NCBI GenBank assembly: GCA_030606565.1
Contig: JAUWGE010000002.1
Location: 100,107-137,781 of the forward strand
Reading direction: 5' to 3'
Origin: Candidatus Bipolaricaulota bacterium
GTDB lineage: Bacteria > Bipolaricaulota > Bipolaricaulia > UBA7950 > UBA9294
DNA length: 37,675 bases
Shown: positions 1-37,675 of the stretch, piece by piece
How positions within the stretch are numbered: the first letter of the stretch is position 1
How the letters are laid out: each line of letters opens with the position of its first letter
Notes under the pieces: model-generated
Seen by the model: the letters and a program-made list of their open reading frames with translations, nothing else
The model's database searches: none
What the model was told of the DNA's origin: nothing
Program-made: the position numbers and the translations under genes

Positions 1-238
1 CCTCACCTCGACGACTCTCCTCTACCACCTGCTCCCCTTCGGTCCAGAACCCGCGAATCCGCCAGACTATCTTCTGTTGCGTTAAAAGTGGCGTCACCAC
101 AAAGTAACGTGCTACCCCGTATGTACGGGCGCTGCGGGCAATATCATGCACATCCACCGACGTCGTCGCCGTGGCCACGATCTCACCACAGCGGTTTATC
201 ATCGGAAAGTGCAAAAGGCCGATGTACAGGTTACCCAT
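1..238 (-). CDS. TrmD-associated SAM-dependent RNA methyltransferase, N-terminal part
   Basis: This is a partial gene that runs off the left edge; about 79 N-terminal codons are visible. The protein begins MGNLYIGLLHFPMINRCGEI and continues with VDVHDIARSARTYGVARYFVVTP. This matches the small SPOUT-type family (Pfam PF09936, RNA_Me_trans) found next to trmD in Thermotogae and other deep-branching bacteria. The ATG at 238 overlaps the trmD stop codon by 8 bases, so the two are probably translationally coupled. The family is predicted to methylate RNA using S-adenosylmethionine; its target is not known to me. The identification rests on the first 80 residues and on position. The knot-forming C-terminal half is outside the window. 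Confidence 0.8.
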   Translation of the reverse strand, partial: MGNLYIGLLHFPMINRCGEIVATATTSVDVHDIARSARTYGVARYFVVTPLLTQQKIVWRIRGFWTEGEQVVEESRRGE

Positions 239-950
239 CAGCGTTTTCCCTGTCAAGATCGACCCCGAGAAGATCGGGACGGTTACGCGTTGTTTTCTCC
301 CAGGCCTTTCTCTCACGGAAGGCCTCGATCTTTAAGTGGTCTCCGGATAGGAGAACCTCAGGGACGAAGTGACCGCGAAAGAGCGGGGGGCGTGTGTACT
401 GCGGTGGGCCGAGGCACTCCTTGGCATAGAAAGAATCCTCTTTAACCGACTCGAACCGCCCCACGATCCCAGGGATCATGCGCGAGGTCGCCTCGACGAT
501 CACCGCGGCGGCCACCTCCCCGCCGGAGAGCACATAGTCGCCGATCGAGATTTCCTCATCGGCGAACGCGAGGACCCGCTCGTCCACCCCTTGGTAACGA
601 CCGCACAAAAGGATCAACCCGTCAAGCTTTGAGAAGCGGATTGCATCGTCCTGTCGAAAGAGCCGCCCTTGCGAGGAGAGGAGGATCACCCGCACGTTCT
701 CGCCGGATTCGATCTTCATCTTAAGGCGTATCCCCTCAATTCCGCGCACGAACGGCTCCACCTTCATTACCATCCCCGGACCACCGCCGTAGGGGCGGTC
801 ATCAACGATTCGATGTGGATCGTCGGTGAATTCGCGCAGATCGTGAAGGTGCACCTCGATCAAGCCCTTCGCTTGGGCCTGCCCAAGGATACCTATTAAG
901 AAGAATCCGGAGAGAGACTCCGGGAAGATTGTCAGGATATCAAATCGCAT
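231..950 (-). CDS. trmD: tRNA (guanine-N1-)-methyltransferase
   Basis: TrmD methylates G37 at N1, next to the anticodon of tRNAs reading CNN codons, and so prevents +1 frameshifting. The 239-residue length is normal. Hallmarks are the start MRFDILTIFPES, GGGPGMVMK near residue 55, LLCGRYQGVDER near residue 115, and the trefoil-knot segment EISIGDYVLSGGE near 133. The C-terminal domain carries YAKECLGPPQYTRP and FRERKAWEKT. The ATG at 950 follows an AGGA ribosome site and lies 6 bases after the khpA stop. In most bacteria rimM sits directly upstream; here khpA does. The gene is part of the rpsP-khpA-trmD operon read leftward. Confidence 0.97.
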   Translation of the reverse strand: MRFDILTIFPESLSGFFLIGILGQAQAKGLIEVHLHDLREFTDDPHRIVDDRPYGGGPGMVMKVEPFVRGIEGIRLKMKIESGENVRVILLSSQGRLFRQDDAIRFSKLDGLILLCGRYQGVDERVLAFADEEISIGDYVLSGGEVAAAVIVEATSRMIPGIVGRFESVKEDSFYAKECLGPPQYTRPPLFRGHFVPEVLLSGDHLKIEAFRERKAWEKTTRNRPDLLGVDLDRENADG

Positions 951-956
951 CGTGTC

Positions 957-1190
957 CTAATCGATGAGCTCGACAACAACCTCTCGATCGAGGCGGGCGG
1001 CAACTCCCTCCAAGAACGTCCGCAGCGCTCCCACCGTTCTCCCCTCCTTTCCCAAGATCCTCCCCCGGTCCTCTTTGCCCACGTGGAGGAAAAAGATGTC
1101 CACCCGCTCGGTCTCGATCCGGTCGATTCGCACCGTGTCGGGAGCATCAACCAGCGAACGGATGAGAAAGAAGCAGAGACGGTAGAGCAC
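957..1190 (-). CDS. khpA: KH-domain RNA-binding protein KhpA (YlqC)
   Basis: A 77-residue single KH domain protein. The RNA-binding loop is seen as GRILGKEGRTVGALRTFLE, with the GxxG signature as GKEG. KhpA proteins are small RNA chaperones usually encoded between rpsP and rimM/trmD, and in Firmicutes they partner with KhpB (Jag). The start is a GTG at 1190, with AGGAG five bases upstream that overlaps the gap after the rpsP stop. A competing frame on the same strand (932..1150) has no family resemblance and was discarded. Confidence 0.93.
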   Translation of the reverse strand: MLYRLCFFLIRSLVDAPDTVRIDRIETERVDIFFLHVGKEDRGRILGKEGRTVGALRTFLEGVAARLDREVVVELID

Positions 1191-1199
1191 TTAATCTCC

Positions 1200-1475
1200 T
1201 TAAGTTTTCTTTAACCGCGCCTCGTTAAAAGCGGCCATCACCCCAGCCTTAGAGAGGATGTCGCGAGCGGCCGGCGTCGCCTTCGCCCCGTCCAGTAACC
1301 ACTTAAGGGCAGCCTCGTTATCGATCGCAAAGGTTGCCGGGTTGGTCTTCGGATCGTAATACCCAAGCTCGGCCACTACTTTAGCGTCGCGCGGCTTGCG
1401 CCCATCGAGAACCACTACCCGATACGAAGGTTGCCCTTTCCTTCCCACTCTCTTTAACCGTATCTTTGCTGCCAT
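1200..1475 (-). CDS. rpsP: 30S ribosomal protein S16
   Basis: This is a 91-residue protein of the small ribosomal subunit, needed for 30S assembly. The start MAAKIRLKRVGRKGQPSYRV and the following VVLDGRKPRDAKVVAELGYYDP are diagnostic. The ATG at 1475 is preceded by an AGGTGAG ribosome site. It is the first gene of the rpsP-khpA-trmD-methyltransferase operon. About 12 bases further upstream lies TATATAAA, which could be a -10 element; no good -35 is visible, and that stretch overlaps one of the AGCTGA-type repeats. Confidence 0.97.
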   Translation of the reverse strand: MAAKIRLKRVGRKGQPSYRVVVLDGRKPRDAKVVAELGYYDPKTNPATFAIDNEAALKWLLDGAKATPAARDILSKAGVMAAFNEARLKKT

Positions 1476-1500
1476 TATCTCACCTCGTTTTATATAAGCA

Positions 1501-1857
1501 TTCAGCTCTCAGCGATCAGCTAAAAGCTCTTCTACCGTTGAACTCTAGAGCAATTCTCAACATACCTTTTCACCGTGGAGATCGCAGAGAAATTGAGCGA
1601 TTGGATGATCGGGAGATTGAGAGATTGGGGAGTTAAATCACTCAATCGCTAAATCACTCAATCTCTCACTTACTCACTCAATCTCTCAACCTCAGCGTTC
1701 TCAACGTCCTCTGTGGTACGTGAAGCTTACCCCATTTTGCTCTTAGCTGAAAGCTGACGGCTGAGCGCGACTTTAGCAATCAGCTAAAACCTGAGGACCA
1801 CGCTATTTTCGCTCTTAGCTACAAGCTGACTGCTGAAAGCTGACAGCTATATAGCTT
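1501..1857. repeat. Intergenic repeat block (AGCTGA family plus a GAGATTG/CAATCTC inverted repeat)
   Basis: The gap between rpsP and ffh has no convincing gene. It holds three clusters of AGCTGA-type words: 1501-1533, 1738-1795 and 1805-1857. Motifs such as TTAGCTGAAAGCTGACGGCTGA recur there with variations. Between them, around 1590-1700, a run of ATTGAGAGATTG-like words faces CAATCTCTCA-like words and could form a long imperfect hairpin. The block ends with CAGCGTTCTCAACGTCCTCTG, a word type seen again near 32010. The same AGCTGA family recurs at 3205-3284 and 13574-13684. Confidence 0.7.
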
Positions 1858-1861
1858 TTTC

Positions 1862-3184
1862 TCACATTCCGAGAAGATCCATTGGAAAGCGTCCCTTTCC
1901 ACGCCTTCCGTCCACCAGCTTAAGCGCCCTCTTCGCCTCCTCAAAACGAGACAAGACGCGGTTAACATCCCGCACTTTGACCCCACTACCACGGGCGATT
2001 CGCTTCTTCCGACCACCCCCAATTATAGAAGGGTTGAACCGTTCTTCCACACTCATCGAGCGGAGGATCGCTAGGGCACGGTCGATCTCTCCCTCATCAA
2101 CCGCAGCGTTCTCCCTGAGCTTCCCACCGCCGGGGAGACGCTCCAGAATTTGCGAAAGCGGCCCTAATTTTCGCATCTCCTCAAGCTGCTCCAGAAAGTC
2201 TTGCAGAGTAAATCGGTTCTTTCGGATACGGGAAGCGAGGTCCTCCGCCTTCTTTTGATCAAGCCGCTCCTCAGCCTGCTCGATCAGCGAGAGGACATCC
2301 CCCATCCCTAGGATCCGCTCCGCCATCCGCCCGGGATGAAAGGGTTCAAGTTCGGTGATCTTCTCCCCCACTCCAACGAACTTGATCGGCCGGCCGGTGA
2401 CGTGCCAAATGGAGAGGGCGGCCCCACCGCGGGCGTCACCATCAAGCTTAGTCAAAATCACTCCGGTAAGGGTGATCCTCTCATCAAAGGCGGAGGCGAT
2501 GTTCACTGCCTCCTGGCCAGTCATGGCGTCGGCGACGAGGAGGGTCTCGTCGGGGTTAACCGCGTCCTTGATCTCTTGAAGCTCATGCATCATCGCCTTG
2601 TCGATCTGCAGTCGGCCAGCAGTGTCGATGATTACAGTATCGCGCAGATTCTCTTTGCTCCACTCGACCGCGGAGGCGACAATCTGAGCGGGAGGGCGGT
2701 TCTGATTTGGGGTGACCGGAATCTTAAGATCTTCTCCTAGCGCCTTCAATTGTTCGAACGCTGCTGGACGGTGGACATCACTCGCCACCAGGACCGGCTT
2801 TCGTCCTTCTTTTTTCAGCTTAAGGGCAAGCTTCGCTGCAGTCGTTGTCTTCCCTGACCCCTGCAACCCCACGAGCATGATCACCGCGGGTCGGCGGTGA
2901 AGAGAGAGCGAAGCCCGCTCCTGACCCATCAGTACGGTGAGTTCATCACGAACGATCTTCACCACCTGCTGACCGGGGGTAAGGCTCTCCAGAACCTCCT
3001 TCCCCACCGCTCGCTCGCGGATCCGGCCTACCAGCTCCTTAACAACTTTATAGTTGACATCAGCCTCGAGCAACGCGAGGCGGATCTCACGCAGTCCGGC
3101 GGTGATATCTCCTTCGGTCAACCGCCCCTTTCCCCGCAGACGCGAGAAGACCGCGTTAAGTTTACTCGTCAAGGAATCGAACAT
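1862..3184 (-). CDS. ffh: Signal recognition particle protein Ffh
   Basis: This is the GTPase subunit of the signal recognition particle. It binds signal sequences and 4.5S RNA and docks with FtsY at the membrane. The G domain shows GLQGSGKTTTAAKLA (P-loop, near residue 108), DTAGRLQID and TKLDGDARGG. The methionine-rich M domain follows, with LGMGDVLSLIEQAEE and SIIGGGRKKRIARGSG, the RNA-binding stretch. The protein is about 440 residues; the tail after the RNA-binding helices is short. I chose the ATG at 3184 because AGGAG lies five bases upstream. A GTG two codons earlier (3190) sits inside that ribosome site. The SRP RNA itself was not found in this window. Confidence 0.97.
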   Translation of the reverse strand: MFDSLTSKLNAVFSRLRGKGRLTEGDITAGLREIRLALLEADVNYKVVKELVGRIRERAVGKEVLESLTPGQQVVKIVRDELTVLMGQERASLSLHRRPAVIMLVGLQGSGKTTTAAKLALKLKKEGRKPVLVASDVHRPAAFEQLKALGEDLKIPVTPNQNRPPAQIVASAVEWSKENLRDTVIIDTAGRLQIDKAMMHELQEIKDAVNPDETLLVADAMTGQEAVNIASAFDERITLTGVILTKLDGDARGGAALSIWHVTGRPIKFVGVGEKITELEPFHPGRMAERILGMGDVLSLIEQAEERLDQKKAEDLASRIRKNRFTLQDFLEQLEEMRKLGPLSQILERLPGGGKLRENAAVDEGEIDRALAILRSMSVEERFNPSIIGGGRKKRIARGSGVKVRDVNRVLSRFEEAKRALKLVDGRRGKGRFPMDLLGM

Positions 3185-3204
3185 TGTCACTCCTATTCTT
3201 GGTG

Positions 3205-3284
3205 AGCCTTCAGCCCTCAGCCATCAGCTTACTGGAATATCGCGATCCTGCTCCTAGCTGATTGCTGAGAGCTGATAGCTAATA
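3205..3284. repeat. AGCTGA-family repeats between accC and ffh
   Basis: Two clusters of CAGCCNTCAGC / AGCTGATNGCTGA words separated by about 20 bases make up most of the 127-base gap between accC and ffh. The left half reads in the orientation opposite to the right half, so the pair forms an imperfect inverted repeat. It may act as a terminator-like hairpin or simply be repeat DNA; no T-run follows it. Confidence 0.6.
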
Positions 3285-3311
3285 TAAGGATACGCCCCCT
3301 TCCTCCTCTCT

Positions 3312-4655
3312 TCAATCGGCGAGAATCTCGTCGAGGAAGTCGGTCCCAATGCGATCCTCACGGAAGGCGGGGTGAGAGATGATCTCCTGCACCAGAGCGC
3401 GCGTGGTAGTGACCCCGCGGACCCGGAACCGTTCAAGTGCCGTGTACATCCGGATCCGTGCCTCCTCCCGATCACGTCCCCAGGCAATCACCTTGGCTAG
3501 AAGCGAGTCGTAATAAGGGGAGACTTCCATCCCGTTGAAGATGTGCGTGTCAATGCGGATCCCGTTGCCACTCGGAAGCTCGTCGATCTTGATCTTCCCG
3601 CAGGAAGGGAGAAAACCGCGGCTGGGGTCCTCGGCGTTGATACGACACTCGATAGCGTGTCCCTTAAGCTCAACATCTTCCTGGCGCAGATCGAGCGGGT
3701 CACCTGAAGCGATACGAATCTGTTCCTTGATCAAGTTCAACCCACAGATCACCTCGCTCACTGAGTGTTCAACCTGAATACGAGCATTCATTTCGATGAA
3801 GTGAAAGTCTCCACGGCCGTCGAGGATGAATTCGACCGTCCCCACGTTCTTATACCCAATGGCCCGCACTGCAACGAGGGCGGCCTGATAGAGCTCCTGG
3901 CGCAGGCCCTCATCGAGGTTGAGAGCCGGCGTCTCCTCAATCAGCTTTTGATGACGGCGCTGGATTGAACATTCCCTCTCGCCAAGGTGGACTATTCGTC
4001 CGCCCTTATCCACCATGATCTGAACCTCGATATGGCGGGGATTCTCCAGGGCTCGTTCCAGGTAGAGGCTGGCGTCTCCGCATGCCGCCTGCGACTCGGC
4101 CGAAGCCGCAAGAACGGCCGCTTTCAACCCTTCAGGCTCCTTCACCAAGCGCATCCCTCGCCCACCCCCGCCGAAGACCGATTTAACGAGGAGGGGGTAG
4201 CCCACTCGGTTCGCCGCCTCGGCAAGCTTCTCCTCATCCTCGGGAACTGCCTCTCCAGAAAGGACTGGGACTCCAGCGGCGGCGACCGCCTCCCGGGCAG
4301 TGAGCTTGTTCCCGAGAAGTTCCATCACCCGGCGATCCGGTCCGATGAATACAAGGCCGTGTTCTTCGCACACCTCAACGAAGTGGGGATCCTCAGCGAG
4401 GAACCCATAGCCGGGGTGGATGGCTTGCGCACCGGTCGCCTCGGCGGCGCTAATCAAGGCGGGAATCGAAAGGTAACTCTTCGCTGGGTCAGCAGGGCCG
4501 ATGCATAGCGATTCGCCAGCCAGGGTGAGGTAGTGCATCCCAGCATCCGCTTGGGAGAAGACCGCCACAGAGTCAAGCGAGAGCTCACGGCAGGCTTCGA
4601 TCACCCGCAGGGCGATCTCACCGCGGTTGGCGATCAGCACCTTGTGAAAAGTCAC
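3312..4655 (-). CDS. accC: Biotin carboxylase subunit of acetyl-CoA carboxylase
   Basis: AccC carboxylates biotin on its carrier protein using ATP and bicarbonate, the first half of the malonyl-CoA-forming reaction for fatty acid synthesis. The 447-residue length is normal. Visible features are the N-terminal KVLIANRGEIALRVI, AIHPGYGFLAED, the glycine-rich ATP-grasp loop GGGGRGMRLV, ERECSIQRRHQKLIEE, the active-site segment EMNARIQVEHSVSE (the common form is EMNTRIQVEHPVTE), and HAIECRINAEDP. The GTG start at 4655 overlaps the accB stop in a GTGA junction, so the two are coupled. The carboxyltransferase genes accA and accD are not in the window, so this pair could also serve another biotin enzyme. 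Confidence 0.95.
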   Translation of the reverse strand: MTFHKVLIANRGEIALRVIEACRELSLDSVAVFSQADAGMHYLTLAGESLCIGPADPAKSYLSIPALISAAEATGAQAIHPGYGFLAEDPHFVEVCEEHGLVFIGPDRRVMELLGNKLTAREAVAAAGVPVLSGEAVPEDEEKLAEAANRVGYPLLVKSVFGGGGRGMRLVKEPEGLKAAVLAASAESQAACGDASLYLERALENPRHIEVQIMVDKGGRIVHLGERECSIQRRHQKLIEETPALNLDEGLRQELYQAALVAVRAIGYKNVGTVEFILDGRGDFHFIEMNARIQVEHSVSEVICGLNLIKEQIRIASGDPLDLRQEDVELKGHAIECRINAEDPSRGFLPSCGKIKIDELPSGNGIRIDTHIFNGMEVSPYYDSLLAKVIAWGRDREEARIRMYTALERFRVRGVTTTRALVQEIISHPAFREDRIGTDFLDEILAD

Positions 4656-5056
4656 GGGCGCTCAAAAAGGAACAGAACCTGGCCATACTCCACTGTCTCG
4701 CCGTCCTCGACCAGGATCTGCTGCAGGCGGCCTTGCTCCTCAGCCTTGATCTCGTTTAACACCTTCATTGCCTCGATGATGCACAGGGTCTCCCCTGGCT
4801 CCACCTTGGCCCCTTCCACAACGAACGGCTCCTCCTCTGGTGAGGACCGGCGGTAGAATGTTCCCACTAGCGGCGCGGTAACGGTGAAGACTCTCTCCTT
4901 TTCTCCAGGTTCTCTACCCGCATGAGAGGCCGCCTCTTTTGGGGTGATACCCTCTTGACGGACGGTAAGTCGGCTTTCCCCCTCGCAGACAGTAATCTCG
5001 CTCAAGCCCTCCTCCTTGAGCAACCTGATGATCCGCTTCAACTCCTCGATGTCCAC
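4652..5056 (-). CDS. accB: Biotin carboxyl carrier protein
   Basis: This is the biotin-bearing subunit of acetyl-CoA carboxylase. The C-terminal lipoyl-like domain carries EAMKVLNEI, whose lysine is the biotinylation site, and ends GQVLFLFERP. An N-terminal helix, a Pro/Glu-rich linker and APLVGTFYRRSSPEEEPFV precede it. I place the start at the GTG at 5056, giving MDIEELKRIIRLLKEEG, which aligns with the E. coli AccB start and has GGGAGG nine bases upstream. The frame stays open to a TTG at 5137 and also contains an ATG at 5086, but the extra 10-27 residues look non-conserved. It overlaps accC by four bases. Confidence 0.92.
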   Translation of the reverse strand: MDIEELKRIIRLLKEEGLSEITVCEGESRLTVRQEGITPKEAASHAGREPGEKERVFTVTAPLVGTFYRRSSPEEEPFVVEGAKVEPGETLCIIEAMKVLNEIKAEEQGRLQQILVEDGETVEYGQVLFLFERP

Positions 5057-5131
5057 TCGCCCTGGCCTCCCTGTTTGCTTGAACATTTTATCTGAAATCC
5101 TACCCGTTGAGCAATAGGGTCGCTTCCTCCC

Positions 5132-5159
5132 TTGCAATCGTCGATTAGCCTCCTATAAT
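5132..5159 (+). promoter_or_regulatory. Sigma-70-type promoter for the CNNM/CorC gene
   Basis: TTGCAA (5132-5137) and a perfect TATAAT (5154-5159) are 16 bases apart. The predicted transcript starts near 5166, which supports the GTG at 5185 over the one at 5173 as start codon. The promoter lies in the divergent gap between accB and the plus-strand gene. Confidence 0.6.
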
Positions 5160-5184
5160 AAGTAGCGATGAGGTGAGTTTGACT

Positions 5185-6474
5185 GTGTCAGCCGGCGCAC
5201 AGATTGCGCTATTGGTCTTTTTAGTTGCTTGTTCTGCATACTTCTCCAGCGCGGAAACTGCCATCACCTCGCTCGACGAGGGACGCCTGCGTTATCTGAT
5301 CAACGCCCACAAGAAGAAGCGTCGCGGGCTCTTGCTCCTTCTTAAGGAGCCAAATGATCTGATCACCGCGCTTCTGATCCTGAACAACCTCACCAACGTT
5401 GCGGCAAGCTCGCTAATGACCTTAATCGCGGTGCGCTTCCTCGCGCGAGGACTCCCGAGCTACCAAGCGGGCTTACTGGCAACCGGGGTCATGACCATAT
5501 CGCTCCTCATCTTCAGCGAGATCACACCGAAGAACTTCGCCAAGCACAACGCTGAGCGGTTTACGTTAGCCACGATCAACCATGTCTACGCCTTCACCCG
5601 CGTGCTGCGGCCGTTGATCGTCATCTTCCGCGCGATTGCCTACGGAATCATGCGGCTGTTCGGAGAGGATCTGGCGCAGGAGGAACCGTATGCGGTGAGC
5701 GATGAGCAGATCGAAACCCTAATTGACGCCAGCGAAGAGAGCGGCCTGCTCGACGCGCAGGACGGGGAAATGATCCGCCGTATCCTTGACTTTGATCAGA
5801 TGACCGCTGAGCAGGTGATGGTCCCCCGCCCTGATCTCCAGTCGATCGAGGTGAGGACCTCCCCAGCGAAAGCGCGGCAGATCGTCGCTAAGGACGGTCA
5901 CTCCCGCTTCCCTGTCTACGATCGCGTCCCGGACAACGTCGTCGGGACACTGTACGCTAAAGACCTGCTTGCTCAAGTCGATAGCCCTCGCACTACGCTG
6001 CACGAGTTGTTGCGCCCGGTATACTACACCCCGACGACCAAGCCTATCAACGTGCTTTTGCGTGAGTTCCAGCGGGAGCGGGTGCATATGGCAGTGGTAA
6101 TCGACGAGTTCGGTGGCATGGCAGGGATCCTCACCCTGGAAGACATCCTGGAGGAGATCGTGGGAGAGATCGAAGACGAATACGATCGGCCGGCAGCTTT
6201 GATCAAGCGGATCTCAAGCGACGAGGCGATAGTCGACGGTGACACCTCCGTACACCACCTGAACAGGGCCATGGACATAGACCTCCCCGAGGACGAAGGG
6301 GTAACGGTGAGCGGCTTGATCCTTCACCGCCTGGAAGCGATGCCAAAGGTCGGTGACAATGTGGCGGTCGGTCCGGTCAAGCTTAAAGTGGAAGGGGCGA
6401 CGCAGCGAGAAATCACCTCGGTGCGGGTGACGGTCGACCGCACCAGCGACGACGCGGAAGAAGCTATCTTATAG
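5185..6474 (+). CDS. CNNM/CorC-type membrane protein (DUF21, CBS pair, CorC_HlyC domain)
   Basis: An inner-membrane protein of the family often annotated hemolysin C or CorC, linked to magnesium/cobalt transport or ion homeostasis. The N-terminal DUF21 region of about 190 residues has three or four hydrophobic segments and ACSAYFSSAETAITSL, the family hallmark. It is followed by a CBS-domain pair (about 200-330, with VMVPRPDLQSIE and GHSRFPVYDRVPDNVVG) and a C-terminal CorC_HlyC domain (VVIDEFGGMAGILTLEDILEEIVGEIEDE, abridged here by its key residues DEFGG and EDILEE). The start is either GTG 5173 or GTG 5185; I prefer 5185 because AGGTGA lies seven bases upstream. The peptidase gene follows after 23 bases. 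Confidence 0.93.
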   Translation: MSAGAQIALLVFLVACSAYFSSAETAITSLDEGRLRYLINAHKKKRRGLLLLLKEPNDLITALLILNNLTNVAASSLMTLIAVRFLARGLPSYQAGLLATGVMTISLLIFSEITPKNFAKHNAERFTLATINHVYAFTRVLRPLIVIFRAIAYGIMRLFGEDLAQEEPYAVSDEQIETLIDASEESGLLDAQDGEMIRRILDFDQMTAEQVMVPRPDLQSIEVRTSPAKARQIVAKDGHSRFPVYDRVPDNVVGTLYAKDLLAQVDSPRTTLHELLRPVYYTPTTKPINVLLREFQRERVHMAVVIDEFGGMAGILTLEDILEEIVGEIEDEYDRPAALIKRISSDEAIVDGDTSVHHLNRAMDIDLPEDEGVTVSGLILHRLEAMPKVGDNVAVGPVKLKVEGATQREITSVRVTVDRTSDDAEEAIL

Positions 6475-6497
6475 TTGATATCACCTTGGAGGAGAAC

Positions 6498-9263
6498 ATG
6501 AACAAGGGTCCAATGGGCATCACCTTACTTATCTTATCGGCTCTGTTGTTGCTTCCTTTCTCCAGTGTAGCTTCAAGAGGGACGAGCACCGCGATTGAGG
6601 TAAACTTCGACCCGCAACAGCGAACTCTGCGCGGGGTAGAGGAGATCACGTTCGAAGCACAATCGACGTGCGCCTACTTCCTCCTGCTTGCCAACCTCGA
6701 GAGGGAGAAAAATCCCTTCTTTAACGATCGGGTTATCGACGCAAGGTACAAATTCGGTTTCGAGCCAGCCTCGACAACGATTGAGGCGGTCGAGGCCGTT
6801 CAGAGCGAGGGGGCGGTCGCACTCGGGTTCCGTCTCCTTACACTCCCGCCGGCGCTTCAGACTTACTCGCTTCATGAAACGATCCTTGCGGTCGATCTCA
6901 CCCAGACAGGTAAGAACGTGGCTCTGCGCGTTCATTTCACCACTCAGATCCCACGTCTCACCACGGGGGATCAGGAAATCAACCAGGGGATCCTCACTTG
7001 GCGCTTCGGGTGGTACCCGCTACTACTTCCGCGGCAGGGAGAGTGGGTTGAGGAAGACGGAGTACTGCAGTTGAGATCGGGGGAGGCTTTCCCTTTAGAG
7101 ATCCCCGCCTCCGACTACTCTGCGCGAATCGGCCTTCCTCAAGGGTTCGTGCTCGTCTGCGGGGCTGACCATGTGGAGAAGATTGAAGCCGAGGAACCGA
7201 CTAACGAAGGAGAAGATACACTTGTACGCTACCGGGCGTGGAACGACACCCCTACCCGCACCCTCGCCCTCACCGCCGGGCCGGACTACGAACGCTTCTC
7301 TCTCGGCGAGCTTCCTATACCAATCGAGGTTTTATTCCTCCCCGGACACGAGGAGACAGCACGCCTCTTCGCAACCTACGCACAGGATATCCTTGCAGAC
7401 TACCAGAAGCGGTTCGGCTCCTACCCACGAGCGAGGCTCACTATCGTTGAGAACCCAAATCGAAATGGCCTTTCCATGGCCGCCGACGGGATCATCTGGC
7501 TGTCGAGCCTCTTCTTCACCCACCGCAATGTCACCCTCCCCGGTATCCTCAACCGCTACTGCGAGTTCGTCCTTGCCCACGAGATCGCCCACCAGTGGTG
7601 GGGACTTGCCACGGGTGTGGACCTAAACGCAGAGAACTGGCTCTCCGAGGGAATGGCCCAGTACCTGGCGGTGAGCTACTTCGAAGAGCGCTACGGGGAA
7701 TTCGGGCCAAACGCGTTCGAACTTCCCGGTAAGGGAATCTTGGAAAACCTCATCCGTTCCCAATTTGGGTTTTTGAACCTGCGCGAGCACCAGATCGAAC
7801 TTGCCTATCTCTACCAAGCGATGCGCGGCTTCGACGAGGCGATCATCAAGCCCAACTCGGAGGTTGCCTACGAGAATGCCACGGCGGTGAGGTTGTACGA
7901 CAAGGGCTACTTGGTGGCACGAGCGATCGCCGCAGAAATAGGTAAAAAGACCTTTGAGGCAGGGTTGCGCGAGGCAACAGAGTGCTTCCGCTACAAGATC
8001 ATCAACGTCGATGATCTGCGTGGGACCCTTGAGAAGACTGCGGGGCGATCCCTTAAAGAACTTTTTCAGGTGTGGCTTTTTCAATCAGGATCAGTAGACT
8101 ACGCGATTAAGATCGCTTCCCGTAAGCGAACTGAGATGGGCTATCGGACCGAAGTTAAGGTAAGCCGCGACGGCGGAGCGATCCAGTCGGTGACAATCGA
8201 GGCAACACTGCGCTCCGGGAAAACGGTACGCCAAGAATGGGACGGTGTGACTAAGACGGATACCGTGGTCTTCGAGACAGAGAAGCCAATCCATCGGGTA
8301 ACGATCGACCCCGACCACCTCCTCCCCGATCGCGATCGACTGAACAACAACGCGCCGGTAAAGTTCGTAACGGTCACCGACAAAAACGCATTCCCCCTCG
8401 ACGCCTATCTCGTGCGGCCAGATCCCTTCTCCAAGGGGGTGACGATTACCTACCTTGACCGCTTGCGCCTGACGCTTGCGGAGGCCGCGGTCTCCGCGGA
8501 AGTCTTTAAGGGACGCAATCACCATCTCTCCCTTACTGCGAAGATCGAGGAGGGAGACCTTTTGGGATCGATCGGCTATACGTTCACCACCTTTGCTAGA
8601 GCCCCGATCGGCTCACCAGGGACGTTCTGGGAACCGGCCACCTCGATCACCCTCTGTGCTCATCGCCTCGTTCCACAAGAGGGGCCACTCGTCTACCTTC
8701 ACCTAGGTGTGCGAGAACACCCCTCGATTCAGCATAGCTGGTCAAGCGTGGTAGCCGTCGACATAACCCCCTCTGGGGCTGGACGGATGTCGATCACTGC
8801 CTTCGATGAGACGCGGCTTCTCCCAAAAGTCTACCTTCAAGGGAACCTCACCGTCGGGGTGGGCTTCGGTGAGGTTCCACGTCCTTTATTATTCGACCTT
8901 GAGGAGCTTTTAAGCTTCGGGCTGATGAGTCAGGGAAGATGGGTCCCCACTTCCTTTCTTGGTAGTAATAAGCTCTACGGTCGCCTCGCGGTCGAGTTTC
9001 CTTCCTCAACTGAGGAGCCATTCAACCTTGCTAACCTGATGATGGTCGACCGGACGCGTGGACGCGTCTTCCTCGCCTGTGGAACGAGTTGGAAAAGCCT
9101 CGATGAATTTGGTAAAACTGCCCCTAACATTGAGGCCGGAGTGGAAGCACTGTTCGACCTCTCCGCGATCGGCGGTCTCCTCGCAGCAAGAGCAGTGGCT
9201 GGCTATGCTACCCCGATTCTAGGGGAGGGAGTGGGGGTCTTTTACTTTGGCTTCTCTTTATAA
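6498..9263 (+). CDS. Secreted M1-type zinc metallopeptidase with probable C-terminal beta-barrel
   Basis: A 921-residue exported gluzincin. A signal peptide is clear at residues 1-30 (hydrophobic core LLILSALLLLPF). The zinc site is HEIAHQWWG at 361-369 (H361, E362, H365), with the third ligand E384 in NWLSEGMAQYL; the 18-residue spacing is that of family M1. The exopeptidase GAMEN motif is not obvious, so aminopeptidase activity is uncertain. After about residue 560 the sequence leaves the peptidase fold. The last 250-300 residues alternate polar and hydrophobic residues and end GVGVFYFGFSL, like the final strand of an outer-membrane barrel of the BamA/D15 type. That barrel is inference. I start at ATG 6498, which has GGAGGAG just upstream; a TTG at 6486 lies in that ribosome site. 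The gene is 23 bases after the CorC-type gene. Confidence 0.85.
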   Translation: MNKGPMGITLLILSALLLLPFSSVASRGTSTAIEVNFDPQQRTLRGVEEITFEAQSTCAYFLLLANLEREKNPFFNDRVIDARYKFGFEPASTTIEAVEAVQSEGAVALGFRLLTLPPALQTYSLHETILAVDLTQTGKNVALRVHFTTQIPRLTTGDQEINQGILTWRFGWYPLLLPRQGEWVEEDGVLQLRSGEAFPLEIPASDYSARIGLPQGFVLVCGADHVEKIEAEEPTNEGEDTLVRYRAWNDTPTRTLALTAGPDYERFSLGELPIPIEVLFLPGHEETARLFATYAQDILADYQKRFGSYPRARLTIVENPNRNGLSMAADGIIWLSSLFFTHRNVTLPGILNRYCEFVLAHEIAHQWWGLATGVDLNAENWLSEGMAQYLAVSYFEERYGEFGPNAFELPGKGILENLIRSQFGFLNLREHQIELAYLYQAMRGFDEAIIKPNSEVAYENATAVRLYDKGYLVARAIAAEIGKKTFEAGLREATECFRYKIINVDDLRGTLEKTAGRSLKELFQVWLFQSGSVDYAIKIASRKRTEMGYRTEVKVSRDGGAIQSVTIEATLRSGKTVRQEWDGVTKTDTVVFETEKPIHRVTIDPDHLLPDRDRLNNNAPVKFVTVTDKNAFPLDAYLVRPDPFSKGVTITYLDRLRLTLAEAAVSAEVFKGRNHHLSLTAKIEEGDLLGSIGYTFTTFARAPIGSPGTFWEPATSITLCAHRLVPQEGPLVYLHLGVREHPSIQHSWSSVVAVDITPSGAGRMSITAFDETRLLPKVYLQGNLTVGVGFGEVPRPLLFDLEELLSFGLMSQGRWVPTSFLGSNKLYGRLAVEFPSSTEEPFNLANLMMVDRTRGRVFLACGTSWKSLDEFGKTAPNIEAGVEALFDLSAIGGLLAARAVAGYATPILGEGVGVFYFGFSL

Positions 9264-9284
9264 GGCTAGAAGCTGAGGTGCGTG

Positions 9285-11654
9285 ATGAAGGTACCGTGTC
9301 GATGGCTAGCTGAGTACGTTGATATCGAGGTGAGCAAGGAGGAAGTCGCGCGTCTCGCCGAACGTCTCACCCTGGCTGGCCTTGAGGTGGAGGGGATCAC
9401 CCCTACAGGGAGGGTGCACGGGGCCGTGGTCGGCCGCGTCCTCTCTCACCGTCCTCACCCCAACTCCGATCGCCTCTCCCTCTGCCTGGTCGATATTGGA
9501 ACCGGTGAGGTCGAGGTCGTCTGTGGAGCAGCGAACGTGGTGGCCGGAGCGACCGTCCCGGTAGTCACAGTCGGAGGAGAGCTTCCCGGAGGCTTAAAAG
9601 TCAAGGCCCGAAAGGTCCGCGGCATCGCCTCGCATGGGATGATCTGTTCCAGGGCTGAGCTCGGTCTAGAGACCAGTTCCACCGGAATCTGGAACCTCGA
9701 GACTGATCTGAAACTGGTTCCGGGGATCGAGCTGAACGATCTGTTAGAATTTGACGACTACGTTCTTGACGTAAAAGTGACCTCAAACCGGCCTGACTGC
9801 ATGGGAATTTATGGGATCGCCCGTGAGGTTGCCGCGATCATAAACCGACCCTTGCGGCCGCTCGGAATCGATCTCTGTGAGTCCGAACCACCAACGGAAG
9901 AACTCTTCGCAATTAAGGTGGAAAATGCGACTGATACCCCTCGCTATAGTGCCCGCTTGATGAGCAATCTTATAATAGGACCTTCCCCCCTCCGCATGCA
10001 GCACCGCCTACTAAAAGCGGGGATGCGTCCCCTTCTAAATGTGGTCGATGTGACAAACTACGTGATGCTCGAACTCGGGCAACCGCTTCACCCGTTCGAC
10101 GCCGATCTAGTAGGCAAGCGAATCCTGGTGCGCCGTGCACGCGCTGGGGAGCGCTTCTGCACCCTTGATGGGGTAGAGCGCTCTCTCTCAGAGGAGGTAC
10201 TGATGATCACTGACTCCGACGGGGGACTGGCGATCGCAGGGGTGATGGGGGGTGAGCGGAGCGAGATTAAAGAGGGGACAACACGCGTCCTCCTCGAGGC
10301 GGCTGCCTTTGACCCGATCGCTGTCCGCCACTCGGCTCGATCGGTTGGGATCCGCAGCGAGGCCTCACAACGCTTCGAGCGCGGTGTTGACCCAGAGGGA
10401 ATCCCGCAGGCGGCGGCGCGCACGGCGCAGCTCCTGCAGGAGTTGACCGGCTGCCAGGTTCATCGAGGAATGGTCGATTCTCACCTAAAAGTGCGCAAGC
10501 GAACGACAATCCGGCTTCGTCCTTCCCGGTTAAGGGCGCTCCTCGGGATCGACCTTAACCGCTCACAAGTAACCGAGATCCTCAAACGACTCAAGATCGA
10601 AGTCTCAGAGAGCGAAAATGATCTTATCGCAACTGTACCCACCTTCCGGGCCGACCTCACACGCGAGGTTGACCTGATCGAAGAGGTTGGCCGCATCCAC
10701 GGATACGACCGGCTTCCCTCCACTCCACCCCAGGCGCGCCTACAGATGGGGGAAAAGGACCCAATGGAACTTTATAAGGACCGCGTGCGAACGATCCTCA
10801 CCGGGCTTGGGTTAAGCGAGGTGGTGACTGAGGGGTTCGACGAGGCACAGTGGCGGCGTGCCCTTTCTTTACCTGATGAAGACCTGATCGGGATCCGCAA
10901 CCCGATGATCAGTGCCCAGGGAGCACTGCGGGGAAGTCTCCTTCCAGGGATCCTCGCTGTGGTGGAGACAAACATCAATCACCGCGTCGACGGAGGAATG
11001 CTGTTCGAGATAGGGCGGGTCTTCTCCCAGAGTGGAGAAGTGGACTCCCTTGCTGGAGCGCTCTTCGGCCGAACCGGGATCCCTCTGCATGGAAAGGAGG
11101 AATTCGACCTTTTAACAGCCAAGGGGATCCTCGCTAGCCTTAGCGCTTCGCTTAACTTAAAAGAGGTGCACGTCGTCTCCGATGAGGTTCCCCCTTTTCT
11201 CCATCCCGGGCGAGGGGGAAGGATTCTTCTTGACGCAGAGCCTATCGGCCTTCTCGGCGAGGTCGCCCTTAATATCTATGACCTTTTCCCTGCCTGTCCG
11301 CGGGTGATCCTATTCGAGCTCGATATTGAGAAGCTCTATCAGCGTGACAGAGGGTGGCGGATGTTCACCCCGCTTCCTCGCTTCCCTGCCTGCAAGCGAG
11401 ATCTCTGTCTCCTTGTGCCGATCAACCTGCCCGAAAAGGAGGTCCGCAAAGCGATACGCACTGAGGCAGAGATCGAACACGCCCTGCTGTACGACCTCTA
11501 CCAGGGAGAACAGGTTGCTTCGGGATACAAGAGCCTTACTTACGAGGTATCGTTGCGGGCGATGGACCGTACGTTGACCGACGAGGAGGTCGCTACAATC
11601 ATCGCCCGTATCGAAAAGCGCCTGAAGAAACTCGGCGTCTCACTGCGGGTTTAA
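9285..11654 (+). CDS. pheT: Phenylalanyl-tRNA synthetase beta subunit
   Basis: PheT is the beta chain of the (alpha-beta)2 enzyme that charges tRNA-Phe; it edits Tyr-tRNA-Phe. The 789-residue length is normal. Domains in order are the EMAP/tRNA-binding fold (VVGRVLSHRPHPNSDRLSLC, about 45-150), B3/4 with SNRPDCMGIYGIAREV near 165 and the editing region, B5 at about 400-470, the catalytic-like core with EEVGRIHGYDRLP, and a C-terminal ferredoxin-like anticodon-binding domain (FTPLPRFPACKRDLCLLV). The ATG at 9285 follows GAGGTG; a GTG one codon earlier is possible. The alpha-subunit gene pheS, usually adjacent, is absent here. Confidence 0.96.
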   Translation: MKVPCRWLAEYVDIEVSKEEVARLAERLTLAGLEVEGITPTGRVHGAVVGRVLSHRPHPNSDRLSLCLVDIGTGEVEVVCGAANVVAGATVPVVTVGGELPGGLKVKARKVRGIASHGMICSRAELGLETSSTGIWNLETDLKLVPGIELNDLLEFDDYVLDVKVTSNRPDCMGIYGIAREVAAIINRPLRPLGIDLCESEPPTEELFAIKVENATDTPRYSARLMSNLIIGPSPLRMQHRLLKAGMRPLLNVVDVTNYVMLELGQPLHPFDADLVGKRILVRRARAGERFCTLDGVERSLSEEVLMITDSDGGLAIAGVMGGERSEIKEGTTRVLLEAAAFDPIAVRHSARSVGIRSEASQRFERGVDPEGIPQAAARTAQLLQELTGCQVHRGMVDSHLKVRKRTTIRLRPSRLRALLGIDLNRSQVTEILKRLKIEVSESENDLIATVPTFRADLTREVDLIEEVGRIHGYDRLPSTPPQARLQMGEKDPMELYKDRVRTILTGLGLSEVVTEGFDEAQWRRALSLPDEDLIGIRNPMISAQGALRGSLLPGILAVVETNINHRVDGGMLFEIGRVFSQSGEVDSLAGALFGRTGIPLHGKEEFDLLTAKGILASLSASLNLKEVHVVSDEVPPFLHPGRGGRILLDAEPIGLLGEVALNIYDLFPACPRVILFELDIEKLYQRDRGWRMFTPLPRFPACKRDLCLLVPINLPEKEVRKAIRTEAEIEHALLYDLYQGEQVASGYKSLTYEVSLRAMDRTLTDEEVATIIARIEKRLKKLGVSLRV

Positions 11655-11712
11655 AGATGAGCTCCTCACGGTTAAGTTAAGGTAGATTAAGAGAAAAGCT
11701 TAAAGAGATGGC

Positions 11713-11816
11713 CTCTCGCAAAGGCGCGAAGGACGCAAAGAACCTATGAGGAATCCAGGAAGACTTACAAGCAGAAACTACAGGGGACTGGACTATTTCC
11801 TGGATTCATGGTTTCC
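11713..11816. repeat. Composite dispersed repeat (GCGTC/TTTGCG part plus GGAATCCAGGA inverted repeat)
   Basis: The 420-base gap after pheT has no gene. It starts with a word at 11713-11743 beginning TCTCGCAAAGGCGCG, followed by an inverted-repeat unit whose ends are GGAATCCAGGA (11750) and TTCCTGGATTCATGGTTTCC (ending 11816). The same composite lies in opposite orientation at 37539-37675, where the GC-rich word matches in about 26 of 30 positions. Related but weaker words occur at 11868-11965 (CCGCTAAGGCGGTAGAAAG, GGCGTCTTGGCGAGAG). Confidence 0.7.
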
Positions 11817-12076
11817 TTAGAGGATTGTGGTTGAAGGTGGTTACAGGCAACAGCAAGAGATGGCTCCCGCTAAGGCGGTAGAAAGTAAAGAACCCTGGAG
11901 CAAGCTGTGTCTCACAAAGCTCTTATGAAGACTAATAACCCTTGGCGTCTTGGCGAGAGAAAGGAAATTGCTGCTTCTCACGGTGATAGCTCTTTTCTGT
12001 TTTATCGCACAAGAGCATATAGGGAGAAGTGCCTTTTATCATCCCTTGCCTTGCCTGGAGCGTGAGGAGCCTAAAG

Positions 12077-12499
12077 ATGGATAAGACGATCATCGCAAAA
12101 GACGCGGCCGAGATGGAAGAAGTCGGAATCGACCTGGCCTCTGACCTTAGTAATGGGATGCTCGTCTCCCTGATCGGGCCGTTGGGCTCGGGGAAGACTA
12201 CACTGGTTAAAGGAATTGCGAAGGGCCTCCTCATCACTGATGTGGTCGTCTCCCCGAGCTACCTGCTCGCCAGGGATTACCATGGCCGACTTACCCTTCA
12301 CCATCTTGATGCCTACCGGGTTTCGTCTTTAGCCGAACTTGCCGAGGTCGGCCTCGATCGGATCCTCCCGCCAGAGAGGGGGGTGAGTGTGGTAGAGTGG
12401 TCCGATCGGGTAGAAGGGATTGTCGAGATCAGCGATATTGAGGTAAAAATCGAACTGCTTGAGAGTAACTCGCGACGGGTAAGAATTACAAGGATGTAA
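12077..12499 (+). CDS. tsaE: tRNA threonylcarbamoyladenosine biosynthesis ATPase TsaE
   Basis: TsaE is the P-loop ATPase that works with TsaB and TsaD to put threonylcarbamoyl on A37 of ANN-reading tRNAs. The 140-residue protein has the Walker A GPLGSGKTTLVKG (residues 34-46), SPSYLLARDY (usual form SPTF), HHLDAYRV and VVEWSDRV, all in the family order. The frame is open to 12029, but the ATG at 12077 has GAGGAG seven bases upstream and gives the standard N-terminus. The last 14 bases overlap the 3' end of the convergent amrS gene. Confidence 0.93.
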   Translation: MDKTIIAKDAAEMEEVGIDLASDLSNGMLVSLIGPLGSGKTTLVKGIAKGLLITDVVVSPSYLLARDYHGRLTLHHLDAYRVSSLAELAEVGLDRILPPERGVSVVEWSDRVEGIVEISDIEVKIELLESNSRRVRITRM

Positions 12500-13505
12500 A
12501 CCAAACGCCGTCCACTTTGGCGCCACAAGCCGGGCAGCATCCCTCCTGCAGCCGGTTCTCTTCCACCAGGAACCCGGTACGCCTTACGAGCAACTCCTCG
12601 CAGGCTGGACAGCGAGTGTCCTCCCCCTCCCCAGGAATGTTCCCTATATAGACGTAACGCAGCCCAACCTTTCGCCCAATTAGCTGTGCCTCCTTTAAGG
12701 TCTTCACCGGGGTAGGAGGAAGATCGAGGAGTCGATAGGCTGGGTAGAAGCGGCTAATGTGCCAGGGGATGACCGGCGAGATCCCGACAATCGCCTCGGC
12801 GATCCAATGCAGTTCTTCAGGACTGTCGTTCATCCCCGGGATGAGAAGAGTCGTCACCTCCACCCACACCCCGGCCTGAAAGAAGCGCTCGATCGAATTG
12901 AGCACCGGTCGCAGGTTACCTCCCGTCACCTCACGGTAGAAGTCATTCGATATACCCTTAAGGTCAATATTGATTCCATCAAGATAGGGGAGAATTACCT
13001 CGACTGCCTCGGGGGTCATGTACCCGTTGGAGACAAAGACGTTGCGCAGACCTTCCTCATGTGCTAGACGAGCGGTATCAAGCGCGTACTCGAAGAAGAT
13101 TGTCGGCTCAGTATAGGTATAGGCAATCGTCTTACAGCCGCTCTTTTTTGCCTCGGTGACGATCTCACGCGGAGAGACCTTCTCTCCGATGATCCTGCCC
13201 TCGTGTTCGCGTGGGTACTGGGAAATATGGTGATTCTGGCAGTTTAAACAAGTGAAGTTGCATCCGACTGTAGCGACCGAGTATGCACGCGTACCTGGCA
13301 GGAAGTGAAACAAGGGTTTCTTCTCGATCGGATCGGCATCGCGGGAAATCGCCCTCCCATAAACCAGTGTGTACAACGTTCCCCCACGGTTCTCTCGTAC
13401 ACTGCAAATTCCGCGCTGCCCGTCTTTTATCAGGCAGCGGTGGGCGCAGAGATTGCACCGAATACGACCATCACCGGTCTTATCGTAGAGCATCGCCTCT
13501 TTCAT
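12486..13505 (-). CDS. amrS: AmmeMemoRadiSam-system radical SAM protein
   Basis: A radical SAM enzyme of about 339 residues. It has CNLCAHRCLIKDGQRGIC near the N-terminus and the [4Fe-4S]-binding CNFTCLNCQN (CxxxCxxC), with preceding GTRAYSVATVGC. TYTEPTIFFEYALD and SNGYMTPEAVEVILPYLDGI are typical of the AmrS family, formerly annotated as pyruvate-formate-lyase activating enzyme. Near the C-terminus, two CxxC pairs (CPACEELL and CCPACGAK) probably form a zinc or iron site. The partners AMMECR1 and MEMO1 are not in the window. The ATG at 13505 was chosen; the frame extends to a GTG at 13532 without a better ribosome site. The biochemical reaction is not established to my knowledge. Confidence 0.92.
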   Translation of the reverse strand: MKEAMLYDKTGDGRIRCNLCAHRCLIKDGQRGICSVRENRGGTLYTLVYGRAISRDADPIEKKPLFHFLPGTRAYSVATVGCNFTCLNCQNHHISQYPREHEGRIIGEKVSPREIVTEAKKSGCKTIAYTYTEPTIFFEYALDTARLAHEEGLRNVFVSNGYMTPEAVEVILPYLDGINIDLKGISNDFYREVTGGNLRPVLNSIERFFQAGVWVEVTTLLIPGMNDSPEELHWIAEAIVGISPVIPWHISRFYPAYRLLDLPPTPVKTLKEAQLIGRKVGLRYVYIGNIPGEGEDTRCPACEELLVRRTGFLVEENRLQEGCCPACGAKVDGVWFTSL

Positions 13506-13573
13506 CGTGACCACCGTCCAATGATACCACACTTTATAAAGGGAGAGAACGGCCTGATTAGCGCCTTGAGGAG

Positions 13574-13684
13574 TGATGCCATCAGCTATCAGGCGTCAGT
13601 GGTCAGCTAAGAGCGCTTAGTAGTCAAGGGCACTCCTCGGGATATCTTCTTAGCTGATGGCTGTAAGCTGAGTACTGATGGCTG
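13574..13684. repeat. AGCTGA-family repeats upstream of the ABC-F gene
   Basis: Two clusters, 13574-13612 and 13645-13684, consist of words such as CATCAGCTATCAGGCGTCAG and TTAGCTGATGGCTGTAAGCTG in opposite orientations about 35 bases apart. They occupy most of the 245-base divergent gap between amrS and the ABC-F gene. The layout is the same as at 3205-3284. Confidence 0.6.
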
Positions 13685-13750
13685 GTTTCTCGTCAGGGAT
13701 AACCCCTAACTTCCTTTCCCCTGCCTGTTTCATTGCGTAACATCTTCCTT

Positions 13751-15634
13751 ATGTCACTTATCCAGATAGAGCAACTGACAAAATCTTTCGGGGTGCAGGT
13801 CTTGTTTGCCCCGTTTTCGGCCCACGTGACCCGCGGTGATCGGATCGCCCTTGTCGGTGACAACGGGGTCGGAAAATCCACCTTACTTTCGATGATCGCC
13901 GGAGTTGAGGCACCAAGCGGTGGTGGAATCCATCGAGCGCAGAGGACGCACATCGGTTACCTGCTCCAGCTCGCCCGGCTTGAGGGGGAGGGGACCTTGT
14001 ACCAAGCGATGCAGAAACCGTTTGCCGAGCTGCTCGAGGCTGAAAAGGAGCTGCGCCGGTTGGAAGAGCAGATGGCCACAAGGAGCGATCCTGAAATCCT
14101 TCATCACTACGATGAATTGCTCCACGCCTTTGAGCGCCGCGGCGGGTACACGATCGACTCAAGAATCCGATCCGTCCTCATAGGTGTTGGCTTCACCACA
14201 GAGGAGTTTGCAAGACCAGTGAGCATTCTCTCCGGGGGGGAGGAGGCGCGCGCCGCGCTTGCCCGCACCCTGCTTGAGGGAACAGACCTCCTCCTGCTCG
14301 ATGAGCCAACAAACCACCTTGACTTTGCCGCGCTTGACTGGTTGGAGGAGCGTCTGCTTGAGTTCTCCGGCGCCATCATCCTCGTATCGCACGACCGTCA
14401 CCTGCTGGACCAGGTGGCAAACCTCACCTGGGAGATCGCGTTTGGGAAGTTTACCGCCTACCGCGGTGGCTACAGTCGATCCCGCGCCCTGCGTGAGGCC
14501 GCGCACGCACGCCGACTGGAACTCTATGAGCGGCAGCAGGCCACCACTAAACGTTATAAGGAGTTCATCCGCCGACACCACGCTGGGCAGAAGCACCGCC
14601 AGGCAAAGGACCGCGAGAAGAAACTTGAGTGGATCGAAAAGGAATTAGTCGAAAGACCGCAGGAGGCAAAGCGGATCGGGCTTCGGATCCCGATGGGCGC
14701 CCCGAGCGGGAAACGAGTTCTCAAGATGGAAGGATTGCAGATTGGATATACCTTTCCCCTTTTTACCTGTCCGAACCTTGTTCTCTACCGCGGGGAACGG
14801 GTGGCGATCATCGGTGAAAACGGCTGCGGCAAGACGACCTTCCTAAAGACGATCATCGGAGAGGTCCCTCCACTTTCCGGGAGGATCGTCGGTGGCCACG
14901 GGGTTAGAATCACAACCTATAGCCAGACGCAAGAGGGGTTGCACGGAGAGGGAACCGTGCTCGATGCGATCCTCTCCCGCTCCAACCTTTCAATCGGCCA
15001 AGCGCGTGGCCACCTTGCTCGCTTCCTCTTTTCGGGAGACGACGTAACAAAAAAGTTAAAAGCGCTCTCCGGCGGGGAGAAAAGCCGCGTCGCGCTTGCG
15101 CTCCTCTCCCTGATGGAGGGAAACCTCCTTCTGCTCGATGAACCGACGAACCATCTCGACCTAAAAAGCCAGGAGATCCTGGAAGAAACCCTTCTTAACT
15201 ACACGGGTACGATACTGCTGGTCTCTCACGACCGCGCCCTCCTCGAGGCGGTCGCGACAAAGGTGTGGGAGATCCATGAGGGGCAACTTCGGGTCTTCTC
15301 CTGCGCCTTCCGCGCGTACGAGAAGCGCCTCGCCGTAGAGCGCGCCTCAACCCAGTCGGTCGTACAACAGGTAAACAAAGTGCGCGTAAGAAAACGTTCT
15401 CCAACGGGGGAGAAACCCGACAAGTACCGAGAGAAGAAACGCATGGAAGCGTTAAAAGCGCTCGAGGAGGAGATCGAGCAGTTGGAGGCGAAACTGCGGA
15501 GACTAGAAAAGGAACTTCTTGATGCGAGTACCCACGGCGACAGGGTGAAGATCATACAGGTAGGGAAGGAGCATAAGCGGCTCACACAGGCGTTGAAGAA
15601 ACGCTTCGCCGAGTGGGAAAGGCTGTCGGCGTAG
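13751..15634 (+). CDS. ABC-F family ATPase (ribosome-associated, Uup/YfmR-like)
   Basis: A soluble protein of 627 residues with two ABC nucleotide-binding domains and no membrane segments. ABC-F proteins bind the ribosomal E site and relieve stalled translation or, in some subgroups, give antibiotic resistance. Domain 1 has GDNGVGKSTLL, LSGGEEARAALA and LLLDEPTNHLD; domain 2 has GENGCGKTTFL, LSGGEKSRVALA and LLLDEPTNHLD. A basic linker with long helices joins them (about 235-320). The C-terminus, after about residue 545, is a charged coiled coil (KALEEEIEQLEAKLRRLEKE), as in Uup. ATG 13751 is preferred to TTG 13733; neither has a good ribosome site. Confidence 0.93.
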   Translation: MSLIQIEQLTKSFGVQVLFAPFSAHVTRGDRIALVGDNGVGKSTLLSMIAGVEAPSGGGIHRAQRTHIGYLLQLARLEGEGTLYQAMQKPFAELLEAEKELRRLEEQMATRSDPEILHHYDELLHAFERRGGYTIDSRIRSVLIGVGFTTEEFARPVSILSGGEEARAALARTLLEGTDLLLLDEPTNHLDFAALDWLEERLLEFSGAIILVSHDRHLLDQVANLTWEIAFGKFTAYRGGYSRSRALREAAHARRLELYERQQATTKRYKEFIRRHHAGQKHRQAKDREKKLEWIEKELVERPQEAKRIGLRIPMGAPSGKRVLKMEGLQIGYTFPLFTCPNLVLYRGERVAIIGENGCGKTTFLKTIIGEVPPLSGRIVGGHGVRITTYSQTQEGLHGEGTVLDAILSRSNLSIGQARGHLARFLFSGDDVTKKLKALSGGEKSRVALALLSLMEGNLLLLDEPTNHLDLKSQEILEETLLNYTGTILLVSHDRALLEAVATKVWEIHEGQLRVFSCAFRAYEKRLAVERASTQSVVQQVNKVRVRKRSPTGEKPDKYREKKRMEALKALEEEIEQLEAKLRRLEKELLDASTHGDRVKIIQVGKEHKRLTQALKKRFAEWERLSA

Positions 15635-15641
15635 GGAATGG

Positions 15642-15738
15642 GAACGTCGTAGACCTGTCTACCATTCCGGCACAGGCAGGTAAGCTGCTGCGCTACGTCA
15701 ATCCTGTAGCGTCGGGCTTTATGCCCGACGTTGGTGGA
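15642..15738. repeat. REP-like hairpin repeat, copy A1
   Basis: The repeat starts GAACGTCGTAGACCTGTCTACC, cut here to its first 20 bases by position 15642-15661, passes through GGCACAGGCAGG, and ends with the hairpin GTCGGGC-TTTAT-GCCCGAC at 15712-15730. A copy of the same layout is at 21845-21990. Its right part (15693-15738) is read on the minus strand as the last codons of the DUF134 gene. It lies between the ABC-F stop and the DUF134 stop, so it may also serve as a two-way terminator, though no T-run is present. Confidence 0.75.
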
Positions 15739-16079
15739 GCCTTCCATCGTCCGCGGCCCATCCCCCGACCGTGCCGCCCCGGCCTACGAATCACGACGTG
15801 CTCCGACTCGTGCACGGCGAGAGCTTTTCCGTGCATCACCGCATCAATTACCTTGCGCCGACCAGAGTAAAGCAAGCGCTGGATCGTCCCTCGCGAGATT
15901 CCCATCTCCTGCGCCGCTTGCTCTTGGTCGTGCCCTTCAAAGTCGCACAAGCGCATCGCTTCCAGTTCATCGAGTGCAACCTTGACGATCTCAGTCTGGG
16001 AAAGAGGGATACCGCTCGGCTTGAACAGGTTGTACCCGAAAAACTCCTGACAGTAACGCGGCTTTTTCTGGCGGCCCAT
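15693..16079 (-). CDS. DUF134 (UPF0251) helix-turn-helix DNA-binding protein
   Basis: A 128-residue predicted transcription regulator. The start MGRQKKPRYCQEFFGYNLFKP and KVALDELEAMRLCDFEGHDQE are hallmarks of DUF134, followed by the helix-turn-helix AAQEMGISRGTIQRLLYSGRRKV (key residues EMGISRGTIQR). DUF134 genes are usually next to NifX-like and ferredoxin-MinD genes, as here. The last 12 residues (TSGIKPDATGLT) are encoded by a REP-like repeat and are probably not native. The ATG at 16079 has GAGGAGG four bases upstream. It is transcribed from a near-consensus promoter divergent from the metal-cluster operon and probably controls that operon and itself. Confidence 0.9.
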   Translation of the reverse strand: MGRQKKPRYCQEFFGYNLFKPSGIPLSQTEIVKVALDELEAMRLCDFEGHDQEQAAQEMGISRGTIQRLLYSGRRKVIDAVMHGKALAVHESEHVVIRRPGRHGRGMGRGRWKAPPTSGIKPDATGLT

Positions 16080-16095
16080 CGTCCTCCTCGCAAGA

Positions 16096-16209
16096 GTGCA
16101 TAAGCTTACTATAGAGGGACATTGGAGCGGTTGTCAAGCGGACGAATAGGGATAAACCTCTCTCTTGGCCTGAACGTCGACTGCTTGACAAGTTTTGTGC
16201 ATATGCTTA
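16096..16209. promoter_or_regulatory. Candidate DUF134 operator pair
   Basis: GTGCATAAGCTTA at 16096-16108 and GTGCATATGCTTA at 16197-16209 are the same 13-base word with one difference. The first lies at the -10 and start point of the DUF134 promoter; the second spans the spacer and the -10 of the operon promoter. Each contains an 8-base palindrome (TAAGCTTA and GCATATGC). Their placement fits repression of both promoters by one protein, most simply the DUF134 product. This is inference from position and similarity. Confidence 0.5.
16108..16137 (-). promoter_or_regulatory. Near-consensus sigma-70 promoter of the DUF134 gene
   Basis: Read on the minus strand, TTGACA (16137-16132) is followed after 18 bases by TATAGT (16113-16108). 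The expected start of transcription is near 16101, about 20 bases before the DUF134 ATG. Confidence 0.75.
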
Positions 16210-16213
16210 TAAT
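16185..16213 (+). promoter_or_regulatory. Consensus sigma-70 promoter of the NifX/MinD operon
   Basis: A perfect TTGACA (16185-16190), a 17-base spacer and a perfect TATAAT (16208-16213). This is the strongest promoter visible in the window. Transcription would start near 16220, followed by an AAGGAGG ribosome site and the ATG at 16250. So perfect a promoter in front of an accessory operon suggests strong expression that is held down by a repressor. Confidence 0.85.
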
Positions 16214-16249
16214 GGCGGCGTTTAAACCTTCAACAAGGAGGGGGTCTAT

Positions 16250-16558
16250 ATGGGAGGATACGGACATCGAAACATGTACTACGCGACCGGGCTTCCTGGC
16301 TGGGTGCGATTCGGTTACTCCCCCGGATGGGGAGGCCTCCCACCGGCGGCACAATACCTCCAGAATACCGGGCAGACAGGGGCGTTCCTCGCTTCGCTTG
16401 GTTACCCGACTTCAGCCCCAGGGGCATGGCCGGTGCCAGGAACGGCACCCCAATCAAAGGAGCAGGAACTTGCGACGCTCAACGCCCAGAAGGAGGCACT
16501 TGAACGACAAATGGAGGCGGTAAAAAAACGCCTGGAAGAGCTGGAAAAGGAGGCATGA
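16250..16558 (+). CDS. Small protein with aromatic/Gly-rich N-terminus and C-terminal coiled coil (DUF5320-like)
   Basis: A 102-residue protein, first gene of the operon, with an AAGGAGG ribosome site. The N-terminal half is rich in Gly, Tyr and Trp (HRNMYYATGLPGWVRFGYSP). The C-terminal 35 residues are a charged heptad coiled coil (EQELATLNAQKEALERQMEA and on to the end). The same kind of coiled coil ends the products at 16904 and 17582. I recognise it as DUF5320-like by architecture and context only. Possible roles are a scaffold or a metal-cluster carrier; no function is established. The stop overlaps an ATG in ATGA, but the next gene probably starts nine bases later. Confidence 0.75.
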   Translation: MGGYGHRNMYYATGLPGWVRFGYSPGWGGLPPAAQYLQNTGQTGAFLASLGYPTSAPGAWPVPGTAPQSKEQELATLNAQKEALERQMEAVKKRLEELEKEA

Positions 16559-16563
16559 TCGCT

Positions 16564-16812
16564 ATGAGAGGACGCGGCGGAGGTTTTGGCGGCAGAGGCT
16601 ACTTCAGAATGGGTTACGGAATGGGGCTTGGTAGAGGAATTGGTTCCTTCGGTCGAGGGATGGGCCTTGGAATGGGACGAGGATATGCAGGCTGGCTGGG
16701 CAACCCCTATGCTCGGGGTTGGCCCGGGTATGGTATGTCCTATGGCTATCCTTATGGGGGGTACGGATCTAACTACCCATACTCCGGCTATGGCATGGGG
16801 TATCCCTACTAA
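16564..16812 (+). CDS. Gly/Tyr/Arg-rich low-complexity small protein
   Basis: An 82-residue protein made almost only of Gly, Tyr, Met, Arg and Pro: MRGRGGGFGGRGYFRMGYGM at the start and GYGMGYPY at the end. It has RGG-like repeats at the N-terminus and YG(S/Y)-like repeats at the C-terminus. There are no cysteines and no membrane segments. ATG 16564 is ten bases after AGGAGG; an upstream ATG at 16555 overlaps the previous stop but is only one base from that ribosome site. Such composition is typical of disordered, RNA-binding or phase-separating segments elsewhere, but that is analogy. I know no function. Confidence 0.7.
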   Translation: MRGRGGGFGGRGYFRMGYGMGLGRGIGSFGRGMGLGMGRGYAGWLGNPYARGWPGYGMSYGYPYGGYGSNYPYSGYGMGYPY

Positions 16813-16903
16813 CGATCAGGACCTTTTAAAATCGCAAGGATGATACCGCGTCAGGCAGGAAGCGCCCCGTATGTAGCGTTTGAAACAAAAAAGGAGATGT
16901 ATT

Positions 16904-17227
16904 ATGCCAAGATTTGATGGAACAGGACCCCGTGGAATGGGGCCGATGACAGGAGGAGGAAGGGGTTTTTGCAGCCCGTGGGGGTTAGGGACAATGTACG
17001 GCCGTGGAGGGGGGATGCCTTATCCTATGGCCACTCCGTACCGGATGCCATATCCCTCCTACGGGGGGATGCCTTATTCTGGAGCACCGGCGTATGCTCC
17101 AGGAGCTGCCCCCTATGCGCCACAGATGAGTGAAGAACAGGAGCTTCAATTCTTGAAGGAAGAAGCACAGAGGGTAAAGGATCAGCTGGCACAGATCAGT
17201 GGCCGGATAAAGGAATTGGAGACTTGA
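16904..17227 (+). CDS. DUF5320-family protein
   Basis: A 107-residue protein with the recognisable DUF5320 start MPRFDGTGPRGMGPMTGGGR, a Pro/Tyr/Gly-rich middle (YPMATPYRMPYPSYGG) and a C-terminal coiled coil (EEQELQFLKEEAQRVKDQLA to the end). One cysteine follows the N-terminal motif. The family is common next to NifX-like and ferredoxin-MinD genes in anaerobes; its function is unknown. ATG 16904 has AAGGAG seven bases upstream. The frame is open to 16880 without a ribosome site. The N-terminal MPRxDGTGP motif is shared with the zinc-ribbon protein at 21499. Confidence 0.82.
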   Translation: MPRFDGTGPRGMGPMTGGGRGFCSPWGLGTMYGRGGGMPYPMATPYRMPYPSYGGMPYSGAPAYAPGAAPYAPQMSEEQELQFLKEEAQRVKDQLAQISGRIKELET

Positions 17228-17269
17228 ACCCAAGAACTGCATAGAACCAAACCGATCCAAACGCTCTTA

Positions 17270-17361
17270 GGAAACCAGGAGGTCAGGAACCCGACAGCTC
17301 TTAACGGCGGATTAGTATCTTGAGCCCAAAGAGTTTTAGATCTCCTGGATTCTTGGTTTCC
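17270..17361. repeat. GGAAACCAGGA inverted-repeat element
   Basis: GGAAACCAGGAGGTCAGGA at 17270 and CTCCTGGATTCTTGGTTTCC ending at 17361 form imperfect terminal inverted repeats about 92 bases apart. The element resembles those at 11750-11816 and 37539-37608 and looks like a miniature, non-coding mobile repeat. It splits the operon between the DUF5320 gene and the first NifX-like gene. The rest of this 354-base gap has only the short open frame at 17444. Confidence 0.65.
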
Positions 17362-17443
17362 TTACAGATTCCAACTCAATGGTTCTGATGTGCCTTCAAG
17401 AGGAGTGCAAAATCTGGGTTGAAAACAAGTAAAGGGGTGGACG

Positions 17444-17563
17444 ATGAAGATCACCATATCAGAAGACGGTCCTAGTTTAGATGCTCAAGGCAGATCATCG
17501 CACAGGGAGATTCCGATACTCCGTCATTTTCCTCACCGCACGGGCGCTCCGCGCTATCGGTAG
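17444..17563 (+). pseudogene. Possible remnant of a NifX-like gene
   Basis: A 39-codon frame beginning MKITISEDGPSLDAQ with a GGGGTGG ribosome site. The first 15 residues look like the start of NifX-like proteins (compare MRVCITSDGQGLDAP at 18179); the rest does not. It may be the stump of a fourth NifX-like paralogue whose remainder was lost, or a short leader. The evidence is limited to the N-terminal resemblance and position. Confidence 0.4.
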
Positions 17564-17581
17564 AGTATAAGGAGGCTTAAA

Positions 17582-18175
17582 GTGAAAATTGCTGTAGCCA
17601 CAACACAGGGTGGATTGGAGGATGTTGTCTCTCAAGTCTTCGGCCGCTGCCCTACTTTCACTCTGGTGGATGTTGAGAACGGGAAGGTCGTCTCCCACGA
17701 GGTAGTTCAAAACCCCTATGTCAGCGCGATGGGTGGGGCCGGGATCCAGGCGGCGCAGCTTGTCATCTCCAAGGGTGCACAGGCGATCCTCGCCGGCGCG
17801 TTCGGCCCGAATGCTTCAAACGTCTTTTCCCAGGGGGGTGTGCAAACGATTCCCGCCCAAGGGACTGTGAAAGAAAAAGTCCTCGAGTTTGCTGCGGGAC
17901 GGCTCGCCCCGGCTGCCGGTCCTACCGCGGCGGCGTTCGCGGGTCGGGGCATGGGGACCGGAGGTGGGATGGGAATGGGACGCGGGATGGGAATGGGACG
18001 CGGGATGGGAATGGGACGTGGCATGGGAATGCCTGGCATGCCCATGTCAACTCCGCCGGCTGCCCCGCCTCCATCGATGGAGGCGATGGCCACCTTGACC
18101 GAACAGCTACGCTCACTTACGCTCAAGCTACAACAGCTAAACGAGCGCATCGATGCACTCGAAAGGAAGGAATAA
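17582..18175 (+). CDS. NifX-like protein with GMGMGR repeats and C-terminal coiled coil
   Basis: A 197-residue protein in three parts. Residues 1-115 are a dinitrogenase iron-molybdenum cofactor domain (NifX/NafY fold): MKIAVATTQGGLEDVVSQVF at the start, FGRCPTFTLVDVENG, ILAGAFGPNASNVF. Next comes a Gly/Met/Arg segment with three exact GMGMGR units. The last 40 residues are a coiled coil (TEQLRSLTLKLQQLNERIDA) like that of the DUF5320-type neighbours. Proteins with this domain bind metal-sulfur clusters, as in NifB/NifX and the Mo-Cu orange protein of Desulfovibrio. The GTG start has AAGGAGG six bases upstream. Fusion of the NifX fold to the coiled coil suggests docking to the same partners. 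Confidence 0.87.
   Translation: MKIAVATTQGGLEDVVSQVFGRCPTFTLVDVENGKVVSHEVVQNPYVSAMGGAGIQAAQLVISKGAQAILAGAFGPNASNVFSQGGVQTIPAQGTVKEKVLEFAAGRLAPAAGPTAAAFAGRGMGTGGGMGMGRGMGMGRGMGMGRGMGMPGMPMSTPPAAPPPSMEAMATLTEQLRSLTLKLQQLNERIDALERKE
17966..18019 (+). repeat. Three 18-base tandem repeats inside the NifX-like gene
   Basis: The unit GGGATGGGAATGGGACGC occurs three times without a gap (17966, 17984, 18002; the last differs only at its final base). A partial fourth copy follows. It codes for GMGMGR units and could vary in number by slippage. Confidence 0.9.
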
Positions 18176-18178
18176 GAA

Positions 18179-18541
18179 ATGAGAGTTTGCATCACTTCGG
18201 ATGGACAGGGACTTGACGCGCCGGTCAATCCAAGCTTCGGGCGAGCACCCTATTTTCTATTTGTCGATCCCGAGACACTCACCACAGAAGGCGTGAAAAA
18301 TACTCCCGGTGCCCATGGTGCCGGCGTGCAAGCGGCCCAGACCGTCGTGTCGAAGGGCGCGAACATTGTGATCACCGGGAACGTTGGACCAAACGCCCAT
18401 CAGGGTCTTAGCACAGCTGGGATCGAGATCTATGTCGGAGCAAAGGGCACGGTTAAGGACGCACTTCAAGACTACCGCGCTGGCCGCCTCACCCGCGCCG
18501 ATGCTCCCACAGCAGGGGGGCATGGAAGGAGGATGATATGA
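18179..18541 (+). CDS. NifX-like metal-cluster-binding protein
   Basis: A 120-residue protein consisting mainly of one NifX/NafY-type domain: MRVCITSDGQGLDAPVNPSF, then FGRAPYFLFVDPE, GVQAAQTVVSKGANIVITG and NVGPNAHQGL. The family binds Fe-Mo, Mo-Cu or other metal-sulfur clusters during their assembly or transfer. It starts only three bases after the previous stop and ends in an ATGA overlap with the next gene, so the three NifX-like proteins are made together. It has a single cysteine near the N-terminus, so any cluster would have to be held non-covalently or by other residues. Confidence 0.9.
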   Translation: MRVCITSDGQGLDAPVNPSFGRAPYFLFVDPETLTTEGVKNTPGAHGAGVQAAQTVVSKGANIVITGNVGPNAHQGLSTAGIEIYVGAKGTVKDALQDYRAGRLTRADAPTAGGHGRRMI

Positions 18542-18912
18542 GCAAAGTCTGCGTACCGACCGCGGGAAGCGGTGGCCTAGACGACCTGGTCGGCGAGCAC
18601 TTCGGCCGCGTCCCAACCTACACGATCTATGACTCCGATACCGGTACGGTAGAGGTGGTCGATAATACCTCTGAGCACATGGGCGGAAGAGGACTTCCAG
18701 GCTCAATCCTAGCCAACCTGGGGATCGACGTTCTTTTGTGCAGCGGCCTCGGCCGTCGGGCGATCGGAATCCTAAACCAAAACGGGATCGAAGTCTGCGC
18801 CGGCGTTTCCGGGACAGCACGCGCGGCGATCGAGGCGTGGAAGGGAGGGAGTCTCTCGAAAGCCTCAGATAAAGACGCCTGCCAGAAACACGCGTTCCGC
18901 GATCGCCATTGA
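18538..18912 (+). CDS. NifX-like metal-cluster-binding protein, second short paralogue
   Basis: A 124-residue NifX/NafY-type protein: MSKVCVPTAGSGGLDDLVGE, HFGRVPTYTIYDSDTG, ILANLGIDVLLCSGLGRRAI. It differs from its neighbours in the GPNA-type loop, which here reads LGRRAIGILNQNGIEV, and it has four cysteines, one of them in the core strand LLCSGLG. It overlaps the previous gene by four bases and the next by one (TGATG). The C-terminal DACQKHAFRDRH is polar with Cys and His and might add metal ligands; that is a guess. Confidence 0.88.
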   Translation: MSKVCVPTAGSGGLDDLVGEHFGRVPTYTIYDSDTGTVEVVDNTSEHMGGRGLPGSILANLGIDVLLCSGLGRRAIGILNQNGIEVCAGVSGTARAAIEAWKGGSLSKASDKDACQKHAFRDRH

Positions 18913-19898
18913 TGCGTATCGCCATCGCCAGCGGAAAGGGCGGAACCGGTAAGACGACCATTGCCGTTAACCTGGCTCTCTCCCTTGTCGAACGAGAATC
19001 GGTCCAGTTCATCGACTGTGATGTCGAGGAGCCAAACGCCCACATTTTTTTAAAACCTCGCATTAAGCACGTACATTCGGTGGGAAAGCTCCTTCCAGAG
19101 GTGGATGAATCCCTGTGCAATCAGTGCGGGGAGTGTGCCAAGGCCTGCGAGTTTAACGCCATCGCCGTCATCGGAAAGAAGGTATTGGTCTATAACGAAC
19201 TCTGTCACGGCTGCGGGTTGTGCAAGATGGTCTGCCCAACCGGGGCGATAAGCGAGGTCCCACACGAACTCGGGGTCGTAGAATCAGGGGAAGCACGCGG
19301 ATTTCCCTTCTCTCGCGGGCTACTCAACATCGGCGAGGCTATGGCGACCCCGCTTGTCCACACATTGAAGGAAGGGCTTGATCCTGACCGTCTGGCGATC
19401 CTCGACGCACCGCCGGGGACCGGGTGTCCAACGATCGCTGCACTGCACGGGGCCGATGTCGCGCTGCTGGTCACCGAGCCGACCCCGTTTGGCCTGCACG
19501 ACCTCAAAGCCGCGGTGGGGGTCGCCCGCTCATTGGGCGTACCGATCGCCGTAGTGATCAATCGCAACGGGATCGGTGATGATCAAATAGAGCGCTACTG
19601 CAAACAGGAGGGGCTACCGATCCACTTAAAGATCTCGTTTGACCGTGAGATCGCCGTGCTTTACTCGGAGGGGACCCCACTCGTCGACGCCCTTCCGGCC
19701 TGGAAGGAGCGGTTCATCCACCTCTACCATGAAATCATCTCGCAGGCGGGCGAAGGCGCTGCCTCCGTAGCGTCGGGCTTCATGCCCGACGATCTGAACA
19801 AACGTCGCACACAAGGTGCGACGCTACACGCTGCCGAGGACGTTCCCGCAGTGGACATCGGGCCGAATGAGGGGCCCCAAAAAGGAGAGGCGGGATGA
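18912..19898 (+). CDS. MinD-superfamily P-loop ATPase with inserted ferredoxin domain, first copy
   Basis: A 328-residue ParA/MinD/NifH-type ATPase. The deviant Walker A is SGKGGTGKTT (7-16), and DCDVEEPNAH follows. A 2x[4Fe-4S] ferredoxin domain is inserted, with cysteines 69/72/75/79 and 98/101/104/108. Switch II is APPGTGCP. Such paired ATPases are part of the orange-protein (ORP) system of Desulfovibrio and are thought to load or move metal clusters. The ATG at 18912 overlaps the previous stop (TGATG). The gene carries an odd tail: residues of about 285-307 (SVASGFMPDDLNKRRTQGAT and three more) are the translation of a REP-like repeat at 19767-19827, so the native protein probably ended near residue 280. 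It overlaps the next gene in ATGA. Confidence 0.92.
   Translation: MRIAIASGKGGTGKTTIAVNLALSLVERESVQFIDCDVEEPNAHIFLKPRIKHVHSVGKLLPEVDESLCNQCGECAKACEFNAIAVIGKKVLVYNELCHGCGLCKMVCPTGAISEVPHELGVVESGEARGFPFSRGLLNIGEAMATPLVHTLKEGLDPDRLAILDAPPGTGCPTIAALHGADVALLVTEPTPFGLHDLKAAVGVARSLGVPIAVVINRNGIGDDQIERYCKQEGLPIHLKISFDREIAVLYSEGTPLVDALPAWKERFIHLYHEIISQAGEGAASVASGFMPDDLNKRRTQGATLHAAEDVPAVDIGPNEGPQKGEAG
19767..19827. repeat. REP-like hairpin repeat, copy A2, inside a coding region
   Basis: The ends GTAGCGTCG (19767-19775) and CGACGCTAC (19819-19827) are perfect inverted repeats. Inside are two hairpins: GTCGGGC-TTCAT-GCCCGAC and GTCGCAC-ACAAG-GTGCGAC. The element is 61 bases long and sits in the last tenth of the first MinD-type gene, in frame. 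Confidence 0.85.
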
Positions 19899-20755
19899 AG
19901 AGCGTTCTCTTCCTTTCGGGAAAAGGGGGGACCGGGAAGACCTCCCTCGCCGGGGCGTTCGCCTTCTTGGCGAAGGAGAAGGTCCTCGCCGACTGCGACG
20001 TCGACGCGGCGAACCTACACCTCTTGCTCGATCCAAAGATCACCTCGGAGGGAAACTTTCAAGGAATCAAACTCGCCGTTAAAGACGATGAGAAGTGCAC
20101 CTCCTGTGGCAAGTGCCGCGAGGTCTGCCGCTTTCAGGCAATCGACGAGAACTTTACCATCGATTCCTATATGTGCGAGGGGTGCGGGGCCTGTGCATAC
20201 GTCTGCCCGGTCGATGCGATCACCCTCCTGCTGGTCGATTGCGGGCGCTGGTACACCGCGCAGAGCAGGCTTGGCCCACTTGCGAGCGCCGAGCTCTATC
20301 CAGGAGAGGAGACCTCAGGGAAGCTCGTCTCTCTGGTCAAGGAGAAGGCGGCCGGACTAGCTAAAGAGACAAAAGTAGAAGCCCTGTTGATCGACGGGGC
20401 CCCTGGGATTGGTTGCCCGGTGATCGCCTCGGTGAGGGGGGTAAGTGCGGTCATCCTCGTCACCGAGCCAAGCCTCTCCGGGTTGCACGACTTAAAACGG
20501 ATCCTCGGGGTGGTCCGTCACTTTGGGATTCCGGCCTACCTCGTCATCAACAAGGCTGACATAAACGAGAAAGTTTCAGAAAAGATCGAGGCGTTCGCCG
20601 CGCAGGAGCAGCTCCCGGTGCTCGGACGGATTCCCCATGACCGAAAAGTAACCGAGATGATGGTCGTTGGAAAAAGCGCCGTCGAGGATGCGGAAAGTCC
20701 TGCCGGAGCGGCGATGAGCGTGGTTTTTGAGCGTTTTACGGAGGTCTTTTTATGA
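19895..20755 (+). CDS. MinD-superfamily P-loop ATPase with inserted ferredoxin domain, second copy
   Basis: A 286-residue paralogue of the preceding gene. The Walker A is SGKGGTGKTS (8-17), followed by DCDVDAANLH. The two ferredoxin motifs have cysteines 68/71/74/78 and 94/97/100/104, and switch II is GAPGIGCPV. LLVDCGRWYTAQSRLGPLAS, after the second motif, is characteristic of this family. It has no repeat-derived tail and ends at TEVFL. Both ends overlap neighbours by ATGA, so the two ATPases are probably made in equal amounts and may form a heterodimer, as proposed for ORP-type pairs. A signalling or transport role cannot be excluded. Confidence 0.93.
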   Translation: MKSVLFLSGKGGTGKTSLAGAFAFLAKEKVLADCDVDAANLHLLLDPKITSEGNFQGIKLAVKDDEKCTSCGKCREVCRFQAIDENFTIDSYMCEGCGACAYVCPVDAITLLLVDCGRWYTAQSRLGPLASAELYPGEETSGKLVSLVKEKAAGLAKETKVEALLIDGAPGIGCPVIASVRGVSAVILVTEPSLSGLHDLKRILGVVRHFGIPAYLVINKADINEKVSEKIEAFAAQEQLPVLGRIPHDRKVTEMMVVGKSAVEDAESPAGAAMSVVFERFTEVFL

Positions 20756-21486
20756 TCATTGATGACCTGTTGGCGGAGGCCAGGCCAAAGCTAGCGGACC
20801 TGGTGATCACCGATGTGCGGATCGGCCTGGGATACACCGCTTTATTGCTTGACGATGGGGGCTGTGGCCTTTCAGGGACGGTGAGCGAGGGTGCGCAGGG
20901 TTGCTGCACCCTTCTAGCTCAGGCGGGGGAGCTGATCGGCAAGCCAGCCTTGGAGGTGGCGGAATACGCGGCCTCGTCTGACCCGGTTTCCTCTTCTGTT
21001 GGACTCGCAACGATTAACGCCGTCCTAAACCGGCAGGGAGAATCAGGACAAAGTCCGCTTGAGCTGCTACCGATCGACAACGCACGGGTGGGAATGGTAG
21101 GCTACTTTGAGCCATTCATTCCGGAACTCCGTCGGCGATCGAGTACGTTGTACATCTTCGAGCGGCGGCCCCTCTCCGAGGAGGTTCTTCCCGATTGGTC
21201 GGCCGAGCGGCTCCTCCCTACCTGCGATGTTGCGATCATCACCTCACTAACGCTCGTCAATGATACTCTCGACCATCTGTTAAAACTCGCGCAGGGTGAG
21301 GTCGCCTTGGTCGGACCGACGACACCGCTGTCGCGGGTCTTCGCAAGCCATGGGGTATCGCATCTTTTTGCCACAGTGGTTACCGATCCGCAGAGGATTA
21401 TGACCATAATCAGCCAGGCCGGGGGACCGCAGCGGTTTAAGGATGCGGTGAGAAAAGTCTATCTGCAACTTAAACAAGATAAATAA
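20752..21486 (+). CDS. DUF364-domain protein (putative heavy-metal chelation)
   Basis: A 244-residue protein of the DUF4213/DUF364 type. The N-terminal half shows DVRIGLGYTALLLDDGGCGL and EVAEYAASSDPVSSSVGLATINAVL. The C-terminal Rossmann-like DUF364 half has NARVGMVGYFEPFIPELRRR, CDVAIITSLTLVNDTLDHLL and GPTTPLSRVF. The fold of a homologue suggested chelation of a metal or metal-bearing cofactor, but no activity is proven to my knowledge. The gene overlaps the second MinD ATPase by ATGA and is thus the last of a coupled set of six genes. Confidence 0.88.
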   Translation: MIIDDLLAEARPKLADLVITDVRIGLGYTALLLDDGGCGLSGTVSEGAQGCCTLLAQAGELIGKPALEVAEYAASSDPVSSSVGLATINAVLNRQGESGQSPLELLPIDNARVGMVGYFEPFIPELRRRSSTLYIFERRPLSEEVLPDWSAERLLPTCDVAIITSLTLVNDTLDHLLKLAQGEVALVGPTTPLSRVFASHGVSHLFATVVTDPQRIMTIISQAGGPQRFKDAVRKVYLQLKQDK

Positions 21487-21498
21487 AAGGAGGTCACT

Positions 21499-21726
21499 AT
21501 GCCACGTGGAGATGGAACAGGCCCAGCGGGAGCTGGTCAAGGAACAGGAATGGGCCAAGGCCGCGGAGGTCAGGGTCGTGGACGAATGGGAGGAAACCGC
21601 GCTGGCGCCGGACCGTCCGGCTACTGCGTTTGCCCAAACTGCGGAGAGAAGATCGCCCACCGCGTTGGAACTCCCTGTAACCAGATGAGTTGCCCCAAGT
21701 GCGGAACGAACCTCATGCGCGCGTGA
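21499..21726 (+). CDS. Small Gly-rich protein with four-cysteine zinc-ribbon/rubredoxin-like domain
   Basis: A 75-residue protein. The N-terminus (MPRGDGTGPAGAGQGTGMGQ) is the DUF5320-type motif followed by a Gly/Arg-rich linker. The C-terminus is a compact metal site: CVCPNCGEKIAHRVGTPCNQ, then MSCPKCGTNLMR, giving two CPxCG knuckles plus two further cysteines. Proteins like this accompany NifX/MinD clusters in anaerobes. The metal (Zn or Fe) cannot be told from sequence. The ribosome site AAAGGAGG is strong, 12 bases after the previous stop. Confidence 0.85.
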   Translation: MPRGDGTGPAGAGQGTGMGQGRGGQGRGRMGGNRAGAGPSGYCVCPNCGEKIAHRVGTPCNQMSCPKCGTNLMRA

Positions 21727-21844
21727 GGTTCTAGTAAAGAATCCCGCAGCAAGCTAAAGGGGCATTGAAGAGCAGAACCTTAACGACCTAACCAGAGTTG
21801 GTCTTCATGCTGCAATTTGCTGTAGAGCTCTGTCTCATTGCAAG

Positions 21845-21990
21845 GAACGTCGCACACCTGTCTGCCCTGGTGACGCGACAGGCAGGCAAGGTACGACGCT
21901 ACAAAAACGGATGTAGTGTCGGAGTTTATCTCCGACGTTGGTCGGAGCTCGTCTGCCTGTGCCGGAACGGCAGACAGGTCTCCGACATTG
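21845..21990. repeat. REP-like hairpin repeat, copy A3
   Basis: This is the main content of the 382-base gap between the zinc-ribbon gene and the DUF89 gene; no further gene is visible there. From 21845 it follows the layout of the repeat at 15642: GAACGTCG, a CCTGTCTGCC/GGCAGGCA arm, then the hairpin GTCGGAG-TTTAT-CTCCGAC (21918-21936). The hairpin differs from copy A1 at paired positions, so pairing is kept. A further inverted repeat GTCTGCC (21951) / GGCAGAC (21969) follows. Confidence 0.8.
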
Positions 21991-22108
21991 AGGGATTTAT
22001 CCTTAAGAGAACTCATGCAGCCAGTACGAACAACAGGCCAATTCGCCTGCGGCGAATCTCCGCTTTCCTCCCAGAAGCAAGCCTAAGGGTACAAAGCGGA
22101 GGCTCTTT

Positions 22109-22960
22109 ATGAAGGTTTACCTCGATTGTATCCCCTGTTTCATGCGGCAAGCGCTTGCAGCGGCAAGGCAAGCAACAGAGGATAAAAAGCAGCAGCGCGA
22201 GGTATTAGACACGGTTGCGTCACTCATCCCCACTCTGCCGCTTGACGCTACCCCGGTCGATATGGGAAGGAAGATCCACAGGGTAGTTAAAGAGGTTACC
22301 AGGACTCTTGATCCCTATCGGGAGATAAAGAGACAATGTAACGATCACGCTCTTAAACTTAGTTCTCAATTTCGCAAACGCGTAGACGCGTCCTGCGATC
22401 CACTGCTTGCCGCGCTCAAGCTTGCGGCAGCGAGCAACGTTATCGACTTTGCGGTAACTTTGGACTTTGACCTCAATCGCTCGATTGAGGAGAGCTTGAC
22501 GAATGACCTCGACCTGGTCGACTACTCCTTTTTGAAGGAGCGGCTCGAATCCGTCAAAGAGGTCCTCTATATCGGCGACAATGCGGGGGAGATCGTCTTT
22601 GACAGGATCGTCGTTGAGCAGTTGAACAAACTAGGAAAGAAGATCACTTTCGTCGTGCGGAGAGAGCCGATCATCAACGATGTAACGATCGAGGATGCTT
22701 CCTATGTGGGAATGGATAAGATTGCAAAAGTTATCACCAGCGGGTCTGACGCACCGGGGACGAGCCTCCGTTACTGCACGGAGGAGTTCATCGACACCTT
22801 TAACCATTCAAAGTTAATCCTCGCCAAAGGACAGGGGAACTTCGAGGGATTGTCCGATGAGGACGCGCCGCTATTCTTCCTCCTTAAGGTGAAGTGTCCG
22901 GTGGTCGCACGCGAGCTCAACACTACGCTAGGGAAGATCGTTCTTCGTGCAGGTGAATAG
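22109..22960 (+). CDS. DUF89 (ARMT1-like/damage-control phosphatase-like) protein
   Basis: A 283-residue protein of the DUF89 family, whose members are metal-dependent phosphatases acting on damaged or surplus phosphometabolites. It has the N-terminal DCIPCFMRQALAAAR typical of the bacterial/archaeal subgroup I, the metal-site strand VLYIGDNAGEIVFDR, and LILAKGQGNFEGLSDED. Its substrate is unknown. It opens a tightly packed set that runs to 28528, with gaps of 12 bases or less. The ribosome site is a modest GGAGG seven bases before the ATG. Cysteines near the start (C8, C11) could bind metal. Confidence 0.9.
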   Translation: MKVYLDCIPCFMRQALAAARQATEDKKQQREVLDTVASLIPTLPLDATPVDMGRKIHRVVKEVTRTLDPYREIKRQCNDHALKLSSQFRKRVDASCDPLLAALKLAAASNVIDFAVTLDFDLNRSIEESLTNDLDLVDYSFLKERLESVKEVLYIGDNAGEIVFDRIVVEQLNKLGKKITFVVRREPIINDVTIEDASYVGMDKIAKVITSGSDAPGTSLRYCTEEFIDTFNHSKLILAKGQGNFEGLSDEDAPLFFLLKVKCPVVARELNTTLGKIVLRAGE

Positions 22961-23620
22961 ATGATCAAAGAAAACGTGAAGAAAATCCTGAGCGAGATCC
23001 CTTCAGATATCGCGCTTGTCGCCGCAGCGAAGACGCGGAACCCACAGGAGATCCTACGAGCGATCGAGGCCGGAGTCACAATCATCGGGGAGAATTACGT
23101 TAAAGAAGCGCAAAGCGCATTCGCCGTCATTGGCAACCGCTGTCGGTGGCACTTTATCGGCCACCTGCAGCGAAACAAAGTCAAGGTTGCTGTTGAGATC
23201 TTCGATCTGATCGAGACCGTGGATTCACTCCCTCTGGCAGTTGAGATCGACAAGCGTTGCTCCCGAATCGGGAAGGTCATGCCGGTGTTGATCGAGATAA
23301 ACAGCGGCCGCGAGCCGCAGAAGACGGGCGTCTTCCCTGAAGAGGCGGAGGGGCTGATCAAAGAGATTACCCCGCTAAAACATATGCGGATCATGGGATT
23401 GATGACGATGGGCCCAAGGTTCGGTGACCCCGAGAAGGCACGGCCCTACTTCGTGGAGACAAGACGGCTGTTCGAGGAGGTACAGGATCTGGAACTTCCC
23501 GGTCTTGAGATGAAGGTTCTCTCTATGGGGATGTCAAACACCTATAAAATAGCGATCGAAGAAGGGGCAACCATCGTGCGCGTGGGCACAAAGCTATTCG
23601 GAGAGAGGGACTATACATGA
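22961..23620 (+). CDS. YggS/PLPBP-family pyridoxal-phosphate homeostasis protein
   Basis: A 219-residue PLP-binding TIM-barrel protein without known catalysis, needed for B6 and amino-acid balance in other bacteria. The PLP lysine is K24 in LVAAAKTR; GENYVKEAQ, WHFIGHLQRNKVK, MGLMTMGP and LSMGMSNTYKIAIEEGATIV are all family motifs. Its ATG directly follows the DUF89 stop, and its own stop overlaps the Mrp start in ATGA. In the SxDxxxAI motif the usual Asp is Asn (SNTYKIAI), a variation of unknown effect. The sequence fits the expected length. Confidence 0.94.
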   Translation: MIKENVKKILSEIPSDIALVAAAKTRNPQEILRAIEAGVTIIGENYVKEAQSAFAVIGNRCRWHFIGHLQRNKVKVAVEIFDLIETVDSLPLAVEIDKRCSRIGKVMPVLIEINSGREPQKTGVFPEEAEGLIKEITPLKHMRIMGLMTMGPRFGDPEKARPYFVETRRLFEEVQDLELPGLEMKVLSMGMSNTYKIAIEEGATIVRVGTKLFGERDYT

Positions 23621-24450
23621 ATCAGCAGGAACAGATAAAAAAGCAGATGGAGAAGACCGCGCAAGGGATTAAGCAGGCGATGGGCCAGATCAAGAATCGC
23701 GTGGTCGTGTTCAGCGGCAAGGGCGGCGTCGGGAAGACGACCGTGGCGGTGAACCTCGCCTATGCGTTGGCGAACAATGGAGCGCGAGTAGGCCTGCTCG
23801 ACGCTGATATCACCGGACCGAACGTCCCGCAGATGGTGGGGATCACCGAGACGGCACAGGCCGAGGCGGGGAGGATGATCCCCCACGTGGTACAAGGGAT
23901 CAAGGTGATCTCTTTAGCCTCGATCGTACCAGCCGGAACCCCGGTCATCTGGCGCGGACCGCTGCGCTCCAAGGCGATCGATCAATTCCTCGGGGAGGCG
24001 AGATGGGGAGCCCTTGACTTCTTAATCGCCGATCTTCCCCCGGGTACAGGAGATGAGGTACTGACGATCACACAACGCACTTCTCCACAGATGGCAATCA
24101 TTGTCACCACCCCGCAGGAGGTCGCCCTGATCGACGCCCGTCGAGCCACGAACCTGGCAAAGAAGATGGAAATCGAGAGGATCGGGATTGTGGAGAACAT
24201 GTCCGGCCTCATCTGCCCACACTGTGGAGGGGTGATCGACCTCTTCGGCGCGGGTGGCGGCGAACGGGAAGCAAAGAAGCTTTCTCTGCTCTTTCTCGGA
24301 AAGATCCCCATCGATCCTAGTGTGCGGGTGGAGGCGGACGCGGGGCGGCCGATCGTCCTTGCGAACCCTGAAGCTACAGTCTCACAGGCATTTTTCGCCA
24401 TCGCCACGCAGATCGAACGCGCCCTTAAAGACGCCCCCAAGGAGGAGTGA
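23617..24450 (+). CDS. Mrp/NBP35-family iron-sulfur cluster carrier ATPase
   Basis: A 277-residue ParA-like ATPase of the ApbC/Mrp/Nbp35 type that carries and transfers [4Fe-4S] clusters. The deviant Walker A SGKGGVGKTT is at 33-42; DADITGPNVPQMVG and LIADLPPGTGDEVLT follow. The bridging cluster motif CPHC is at 200-203. There is no N-terminal MIP18 (DUF59) domain; instead there are about 27 residues rich in Gln and Lys. Mrp is also part of the Desulfovibrio ORP gene set. Overlaps of ATGA at the start and TGATG at the end tie it to its neighbours. Confidence 0.95.
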   Translation: MNQQEQIKKQMEKTAQGIKQAMGQIKNRVVVFSGKGGVGKTTVAVNLAYALANNGARVGLLDADITGPNVPQMVGITETAQAEAGRMIPHVVQGIKVISLASIVPAGTPVIWRGPLRSKAIDQFLGEARWGALDFLIADLPPGTGDEVLTITQRTSPQMAIIVTTPQEVALIDARRATNLAKKMEIERIGIVENMSGLICPHCGGVIDLFGAGGGEREAKKLSLLFLGKIPIDPSVRVEADAGRPIVLANPEATVSQAFFAIATQIERALKDAPKEE

Positions 24451-24932
24451 TGAAGGTCGGGATCATGGCCGACAGTCACGATAACATGCCGATGATCGCC
24501 CGCGCGGTCGAACTGTTCAACGAGGAGAAAGTGGAACTGGTCCTCCACGCTGGCGATTTCATCTCCCCGATCACCGCAAATGAGTTTAAAAAACTCAAAG
24601 CGCCCCTTATCGGCATCTTTGGAAATAACGACGGGGACAGGCTTTATCTCACCGAATGCTTCCGCGATATTGGGGAACTTTATCCGGATTTCCATGAGTT
24701 CGAGATCGACAGCGACCGCTTCGTGATCATGCACGAGCCAAAATTTATCGACGCCCTGATCAAAAGCCGACATTACGACCTCGTGGTCTACGGGCATACC
24801 CATAACATCGACATCCGGGAAGGGAAGCCTTTGATCATCAACCCCGGAGAGTGCGGCGGCTGGCTCACCGGTCGGGCGACCGTAGTGATCCTGGATACTG
24901 AGACCATGCAACCCCGTCTCATCGATCTCTAA
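24450..24932 (+). CDS. YfcE/MJ0936-type metallophosphodiesterase
   Basis: A 160-residue calcineurin-like phosphoesterase. The metal ligands are visible in IMADSHDN, LHAGDF, GNNDGD, MHEP and YGHTHN, all in family order and spacing. YfcE-like enzymes hydrolyse phosphodiesters using Mn or similar metals; the natural substrate is generally unknown. ATG 24450 overlaps the Mrp stop and has AAGGAGG seven bases upstream. The GTG at 24447 lies within that region and is less likely. A long open frame on the opposite strand covers this gene and the end of Mrp but shows no family resemblance. Confidence 0.93.
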   Translation: MKVGIMADSHDNMPMIARAVELFNEEKVELVLHAGDFISPITANEFKKLKAPLIGIFGNNDGDRLYLTECFRDIGELYPDFHEFEIDSDRFVIMHEPKFIDALIKSRHYDLVVYGHTHNIDIREGKPLIINPGECGGWLTGRATVVILDTETMQPRLIDL

Positions 24933-24944
24933 AGGAGAAACGAG

Positions 24945-25904
24945 ATGAACATCGTCTATGGGCCGGTGCCATCGCGGCGCCTGGGCATGTCCCTTGGAAT
25001 CGATCCGATCCCTAAGCTCACTTGTACCTTCGACTGCGTCTACTGTCAGCTCGGCAAAAAGCGCCATAAGGTACGGGGTCCAGAGGAGGTGAAAGAGCCG
25101 TTTCCCACCCCACAGGAGATCACCGCCGGGGTGGAGGCAGCCCTTGCGGAACATTCCCACGTTGACTACATCACCTTTTCCGGCTCTGGTGAACCGACGC
25201 TGAACCCGAGACTCAAGGAAGCGGTGGAAGAGATCCGCAGATTTACCAAAGCCCCTATTGCCTTAATTACTAATTCATCCCTTCTCACCCGCCCCGCCGT
25301 TCTGGACGCGGCAGCAAGCTTTGATCTTGTCTTACCCTCACTCGATGCTGGCGATCAGGAAACGTTCCTGCGGATCAACCGACCTTCACCTGGTTTTTCT
25401 ATCGATGAGATCGCAAAAGCGATCGAAAAGCTTGCCCGACGCGTTCCAATCTGGCTTGAGGTGATGCTCGTTAAATCAGAAAAGTTACGGACGAACATCG
25501 ACCCTGATTCTATAGGCCACATCATAGAGAAGATCAGGCTCATTCGTCCGCACGAGGTGAACCTGAACACCTGTGTGCGTCCACCGGAAGAACCGGTAGA
25601 CCCCGTCCCCGAAGAAACGTTGCTTAAGATCCGCGAGCGGATGGAAGGTGAGCTTTCAGGGATCCCGATCTTAGTCGTTCCCCAGCGGACGGCTTCGCGC
25701 TCGAGGCTCTTGCGCGAGGATGAACTGAAAGAAGAGATCCTAAAGACACTCAACGTTCGGCCGTGTACCCCTGTTGATCTCTCCGATGCGTTGGGGATCA
25801 ACCCGGCTGAGGTGGGAAAGTACCTGGCGCGGCTCGCTGAGGAGGGAAAAATCGACCGCCGCGTTCAAGCAGGCCAGCTATACTACACATTCAAGGGGGA
25901 ATAA
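24945..25904 (+). CDS. Radical SAM protein with C-terminal winged helix
   Basis: A 319-residue radical SAM enzyme. The cluster motif CTFDCVYCQLG (CxxxCxxC) is at about residues 28-38, preceded by GPVPSRRLGMSLGID, a hallmark of the COG0731-like family. TFSGSGEPTLNP and LITNSSLL are the SAM-binding strands. After about residue 245, a helical domain (LNVRPCTPVDLSDALGINPA, VGKYLARLAEEGKIDRR) looks like a winged helix. The family's reactions are mostly unknown. The ribosome site AAAGGAG lies 12 bases after the phosphodiesterase stop. Context suggests a role with the metal-cluster genes, not proven. Confidence 0.9.
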   Translation: MNIVYGPVPSRRLGMSLGIDPIPKLTCTFDCVYCQLGKKRHKVRGPEEVKEPFPTPQEITAGVEAALAEHSHVDYITFSGSGEPTLNPRLKEAVEEIRRFTKAPIALITNSSLLTRPAVLDAAASFDLVLPSLDAGDQETFLRINRPSPGFSIDEIAKAIEKLARRVPIWLEVMLVKSEKLRTNIDPDSIGHIIEKIRLIRPHEVNLNTCVRPPEEPVDPVPEETLLKIRERMEGELSGIPILVVPQRTASRSRLLREDELKEEILKTLNVRPCTPVDLSDALGINPAEVGKYLARLAEEGKIDRRVQAGQLYYTFKGE

Positions 25905-25906
25905 GA

Positions 25907-26614
25907 GTGGGGCGGATCCTGGTCATCTACGATAATCGGACAACAAGGGAAGATCTTACTCCGGGATGGGGTTTCTCCGCGTTCATCGAGCTTCCCGAGA
26001 GGAGGATTTTGTTTGACACCGGGGCAAATGGAAGGACCCTCCTCACCAATATGGAGCGGCTCAAGCTCGACCCAGCAACCATCGATACGGTCTTCCTCTC
26101 CCACCCTCACGGTGACCACACAGGGGGATTGGAGGGCCTACTTCGAGTTAACCCGCGGTTGACGATCTACCTCGGCCGCTCGTTCTCCTGGGGATTCAAG
26201 AAAGCCCTCGAGCGCTCAGGTACAGAACCTGTCGAAATAACCGGGGCGAAACAACTGTTTGACGGCGTCTATACCACCGGTGAACTGGGGGCCGTGCTCA
26301 AGGAGCAAAGCCTCATCATCGAGACGAAAAAGGGCCTTTTTGTCACTACAGGCTGCGCTCACCCCGGGATTGTGAGGATAGCAAAGGCCGCGGCGGAGCA
26401 GTTGAATAAAAAGATCGACCTTCTCCTCGGTGGTTTCCACTTAGGTGGCACCCGTCAAGCTAAGATTTATTCGATTATTGACTCTCTACAGAAGCTTGGA
26501 GTAAGCAGAGTCGGGCCTTGCCACTGCACCGGCGATGGGGCAATCGAGCTTTTCAAAAGGGCCTACAAGGAGGATTTTATCGAGGTGGGAGTCGGTTCAA
26601 GGATCGAGTTTTAA
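25907..26614 (+). CDS. Metallo-beta-lactamase-fold protein (COG1237-like), first copy
   Basis: A 235-residue MBL-fold hydrolase. The dinuclear metal site is visible as SHPHGDHTGG, TGCAHPG and the closing GGFHL; the start MGRILVIYDNRTTREDLTPG, with GWGFSAFIE, is typical of COG1237. Some family members have been assigned to the dihydropterin-ribofuranosylaminobenzene phosphate synthase step of methanopterin synthesis, but annotation of this family is loose. The start is GTG 25907, two bases after the previous stop. It is paralogous to the gene at 27219, and the two flank an unknown secreted protein. Confidence 0.9.
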   Translation: MGRILVIYDNRTTREDLTPGWGFSAFIELPERRILFDTGANGRTLLTNMERLKLDPATIDTVFLSHPHGDHTGGLEGLLRVNPRLTIYLGRSFSWGFKKALERSGTEPVEITGAKQLFDGVYTTGELGAVLKEQSLIIETKKGLFVTTGCAHPGIVRIAKAAAEQLNKKIDLLLGGFHLGGTRQAKIYSIIDSLQKLGVSRVGPCHCTGDGAIELFKRAYKEDFIEVGVGSRIEF

Positions 26615-26626
26615 AGGAGGTGTAAG

Positions 26627-27217
26627 ATGAGTCGGCATTGTTTGGCTTTGGTTATCTTGCTAGGGGGACTCCTTACCTTCAGCCTGATTGCGTTCACTGC
26701 TAGGGAGCGCGTCATCACCGTCACGGTGGAGGAAGTGGCCCTGTGCTACTGCGAGGAGGTTTTATGGGACGAGGAGGGGTTTACCCACGAGTACAAGGAG
26801 TATACCTCGGATAAGCGAGGGTACGTGACGGATCTGGCGGCGGCAACTGCGACCGGCTGGGAGAGCTACGGAGTGACGGTCGGGGAGTGGCAGCTTTCCT
26901 TCCGGGAAAACTACAACCTGGAAACTGACAAGGCTACCTATAGCACCCTTCTTGAGTGTCTTGTAAAAGGAGCGGTGAGTAAGAGGCAGACAAACTATAC
27001 CGCCCGCTTCCAGTGGCTGCTCACCCGCTTGGGCCTTGACTTCATCGACGACCGGTTTACCCCTTCAAAGACTGGGCTCTCCTGGAGGGGGGAACTGAAC
27101 GGTATCCCCACTACCATTATGGTAAAGGCGCCCACACAGGAGGCTGACTACGCGGCCTGGCATCATCCCAATGGCCACTGCCACGCCCACGTGTGGTGGA
27201 CTAAAAAGGGAGGATAG
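26627..27217 (+). CDS. Secreted or membrane-anchored protein of unknown function
   Basis: I do not recognise this 196-residue protein. It starts with a short charged stretch and a hydrophobic segment (LALVILLGGLLTFSLIAFTA, about 6-25), which would be a signal peptide or anchor. The rest is hydrophilic, with two neighbouring cysteines in LCYCEEVLW and an aromatic, His-rich end (WHHPNGHCHAHVWW) that could bind a metal. The ribosome site AAAGGAGG is strong. It lies between two paralogous MBL-fold genes with gaps of 12 bases and 1 base, so it is surely co-transcribed with them. Confidence 0.8.
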   Translation: MSRHCLALVILLGGLLTFSLIAFTARERVITVTVEEVALCYCEEVLWDEEGFTHEYKEYTSDKRGYVTDLAAATATGWESYGVTVGEWQLSFRENYNLETDKATYSTLLECLVKGAVSKRQTNYTARFQWLLTRLGLDFIDDRFTPSKTGLSWRGELNGIPTTIMVKAPTQEADYAAWHHPNGHCHAHVWWTKKGG

Positions 27218-27218
27218 C

Positions 27219-27929
27219 ATGGTAAAAGACCACATTCTGATCCTATACGACAACCGAACCGACAGGAGCGACCTTCAACCCGGCTGGGGATTCTCCGCTT
27301 TGATCGAGCTCAAAGGACGTAGAGTCTTGTTCGACACGGGAGCGGACAAGCTCGTGCTGGAACACAACGCCGAAGCGCTCGGCATCGACCTCGCCTCGAC
27401 CGACACCCTTGTCCTCTCCCATGAGCACTGTGACCATATCGGGGCGATCACCTCCGCCCTCCACCGAAACCTGGAGGTTTTCTACCCCGCGTCGTTCTCC
27501 ACCCTGTTCCAGGGGGAGGTATCCGAGGAGGAGGGATGGCACGCTCATCCTGTCTCCCAACCGGTCGAGATTCTTCCCAGGTTCCACTCAACCGGCGAAC
27601 TCGGGAAAAAGATCGTGGAACAGTCACTGATCGTCGAGGGAGATGAAGGGCCGGTACTCATCACCGGCTGCGCCCATCCTGGAATCGTCGAGATCGCCCG
27701 TGTGGCAACGGATATCGTTGGAAAACCACTCCGGCTCGTCCTCGGTGGGTTCCACCTCTATGGGAAGAAGGCAGCCGAGGTGGAGGAGATCGCTGCCGAT
27801 CTCAAGCGGATTGGGGTGAAGCAGATCGCTCCGTGTCACTGTACCGGTGAGCGAGCGATGGAATTCCTAGAAAGGACCTTTGGCAAGAGATACCTTGTGA
27901 TCAAAGTGGAAAGTGAGGTTAAGATTTGA
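27219..27929 (+). CDS. Metallo-beta-lactamase-fold protein (COG1237-like), second copy
   Basis: A 236-residue paralogue of the gene at 25907. It shares YDNRTDRSDLQPGWGFSALI, the metal motif SHEHCDHIGA, TGCAHPGIVEIAR, LVLGGFHL and APCHCTGERAM. It differs in the lid region between about residues 95 and 125. ATG 27219 lies one base after the previous stop and has AGGGAGG nearby; the frame is open upstream but overlaps the secreted-protein gene. Two non-identical copies in one operon suggest related but different substrates, or a heterodimer. Confidence 0.9.
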   Translation: MVKDHILILYDNRTDRSDLQPGWGFSALIELKGRRVLFDTGADKLVLEHNAEALGIDLASTDTLVLSHEHCDHIGAITSALHRNLEVFYPASFSTLFQGEVSEEEGWHAHPVSQPVEILPRFHSTGELGKKIVEQSLIVEGDEGPVLITGCAHPGIVEIARVATDIVGKPLRLVLGGFHLYGKKAAEVEEIAADLKRIGVKQIAPCHCTGERAMEFLERTFGKRYLVIKVESEVKI

Positions 27930-28528
27930 TGGTCAATACGGTCGGGATCGCAGTCTTGGATCACCTCCCGCTTGGGGTCGACCATGTCGATGCCTCGGGA
28001 CGGCACTGCACCTTCGTCGGTGAAGCCCGCCAGGGCAAAATCATCTGGGCAGGAGGTGAGGACATCACCTGCCCACTCGCGCGATTCAACCTGGGAATCG
28101 ATACGCCGGATGAGCAGACCATTGACGCCCTCGCGAGCACCCTCGTTTCCTGGGGTGAGGCGATGGACACGGAGGTGGCACGGCGGTTCATCGCAACGCT
28201 CACTGCACTGCCGTTTGGAAAGCGCGTCTTCGTCTATTTTCCTCTCTCAAAGATGCCGTTTCCACCCGACCTCGTCCTTTTCATCCTTCGCCCAAATGAG
28301 GCGATGGAGAAGCTCCTTGCGATCACTGTGTCCACGGGAGAGCGGTGCGAGGGGCGTATTGGTGGGCTTGGCGCATTATGCGGAGAATGCACTGCTTTAC
28401 CATTGTTGAGCGAAAGAGCGGTCCTGTCCCCTGGTTGTCCGGGAAGCCGGCGTGAGGCGTTCTTAGCTTCCGACGAGCTCTTCCTCTCCATTCCCTATCC
28501 CTTGTATCGTTCGACGATCGGTTCCTAA
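27929..28528 (+). CDS. DUF169-family protein
   Basis: A 199-residue protein resembling DUF169 (COG2043): HCTFVGEARQGK, CPLARFNLGI, GGLGALCGECTALP and SPGCPGSRREAF. The conserved cysteines in the CPLAR, LCGEC and GCPGSR motifs could hold a metal or cluster. The function is unknown; DUF169 genes are common in anaerobes beside metal and radical SAM genes. ATG 27929 overlaps the preceding stop by one base (TGATG). It is the last gene of the operon and faces the AlaX-like gene across two bases. Confidence 0.82.
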   Translation: MVNTVGIAVLDHLPLGVDHVDASGRHCTFVGEARQGKIIWAGGEDITCPLARFNLGIDTPDEQTIDALASTLVSWGEAMDTEVARRFIATLTALPFGKRVFVYFPLSKMPFPPDLVLFILRPNEAMEKLLAITVSTGERCEGRIGGLGALCGECTALPLLSERAVLSPGCPGSRREAFLASDELFLSIPYPLYRSTIGS

Positions 28529-28530
28529 GA

Positions 28531-28962
28531 TCAATCCTCCACTGTAAACCGGAGGCGAACGGTCCCTTCTTCCTTCATCGTATAGCTCTTGATGCGGAAG
28601 CACCCGATCTTACGCGTGTGGGTGACGTGCTCCCCTCTACAGGGGGTGGCGTCGAGGTCACCGATGTGGACAATCCGGATCGCGGTTGCGTCCTTGGGGA
28701 CCTTCTCCAAGTCGTAGATTTCTTGTGCCGCTTCGATGGGAAGCACCTGCACGGTGATCGGGTGATCCTTTCTAATCTCCGCGTTCACGAATTCTTCAAT
28801 TGCTCTCATGTCCTCCGGCCTGAGGGCTCGCGGGACGGAGTAGTCGCACTTCGACTTGCTTTCCCCGAGGTGCATCTCAAGGTTTCGCGGTGAGTCAAAC
28901 ATCTGGCGCATCACAGCGGTCAAAACATGCTCTGCACTGTGCATCCTCGCTAGTCTGTCCAT
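28531..28962 (-). CDS. AlaX-like tRNA-editing domain protein
   Basis: A 143-residue stand-alone second-additional-domain (SAD) protein of the alanyl/threonyl-tRNA synthetase editing type. The zinc ligands are H8 and H12 in MHSAEHVL and C108 and H112 in CRGEHV, with the following TRKIGCFRI. Such proteins (AlaX-S) clear mischarged Ser- or Gly-tRNA-Ala. The short form without the AlaRS-like N-terminal glycine-rich domain fits the length. The start ATG 28962 has only a weak GGTGAAGG ribosome site. The gene converges on DUF169 with two bases between stops. Confidence 0.88.
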   Translation of the reverse strand: MDRLARMHSAEHVLTAVMRQMFDSPRNLEMHLGESKSKCDYSVPRALRPEDMRAIEEFVNAEIRKDHPITVQVLPIEAAQEIYDLEKVPKDATAIRIVHIGDLDATPCRGEHVTHTRKIGCFRIKSYTMKEEGTVRLRFTVED

Positions 28963-29043
28963 CCTTCACCAGCCTGACCAATTGTGGTCAGCTTACTCAC
29001 TATATTACGAGGATACTGCTTTGATTTTATTGGACAACCTTTC

Positions 29044-30408
29044 TCACCGTGCGGGGCGCTCTCCTTTTTGGGCAAGACGCAGGCTTTCCTCAGGGAGAGA
29101 AGAAGGGGCAGGGAGTCGGTGAAGGACGATCAAGGAGATGACAAGGAGGATCGCTGCTACTGCGAAGGTTGCCTGGTAACCAACACGCTCGGCCAACAAT
29201 CCGCTAGAGACTCCGGCAGCGATCATCCCCAACCCAGCGATGGCATTGTACAGCCCGAGTGTCTGGCTGCGGTACTTAGGCTTAGCCAGACGGGAGGCAA
29301 GGGCCACCCCGGAGAGTTGAAAGTAGGACCAACTCACGCCGATACCGAGGAAGAACAGGACAAGCACCGGCGTCGGCGGAGCCACTGCACAGAGCGTGAG
29401 GTACAGGGCCGCGGCGACAAACAGCCCCAGACGCATGAGAAGCGCCCATTGCTGAACCGCTTTGTTCCCCAACCGCTTGATCCGCCGAGAGGCAAGTGGG
29501 TAGGCCAACACCACTCCGCTGTTTAGCACCACGAAGTATAAAAAGACTGTGGATGAGGGAAGCACAAACCGCTGCGAGAGGAGAAGCGGTAACGGCACCG
29601 CGAAGAATCCGATCGCAGCAAAGGCAAGGAACGTTACCACCAAGAATCGTTTCGTTTCCGGCCGCAAGCCCTCCTCCCCCCACAGAAGCGTGGGAAGCCG
29701 CCGTGGATTAAAACGATGGTAGAGATGGAACGGACCGAACCTTGCCCGCTCGACCAGGAAGTTCCCCTGGGCGATGATCATCCCCCGGAACCTACGCTGG
29801 GTGAACTTCGGGGTAGTGCGCGGGATCAACCGGAGGGCGAGGAGGCTCGCCCCGCTCCCACCCAAGGCGAGGATTAAAAAGAGGATGCGGATCGCCGTTG
29901 TCTCCCCAATCTGCGAACTTACCGCCGCCAGGGCAAGGCTTCCAAAGATAAGGCCGGTGAGCCAGCCGAGGGCGCCCATCTGGTTTAGATGTCCGATCTT
30001 CCTCTCCCAGAGGGACTCCTGCCGATTCTCAATCACAAGCAGGACACTGACCGCAGCGTTGGCGACCCAGAAGAAGTTAAGGATCATATTAAAAAGAAGA
30101 ACCATCCGGAAGGACTGAGAAAGGGCAATCCCCGCAAAACCGAGGCTCACTACGGCGAAGCTCAGGACCACGAATGGCTTGCGCCGGTGAGCCGCATCTG
30201 AGAGCCTTCCCCAGACGAGACTGCCGATAACCCCCACCAGGCTTACCAAGCTCGAGAGAACCCCGAGGTCCCCCACGGAGCAACGGAGGACCTGAGCGAT
30301 CATCAACGGAATAAGAATGGCGGATGTTCCCATGACAAGGTTCGCCAGCCCGATCGCGGCGTACCAGGGTTCGGCCTCTGCCCTCCACTTTCTAAGCGAA
30401 CTGCGCAT
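29044..30408 (-). CDS. Major facilitator superfamily transporter
   Basis: A 454-residue inner-membrane protein with about 12 hydrophobic segments in two halves. The loop between segments 2 and 3 has the MFS motif as GRLSDAAHRRKP. A long, basic cytoplasmic loop (about residues 200-255, FTQRRFRGMII and HLYHRFNPRRL) separates the halves and is larger than usual. The substrate cannot be told; drug or sugar export are both possible. The ribosome site GGAGGATAAAAG precedes the ATG at 30408. A promoter and two dyad sequences lie upstream, which suggests control by a regulator or a leader hairpin. Confidence 0.87.
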   Translation of the reverse strand: MRSSLRKWRAEAEPWYAAIGLANLVMGTSAILIPLMIAQVLRCSVGDLGVLSSLVSLVGVIGSLVWGRLSDAAHRRKPFVVLSFAVVSLGFAGIALSQSFRMVLLFNMILNFFWVANAAVSVLLVIENRQESLWERKIGHLNQMGALGWLTGLIFGSLALAAVSSQIGETTAIRILFLILALGGSGASLLALRLIPRTTPKFTQRRFRGMIIAQGNFLVERARFGPFHLYHRFNPRRLPTLLWGEEGLRPETKRFLVVTFLAFAAIGFFAVPLPLLLSQRFVLPSSTVFLYFVVLNSGVVLAYPLASRRIKRLGNKAVQQWALLMRLGLFVAAALYLTLCAVAPPTPVLVLFFLGIGVSWSYFQLSGVALASRLAKPKYRSQTLGLYNAIAGLGMIAAGVSSGLLAERVGYQATFAVAAILLVISLIVLHRLPAPSSLPEESLRLAQKGERPAR

Positions 30409-30434
30409 CTTTTATCCTCCACTGACGCCCCATC

Positions 30435-30474
30435 GCGCTTTAAAAAGCGCTTGATACTGCGTCCCAATATCAAG
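30435..30474 (-). promoter_or_regulatory. Dyad sequences in the MFS-gene leader
   Basis: A 16-base near-perfect palindrome, GCGCTTTAAAAAGCGC (30435-30450), is followed by an inverted repeat CTTGATA (30450-30456) / TATCAAG (30468-30474). Both lie between the predicted transcript start (about 30492) and the MFS start codon. They could be operators or leader hairpins. Confidence 0.5.
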
Positions 30475-30498
30475 CGGCCCTCCAAAATGGATTGACGA

Positions 30499-30526
30499 AG
30501 TGTAGCCGGAAATTTTGTGTTGTCAA
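30499..30526 (-). promoter_or_regulatory. Predicted promoter of the MFS gene
   Basis: On the minus strand, a perfect TTGACA (30526-30521) and TACACT (30504-30499) are separated by 16 bases. The -10 matches four of six consensus positions. Confidence 0.55.
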
Positions 30527-30594
30527 CCAAGATGAGACGTTCTCTAAAAAGAGGGCCCGGAAAAAGAAAATGCACGGCGGGTCTCTTCTCATTT

Positions 30595-30947
30595 TATGCT
30601 GTCCCCACCAGATATGAAGGCTTGGCGGTCAGCGCCCGCTGGTCTTCTCCTTCGCCCCGTCGCGAGAACGATACTACACCGTCTATTTGAGAGTGTCGAA
30701 CTTTGAGCCCTCGTACGACCAGATAAGCAAGGGTAACAGGATACCTCTACCCCTTAGATAGAGGACTACTTTCGAACCCTTAAATAGGGAGTGCATCTTC
30801 GCCTGCAAGCTGCATCCAGTACCAGAAGGGACTTAGCTAACCGCGGCTGCCGGACCAAGGCCCTCCAGGCGTAGCTATCCTGACTGAGCTTTGGCTTCCC
30901 AAAAGGGTATACCCCGCTACCAAGTAGGAAAATCGGGGTTCTCTTTT
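30595..30947 (+). ncRNA. Possible structured non-coding RNA (unassigned)
   Basis: The 549-base gap between the MFS and ACT genes holds no plausible gene. Its right part has many short stems, among them CCTCTA (30744) / TAGAGG (30759), CCCT/AGGG around 30777-30789 and TGCA/TGCA around 30792-30814, and it ends in a terminator-like stem. None of the dispersed repeat families of this window is present. I tested by eye for tmRNA, RNase P RNA, SRP RNA, T-box and tRNA and found no match. The strand is chosen only from the terminator; no good plus-strand promoter is visible. It may equally be plain intergenic DNA. Confidence 0.3.
30911..30947 (+). terminator. Terminator-like hairpin
   Basis: ACCCCG (30911-30916) pairs with CGGGGT (30934-30939) and is followed by TTCTCTTTT on the plus strand. 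Read leftward, the same stem would follow the ACT-domain gene and be trailed by ATACCCTTTT, so it could serve either strand. Confidence 0.5.
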
Positions 30948-30957
30948 GAACGCTCTG

Positions 30958-31287
30958 TTACTGTTGTTCAGAAGAGTCCTCTTGGAAAGAGATAGGAAGA
31001 TCCTCAAGCCGTTCAACTTCGGGAATCGTTAGCGCTTCCTCAGCGCGGTCAACGGAGAAGAAGGCAAGTGCCATGTCACCCTCTTTGGGCACCGCACGAA
31101 GGGATTTGAGGTTGATGCCCTTTTGGGCAATTTTCTGTAAGAGTTCGGCTAGTGCACCGGGCCGGTCGGGTATGGTTGCGAGCAGGGTCTCGGATACTTC
31201 CAGTAGTTTCGCGCCACAGGTCTTGCATGTTGCCTCATCACCAGGAGCGACGACCTTGATGCACACTGGGCACACAAATTTCTGCAT
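30958..31287 (-). CDS. Zinc-ribbon plus ACT-domain protein
   Basis: A 109-residue protein. The N-terminus has two CxxC knuckles (CPVCIKV and CKTCGAKL), which form a probable zinc ribbon. An ACT domain follows (ETLLATIPDRPGALAELLQK, then GINLKSLRAV), the fold that binds amino acids or other small ligands to control enzymes. The DRPGALAEL loop is the typical ACT signature. The target is unknown; it may be a stand-alone regulator. ATG 31287 has a weak AAGGTGG ribosome site. No gene is close enough to suggest an operon. Confidence 0.8.
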   Translation of the reverse strand: MQKFVCPVCIKVVAPGDEATCKTCGAKLLEVSETLLATIPDRPGALAELLQKIAQKGINLKSLRAVPKEGDMALAFFSVDRAEEALTIPEVERLEDLPISFQEDSSEQQ

Positions 31288-31352
31288 ATAACCACCTTAT
31301 TCATGATACCAGTCAGTAGCTAGATGGGCAACTCGGGATTTTACGGGTGGGG

Positions 31353-31553
31353 CTAACATATGTCGGAGACAGGCGGCTTGGCTTTATCCCTGCAAGCCCT
31401 AGAGATGGATTCGTAGGACCTGTATTCGAACTTTCCTTCGGAAAACACCTTCAGATAGGCATCTACGACTTCGGGATCGTGAAGCACACGCTTGTCATTG
31501 GTGATCTCTTCAAGTGCCTTGCCAATCCCCAGTGCTCGCCTAGAATGAGTTAG
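31353..31553 (-). pseudogene. Remnant of an HD-GYP-type phosphodiesterase C-terminus
   Basis: The frame reads HSRRALGIGKALEEITNDKR and then VLHDPEVVDAYLKVFSEGKF. This resembles the last helices of HD-GYP and related HD-domain proteins, where an ALEEI helix is followed by FDPEVVDAFL. Nothing of the HD or GYP catalytic motifs is present upstream, since that space is taken by the start of the plus-strand gene at 31584. It is best read as the stump of a gene cut off by rearrangement. A short intact gene is less likely. Confidence 0.5.
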
Positions 31554-31583
31554 GATAAGATCAGCACAAAGGAGGTGATATCC

Positions 31584-31874
31584 ATGGCGAGACATTGGGA
31601 AGACCGTGAACAGATAAAGGCCAGCATTGGTTCAGCAGGGTGGATGGGGCACGTTTGCTGGTTTCTTGGCTGTATATTTGCTGTGTTGGGCCTCGTTGGT
31701 AATGCCGTAAACGCCACCCTAGGCTTGGAGCCAATGACTTGGTTACTCCTGGCAATTGTTGCTTTTGTTGCTAGTATACCGCTGTTCATCGGCTGGGCGG
31801 TGGCTTGGTATTTAAGGTCCATTGAGGCTACAAGCCAAAACAAACGAGGTGAATCTTCAATAAGTTCGTCGTAG
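31584..31874 (+). CDS. Small membrane protein with two transmembrane helices
   Basis: I do not recognise the family of this 96-residue protein. It begins MARHWEDREQIKASIGSAGW, has two hydrophobic segments (about residues 24-42 and 52-77) and a polar tail rich in Ser. A textbook ribosome site (AAAGGAGGTGAT) lies just upstream of the ATG at 31584, which supports it as a real gene; a GTG at 31575 lies inside that site. It is surrounded by degraded DNA: an HD-GYP stump upstream and repeats downstream. Both ends of the protein are probably cytoplasmic. Confidence 0.6.
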   Translation: MARHWEDREQIKASIGSAGWMGHVCWFLGCIFAVLGLVGNAVNATLGLEPMTWLLLAIVAFVASIPLFIGWAVAWYLRSIEATSQNKRGESSISSS

Positions 31875-31949
31875 TAAGAAATGGAATTCACTGTACAACC
31901 CGTTGCATAAAGTCTCTTCGTGCTTGATTTCAGGTGCACCCCCGGCCCA

Positions 31950-32045
31950 ACTACTCTACCGCTGAGGGCGCAAAGACCGCTGAGATCGAATATTGAGAAA
32001 GTTATAGTACCCTCTGCGTTCTCAGCGTGCTCCGCGGTAAAGGGT
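31950..32045. repeat. GCGTTCTCAGCG-type dispersed repeat
   Basis: The 450-base gap between the small membrane protein and the HEPN-like gene has no clear gene. It contains facing words GCTGAGGGCGCAAAGACCGC (31964) and CTCTGCGTTCTCAGCGTGCT (around 32010), which are of the same type as the words near 11713, 37405 and 37645. In one frame they encode the peptide TAEHAENAE that such repeats produce. The rest of the gap shows nothing I can name. Confidence 0.6.
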
Positions 32046-32325
32046 TTTTGCAACAGCCTCTGTATATCCAGCAAACGGACGAGGAAAAGCTCGCTTGCTC
32101 AGAACGCTGGCTTCGAACTGCAGGCTGAGGGGAGAGAGCATAGAGCCGAACTACAGAAAGCCACGTGCCCTAGTGGCCGATGGGGTGAAAACAGGCAACT
32201 GGTACACTTGAGTTCACTATACCGAGAACTTTCATCCGCCGGTTCTCAGTACAGCTTCGCTGAGTACAGTGAAGGTGCTATGATAGTTTTGATTCCTCTC
32301 GGCCTATCGAGGATAGTGCAATGTG

Positions 32326-33252
32326 ATGAATACTGAGCTAGCTTCCGACAAGTTTGGTTTCCTTGTTATCCAGGAGGAAATCGACTTTGCTGGTGGCATG
32401 GTCTCCCCGGTTTCTAATCTGGCTGAACTCGTACTGGAAATCAAACGAATGACTAACCCAGACGGCTACCTGTATCCACCAATACAGCAAACCTGGCGAG
32501 AAAAGCTAGCCTTCACCCCTGAAGGCATACAGCGCTCGGAGAAGGAGCTTGTCGAGGGTTCTCGGAGAGAAGCACTGCTTTTCACACTCCCCACTTCTCA
32601 CGTGATCTCGGTATGTTCCCCACTCCCGAACGAGGACTTCCGGGATTCCGATGGTGCTTTTCTACTTTATGCACTCGCCTACCTATACGGCACAAGACTG
32701 CAATTCGAAGGATGGTTCTTCGATATGCGCATACCTATCACAACGAACACGAATGACTTCGCCGTTTCTTCACAAACGGCTTCTGCCTTTCTTTCTTCAG
32801 CCTACAGCACATGGAGAGGATGGTCTGATACAACAAGGGTTCAGTTCGCGAACGTCCTGTACATGAACTCTCGTTCTCCTTCCTACGAATGGCTGTGGGA
32901 AAGGTTCGCTATTGACTACATGGTGTTTGATGGCTTGTACAAAACTGCAAAAGATCTGCGGAAGGTCGGGGATTGCGGTCACCGTCACCGTCAACGTCTT
33001 GATAACATGTGCACAAGGTTTGGTGTGCCTGCTAATTCGGACGAGTTCGATCGCATCTACGGTCTACGGAACGAGCTCTTCCACGAAACGCTGTGGGCTG
33101 GCGGGCAACCAGGGAGGCGCTCAGAAATAGTCACCTTTTACTCTGCGCTGTATCTCAGGTGGATGAACCTTCGCCTGATCCCCTCAATGTTGGGATACAA
33201 AACCGAATACATAGGAACTCCATGGTGGCAGTTGGGGTCGTTCGTCCTCTAG
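32326..33252 (+). CDS. HEPN-like protein of unknown function
   Basis: A 308-residue soluble protein that I cannot assign to a named family. Near the C-terminus, YGLRNELFHETLW gives an Rx4H motif (R248, H253), which is the catalytic signature of HEPN domains, many of which are ribonucleases in toxin-antitoxin and anti-phage systems. The preceding helical stretch (FAIDYMVFDGLYKTAKDLRK) fits the HEPN bundle. The N-terminal 150 residues have no recognisable motif, an arrangement similar to ApeA-type abortive-infection proteins. No partner gene is adjacent, and base use looks poorer in GC than in the neighbours, as in transferred genes. The start is uncertain: ATG 32326 has no clear ribosome site. 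Confidence 0.6.
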   Translation: MNTELASDKFGFLVIQEEIDFAGGMVSPVSNLAELVLEIKRMTNPDGYLYPPIQQTWREKLAFTPEGIQRSEKELVEGSRREALLFTLPTSHVISVCSPLPNEDFRDSDGAFLLYALAYLYGTRLQFEGWFFDMRIPITTNTNDFAVSSQTASAFLSSAYSTWRGWSDTTRVQFANVLYMNSRSPSYEWLWERFAIDYMVFDGLYKTAKDLRKVGDCGHRHRQRLDNMCTRFGVPANSDEFDRIYGLRNELFHETLWAGGQPGRRSEIVTFYSALYLRWMNLRLIPSMLGYKTEYIGTPWWQLGSFVL

Positions 33253-33502
33253 GGTTCTAAGGACTGGATGTGCGATATGTGTGAGTTCATGCTCTTCAAA
33301 TGGGACCTATGGTGCCAGTGCAGCTAACCTCCCCCCGTGCCTGTAGCTTCCAGAAAGGCTTTCATAGTTCAAGCGGAAGATTTCAAGGCAAAATCCCGGG
33401 GGTCAAGTCTTGCAATGCAACATCGAATGGGGCTTTGAGACTCTATTACACCTTACGGGACGAGTTTTAAACTTTGAGGGGTCTCGGTACAGAGAAGGCT
33501 AG

Positions 33503-33576
33503 TACGCCTGGAGGGACTTGAACCCCCAACCCCCGGTTCCGAAGACCGATGCTCTATCCAGTTGAGCTACAGGCGC
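33503..33576 (-). tRNA. tRNA-Arg (anticodon TCG)
   Basis: The minus strand folds as a cloverleaf: acceptor GCGCCTG/CAGGCGT, D-stem GCTC/GAGC, anticodon loop CTTCGGA (TCG), T-arm GGGGG-TTCAAGT-CCCTC. CCA is not encoded. It is the last of five tandem tRNA genes. Confidence 0.95.
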
Positions 33577-33597
33577 ATATTACAGAGGTTAAAGTGG

Positions 33598-33672
33598 GAG
33601 GAGCGACGGGACTCGAACCCGCGACCCCTGGGACCACAACCCAGTGCGCTAACCGACTGCGCCACGCTCCCC
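33598..33672 (-). tRNA. tRNA-His (anticodon GTG)
   Basis: The anticodon loop is TTGTGGT (GTG). The extra 5' G at 33672 opposes C73, as expected for histidine tRNA. D-stem GCGC/GCGC and T-loop TTCGAGT are normal, and a CCA follows at 33597-33595. Confidence 0.95.
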
Positions 33673-33688
33673 ATAATGATCAAGCTCC

Positions 33689-33761
33689 TACGCCCGGGAG
33701 GATTCGAACCTCCGGCCGACGGCTTAGAAGGCCGTTGCTCTGTCCACTGAGCTACGGGCGC
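33689..33761 (-). tRNA. tRNA-Arg (anticodon TCT)
   Basis: Acceptor GCGCCCG/CGGGCGT, anticodon stem ACGGC/GCCGT with loop CTTCTAA (TCT), T-loop TTCGAAT. It reads AGA/AGG codons. Confidence 0.95.
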
Positions 33762-33772
33762 ATCTTCACCAG

Positions 33773-33843
33773 AGCGGAAGACGGGGATCGAACCCGCATT
33801 ACTGGCTTGGAAGGCCAGTGCTCTACCATTGAGCTACTCCCGC
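33773..33843 (-). tRNA. tRNA-Gly (anticodon TCC)
   Basis: Acceptor GCGGGAG/CTTCCGC (with one G-T pair), anticodon stem CTGGC/GCCAG with loop CTTCCAA (TCC), T-loop TTCGATC, discriminator T as usual for glycine. Confidence 0.95.
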
Positions 33844-33851
33844 ACCACGTA

Positions 33852-33926
33852 TCGGAGAGGCCGGATTCGAACCGGCGACCTCAGCGTCCCGAACGCTGCG
33901 CGCTGACCAAGCTGCGCCACTCTCCG
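33852..33926 (-). tRNA. tRNA-Pro (anticodon CGG)
   Basis: Acceptor CGGAGAG/CTCTCCG, anticodon stem CAGCG/CGCTG with loop TTCGGGA (CGG), T-loop TTCGAAT, discriminator A. It is the first of the cluster, 12 bases after the HtrA stop, so the protease transcript may run into the tRNAs. Confidence 0.95.
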
Positions 33927-33937
33927 TACTCGATGGC

Positions 33938-35434
33938 CTACTCCTCCAGGGGCAAGAAACGCGTTCTTCCATCTCGCACGATGGTGAACATCGGGTTGGC
34001 ATCCTCATCCATCCCAGAAACAATCTCATTCCAGTCATCGACCGAGGCGATCTTTTGTCGATCGATTTCAAGGATCACATCGTCGACCTGCAACCCAGCC
34101 CAGTAGGCTCTGCTCCCTGACTCCACTTCAATTATGACCACTCCCTGACGTGAATGCAATCCCAAACGCTGGGCAAGGTTGGGAGTTACTTCCCCTACGG
34201 TGAGGCCAAACTTCATAGCCGCTTGCGATTCGGTCGCCCCAGGAGCCGTGCTACCATAGAGTTCTTCTTCACTTGGGCGCTCTTCAAGGGTGACTGTGAC
34301 GTGGATCGTCTCCTTGTCGCGTACAATCTCCAGATCCACTGCGATCCCCACCGGTTTTGCCGAAATCACACGGTTAAGGTTGTCATGGGTGACCACCTCT
34401 CCATCTATCCTGGTGATCACATCACCCACCTGGATTCCAGCAGCTTCCGCCGGTGTATCTGATACCACCTCGACGACTACCGCGGCTCCTGGCGCAACTC
34501 CAAACTTCTCTGCCATTGAGGCGGTCACTTCTTGATGCCACAGGCCGAGGTAAGCGCGCGTCACCTTCCCTGTTGCCACAAGCTGATTGAGAACCTCCTT
34601 CACGGGATCGATAGAAATGGCGAAGTTGATCCCCTCGATGGCGATTCCCCCCGATTGCCGTGCAATCGCAGTGTTGATGCCGATCACCTGCCCGGAAGCG
34701 TTCACGAGAGGCCCGCCGCTGTTCCCAGGGTTGATCGCGGCATCGGTCTGGATCAGGTTCTCGTATCGCCCGATCCCGCTTGGTTTTTCGATATTCCGAT
34801 TGAGCGCGCTGATGATTCCCATAGTGACGGTATAGGAAAGTCCGATCGGACTTCCGATTGCAATCGCCCAGTCCCCAATCTCGACGCTCGAGGAATCTCC
34901 GAGTTCCGCTGTAGCCAACTTTGTGGTGTCTCCATCGAGCCTTAGAACAGCGACATCCAATTGGGTGTCGCTTCCCACGACCTGGGCGGTCCATGTCTGT
35001 CCATCGAGACTTGTCACCCGGATCGTTGTCGCCTGATCGATCACGTGCGCGTTTGTCAGGACCAACTTCTCGCCGGCGTACTCAATCACCACACCCGAGC
35101 CGATGGCACGCCGCTCCCGCTCCTGGGGGACGTTAAACGGCTCTCCGAAGAAGCGACGGAAAAAGGGGTCATTGAAGAAATTGTCGAACGGGCTGGTGAA
35201 GCTGACTACCGCAGTGACATCGATCCGGACCACCGCTGGCCCCACGTTGGCGATCGCCTGCTTAATCGCTGCCTGTCCAGAATCGGTAATCGCCTGATTG
35301 ACCGATGTTTCTTGGGCAAGAGCAACCTCCGTCCCAATAGTGATTTTCCCATCTTGGTTTCCCACCCACGCAATCGATGCGCCTGTGGCCAGTATCAGTG
35401 TCAACAGGATCCCTAAGATCCAACCCTTGCGCAT
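33938..35434 (-). CDS. HtrA/DegP-type periplasmic serine protease with two PDZ domains
   Basis: A 498-residue envelope protease/chaperone. It has a signal peptide or anchor at residues 6-23 (ILGILLTLILATGASIAWV). The catalytic triad is H130 (LTNAHVID), D160 (QLDVAVL) and S239 (PGNSGGPL). The Phe-rich LA loop (FNDPFFRRFFGEPF) precedes H130. Two PDZ domains follow: one about 295-385 (VSDTPAEAAGIQVGDVITRI) and one about 415-495 (ESGSRAYWAGLQVDDVILEI). It degrades misfolded envelope proteins. The ATG at 35434 follows a GAGGAGGG ribosome site. The presence of a periplasmic protease fits a cell with an outer envelope layer. Confidence 0.95.
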   Translation of the reverse strand: MRKGWILGILLTLILATGASIAWVGNQDGKITIGTEVALAQETSVNQAITDSGQAAIKQAIANVGPAVVRIDVTAVVSFTSPFDNFFNDPFFRRFFGEPFNVPQERERRAIGSGVVIEYAGEKLVLTNAHVIDQATTIRVTSLDGQTWTAQVVGSDTQLDVAVLRLDGDTTKLATAELGDSSSVEIGDWAIAIGSPIGLSYTVTMGIISALNRNIEKPSGIGRYENLIQTDAAINPGNSGGPLVNASGQVIGINTAIARQSGGIAIEGINFAISIDPVKEVLNQLVATGKVTRAYLGLWHQEVTASMAEKFGVAPGAAVVVEVVSDTPAEAAGIQVGDVITRIDGEVVTHDNLNRVISAKPVGIAVDLEIVRDKETIHVTVTLEERPSEEELYGSTAPGATESQAAMKFGLTVGEVTPNLAQRLGLHSRQGVVIIEVESGSRAYWAGLQVDDVILEIDRQKIASVDDWNEIVSGMDEDANPMFTIVRDGRTRFLPLEE

Positions 35435-35477
35435 ACTGAATCCCTCCTCAAGTGGTCATCTATCTTTGTAAAGCAGT

Positions 35478-36566
35478 ATGATTATAAAAATGAAATGTGA
35501 AGATTCAATGAAGAAAATGCAGAGTGGAAGTGAACTTGCTTGCAGTCCCAACAAAGTGGCAAAAGCGATCGCTCTCCTTTCAGGGGGTCTTGATAGCACC
35601 CTCGCCGCCGCTCTTGTCCGGAGCCTGGAGATTGAAGTGATCGGCCTTCACATCCGGATTCTATTTGATACCGATCAAAAGCGCTCCCAGCACGTGGCGA
35701 AAGCGGCAGAAGACGCAGGGATTAAAGTGCGCACCGTTGATCTCTCCAAGGAGCATTTAGAGGTGGTTCGCCACCCGAGATACGGGTATGGCGCGGGTAT
35801 GAACCCGTGCATCGACTGCCGCATCTTCATGCTTCGAGCAGCAAAGAGGGTGATGGAGGAGGAGACGGCACAGTTTGTCATCACCGGGGAGGTATTGGGC
35901 CAGCGGCCGATGTCTCAACACCTTCGCGCACTCGTGCGCATTGCAGAGGAGAGCGGACTTAAAGATCGGTTGCTGCGTCCCCTCTCGGCCAATCTTCTCC
36001 CCGAGGCTCTACCGGTGAAGAAGGGATGGATCCACTCTGAGAACCTGTTGGCGCTTCAAGGAAGGGGCCGGCAGGAGCAGATAAAGCTTGCCGCCCGCCT
36101 TGGGATTGAGGGCTACAGGCAATCGGCTGGAGGGTGTCTTCTTGTGGAGAAAGTGTATGCCGCAAGGCTACGCGACGCTTTTTCACACATTGGAAAGGAT
36201 GCGATGGAAAAGCAGGACTTCCTCCTCCTGCGCTACGGCCGGCACTTCCGCCTCTCGGATCGTGCGAAGGTGATTGTGGGGCGGAATGAACGCGAGAACG
36301 AGATCCTTGAAGGGTTTGTCACCGGACGGGTCATGATTGAGCCAATCGATACCGTCGGCCCACTCACCCTGGTCGAAGGAGAGTCGTCCGCCGAGGAGGT
36401 CATCCTCGCGGCCTGTCTTGCTGCACGCTACTGTGACCACTACGGCGAGGCTCCGCTCACGATGAGGGTTATTCGTTCGGGAGAGGAGAGCATGGTCGCG
36501 GCCATCCCACTCACGCCCGATGATCCGCGCATTTCTAGCTGGAGGATCGACGGGGCTAGGCGATGA
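35478..36566 (+). CDS. PP-loop (ThiI/MnmA-like) ATP pyrophosphatase with C-terminal NFACT-R-like domain
   Basis: A protein of up to 362 residues. The N-terminal domain is an N-type ATP pyrophosphatase: AIALLSGGLDSTLAAALVRS (PP-loop SGGLDS), then YGAGMNPCIDCRIFMLRAAK and FVITGEVLGQRPMSQHLRAL. These match tRNA thiolation-type enzymes, with the NPCIDC cysteines as likely sulfur or cluster ligands. The C-terminal third (RAKVIVGRNERENEILEGFV) resembles the NFACT-R (DUF814) domain. So it probably thiolates a tRNA or other substrate, but which one is unknown. ATG 35478 is used; ATGs at 35490 and 35508 are equally possible, since no ribosome site is clear. The 3' end overlaps folE by 11 bases (convergent). 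Confidence 0.82.
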   Translation: MIIKMKCEDSMKKMQSGSELACSPNKVAKAIALLSGGLDSTLAAALVRSLEIEVIGLHIRILFDTDQKRSQHVAKAAEDAGIKVRTVDLSKEHLEVVRHPRYGYGAGMNPCIDCRIFMLRAAKRVMEEETAQFVITGEVLGQRPMSQHLRALVRIAEESGLKDRLLRPLSANLLPEALPVKKGWIHSENLLALQGRGRQEQIKLAARLGIEGYRQSAGGCLLVEKVYAARLRDAFSHIGKDAMEKQDFLLLRYGRHFRLSDRAKVIVGRNERENEILEGFVTGRVMIEPIDTVGPLTLVEGESSAEEVILAACLAARYCDHYGEAPLTMRVIRSGEESMVAAIPLTPDDPRISSWRIDGARR

Positions 36567-37113
36567 GGGAGAGGGCCTCCTCGCGAGAGGCCCGATTGGA
36601 GCGAAAGATCCCACGGATCGCTGAGGTGACCATCTTTGCCCCCGGCTTCTTCACCCCACGGAGGGTCATACACAGGTGGGTTGCCTGGAGCCTGACCAGC
36701 GCACCGTAGGGATCGAGGCGCTCCATGAGCGCATCAGCAAGCTGTGAGGTTAAACGTTCCTGCAGTTGTGGGCGAGCGGCAGCGACGTCAAGAGCGCGGG
36801 CGAGCTTGCTCACCCCAACAATCCTGTTTCCCTTAGGGATATATACGATATCTGCCTCGCCGATAAACGGGAGGAAGTGGTGCTCGCAGATCGAGAAGAA
36901 AGGGATGTCCTTTAACACTACCATCTCGTTATAGTCCTCCTGAAATACTACTTCAAGAATCTCCGCGGGATCGCGGTCGATTTTGGCGAAAAACTCGGCG
37001 AACATCTTCGCCACCCGCCGTGGAGTATTCTTGATCACCTCCGCGCTCAGATAGCCCGGCCCGATTCCTTGAAGGATCTGACGCATTCCTTCCTCGATTT
37101 GCTTATGGTCCAT
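36556..37113 (-). CDS. folE: GTP cyclohydrolase I
   Basis: FolE opens the guanine ring of GTP to give 7,8-dihydroneopterin triphosphate, the first step of folate (and queuosine) synthesis. The 185-residue length is normal. The zinc ligands are C76 and H79 in SICEHHFLPF and C148 in THLCMTLRGVKKPGA; GNRIVGVSKLARAL and TSAIRGIF are further family motifs. The ATG at 37113 follows a GAGGAGGAAAG ribosome site. No other folate gene is close by; the two COG1237 proteins at 25907 and 27219 belong to a family with some pterin-related annotation, but a link is speculative. Confidence 0.96.
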   Translation of the reverse strand: MDHKQIEEGMRQILQGIGPGYLSAEVIKNTPRRVAKMFAEFFAKIDRDPAEILEVVFQEDYNEMVVLKDIPFFSICEHHFLPFIGEADIVYIPKGNRIVGVSKLARALDVAAARPQLQERLTSQLADALMERLDPYGALVRLQATHLCMTLRGVKKPGAKMVTSAIRGIFRSNRASREEALSLIA

Positions 37114-37220
37114 CTTTCCTCCTCGTGCAGATGGTAGGAGGCCGCCTTGCCAGGGTCAACCGGCGTTAGGTGTGCTGGCGCACTTGTTGCCAGCCTCTCA
37201 TTATTGCTCCTCGCTATTTG

Positions 37221-37260
37221 GCCTGCCTCTACCTGGCGGTAGACAGGTGTTGCAGGCAGG
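37221..37260. repeat. Partial REP-like repeat, copy A4
   Basis: GCCTGCCTCTACCTGGCGGT (37221-37240) faces AGACAGGTGTTGCAGGCAGG (37241-37260). The paired arms, GCCTGC/GCAGGC and ACCTG/CAGGT, correspond to the CCTGTCTNCC...GGCAGG arm of copies A1 and A3. No gene is seen between folE and the right edge of the window. Confidence 0.6.
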
Positions 37261-37538
37261 TGGGGGTAATCAGCCACTCTCGCACCGGAACTGGCCTGCT
37301 CTCGTGAATCAAGACCTTCTCTTCCTGAGGAAACCAGGAAAGCAACAAAAAGTCCGGCCTCTTGTGCGATAAATCCCCAAGGCCCGTTCTCATAAAAAGT
37401 CCCTTTTCTCTCGCAAAGACGCCAGGGCGCAGAGGATCCTTAGTCTTTGTCCCTCTTGTTCGTAGTTCTTCCTGCATTCCTGGTCTTAGCGTTAAGCCCT
37501 TGCTGTTACTTGTAGGCACATCTAAGCCAAGCCCCTTA

Positions 37539-37675
37539 GGAAACCAGGAGACCAGGAAAAGCGCTGATTTGTACATCCTTAGCTTTCTCATGGATTCCTG
37601 GATTCCTCATAGGTTATTGGATTCCTATCGATCCTGTTTTCCGCCGTTCTTTGCGTCTTAAGCGCCTTTGCGAGA
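37539..37675. repeat. Composite dispersed repeat, inverted copy of 11713-11816
   Basis: GGAAACCAGGA (37539) and ATTCCTGGATTCCT (37594) bound the inverted-repeat part. The GC-rich word beginning GTTCTTTGCGTCTTAAGCGC follows at about 37646 and runs to the edge. Relative to 11713-11816, the whole composite is in the opposite orientation. Further single words of both types occur at 37327 (GGAAACCAGGA) and 37408 (CTCGCAAAGACGC). Confidence 0.65.

Follow-up and report, generated by a model that had tools for sequence, protein, structure and literature searches.

A predicted outer-membrane-anchored M1-type zinc peptidase conserved across Candidatus Bipolaricaulota

The 37,675-nucleotide window analysed here, from a Candidatus Bipolaricaulota genome, contains a gene that joins an M1-type peptidase to a predicted Omp85-like β-barrel. 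The peptidase part comes first and retains its zinc site, while the GAMEN motif of classical M1 enzymes is lost; the barrel follows, the combination is kept throughout the phylum, and the genome encodes BAM. We consider it likely that the product is anchored in the outer membrane, with its M1 domain in the periplasm, an altered cleavage specificity and a role in envelope turnover.

The open reading frame (6498-9263, plus strand, as are all features below) is intact, with 921 codons for 921 amino acids, an ATG at 6498, a stop codon at 9261-9263 and a strong ribosome-binding site, GGAGGAG, 5′ of the ATG. It lies 23 bases 3′ of a gene for a CNNM/CorC-type membrane protein (5173-6474; Pfam) and 18 bases 5′ of pheT (9282-11654; Pfam and NCBIfam), both of which are conserved neighbours. 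A chance reading frame is ruled out by full-length homologues across the phylum, with identities down to about 30%. The N-terminus, MNKGPMGITLLILSALLLLPFSSVAS, reads as a cleavable signal peptide, in agreement with the sequence-only reading that preceded this work; it putatively comprises residues 1-26 (6498-6575), with cleavage after VAS, and is modelled with low pLDDT. A lipobox was not seen on reading this N-terminus, and the barrel would be the sole anchor, which fits the earlier description of the protease as self-anchored.

The M1 part extends to residue ~604 and the barrel begins at ~637, giving a strand domain of ~285 residues, so that the division first proposed, an M1-like N-terminal two-thirds and a barrel in the last 250-300 residues, was about right. 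Pfam assigns residues 298-526 to Peptidase_M1 (PF01433, E 1.3e-16, 61.3 bits against a curated cut-off of 27.7), and the PDB sequence matches are M1 aminopeptidases. A full-chain Foldseek search retrieved ERAP and IRAP with E about 4e-26 over ~620 columns, which correspond to the D1, catalytic and D3 domains. These are assigned to residues ~27-204 (D1, a β domain, 6576-7109, with an approximate boundary taken from DSSP), ~205-530 (catalytic, 7110-8087) and ~531-604 (D3, a β-sandwich, 8088-8309), the last with six strands in the model and in the position that D3 occupies in M1 enzymes. A conserved linker, PDHLLPDRDRLNN...PLD (605-636, 8310-8405), connects D3 to the barrel, and D604, P605, D611, R614, N617 and P633 in and beside it are invariant.

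The zinc site, earlier described as intact, holds up across 60 aligned homologues. The HEIAH motif (361-365, 7578-7592) provides H361, E362 and H365, the third ligand is E384 (7647-7649) in the HExxH-18-E arrangement, and the catalytic tyrosine is Y467 (LYDKG, 7896-7898); all five residues are invariant, and the zinc chemistry thus looks intact as judged from these residues. In M1 aminopeptidases the GAMEN glutamate grips the free N-terminus of the substrate, which makes the classical M1 enzymes aminopeptidases. The equivalent loop here is MAADG (327-331, 7476-7490), in which the AADG string is mostly conserved; the glutamate position (column 328) is Ala, Thr, Ser or Gly in 60/60 homologues, and D330 is kept in 58/60. 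The suspected absence of GAMEN is therefore borne out, and a GxMEN motif to hold a free N-terminus is found in none of the clade (0/60 with Glu). Because this glutamate is missing throughout, we name the protein an M1-type peptidase, not an aminopeptidase. Its loss probably alters cleavage specificity, perhaps towards endopeptidase activity or substrates with blocked ends. The same genome encodes a second, short M1-type protein of 481 residues that has no barrel and reads GVEYPG at the GAMEN site (G000:C51:27051-27464; L002:805-2247).

The C-terminal part was modelled with AlphaFold both in the full chain with 60 natural sequences (mean pLDDT 92.8, pTM 0.91) and as residues 622-921 alone (pLDDT 91.1, pTM 0.82). 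Beyond residue 620 the models consist almost exclusively of β-strands, which rules out an ARM/HEAT-repeat C-terminus. Sixteen strands were counted in the 622-921 model, the first four of them short; one long loop separates strand 11 from strand 12. All 50 of the listed PDB matches to this domain in Foldseek are Omp85-superfamily barrels, including BamA of several species and E. coli TamA; P. aeruginosa TamA is the best among them at E 2.5e-6. Against the barrel of E. coli TamA (4n74), 300 and 314 residues are aligned over 322 columns. With TM-scores of only about 0.5 and an rmsd of 8-9 Å against Omp85 barrels, the barrel is a divergent one. Compared as profiles, the barrel and 21 BamA proteins from this phylum matched with a probability of 91.8 and a pairwise E of 7e-7, the last 230 residues of the M1-barrel profile aligning to the BamA C-terminus and the alignment reaching both C-termini. 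We thus predict with high confidence that residues ~637-921 (8406-9260) form an Omp85-like β-barrel, which upholds the earlier proposal of a C-terminal barrel.

Were this domain instead soluble and β-rich, the protein would be a soluble M1 enzyme, either secreted or periplasmic. This reading draws on the lack of a Pfam match for the domain: no PF01103/Omp85 match appeared at E<=1 among 59 members, and Pfam and PDB sequence searches returned nothing useful, so that sequence families miss the domain. It also draws on hydrophobic alternation, which is no stronger in the predicted barrel strands than in those of the soluble D1; because the measure cannot tell the two apart here, we give it no weight. 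The predicted structure, however, shows neither the soluble β-sandwich nor the ARM repeats that would have spoken against a barrel, and structure prediction and fold search together reject the sandwich. The uniform Omp85 fold matches, the profile match to BamA and the aromatic β-signal leave a soluble enzyme the least probable of the readings, to which we give almost no credence. That signal, GVGVFYFGFSL (911-921, 9228-9260), ends in VFYFGFSL, whose alternating aromatics resemble the outer-membrane β-signal and are kept in most homologues. The protein thus combines a signal peptide, by reading only, with a terminal aromatic β-signal, in a host that has BAM.

The barrel has lost the signatures associated with insertase function. 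The long loop that follows strand 11 (791-823, 8868-8966) occupies the position of Omp85 loop L6 by strand count and profile alignment, and its motif has decayed: RG(F/Y) is exact in 1/59 M1-barrel proteins, whereas RG is present in 20/21 BamA proteins of the phylum. Likewise, the Asp of FxDxG is found in 0/59 M1-barrel proteins as against 21/21 of these BamA sequences. A relic RGF in loop 6 was considered, since Arg is the commonest residue at position 805 (18/59), yet it lies about three residues off the BamA profile register, so we record it without making that claim. Pfam detected no POTRA domain in the protein.

Comparable fusions occur in two other phyla. They were found in five of 64 sampled Latescibacterota genomes (L190-L194) and in about 14 of 59 sampled genomes of one order, the Cytophagales (L195-L204); in a wider sample of the latter's phylum, searched at a strict threshold, the centre genome alone matched. 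These proteins share the domain order and the outer-membrane-type C-terminus of the Bipolaricaulota protein, whereas most of them keep the M1 glutamate (GMEY/AMEY) that is lost in Bipolaricaulota. In contrast to the Bipolaricaulota barrel, the Cytophagales barrels also keep canonical Omp85 motifs: of ten sequences, most show the Omp85 hallmarks GG.(L/M)N(I/L)RG(F/Y) and YLFxDxG-like strings. Despite these motifs, the Cytophagales set has no Pfam Omp85 match; the Latescibacterota protein has a weak one (E 0.011). The Cytophagales proteins are ~1050-1100 residues long, and the genomic match behind one of them (L197) contains one in-frame TAA. Matches of the Bipolaricaulota barrel profile to the Cytophagales and Latescibacterota profiles, built on shallow alignments, were not significant (probability 0.1 and 10). 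A common origin of the three sets is thus unsupported, and independent origin and deep divergence are both possible.

The Cytophagales fusions, which mostly retain GG..(I/L)RG(F/Y) and FxDxG, bear on whether the Bipolaricaulota barrel could be a working Omp85-type insertase or translocase, with the M1 domain serving its clients as a dedicated protease for processing or quality control. The fold match to BamA and TamA is compatible with such a function, but both signatures are decayed in Bipolaricaulota, POTRA domains are missing and a separate, complete BamA is present, so we regard this as very unlikely. The most economical reading is that the barrel is a tether from which the motifs linked to insertase activity have disappeared.

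The source genome is a 1.8 Mb metagenome-assembled genome in 63 contigs, 91% complete. The closest homologous contigs among those with names are labelled Candidatus Bipolaricaulota or Acetothermia, and the host therefore belongs to that phylum. Whole-genome searches found the M1-barrel protein in 59/60 relatives, including 28/28 good genomes. The barrel profile alone matched 94/100 genomes of the phylum and 37/38 good ones, and, barring short, mostly contig-edge fragments, these matches sit in reading frames of M1 length. Among genomes with a readable neighbourhood, most share the order CNNM, M1-barrel, pheT, and many have accB, accC, ffh and trmD on the opposite side. Some relatives carry a second M1-barrel paralogue (~940 residues) outside the pheT neighbourhood, many with a C-terminal Phe (L054-L060). 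The CNNM/CorC-type gene stands beside the M1-barrel gene phylum-wide; a functional link between the two, perhaps through metal supply, is speculative. Elsewhere, the window contains a long same-strand gene cluster (17582-28528) with ferredoxin-type MinD/ParA NTPases (18909-20755), DUF364 (20752-21486), ARMT1-like (22109-22960), NUBPL (23617-24450), radical SAM (24945-25904) and metallo-β-lactamase-fold proteins.

A barrel of this kind implies an outer membrane, as the sequence-only reading had noted, and the genome backs this independently. Its one BamA has POTRA repeats, and the Omp85 barrel of this BamA carries the loop-6 IRG motif and FxDxG; an adjacent OmpH/Skp-like gene and then a fabZ-like gene lie 3′ of bamA. 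In E. coli, skp and fabZ are separated by lpxD, which is absent from this locus. The locus (L154:2021-8971) continues with formiminotransferase, Mur ligase and FtsW/RodA genes, bringing outer-membrane and cell-wall genes together. Omp85 was detected in 52/60 relatives, and the control set gave matches in seven genomes, all of which we take to be diderms. TamB gave no match in the genome, nor in the Thermotoga control. The first closed genome of the phylum has no LPS genes, yet has outer-membrane genes, and its authors found the choice between monoderm and diderm for Acetothermia/Bipolaricaulota hard to make (PMC6092417). According to another paper, the phylum has an outer membrane that is detached at the cell poles (PMC10665443). 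The bamA-ompH/skp-fabZ locus without lpxD agrees with these statements (PMC6092417, PMC10665443) and makes an outer membrane without LPS likely.

In the proposed mechanism, the protein would be exported by Sec, its signal peptide removed and its C-terminal barrel inserted into the outer membrane by BAM. The M1 domain would remain in the periplasm beside the barrel mouth, at the place held by POTRA domains in other Omp85 proteins. This placement is the most likely one by analogy, because the enzyme domain of PlpD is periplasmic and the M1 domain occupies the POTRA place. Retention of the catalytic residues and conservation across the phylum suggest a housekeeping task, which may be constitutive turnover of peptides or proteins at the outer membrane, either as envelope quality control or as trimming of peptides that enter for fermentation.

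The orientation could also be reversed, with the barrel exporting its own N-terminal passenger in an autotransporter or 'type Vd'-like manner, so that a surface-exposed M1 domain digests external protein for fermentation. An N-terminal passenger before a C-terminal barrel is indeed the autotransporter order, the ~30-residue linker could span the barrel, and the first closed genome suggests peptide and amino acid fermentation and encodes just one extracellular protease (PMC6092417). However, PlpD, the prototype of this idea, keeps its enzyme in the periplasm (PMC11116518), the large, compact M1 globule does not resemble β-helical passengers, and the POTRA domains at the N-termini of known Omp85 proteins lie in the periplasm. 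We therefore think surface display unlikely. A bolder reading, which we rate as a rather long shot, would make the protein a phylum-defining peptide-uptake device, in which the degenerate Omp85-like barrel is a channel. Placed at the mouth of that channel, the M1 domain would cut peptides during their passage across the outer membrane, with an altered specificity not directed at amino termini. If true, one protein would couple uptake and digestion in diderm fermenters that lack LPS.

A zinc-dependent peptidase with its own predicted barrel would be a built-in envelope protease, and it adds to the evidence for two membranes. Such a protein, core and syntenic, would have no sensible place in a cell that lacked an outer membrane; together with the bamA locus lacking lpxD, it argues for an outer membrane without LPS. 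The M1-barrel protein is a candidate envelope marker for an uncultured phylum.

Each half of the protein has well-known relatives. With the M1 aminopeptidases ERAP1/2, IRAP and PepN it has in common the D1, catalytic and D3 domains, HExxH-18-E and the catalytic Tyr, whereas it lacks the GAMEN Glu, has a barrel in place of the ARM-repeat D4 and carries a signal peptide. It shares the barrel fold (by Foldseek) with BamA and TamA and, for BamA, profile similarity, but differs in its enzymatic N-terminus, the absence of POTRA domains and the loss of the loop-6 and FxDxG signatures. PF00149 is a metallophosphoesterase-type domain, unrelated to M1. The Omp85 'Metallo' subfamily with a PF00149 domain, described by Heinz and Lithgow (2014, PMC4104836), likewise places an enzyme-like domain on an Omp85 barrel. 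Their paper sets out ten Omp85 architectures; an M1 domain is not mentioned in the passages found, and 'peptidase' as a word is absent from the paper (PMC4104836). Our literature search, with preprints and most subscription papers outside its reach, found no published M1-Omp85 protein, and prior notice of such a fusion elsewhere is possible. The closest parallel is PlpD and the patatin-like Omp85 proteins, formerly assigned to type Vd secretion, which likewise combine an N-terminal enzyme with a C-terminal Omp85-type barrel and, in PlpD, retain the enzyme domain in the periplasm (PMC11116518). In contrast to PlpD, the Bipolaricaulota protein bears an M1 zinc peptidase, not a patatin lipase, has no POTRA domain, shows a decayed loop-6 motif and is phylum-wide. 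A peptidase can thereby be added to the few enzymes that occur in fusion with Omp85-type barrels, and two other phyla offer parallels.

Follow-up and report, generated by a model that had tools for sequence, protein, structure and literature searches.

A candidate DUF134-regulated metal-sulfur operon of the orange-protein type in a Bipolaricaulota genome

The gene block and its proteins

The DNA analysed, here called the window, is a stretch of 37,675 nucleotides from the genome (1.81 Mb, 91% complete) of an uncultured anaerobe of the phylum Bipolaricaulota. It contains a block of eleven genes: a divergent DUF134 gene, DUF5320a, a gene for a Gly/Tyr-rich protein, DUF5320b, three NifX genes, two genes for MinD ATPases with double ferredoxin motifs, DUF364 and a gene for a six-Cys protein, with Mrp downstream (Table 1). 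Pfam placed the gene families of the block all at the coordinates listed, and thereby bore out an earlier sequence-only reading in naming DUF134, three NifX-like proteins, the two ATPases, DUF364 and an Mrp near 23617, while the protein which that reading had credited with four Cys has six. The 4-base overlaps that it had described through the block were found, at about that length, at five junctions, namely DUF5320a/Gly-rich (16555), NifX2/NifX3 (18538), MinD-A/MinD-B (19895), MinD-B/DUF364 (20752) and, provided that a TTG start is used, NifX3/MinD-A (18909); the NifX1/NifX2 and DUF364/Cys protein junctions lack such an overlap, and DUF134 lies on the opposite strand and overlaps no gene. An RNA switch upstream was considered and rejected, as the Rfam matches in the window were five tRNAs only, with none in the 355-base gap before NifX1.

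Table 1. Features of the block, its promoters and the downstream Mrp gene, in window positions
Feature	Position	Strand	Evidence
DUF134 (UPF0251), sigma-70-region-4-like HTH protein, 128 aa	15693..16079	-	PF02001 1.9e-20; Sigma70_r4_2 8e-8
Predicted DUF134 promoter	16108..16137	-	-35 TTGACA (16137-16132), 18-base spacer, -10 TATAGT (16113-16108); hand-read
Operon promoter, sigma-70 consensus	16185..16213	+	-35 TTGACA at 16185, 17-base spacer, -10 TATAAT at 16208; conserved in relatives
Predicted DUF134 operator TTTTGTGCATATGCTTATAA, variant of TTATGAGCATATGCTCATAA	16193..16212		overlaps spacer and -10
DUF5320a (P0002), 102 aa, C-terminal coiled-coil-like segment	16250..16558	+	PF17253 6.7e-6
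Gly/aromatic/Arg-rich protein, 85 aa	16555..16812	+	36% Gly, 22% aromatic, 9% Arg, pI 10.0; orthologue in L001
DUF5320b (P0004), 107 aa from MPRFDGTGPRGMGPMTGGGRGFC, Gly-rich, coiled-coil end	16904..17227	+	PF17253 1.6e-14; motif and composition
39-aa ORF, NifX N-terminus-like (MKITISEDGPSLDAQG...)	17444..17563	+	same ORF and stop in L001
NifX1: NifX domain (1-109), disordered (GMGRGMG)n tail (121-163), C-terminal helix (166-196)	17582..18175	+	PF02579 8.6e-19; DUF5320-like tail 3.7e-8
NifX2, orange-protein-like NifX, 120 aa	18179..18541	+	PF02579 1.3e-22
NifX3	18538..18912	+	PF02579 6.9e-20; conserved SEHxGGxG (alignment)
MinD-A, deviant Walker A ATPase, two inserted 4Fe-4S motifs, Orp3/Orp4-like	18909..19898	+	CbiA/ParA and two Fer4
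MinD-B, same make-up as MinD-A	19895..20755	+	CbiA/ParA and two Fer4
DUF364/DUF4213 protein	20752..21486	+	PF04016 8e-38, PF13938 5e-21; PDB 3l5o 1.1e-13
Small Gly-rich six-Cys protein, DUF5320-type start motif MPRGDGTGP	21499..21726	+	candidate Orp5-like
Mrp/NBP35 Fe-S carrier, stand-alone, 277 aa	23617..24450	+	PF10609 5.3e-92

The three NifX proteins are the only members of PF02579 found in the 1.81 Mb searched, and they differ from one another. The best PDB sequence match of NifX1 is MTH1175 (1.5e-21), with which it groups at an SH-aLRT of 83 over 121 columns in a tree computed without the P. furiosus IssA sequence. Its model has a pLDDT of about 95 over the domain, falling below 50 at residues 121-163, and the tail has a pI of 10.7 with 20% Gly, 10% Lys/Arg and 1% aromatic residues. 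A fold search with this model gave the orange protein (ORP) and not MTH1175 as best match, at a TM of 0.89 by target length, with further matches to NafY and NifX (1p90, 9ian). For NifX2 the best solved relative is ORP itself (2wfb, from D. gigas; 1.7e-20), whereas NifX3 belongs to a distinct clade common with Methanohalophilus (16 rows, SH-aLRT 99). The 39-aa ORF preceding NifX1 is, judged from its sequence, a probable relict of a fourth NifX.

Among 26 homologues of MinD-B, the KGGTGKT motif, the eight ferredoxin Cys and C174 (GIGCP) are invariant, and its model (pLDDT 91) matches MinD, NifH and ApbC in Foldseek. A repeat element lies within the 3' end of the MinD-A gene. The 85-aa protein, to which no Pfam family was matched, has the composition of an IssA tail. 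DUF5320 was confined to NifX-bearing genomes (13 of 13, NifX being present in 16 of the 30 genomes compared; p = 4.7e-6, not corrected for phylogeny).

A palindromic box at the operon promoter

The operon promoter shares part of its sequence with a conserved palindrome of 20 bp, TTATGAGCATATGCTCATAA; this is the single site at two or fewer mismatches in its own genome. Just downstream of the predicted DUF134 promoter, from 16096, there is a second, weak box core (GTGCATAAGC). When 100 Bipolaricaulota genomes were searched at one mismatch or fewer, a site was found in 34, as compared with 0 for the reversed control. DUF134 was present in 30 of these 34 genomes versus 25 of the 66 others (Fisher 8.6e-7, without phylogenetic correction); some DUF134-bearing genomes had no detectable box. 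Twenty of the 26 Bipolaricaulota sites fetched were located at the cluster, and the six others (L084, L089, L098, L099, L100 and L101), which are not upstream of a cluster, are probably chance occurrences.

Beyond Bipolaricaulota, 12 sites were found in 10 genomes. Ten of them are directly upstream of a gene for DUF134, NifX, DUF5320, MinD or DUF89, while an eleventh (L109) adjoins an Mrp-NifX pair. Furthermore, in 399 Bacillota-type genomes picked irrespective of cluster presence, 8 of 13 new loci had a site upstream of the cluster and 1 had it adjacent, again with 0 in the reversed control. Across several phyla, then, palindrome sites genome-wide mostly precede the NifX/MinD cluster, often next to DUF134. 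A general genomic repeat was rejected, since about one site occurs per genome and the reversed control gives few or none. No published DUF134 operator was found in a search limited to open-access literature. The box looks like a DNA switch not described before, apparently controlling this gene set across several phyla, and DUF134 is the probable dedicated regulator of the cluster from which it is divergently transcribed.

Spread of the cluster and its relation to known systems

Absence of a conserved neighbourhood from related genomes would have spoken against the sequence-only reading; the neighbourhood was looked for and found. In 80 loci from many phyla, NifX was present in 73 and DUF5320-type proteins in 47, and NifX with tandem MinD/ferredoxin ATPases recurred in most, so that the block is one genome's version of a gene set that many anaerobes share. 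Three NifX proteins are not unusual, as at least three NifX ORFs occur in 18 of the 80 loci, and the idea that the extra NifX and low-complexity proteins make a special variant was thereby weakened. The components are also fused to one another: DUF134-NifX in 4 cases, DUF5320-NifX in 10, Mrp-NifX in 9, Cys-NifX in 2 (L038, L049) and Cys-DUF134 in 2 (L043, L061). The DUF134 fusions, with NifX or with the Cys protein, come from other phyla, and the Desulfobacterota DUF134 has a fused NifX domain of its own.

The resemblance to the ORP system of Desulfovibrio, suggested from the start, holds for the core, which comprises two MinD-like ATPases with two 4Fe-4S motifs each and an orange-protein-like NifX2, together with a nearby Mrp gene; the six-Cys protein is a candidate counterpart of Orp5, a small [2Fe-2S] protein. 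It does not extend to MrpORP or to sigma-54 control. The Desulfovibrio MrpORP is an Mrp-NifX fusion, whereas Mrp here has no NifX domain, sits in a separate gene run (DUF89-YggS-Mrp-YfcE) and reaches 302 bits against the MrpORP model (cut-off 450; model positions 2-254 of 365). Regulation there involves sigma-54 and enhancer-binding control, with DVU2106 and IHF, in contrast to the sigma-70 promoter and DUF134 box found here, and the scanned block and neighbouring proteins contained no sigma-54 activator domain. Three NifX proteins stand against one, with DUF5320 proteins, Gly-rich proteins and DUF364 added. The composition of the ORP complex is known (PMC6345978), and Fe-S binding or transfer was shown experimentally for the Orp3-Orp4-Orp8 complex and MrpORP (PMC6345978).

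NifX1 also resembles IssA, the thioferrate storage protein of Pyrococcus furiosus, and the uncharacterised IssX clade. As in IssA, a NifX (IPR003731) domain is followed by a Gly-rich, cationic, unstructured C-terminal tail, with the same pI as reported for the IssA tail (10.7; PMC5524996), and MTH1175, the nearest solved relative of NifX1, falls in the published IssA clade. This strengthened an earlier guess of storage for one member, NifX1. Its tail differs, however, in being Met-rich, terminated by a helix and almost without aromatics (1% versus 14 of 70 residues in IssA), the aromatic/Gly/Arg composition being found in the separate 85-aa protein; the Fe and S bound by IssA form thioferrate nanoparticles.

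Proposed function and alternatives

The block is best explained, with moderate confidence, as a DUF134-regulated operon of the ORP type for handling metal-sulfur, most likely iron-sulfur, species, and its probable role is to build, transport and store iron-sulfur material. Computation showed which genes are present, that their neighbourhood is conserved and that domains are fused, and gave the folds, the tail composition and the operator with its association with the cluster and DUF134; on this basis a scheme is proposed in which DUF134 would bind the palindrome over the promoter and probably repress the operon until iron or sulfur status shifts. The two ATPases would drive ATP-dependent loading, reduction or movement of Fe-S species, with NifX2 and NifX3 as putative carriers. 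The packaging of excess Fe-S, comparable to that of thioferrate by IssA, may fall to NifX1, which has a cationic tail of Gly, Met and Arg ahead of its C-terminal helix, jointly with the Gly/aromatic-rich protein and the two DUF5320 proteins; clusters would be handed by Mrp to client proteins. Against this scheme stand the aromatic-poor tail of NifX1, an SH-aLRT of only 83 for its grouping with MTH1175, a modelled fold nearest to ORP, a ferritin also encoded in the genome, and the genomes that have DUF134 but no detectable box.

A more specific form of this scheme is possible though doubtful, namely that the block is an IssA split into parts, making a thioferrate-type storage body in a bacterium. 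NifX1 would nucleate the polymer, the Gly/aromatic and DUF5320 proteins would act as tails in trans, the ATPases would load or mobilise it, and DUF134, in Desulfobacterota through its fused NifX domain, would sense the Fe-S load and act on the box.

It is unlikely that the block is a true orange-protein system, in which a heterometal cluster, of Mo-Cu or another thiomolybdate type, is bound by NifX2 and perhaps also by NifX1 and NifX3. The ATPases would work on that complex, possibly to position it at the cell pole, a role put forward for Desulfovibrio. The relationship of NifX2 to ORP, the Orp3/Orp4 domain make-up of MinD-A and MinD-B, a Cys protein that may match Orp5 and the modelled fold of NifX1 agree with it, but both the Mrp-NifX fusion and a sigma-54 regulator are missing from the block, IssA-type tails have no described ORP counterpart, and for the D. 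vulgaris complex most experimental metal evidence concerns Fe-S (PMC6345978).

Maturation of one metalloenzyme (hydrogenase, CO dehydrogenase or another), with NifX proteins carrying a cofactor precursor as NifX/NafY carry FeMo-co, is likewise improbable. Precursor carriage is known for the NifX fold, which NifX1 shares with these carriers in domain and model, Pfam labels DUF364/DUF4213 'putative heavy-metal chelation', and MinD-B is similar to NifH and ApbC. The neighbours differ, however, and a role in nitrogenase cofactor synthesis was rejected because the 91% complete genome gave no PF00148 match (NifDK/EN). Among the families tracked, none recurs beside the cluster as a single client enzyme, which is disfavoured because the cluster spans many phyla with different metabolisms. 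A metal or sulfide stress response, in which NifX and Gly-rich proteins sequester surplus metal sulfide instead of supplying clusters, is very unlikely: sulfur with iron sufficiency induces IssA (PMC5524996), mineral binding suits low-complexity cationic proteins and stress operons typically have a local regulator of their own, but the double-ferredoxin ATPases and nearby Mrp indicate cluster assembly or transfer, not sequestration alone.

Many strict anaerobes have NifX-MinD clusters, whose role and regulation have, to our knowledge, been described for Desulfovibrio alone. New here are the palindrome at the promoter with its cluster and DUF134 association, the fusions that join NifX to Mrp, DUF134, DUF5320 and the Cys protein, the IssA-like tail and C-terminal helix of NifX1, and the IssA-tail composition of the Gly/Tyr-rich protein. 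As the function of the DUF134 family is unknown, its predicted operator offers a direct way in, and the inducing signal would show which material the cluster deals with. Should NifX1 and its partners store an Fe-S polymer, thioferrate storage would reach from Thermococcales to bacteria.

Gene content and spread of the cluster

The window (contig C28:100107-137781) belongs to a 1.81 Mb draft genome of 91% completeness, whose nearest public records are the Candidatus Bipolaricaulota/Acetothermia MAGs L001 and L002, with 96% identity in MinD-B. Each family claimed for the block by the sequence-only reading was recovered by Pfam. The only PF02579 proteins found genome-wide in this draft were NifX1, NifX2 and NifX3; no nitrogenase was found in it, and ferritin and one SufBD protein are encoded.

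Features of the block and its surroundings
Feature	Position	Strand	Remark
DUF134	15693-16079	-	first in block; Pfam
Short repeat	15706-15730		palindromic
Weak box-core copy	16096-16105		GTGCATAAGC; just downstream of predicted DUF134 -10
Operon promoter	16185-16213		TTGACA-17-TATAAT
Box	16193-16212		TTTTGTGCATATGCTTATAA; occupies spacer and -10 of operon promoter
DUF5320a		+
85-aa protein		+	Gly/Tyr-rich, without family
DUF5320b		+
39-aa ORF	17444-17563		like NifX N-terminus; frame and stop identical in L001; probable decayed fourth NifX gene
NifX1	17582-18175	+
NifX2	18179-18541	+
NifX3	18538-18912	+
MinD-A	18909-19898	+
Short repeat	19767-19791		palindromic
MinD-B	19895-20755	+
DUF364		+
Cys protein	21499-21726	+	small, six Cys
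Second gene run			after block: DUF89, YggS, Mrp, YfcE, radical SAM and MBL-fold genes
Two MBL-fold paralogues	25907-27929		with a 196-aa protein between them (signal-like N-terminus, no Pfam match)
tRNA cluster	33502-33926	-	five genes
185-aa ORF	from 33549	+	overlaps tRNA cluster; probably spurious

Eighty loci from many bacterial phyla, Methanohalophilus and one other archaeon were gathered by MinD-B similarity, so that MinD is present through selection while neighbour genes were not selected for. On these often short contigs, two intact MinD/ferredoxin ORFs were found in 69/80 loci and NifX ORFs in 73/80 (at least three in 18/80), together with DUF5320-type proteins (47/80), the Cys protein (29/80) and DUF134 (23/80); the labelling profiles were iterated from window seeds, and the MBL, radical SAM, ABC-F and P-loop labels are loose. 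The order DUF134(-)/DUF5320/NifX/NifX/MinD/MinD was found again in the majority of Bipolaricaulota loci. Given this recurring content and order, the block can be read as one family's form of a cluster with a wide distribution. The earlier claim of an ORP-like island holds: the island is genuine and conserved and, by its ORP-like core, belongs to a known type.

Domain fusions also link these families functionally: NifX is fused in other loci to DUF134 (4), DUF5320 (10), the Cys protein (2) or Mrp (9, the MrpORP form), and the Cys protein to DUF134 in 2 loci. Among 30 related genomes, DUF5320 was restricted to NifX-bearing ones (13/13; p = 4.7e-6).

NifX proteins and MinD ATPases

The best PDB sequence matches of NifX1, NifX2 and NifX3 were MTH1175 (1.5e-21), the D. 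gigas orange protein (1.7e-20) and TM1290 (6.1e-14), and each protein fell in a different clade of a 148-domain tree, in which NifX1 clusters with MTH1175 (SH-aLRT 83 on few columns) and NifX3 with Methanohalophilus proteins (16 rows, SH-aLRT 99). In four Methanohalophilus loci (L012, L013, L021, L027) both NifX3 and MinD-B lie near the Bipolaricaulota versions; the sequences suggest transfer between archaea and bacteria.

IssA, a thioferrate store of iron and sulfide, joins a NifX domain to a tail that is Gly-rich and cationic (pI 10.7); its published clade includes MTH1175 (PMC5524996). In NifX1 the NifX domain leads into a disordered (GMGRGMG)n stretch at residues 121-163, and the protein ends in a helix (166-196); such tailed proteins are also present in Aerophobetes, Armatimonadota-type and other loci. 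Its tail pI is likewise 10.7, but the tail is Met-rich and without aromatics, whereas the separate 85-aa protein (Gly 36%, aromatic 22%, Arg 9%) has the composition of the IssA tail; tail function may thus be divided among separate proteins in this block.

The predicted structure of MinD-B (pLDDT 91) matches the folds of MinD, ApbC and NifH. The Walker A motif KGGTGKT is invariant in 26 homologues, as are all eight ferredoxin Cys and a further Cys, C174, within GIGCP; the same set is kept in MinD-A. The GIGCP-loop Cys recalls the switch II Cys of NifH, so that an additional metal site may exist at a dimer interface. The short repeat GTAGCGTCGGGCTTNATGCCCGACG has nine genomic copies at <=3 mismatches; the copy within the 3' end of MinD-A produces a C-terminal extension, which L001 and L002 share and L003, L005 and L007 lack. 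A further copy is located at the 3' end of the DUF134 gene.

A promoter box and its predicted reader

The box core TGTGCATATGNNTATAAT has a single genomic match at <=2 mismatches. At <=1 mismatch the box was found in 34/100 Bipolaricaulota genomes (reversed pattern, 0), a count uncorrected for relatedness like all those of box and DUF134 genomes, and of the 26 sites fetched, 20 stand at the head of the NifX/MinD cluster. Outside the phylum the box is the full palindrome TTATGAGCATATGCTCATAA. There, 10 of 21 cluster-bearing genomes hold 12 sites: ten immediately precede DUF134, NifX, DUF5320, MinD or DUF89 genes, one (L109) adjoins an Mrp-NifX pair, and the remaining one (L110) is unrelated. 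In 399 genomes from the phylum of a compared Clostridia MAG, for which the cluster was not a selection criterion, 17 sites were found in 15 genomes at <=2 mismatches (reversed control, 0); at 13 newly fetched loci the site was upstream of the cluster in 8, adjoining in 1 and elsewhere in 4. A box-like site at L130:309-328 lies about 110 bases from an ORF resembling a flavoprotein of the sulfide:quinone oxidoreductase type; it may point to sulfide as a signal, or its position may be fortuitous. No description of the box was found among the open-access papers searched.

Among the 100 Bipolaricaulota genomes, DUF134 is encoded in 30/34 with the box versus 25/66 others (Fisher 8.6e-7, kinship ignored), and in all four box genomes without it (L084, L089, L098, L101) the site is away from the cluster. 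Box distribution and this co-occurrence together make DUF134 very likely the regulator that reads the box. Because the box overlaps the promoter, repression is suggested. Autoregulation through the weak copy is possible.

A proposed mechanism

DUF134 would keep the operon off until Fe/S status shifts and the operon is expressed. MinD-A and MinD-B, by analogy with ORP complex data (PMC6345978), would then use ATP and ferredoxin clusters for Fe-S loading or release, with NifX2 and NifX3 as predicted carriers, NifX1 and the Gly-rich proteins as putative stores, and Mrp delivering to clients. Most deserving of specialist attention is the DUF134 box, but the putative storage-type NifX1 and split tails merit it as well.

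Follow-up and report, generated by a model that had tools for sequence, protein, structure and literature searches.

The window, a 37,675-nucleotide stretch of a Candidatus Bipolaricaulota genome, contains a gene for a 128-residue DUF134/UPF0251 protein (15693-16079, − strand; PF02001 at 73.7 bits, curated cut-off 27) and, divergent from it on the + strand, an operon encoding DUF5320 proteins, three NifX-like proteins, two MinD-type/ferredoxin ATPases and a DUF4213/DUF364 protein. The first gene of this putatively controlled operon encodes a DUF5320 protein (16250-16558; PF17253 at 27.6 bits, cut-off 27); it is followed by a gene for a small Gly/Tyr-rich protein without any Pfam match (16555-16812), which may resemble glycine-rich proteins that store metal or sulfide, and by another DUF5320 gene (16880-17227; PF17253 at 55.3 bits). 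The three NifX-like (Nitro_FeMo-Co, PF02579) proteins are encoded at 17582-18175 (68.1 bits, with an additional DUF5320 match), 18179-18541 (80.3 bits) and 18538-18912 (71.6 bits). Two MinD/ParA-type ATPases with a 4Fe-4S ferredoxin insert follow (18909-19898, matching Fer4, ParA and CbiA; 19895-20755, matching Fer4, CbiA and ParA), and then a DUF4213/DUF364 putative heavy-metal chelation protein (20752-21486; PF04016 at 129.8 bits). Tightly spaced genes farther downstream (22109-27217) encode an ARMT1-like phosphatase, an alanine racemase N-terminal domain protein, a NUBPL/Mrp ATPase, a metallophosphatase, a radical SAM protein with an ArsR-type HTH and a protein of the metallo-beta-lactamase fold; these genes are perhaps on the same transcript as the operon.

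The 170-bp region between the DUF134 gene and the operon contains the same 13-base word twice, as the earlier note had reported: GTGCATAAGCTTA at 16096-16108 and GTGCATATGCTTA at 16197-16209 match with 0 mismatches in the same (+) orientation. These were the sole two exact matches in a scan of the 1.81-Mb genome, which returned three more with one mismatch. Two matches with up to two mismatches were present in the window (shuffle mean 0.40), and only one of 400 dinucleotide-shuffled versions of the intergenic region contained a pair of 13-mers differing at no more than one base. Both flanking promoters are near consensus, as had been claimed. The operon promoter combines a −35 TTGACA (16185-16190, + strand) with a −10 TATAAT (16208-16213, + strand) over a 17-bp spacer, a perfect sigma70 consensus, and the DUF134 promoter combines TTGACA (16132-16137, − strand) with TATAGT (16108-16113, − strand) over an 18-bp spacer.

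The 13-base word lies within a 20-bp palindrome whose consensus is TTATGAGCATATGCTCATAA, and a palindromic operator explains why parallel words are found at divergent promoters. The palindrome on the operon promoter, O1 (16193-16212), holds the word at 16197-16209 and covers the spacer and the −10; that at the DUF134 promoter, O2 (16092-16111), holds the word at 16096-16108 and covers the end of the −10 and the start site. The proposed overlap of the words with the −10 regions is thus largely a property of the palindromes, which extend into them by 5 bp (operon) and 4 bp (DUF134), whereas the 13-mers themselves reach in by only 2 and 1 bp. A matrix trained on other lineages only (described below) placed its two best matches in the window's DUF134 upstream region exactly at O1 and O2. 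Since O1 scored 21.7 bits and O2 3.1 bits with this matrix, O1 is the canonical copy and O2 a weak one, and a reading of the two as equal sites was ruled out by the same scores.

To follow the palindrome beyond the window, DUF134 genes were gathered from the 100 nearest genomes, 55 of which had a match, and from four further groups, namely the phyla of genomes labelled uncultured bacterium, Omnitrophota, Coprothermobacterota and Gammaproteobacteria; eight gammaproteobacterial plasmids were added to the last of these. After removal of 12 of the 171 ORFs (six partial or without a start, five with short upstream regions, one with its N-terminus missing), 159 usable loci were reduced to 116 non-redundant ones at 0.90 similarity, 84 outside and 32 inside the window's class. 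With no motif given, the top enriched 8-mer upstream of the 116 genes was GCATATGC, present in 48 loci against an expected 0.53; the highest count reached by any 8-mer across 30 shuffle sets of these upstream regions was 15. Outside the window's lineage, the same 8-mer occurred in 35 of 84 loci (expected 0.47), and a palindromic matrix grown from it on these 84 loci yielded TTATGAGCATATGCTCATAA with 20.2 bits. The 32 loci from the window's class had been held out, and with this matrix 26 of them scored above the 99% level of shuffled upstream regions. In the reverse training, the matrix from the 32 loci recovered 46 of the 84 above its own 99% level, as expected if operator variants differ by lineage. 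A site of at least 12 bits was located within 250 nt upstream of DUF134 in 98 of the 116 loci; 18 had no such site in that interval, and L059, L064 and L067 had no 12-bit site anywhere in the fetched stretch.

In scans of whole genomes, the strict pattern TTATNNGCATANGCNCA was found at 24 sites in 23 of the 100 relatives and the reversed control at none; by manual comparison of coordinates, the site adjoins the DUF134 gene in 20 of the 23 genomes, and the pattern was present in 22 of 55 genomes with a DUF134 match versus 1 of 45 without. Conservation upstream of related genes, the check that the earlier note had put forward, was therefore obtained for the operon-side site; for the DUF134-side copy it was seen in four loci only (L001, L032, L031 and L023). 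The DUF134 loci, 433,745 bases in all, contain 74 sites of at least 18 bits, and 71 of these lie within 300 nt upstream of DUF134. One of the others is about 45 bp upstream of a NifX-like gene in L176, one heads a thioesterase-NifX-DUF134 gene run (L114; names from translations), and the third is in L093. In genomes G019 and G030 the DUF134 upstream region is without a site and a strict-pattern site is located on another contig; that of G019 precedes a NifX-NifX-MinD/Fer4 operon with the TTGACA/TATAAT promoter layout of the window. The G081 site is beside MinD-ferredoxin and Mrp-type genes, whose identity was read from the translations. A chance origin of the words and sites was rejected on genome copy number, shuffles, 8-mer enrichment, the reversed control and site placement.

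The weaker copy requires separate consideration. That only O1 is an operator and O2 a chance or vestigial half-match, with no autoregulation in this genome, is a minority reading to which we give limited but real weight: the O2 score exceeds the 95% shuffle threshold and falls short of the 99% threshold (4.8 bits). Against it, the position directly behind TATAGT is kept in L032, L031 and L023, the palindrome is better in L031 and L023, the 13-mer pair is rare among shuffles, and other lineages have a site on DUF134's own promoter.

Across the family, the operator coincides with sigma70-like −10 elements in 74 of the 98 loci with a site (shuffled flanks: mean 12.7, maximum 21), which makes steric repression the likeliest outcome. 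In 52 of the 98 the −10 is directed toward DUF134, placing an operator on the regulator's own promoter family-wide, although this feature is weak in the window itself. DUF134 bound at O1 would sit on the −10 and spacer of the perfect-consensus operon promoter, and bound more weakly at O2 it would occupy its own start site, providing autoregulation; RNA polymerase would be shut out and the DUF5320/NifX/MinD-ferredoxin operon repressed. It is improbable that DUF134 binds the palindrome and instead activates, or acts as a dual regulator. A sigma-4-like fold, for which most fold matches are sigma region 4 chains, could in principle recruit polymerase, but the sites coincide with −10 boxes and start sites and are not upstream of the −35, and the operon promoter of the window is already a perfect consensus.

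The assignment of DUF134 to a sigma70-region-4-like HTH is based on Pfam, on structural comparison and on the position of the recognition helix. The window protein exceeds the cut-offs of two region 4 profiles (Sigma70_r4_2, 32.2 against 25.7; r4, 25.4 against 24.1). Its model (mean pLDDT 87.4, from a 58-row alignment) contains HTH helices at residues 52-59 and 63-83, with the recognition helix starting at R63. The best structural rows for the model (VIA) are mostly sigma region 4 at Z about 7; a Foldseek search of the PDB with the same model returned nothing with an E value of 0.001 or lower. The 128-residue chain has no profile match to region 2, which provides core binding and −10 melting in sigma factors, nor any match to a sugar-phosphate-binding C-terminal Pfam domain of the SorC/DeoR type, so that it belongs to neither family. 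By profile, the closest solved HTH is the DNA-binding domain of DeoR (7bhy; E 6.9e-7 over DUF134 residues 39-76), a protein that we take to be of Bacillus origin and to carry a sugar-binding effector domain. Its ISRPTVSR helix is like those of some DUF134s; the DeoR chain has 318 residues (8r7y) versus 128 for the window DUF134. Sigma70 region 4 on the −35 element (1ku7, 2h27) has in common with DUF134 the fold and the location of the residues for specificity, where the recognition helix begins. It differs in that DUF134 is without region 2 and has a palindromic site.

Co-variation between protein and operator was used to relate the site to DUF134 itself. In the 98 of 116 loci with at least 12 bits, both half-sites were counted and 95 protein columns were scanned by mutual information, with permutation within five lineage groups only. 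The best of the 95 columns for half-site positions p8, p5, p6 and p7 were residues 63, 68, 64 and 64, respectively; at p7, residue 95 ties residue 64 in excess with a lower z. Residues 63, 64 and 68 are all located in the recognition helix of the model and are presumably equivalent to sigma70 R584/E585/Q589. Most of the underlying counts are not independent events, because few independent co-changes occurred on the tree, and they read as follows: R63 with C at p8 (142 C, 2 T), Q63 with T (50 of 50) and S63 with one of each; R68 with G or A at p5 (131 G, 24 A, 1 T), N68 with T (35 T, 1 G) and L68 with T (4 of 4); and G64 with at least one T at p6 in 25 of 25 sites, as opposed to 1 of 73 for other residues at 64. 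Such pairings, Arg reading G:C and Gln or Asn reading A:T, are classical in protein-DNA recognition.

In a tree built without the recognition helix, residue 63 and p8 each change four times. Independent pairs on well-supported branches agreed in nearly all pairings (2 of 2 for 63/p8, 1 of 1 for 68/p5 and 3 of 3 for 64/p6), and with 2, 1 and 3 pairs the phylogenetic sign test was below significance. For a fourth combination, Pro or Ser at residue 64 with A at p7, the two pairs on the tree mostly showed no difference between their members. The rules were then fixed and 60 further DUF134 loci were fetched, 52 from the Omnitrophota-labelled phylum and eight from the phylum of L050. These loci are partly related to the training loci. 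A site of at least 12 bits was present in 52 of the 60, and in these 52 the rules were obeyed in 51 (R63/Q63), 49 (R68/N68) and 52 (G64) cases; several of the eight below the cut still have palindromes, with another core. The code implied would be that residues 63, 64 and 68 set half-site positions 8, 6 and 5, R63 selecting C and Q63 T, G64 selecting T at p6, and R68 selecting G or A and N68 T.

Through this co-variation with its recognition helix, the site is linked to DUF134 itself. In principle the palindrome could be the site of some other, unlinked regulator found together with these operons, as the binding of DUF134 to it is a prediction; this is very improbable, however, given that three DUF134 helix residues come out on top among the 95 columns for their respective bases, that helix residues predicted the bases in 60 loci outside the rule derivation, and that only one of the 45 relatives without a DUF134 match contains the strict pattern, versus 22 of the 55 with one. 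We conclude that the words are very probably parts of DUF134 operators, as the earlier note had supposed, through which a palindrome-reading DUF134 would repress the operon and its own gene; held-out conservation, placement of the strict pattern beside DUF134 and co-variation with the helix residues all argue for this. DUF134 is predicted to bind TTATGAGCATATGCTCATAA and its lineage variants, probably as a dimer.

Several observations connect DUF134 with NifX-type proteins. All seven scanned DUF134 proteins of 216-254 residues (L050, L100, L103, L108, L115, L157 and L158) are fusions with a Nitro_FeMo-Co (PF02579-type, NifX) domain C-terminal to DUF134, possibly a one-protein version of regulator plus sensor. 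In seven of the eight plasmid loci a NifX-type gene directly follows DUF134; in the eighth, from Salinivibrio, a toxin-antitoxin pair separates the two and the NifX gene has its own two sites. These fusions and plasmid adjacencies point to a NifX-type metal-cluster protein as the likeliest effector, and release of DUF134 probably depends on such a protein, itself a product of the operon. Only 78 of the 116 loci had a NifX gene in the fetched stretch, and only 5 of 28 in the Omnitrophota-labelled group, where targets may therefore differ. The wider proposal that DUF134 is a widespread metal-cluster-responsive repressor family, with TTATGAGCATATGCTCATAA-type operators, a three-residue code and a NifX switch either fused or operon-encoded, seems to us about evenly balanced. 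If it is true, a bound thiometallate or Fe-S cluster would set the expression of the cluster-handling operon. DUF134 matches were also present on 187 plasmid records, including those of Klebsiella, Citrobacter and E. coli. In the plasmid loci L204-L210, from enterobacterial and Aeromonas-family hosts, DUF134 and NifX are often accompanied by genes for a PaaI thioesterase, a SLAC1 channel, Dps or an FAD oxidoreductase, and GCATATGC-type sites are located upstream, paired in most of these loci.

An autoregulating repressor with a palindromic operator is a known kind of system. The DUF134 operator, the residue-to-base code and the tie to NifX appear to be new: in agreement with the earlier statement that DUF134 targets are not defined, no published DUF134 operator or target was found in the open-licence PMC papers searched. 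A close parallel is EnfR (TON_1525), a Tfx-type archaeal repressor described, in the passages available, as a sigma70-region-4-like HTH protein without a sigma factor role that acts as a dimer on a pseudo-palindromic site over the promoter and represses an anaerobic metalloenzyme cluster (PMC10570040), properties resembling those proposed for DUF134 and its target. Its structure, 8hno, is among the structural matches of the DUF134 model (Z 6.5), aligned solely over the 8hno HTH (model residues 31-83). EnfR differs in its 36-bp AT-rich site and probably in its C-terminal domain, which has an 'eighth note' fold, and a NifX partner is not mentioned in those passages (PMC10570040). The orp operons of Desulfovibrio vulgaris, according to the portion of the MrpORP paper available (PMC6345978), contain NifX-type and Mrp/MinD ATPase genes as in the window; they are controlled by sigma54 and a cognate regulator (Fievet 2011, by title), versus a sigma70-like promoter and putative DUF134 operator here. 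Many genome annotations list DUF134 as a protein of unknown function. A conserved operator together with a residue-to-base code would make its regulon predictable from sequence, and would connect an entire family of regulators with the NifX/orange-protein/MinD-ferredoxin clusters, which are poorly understood.

Operator variants were also observed in other parts of the family. The Omnitrophota-labelled loci L117-L143, with SQQTFSR helices and mostly no NifX gene nearby, have GAGTATATACTC-type operators, and GCGTTAAA often follows a short distance downstream. A subclass with [IV]HRST helices (L266, L268, L293 and L289) is accompanied by the palindrome TGCACATATGTGCA or a near version of it, and DUF134s with [RK]STAGR helices (L278 and L281) by TTATGGGAATAATCCCATAA-like palindromes.
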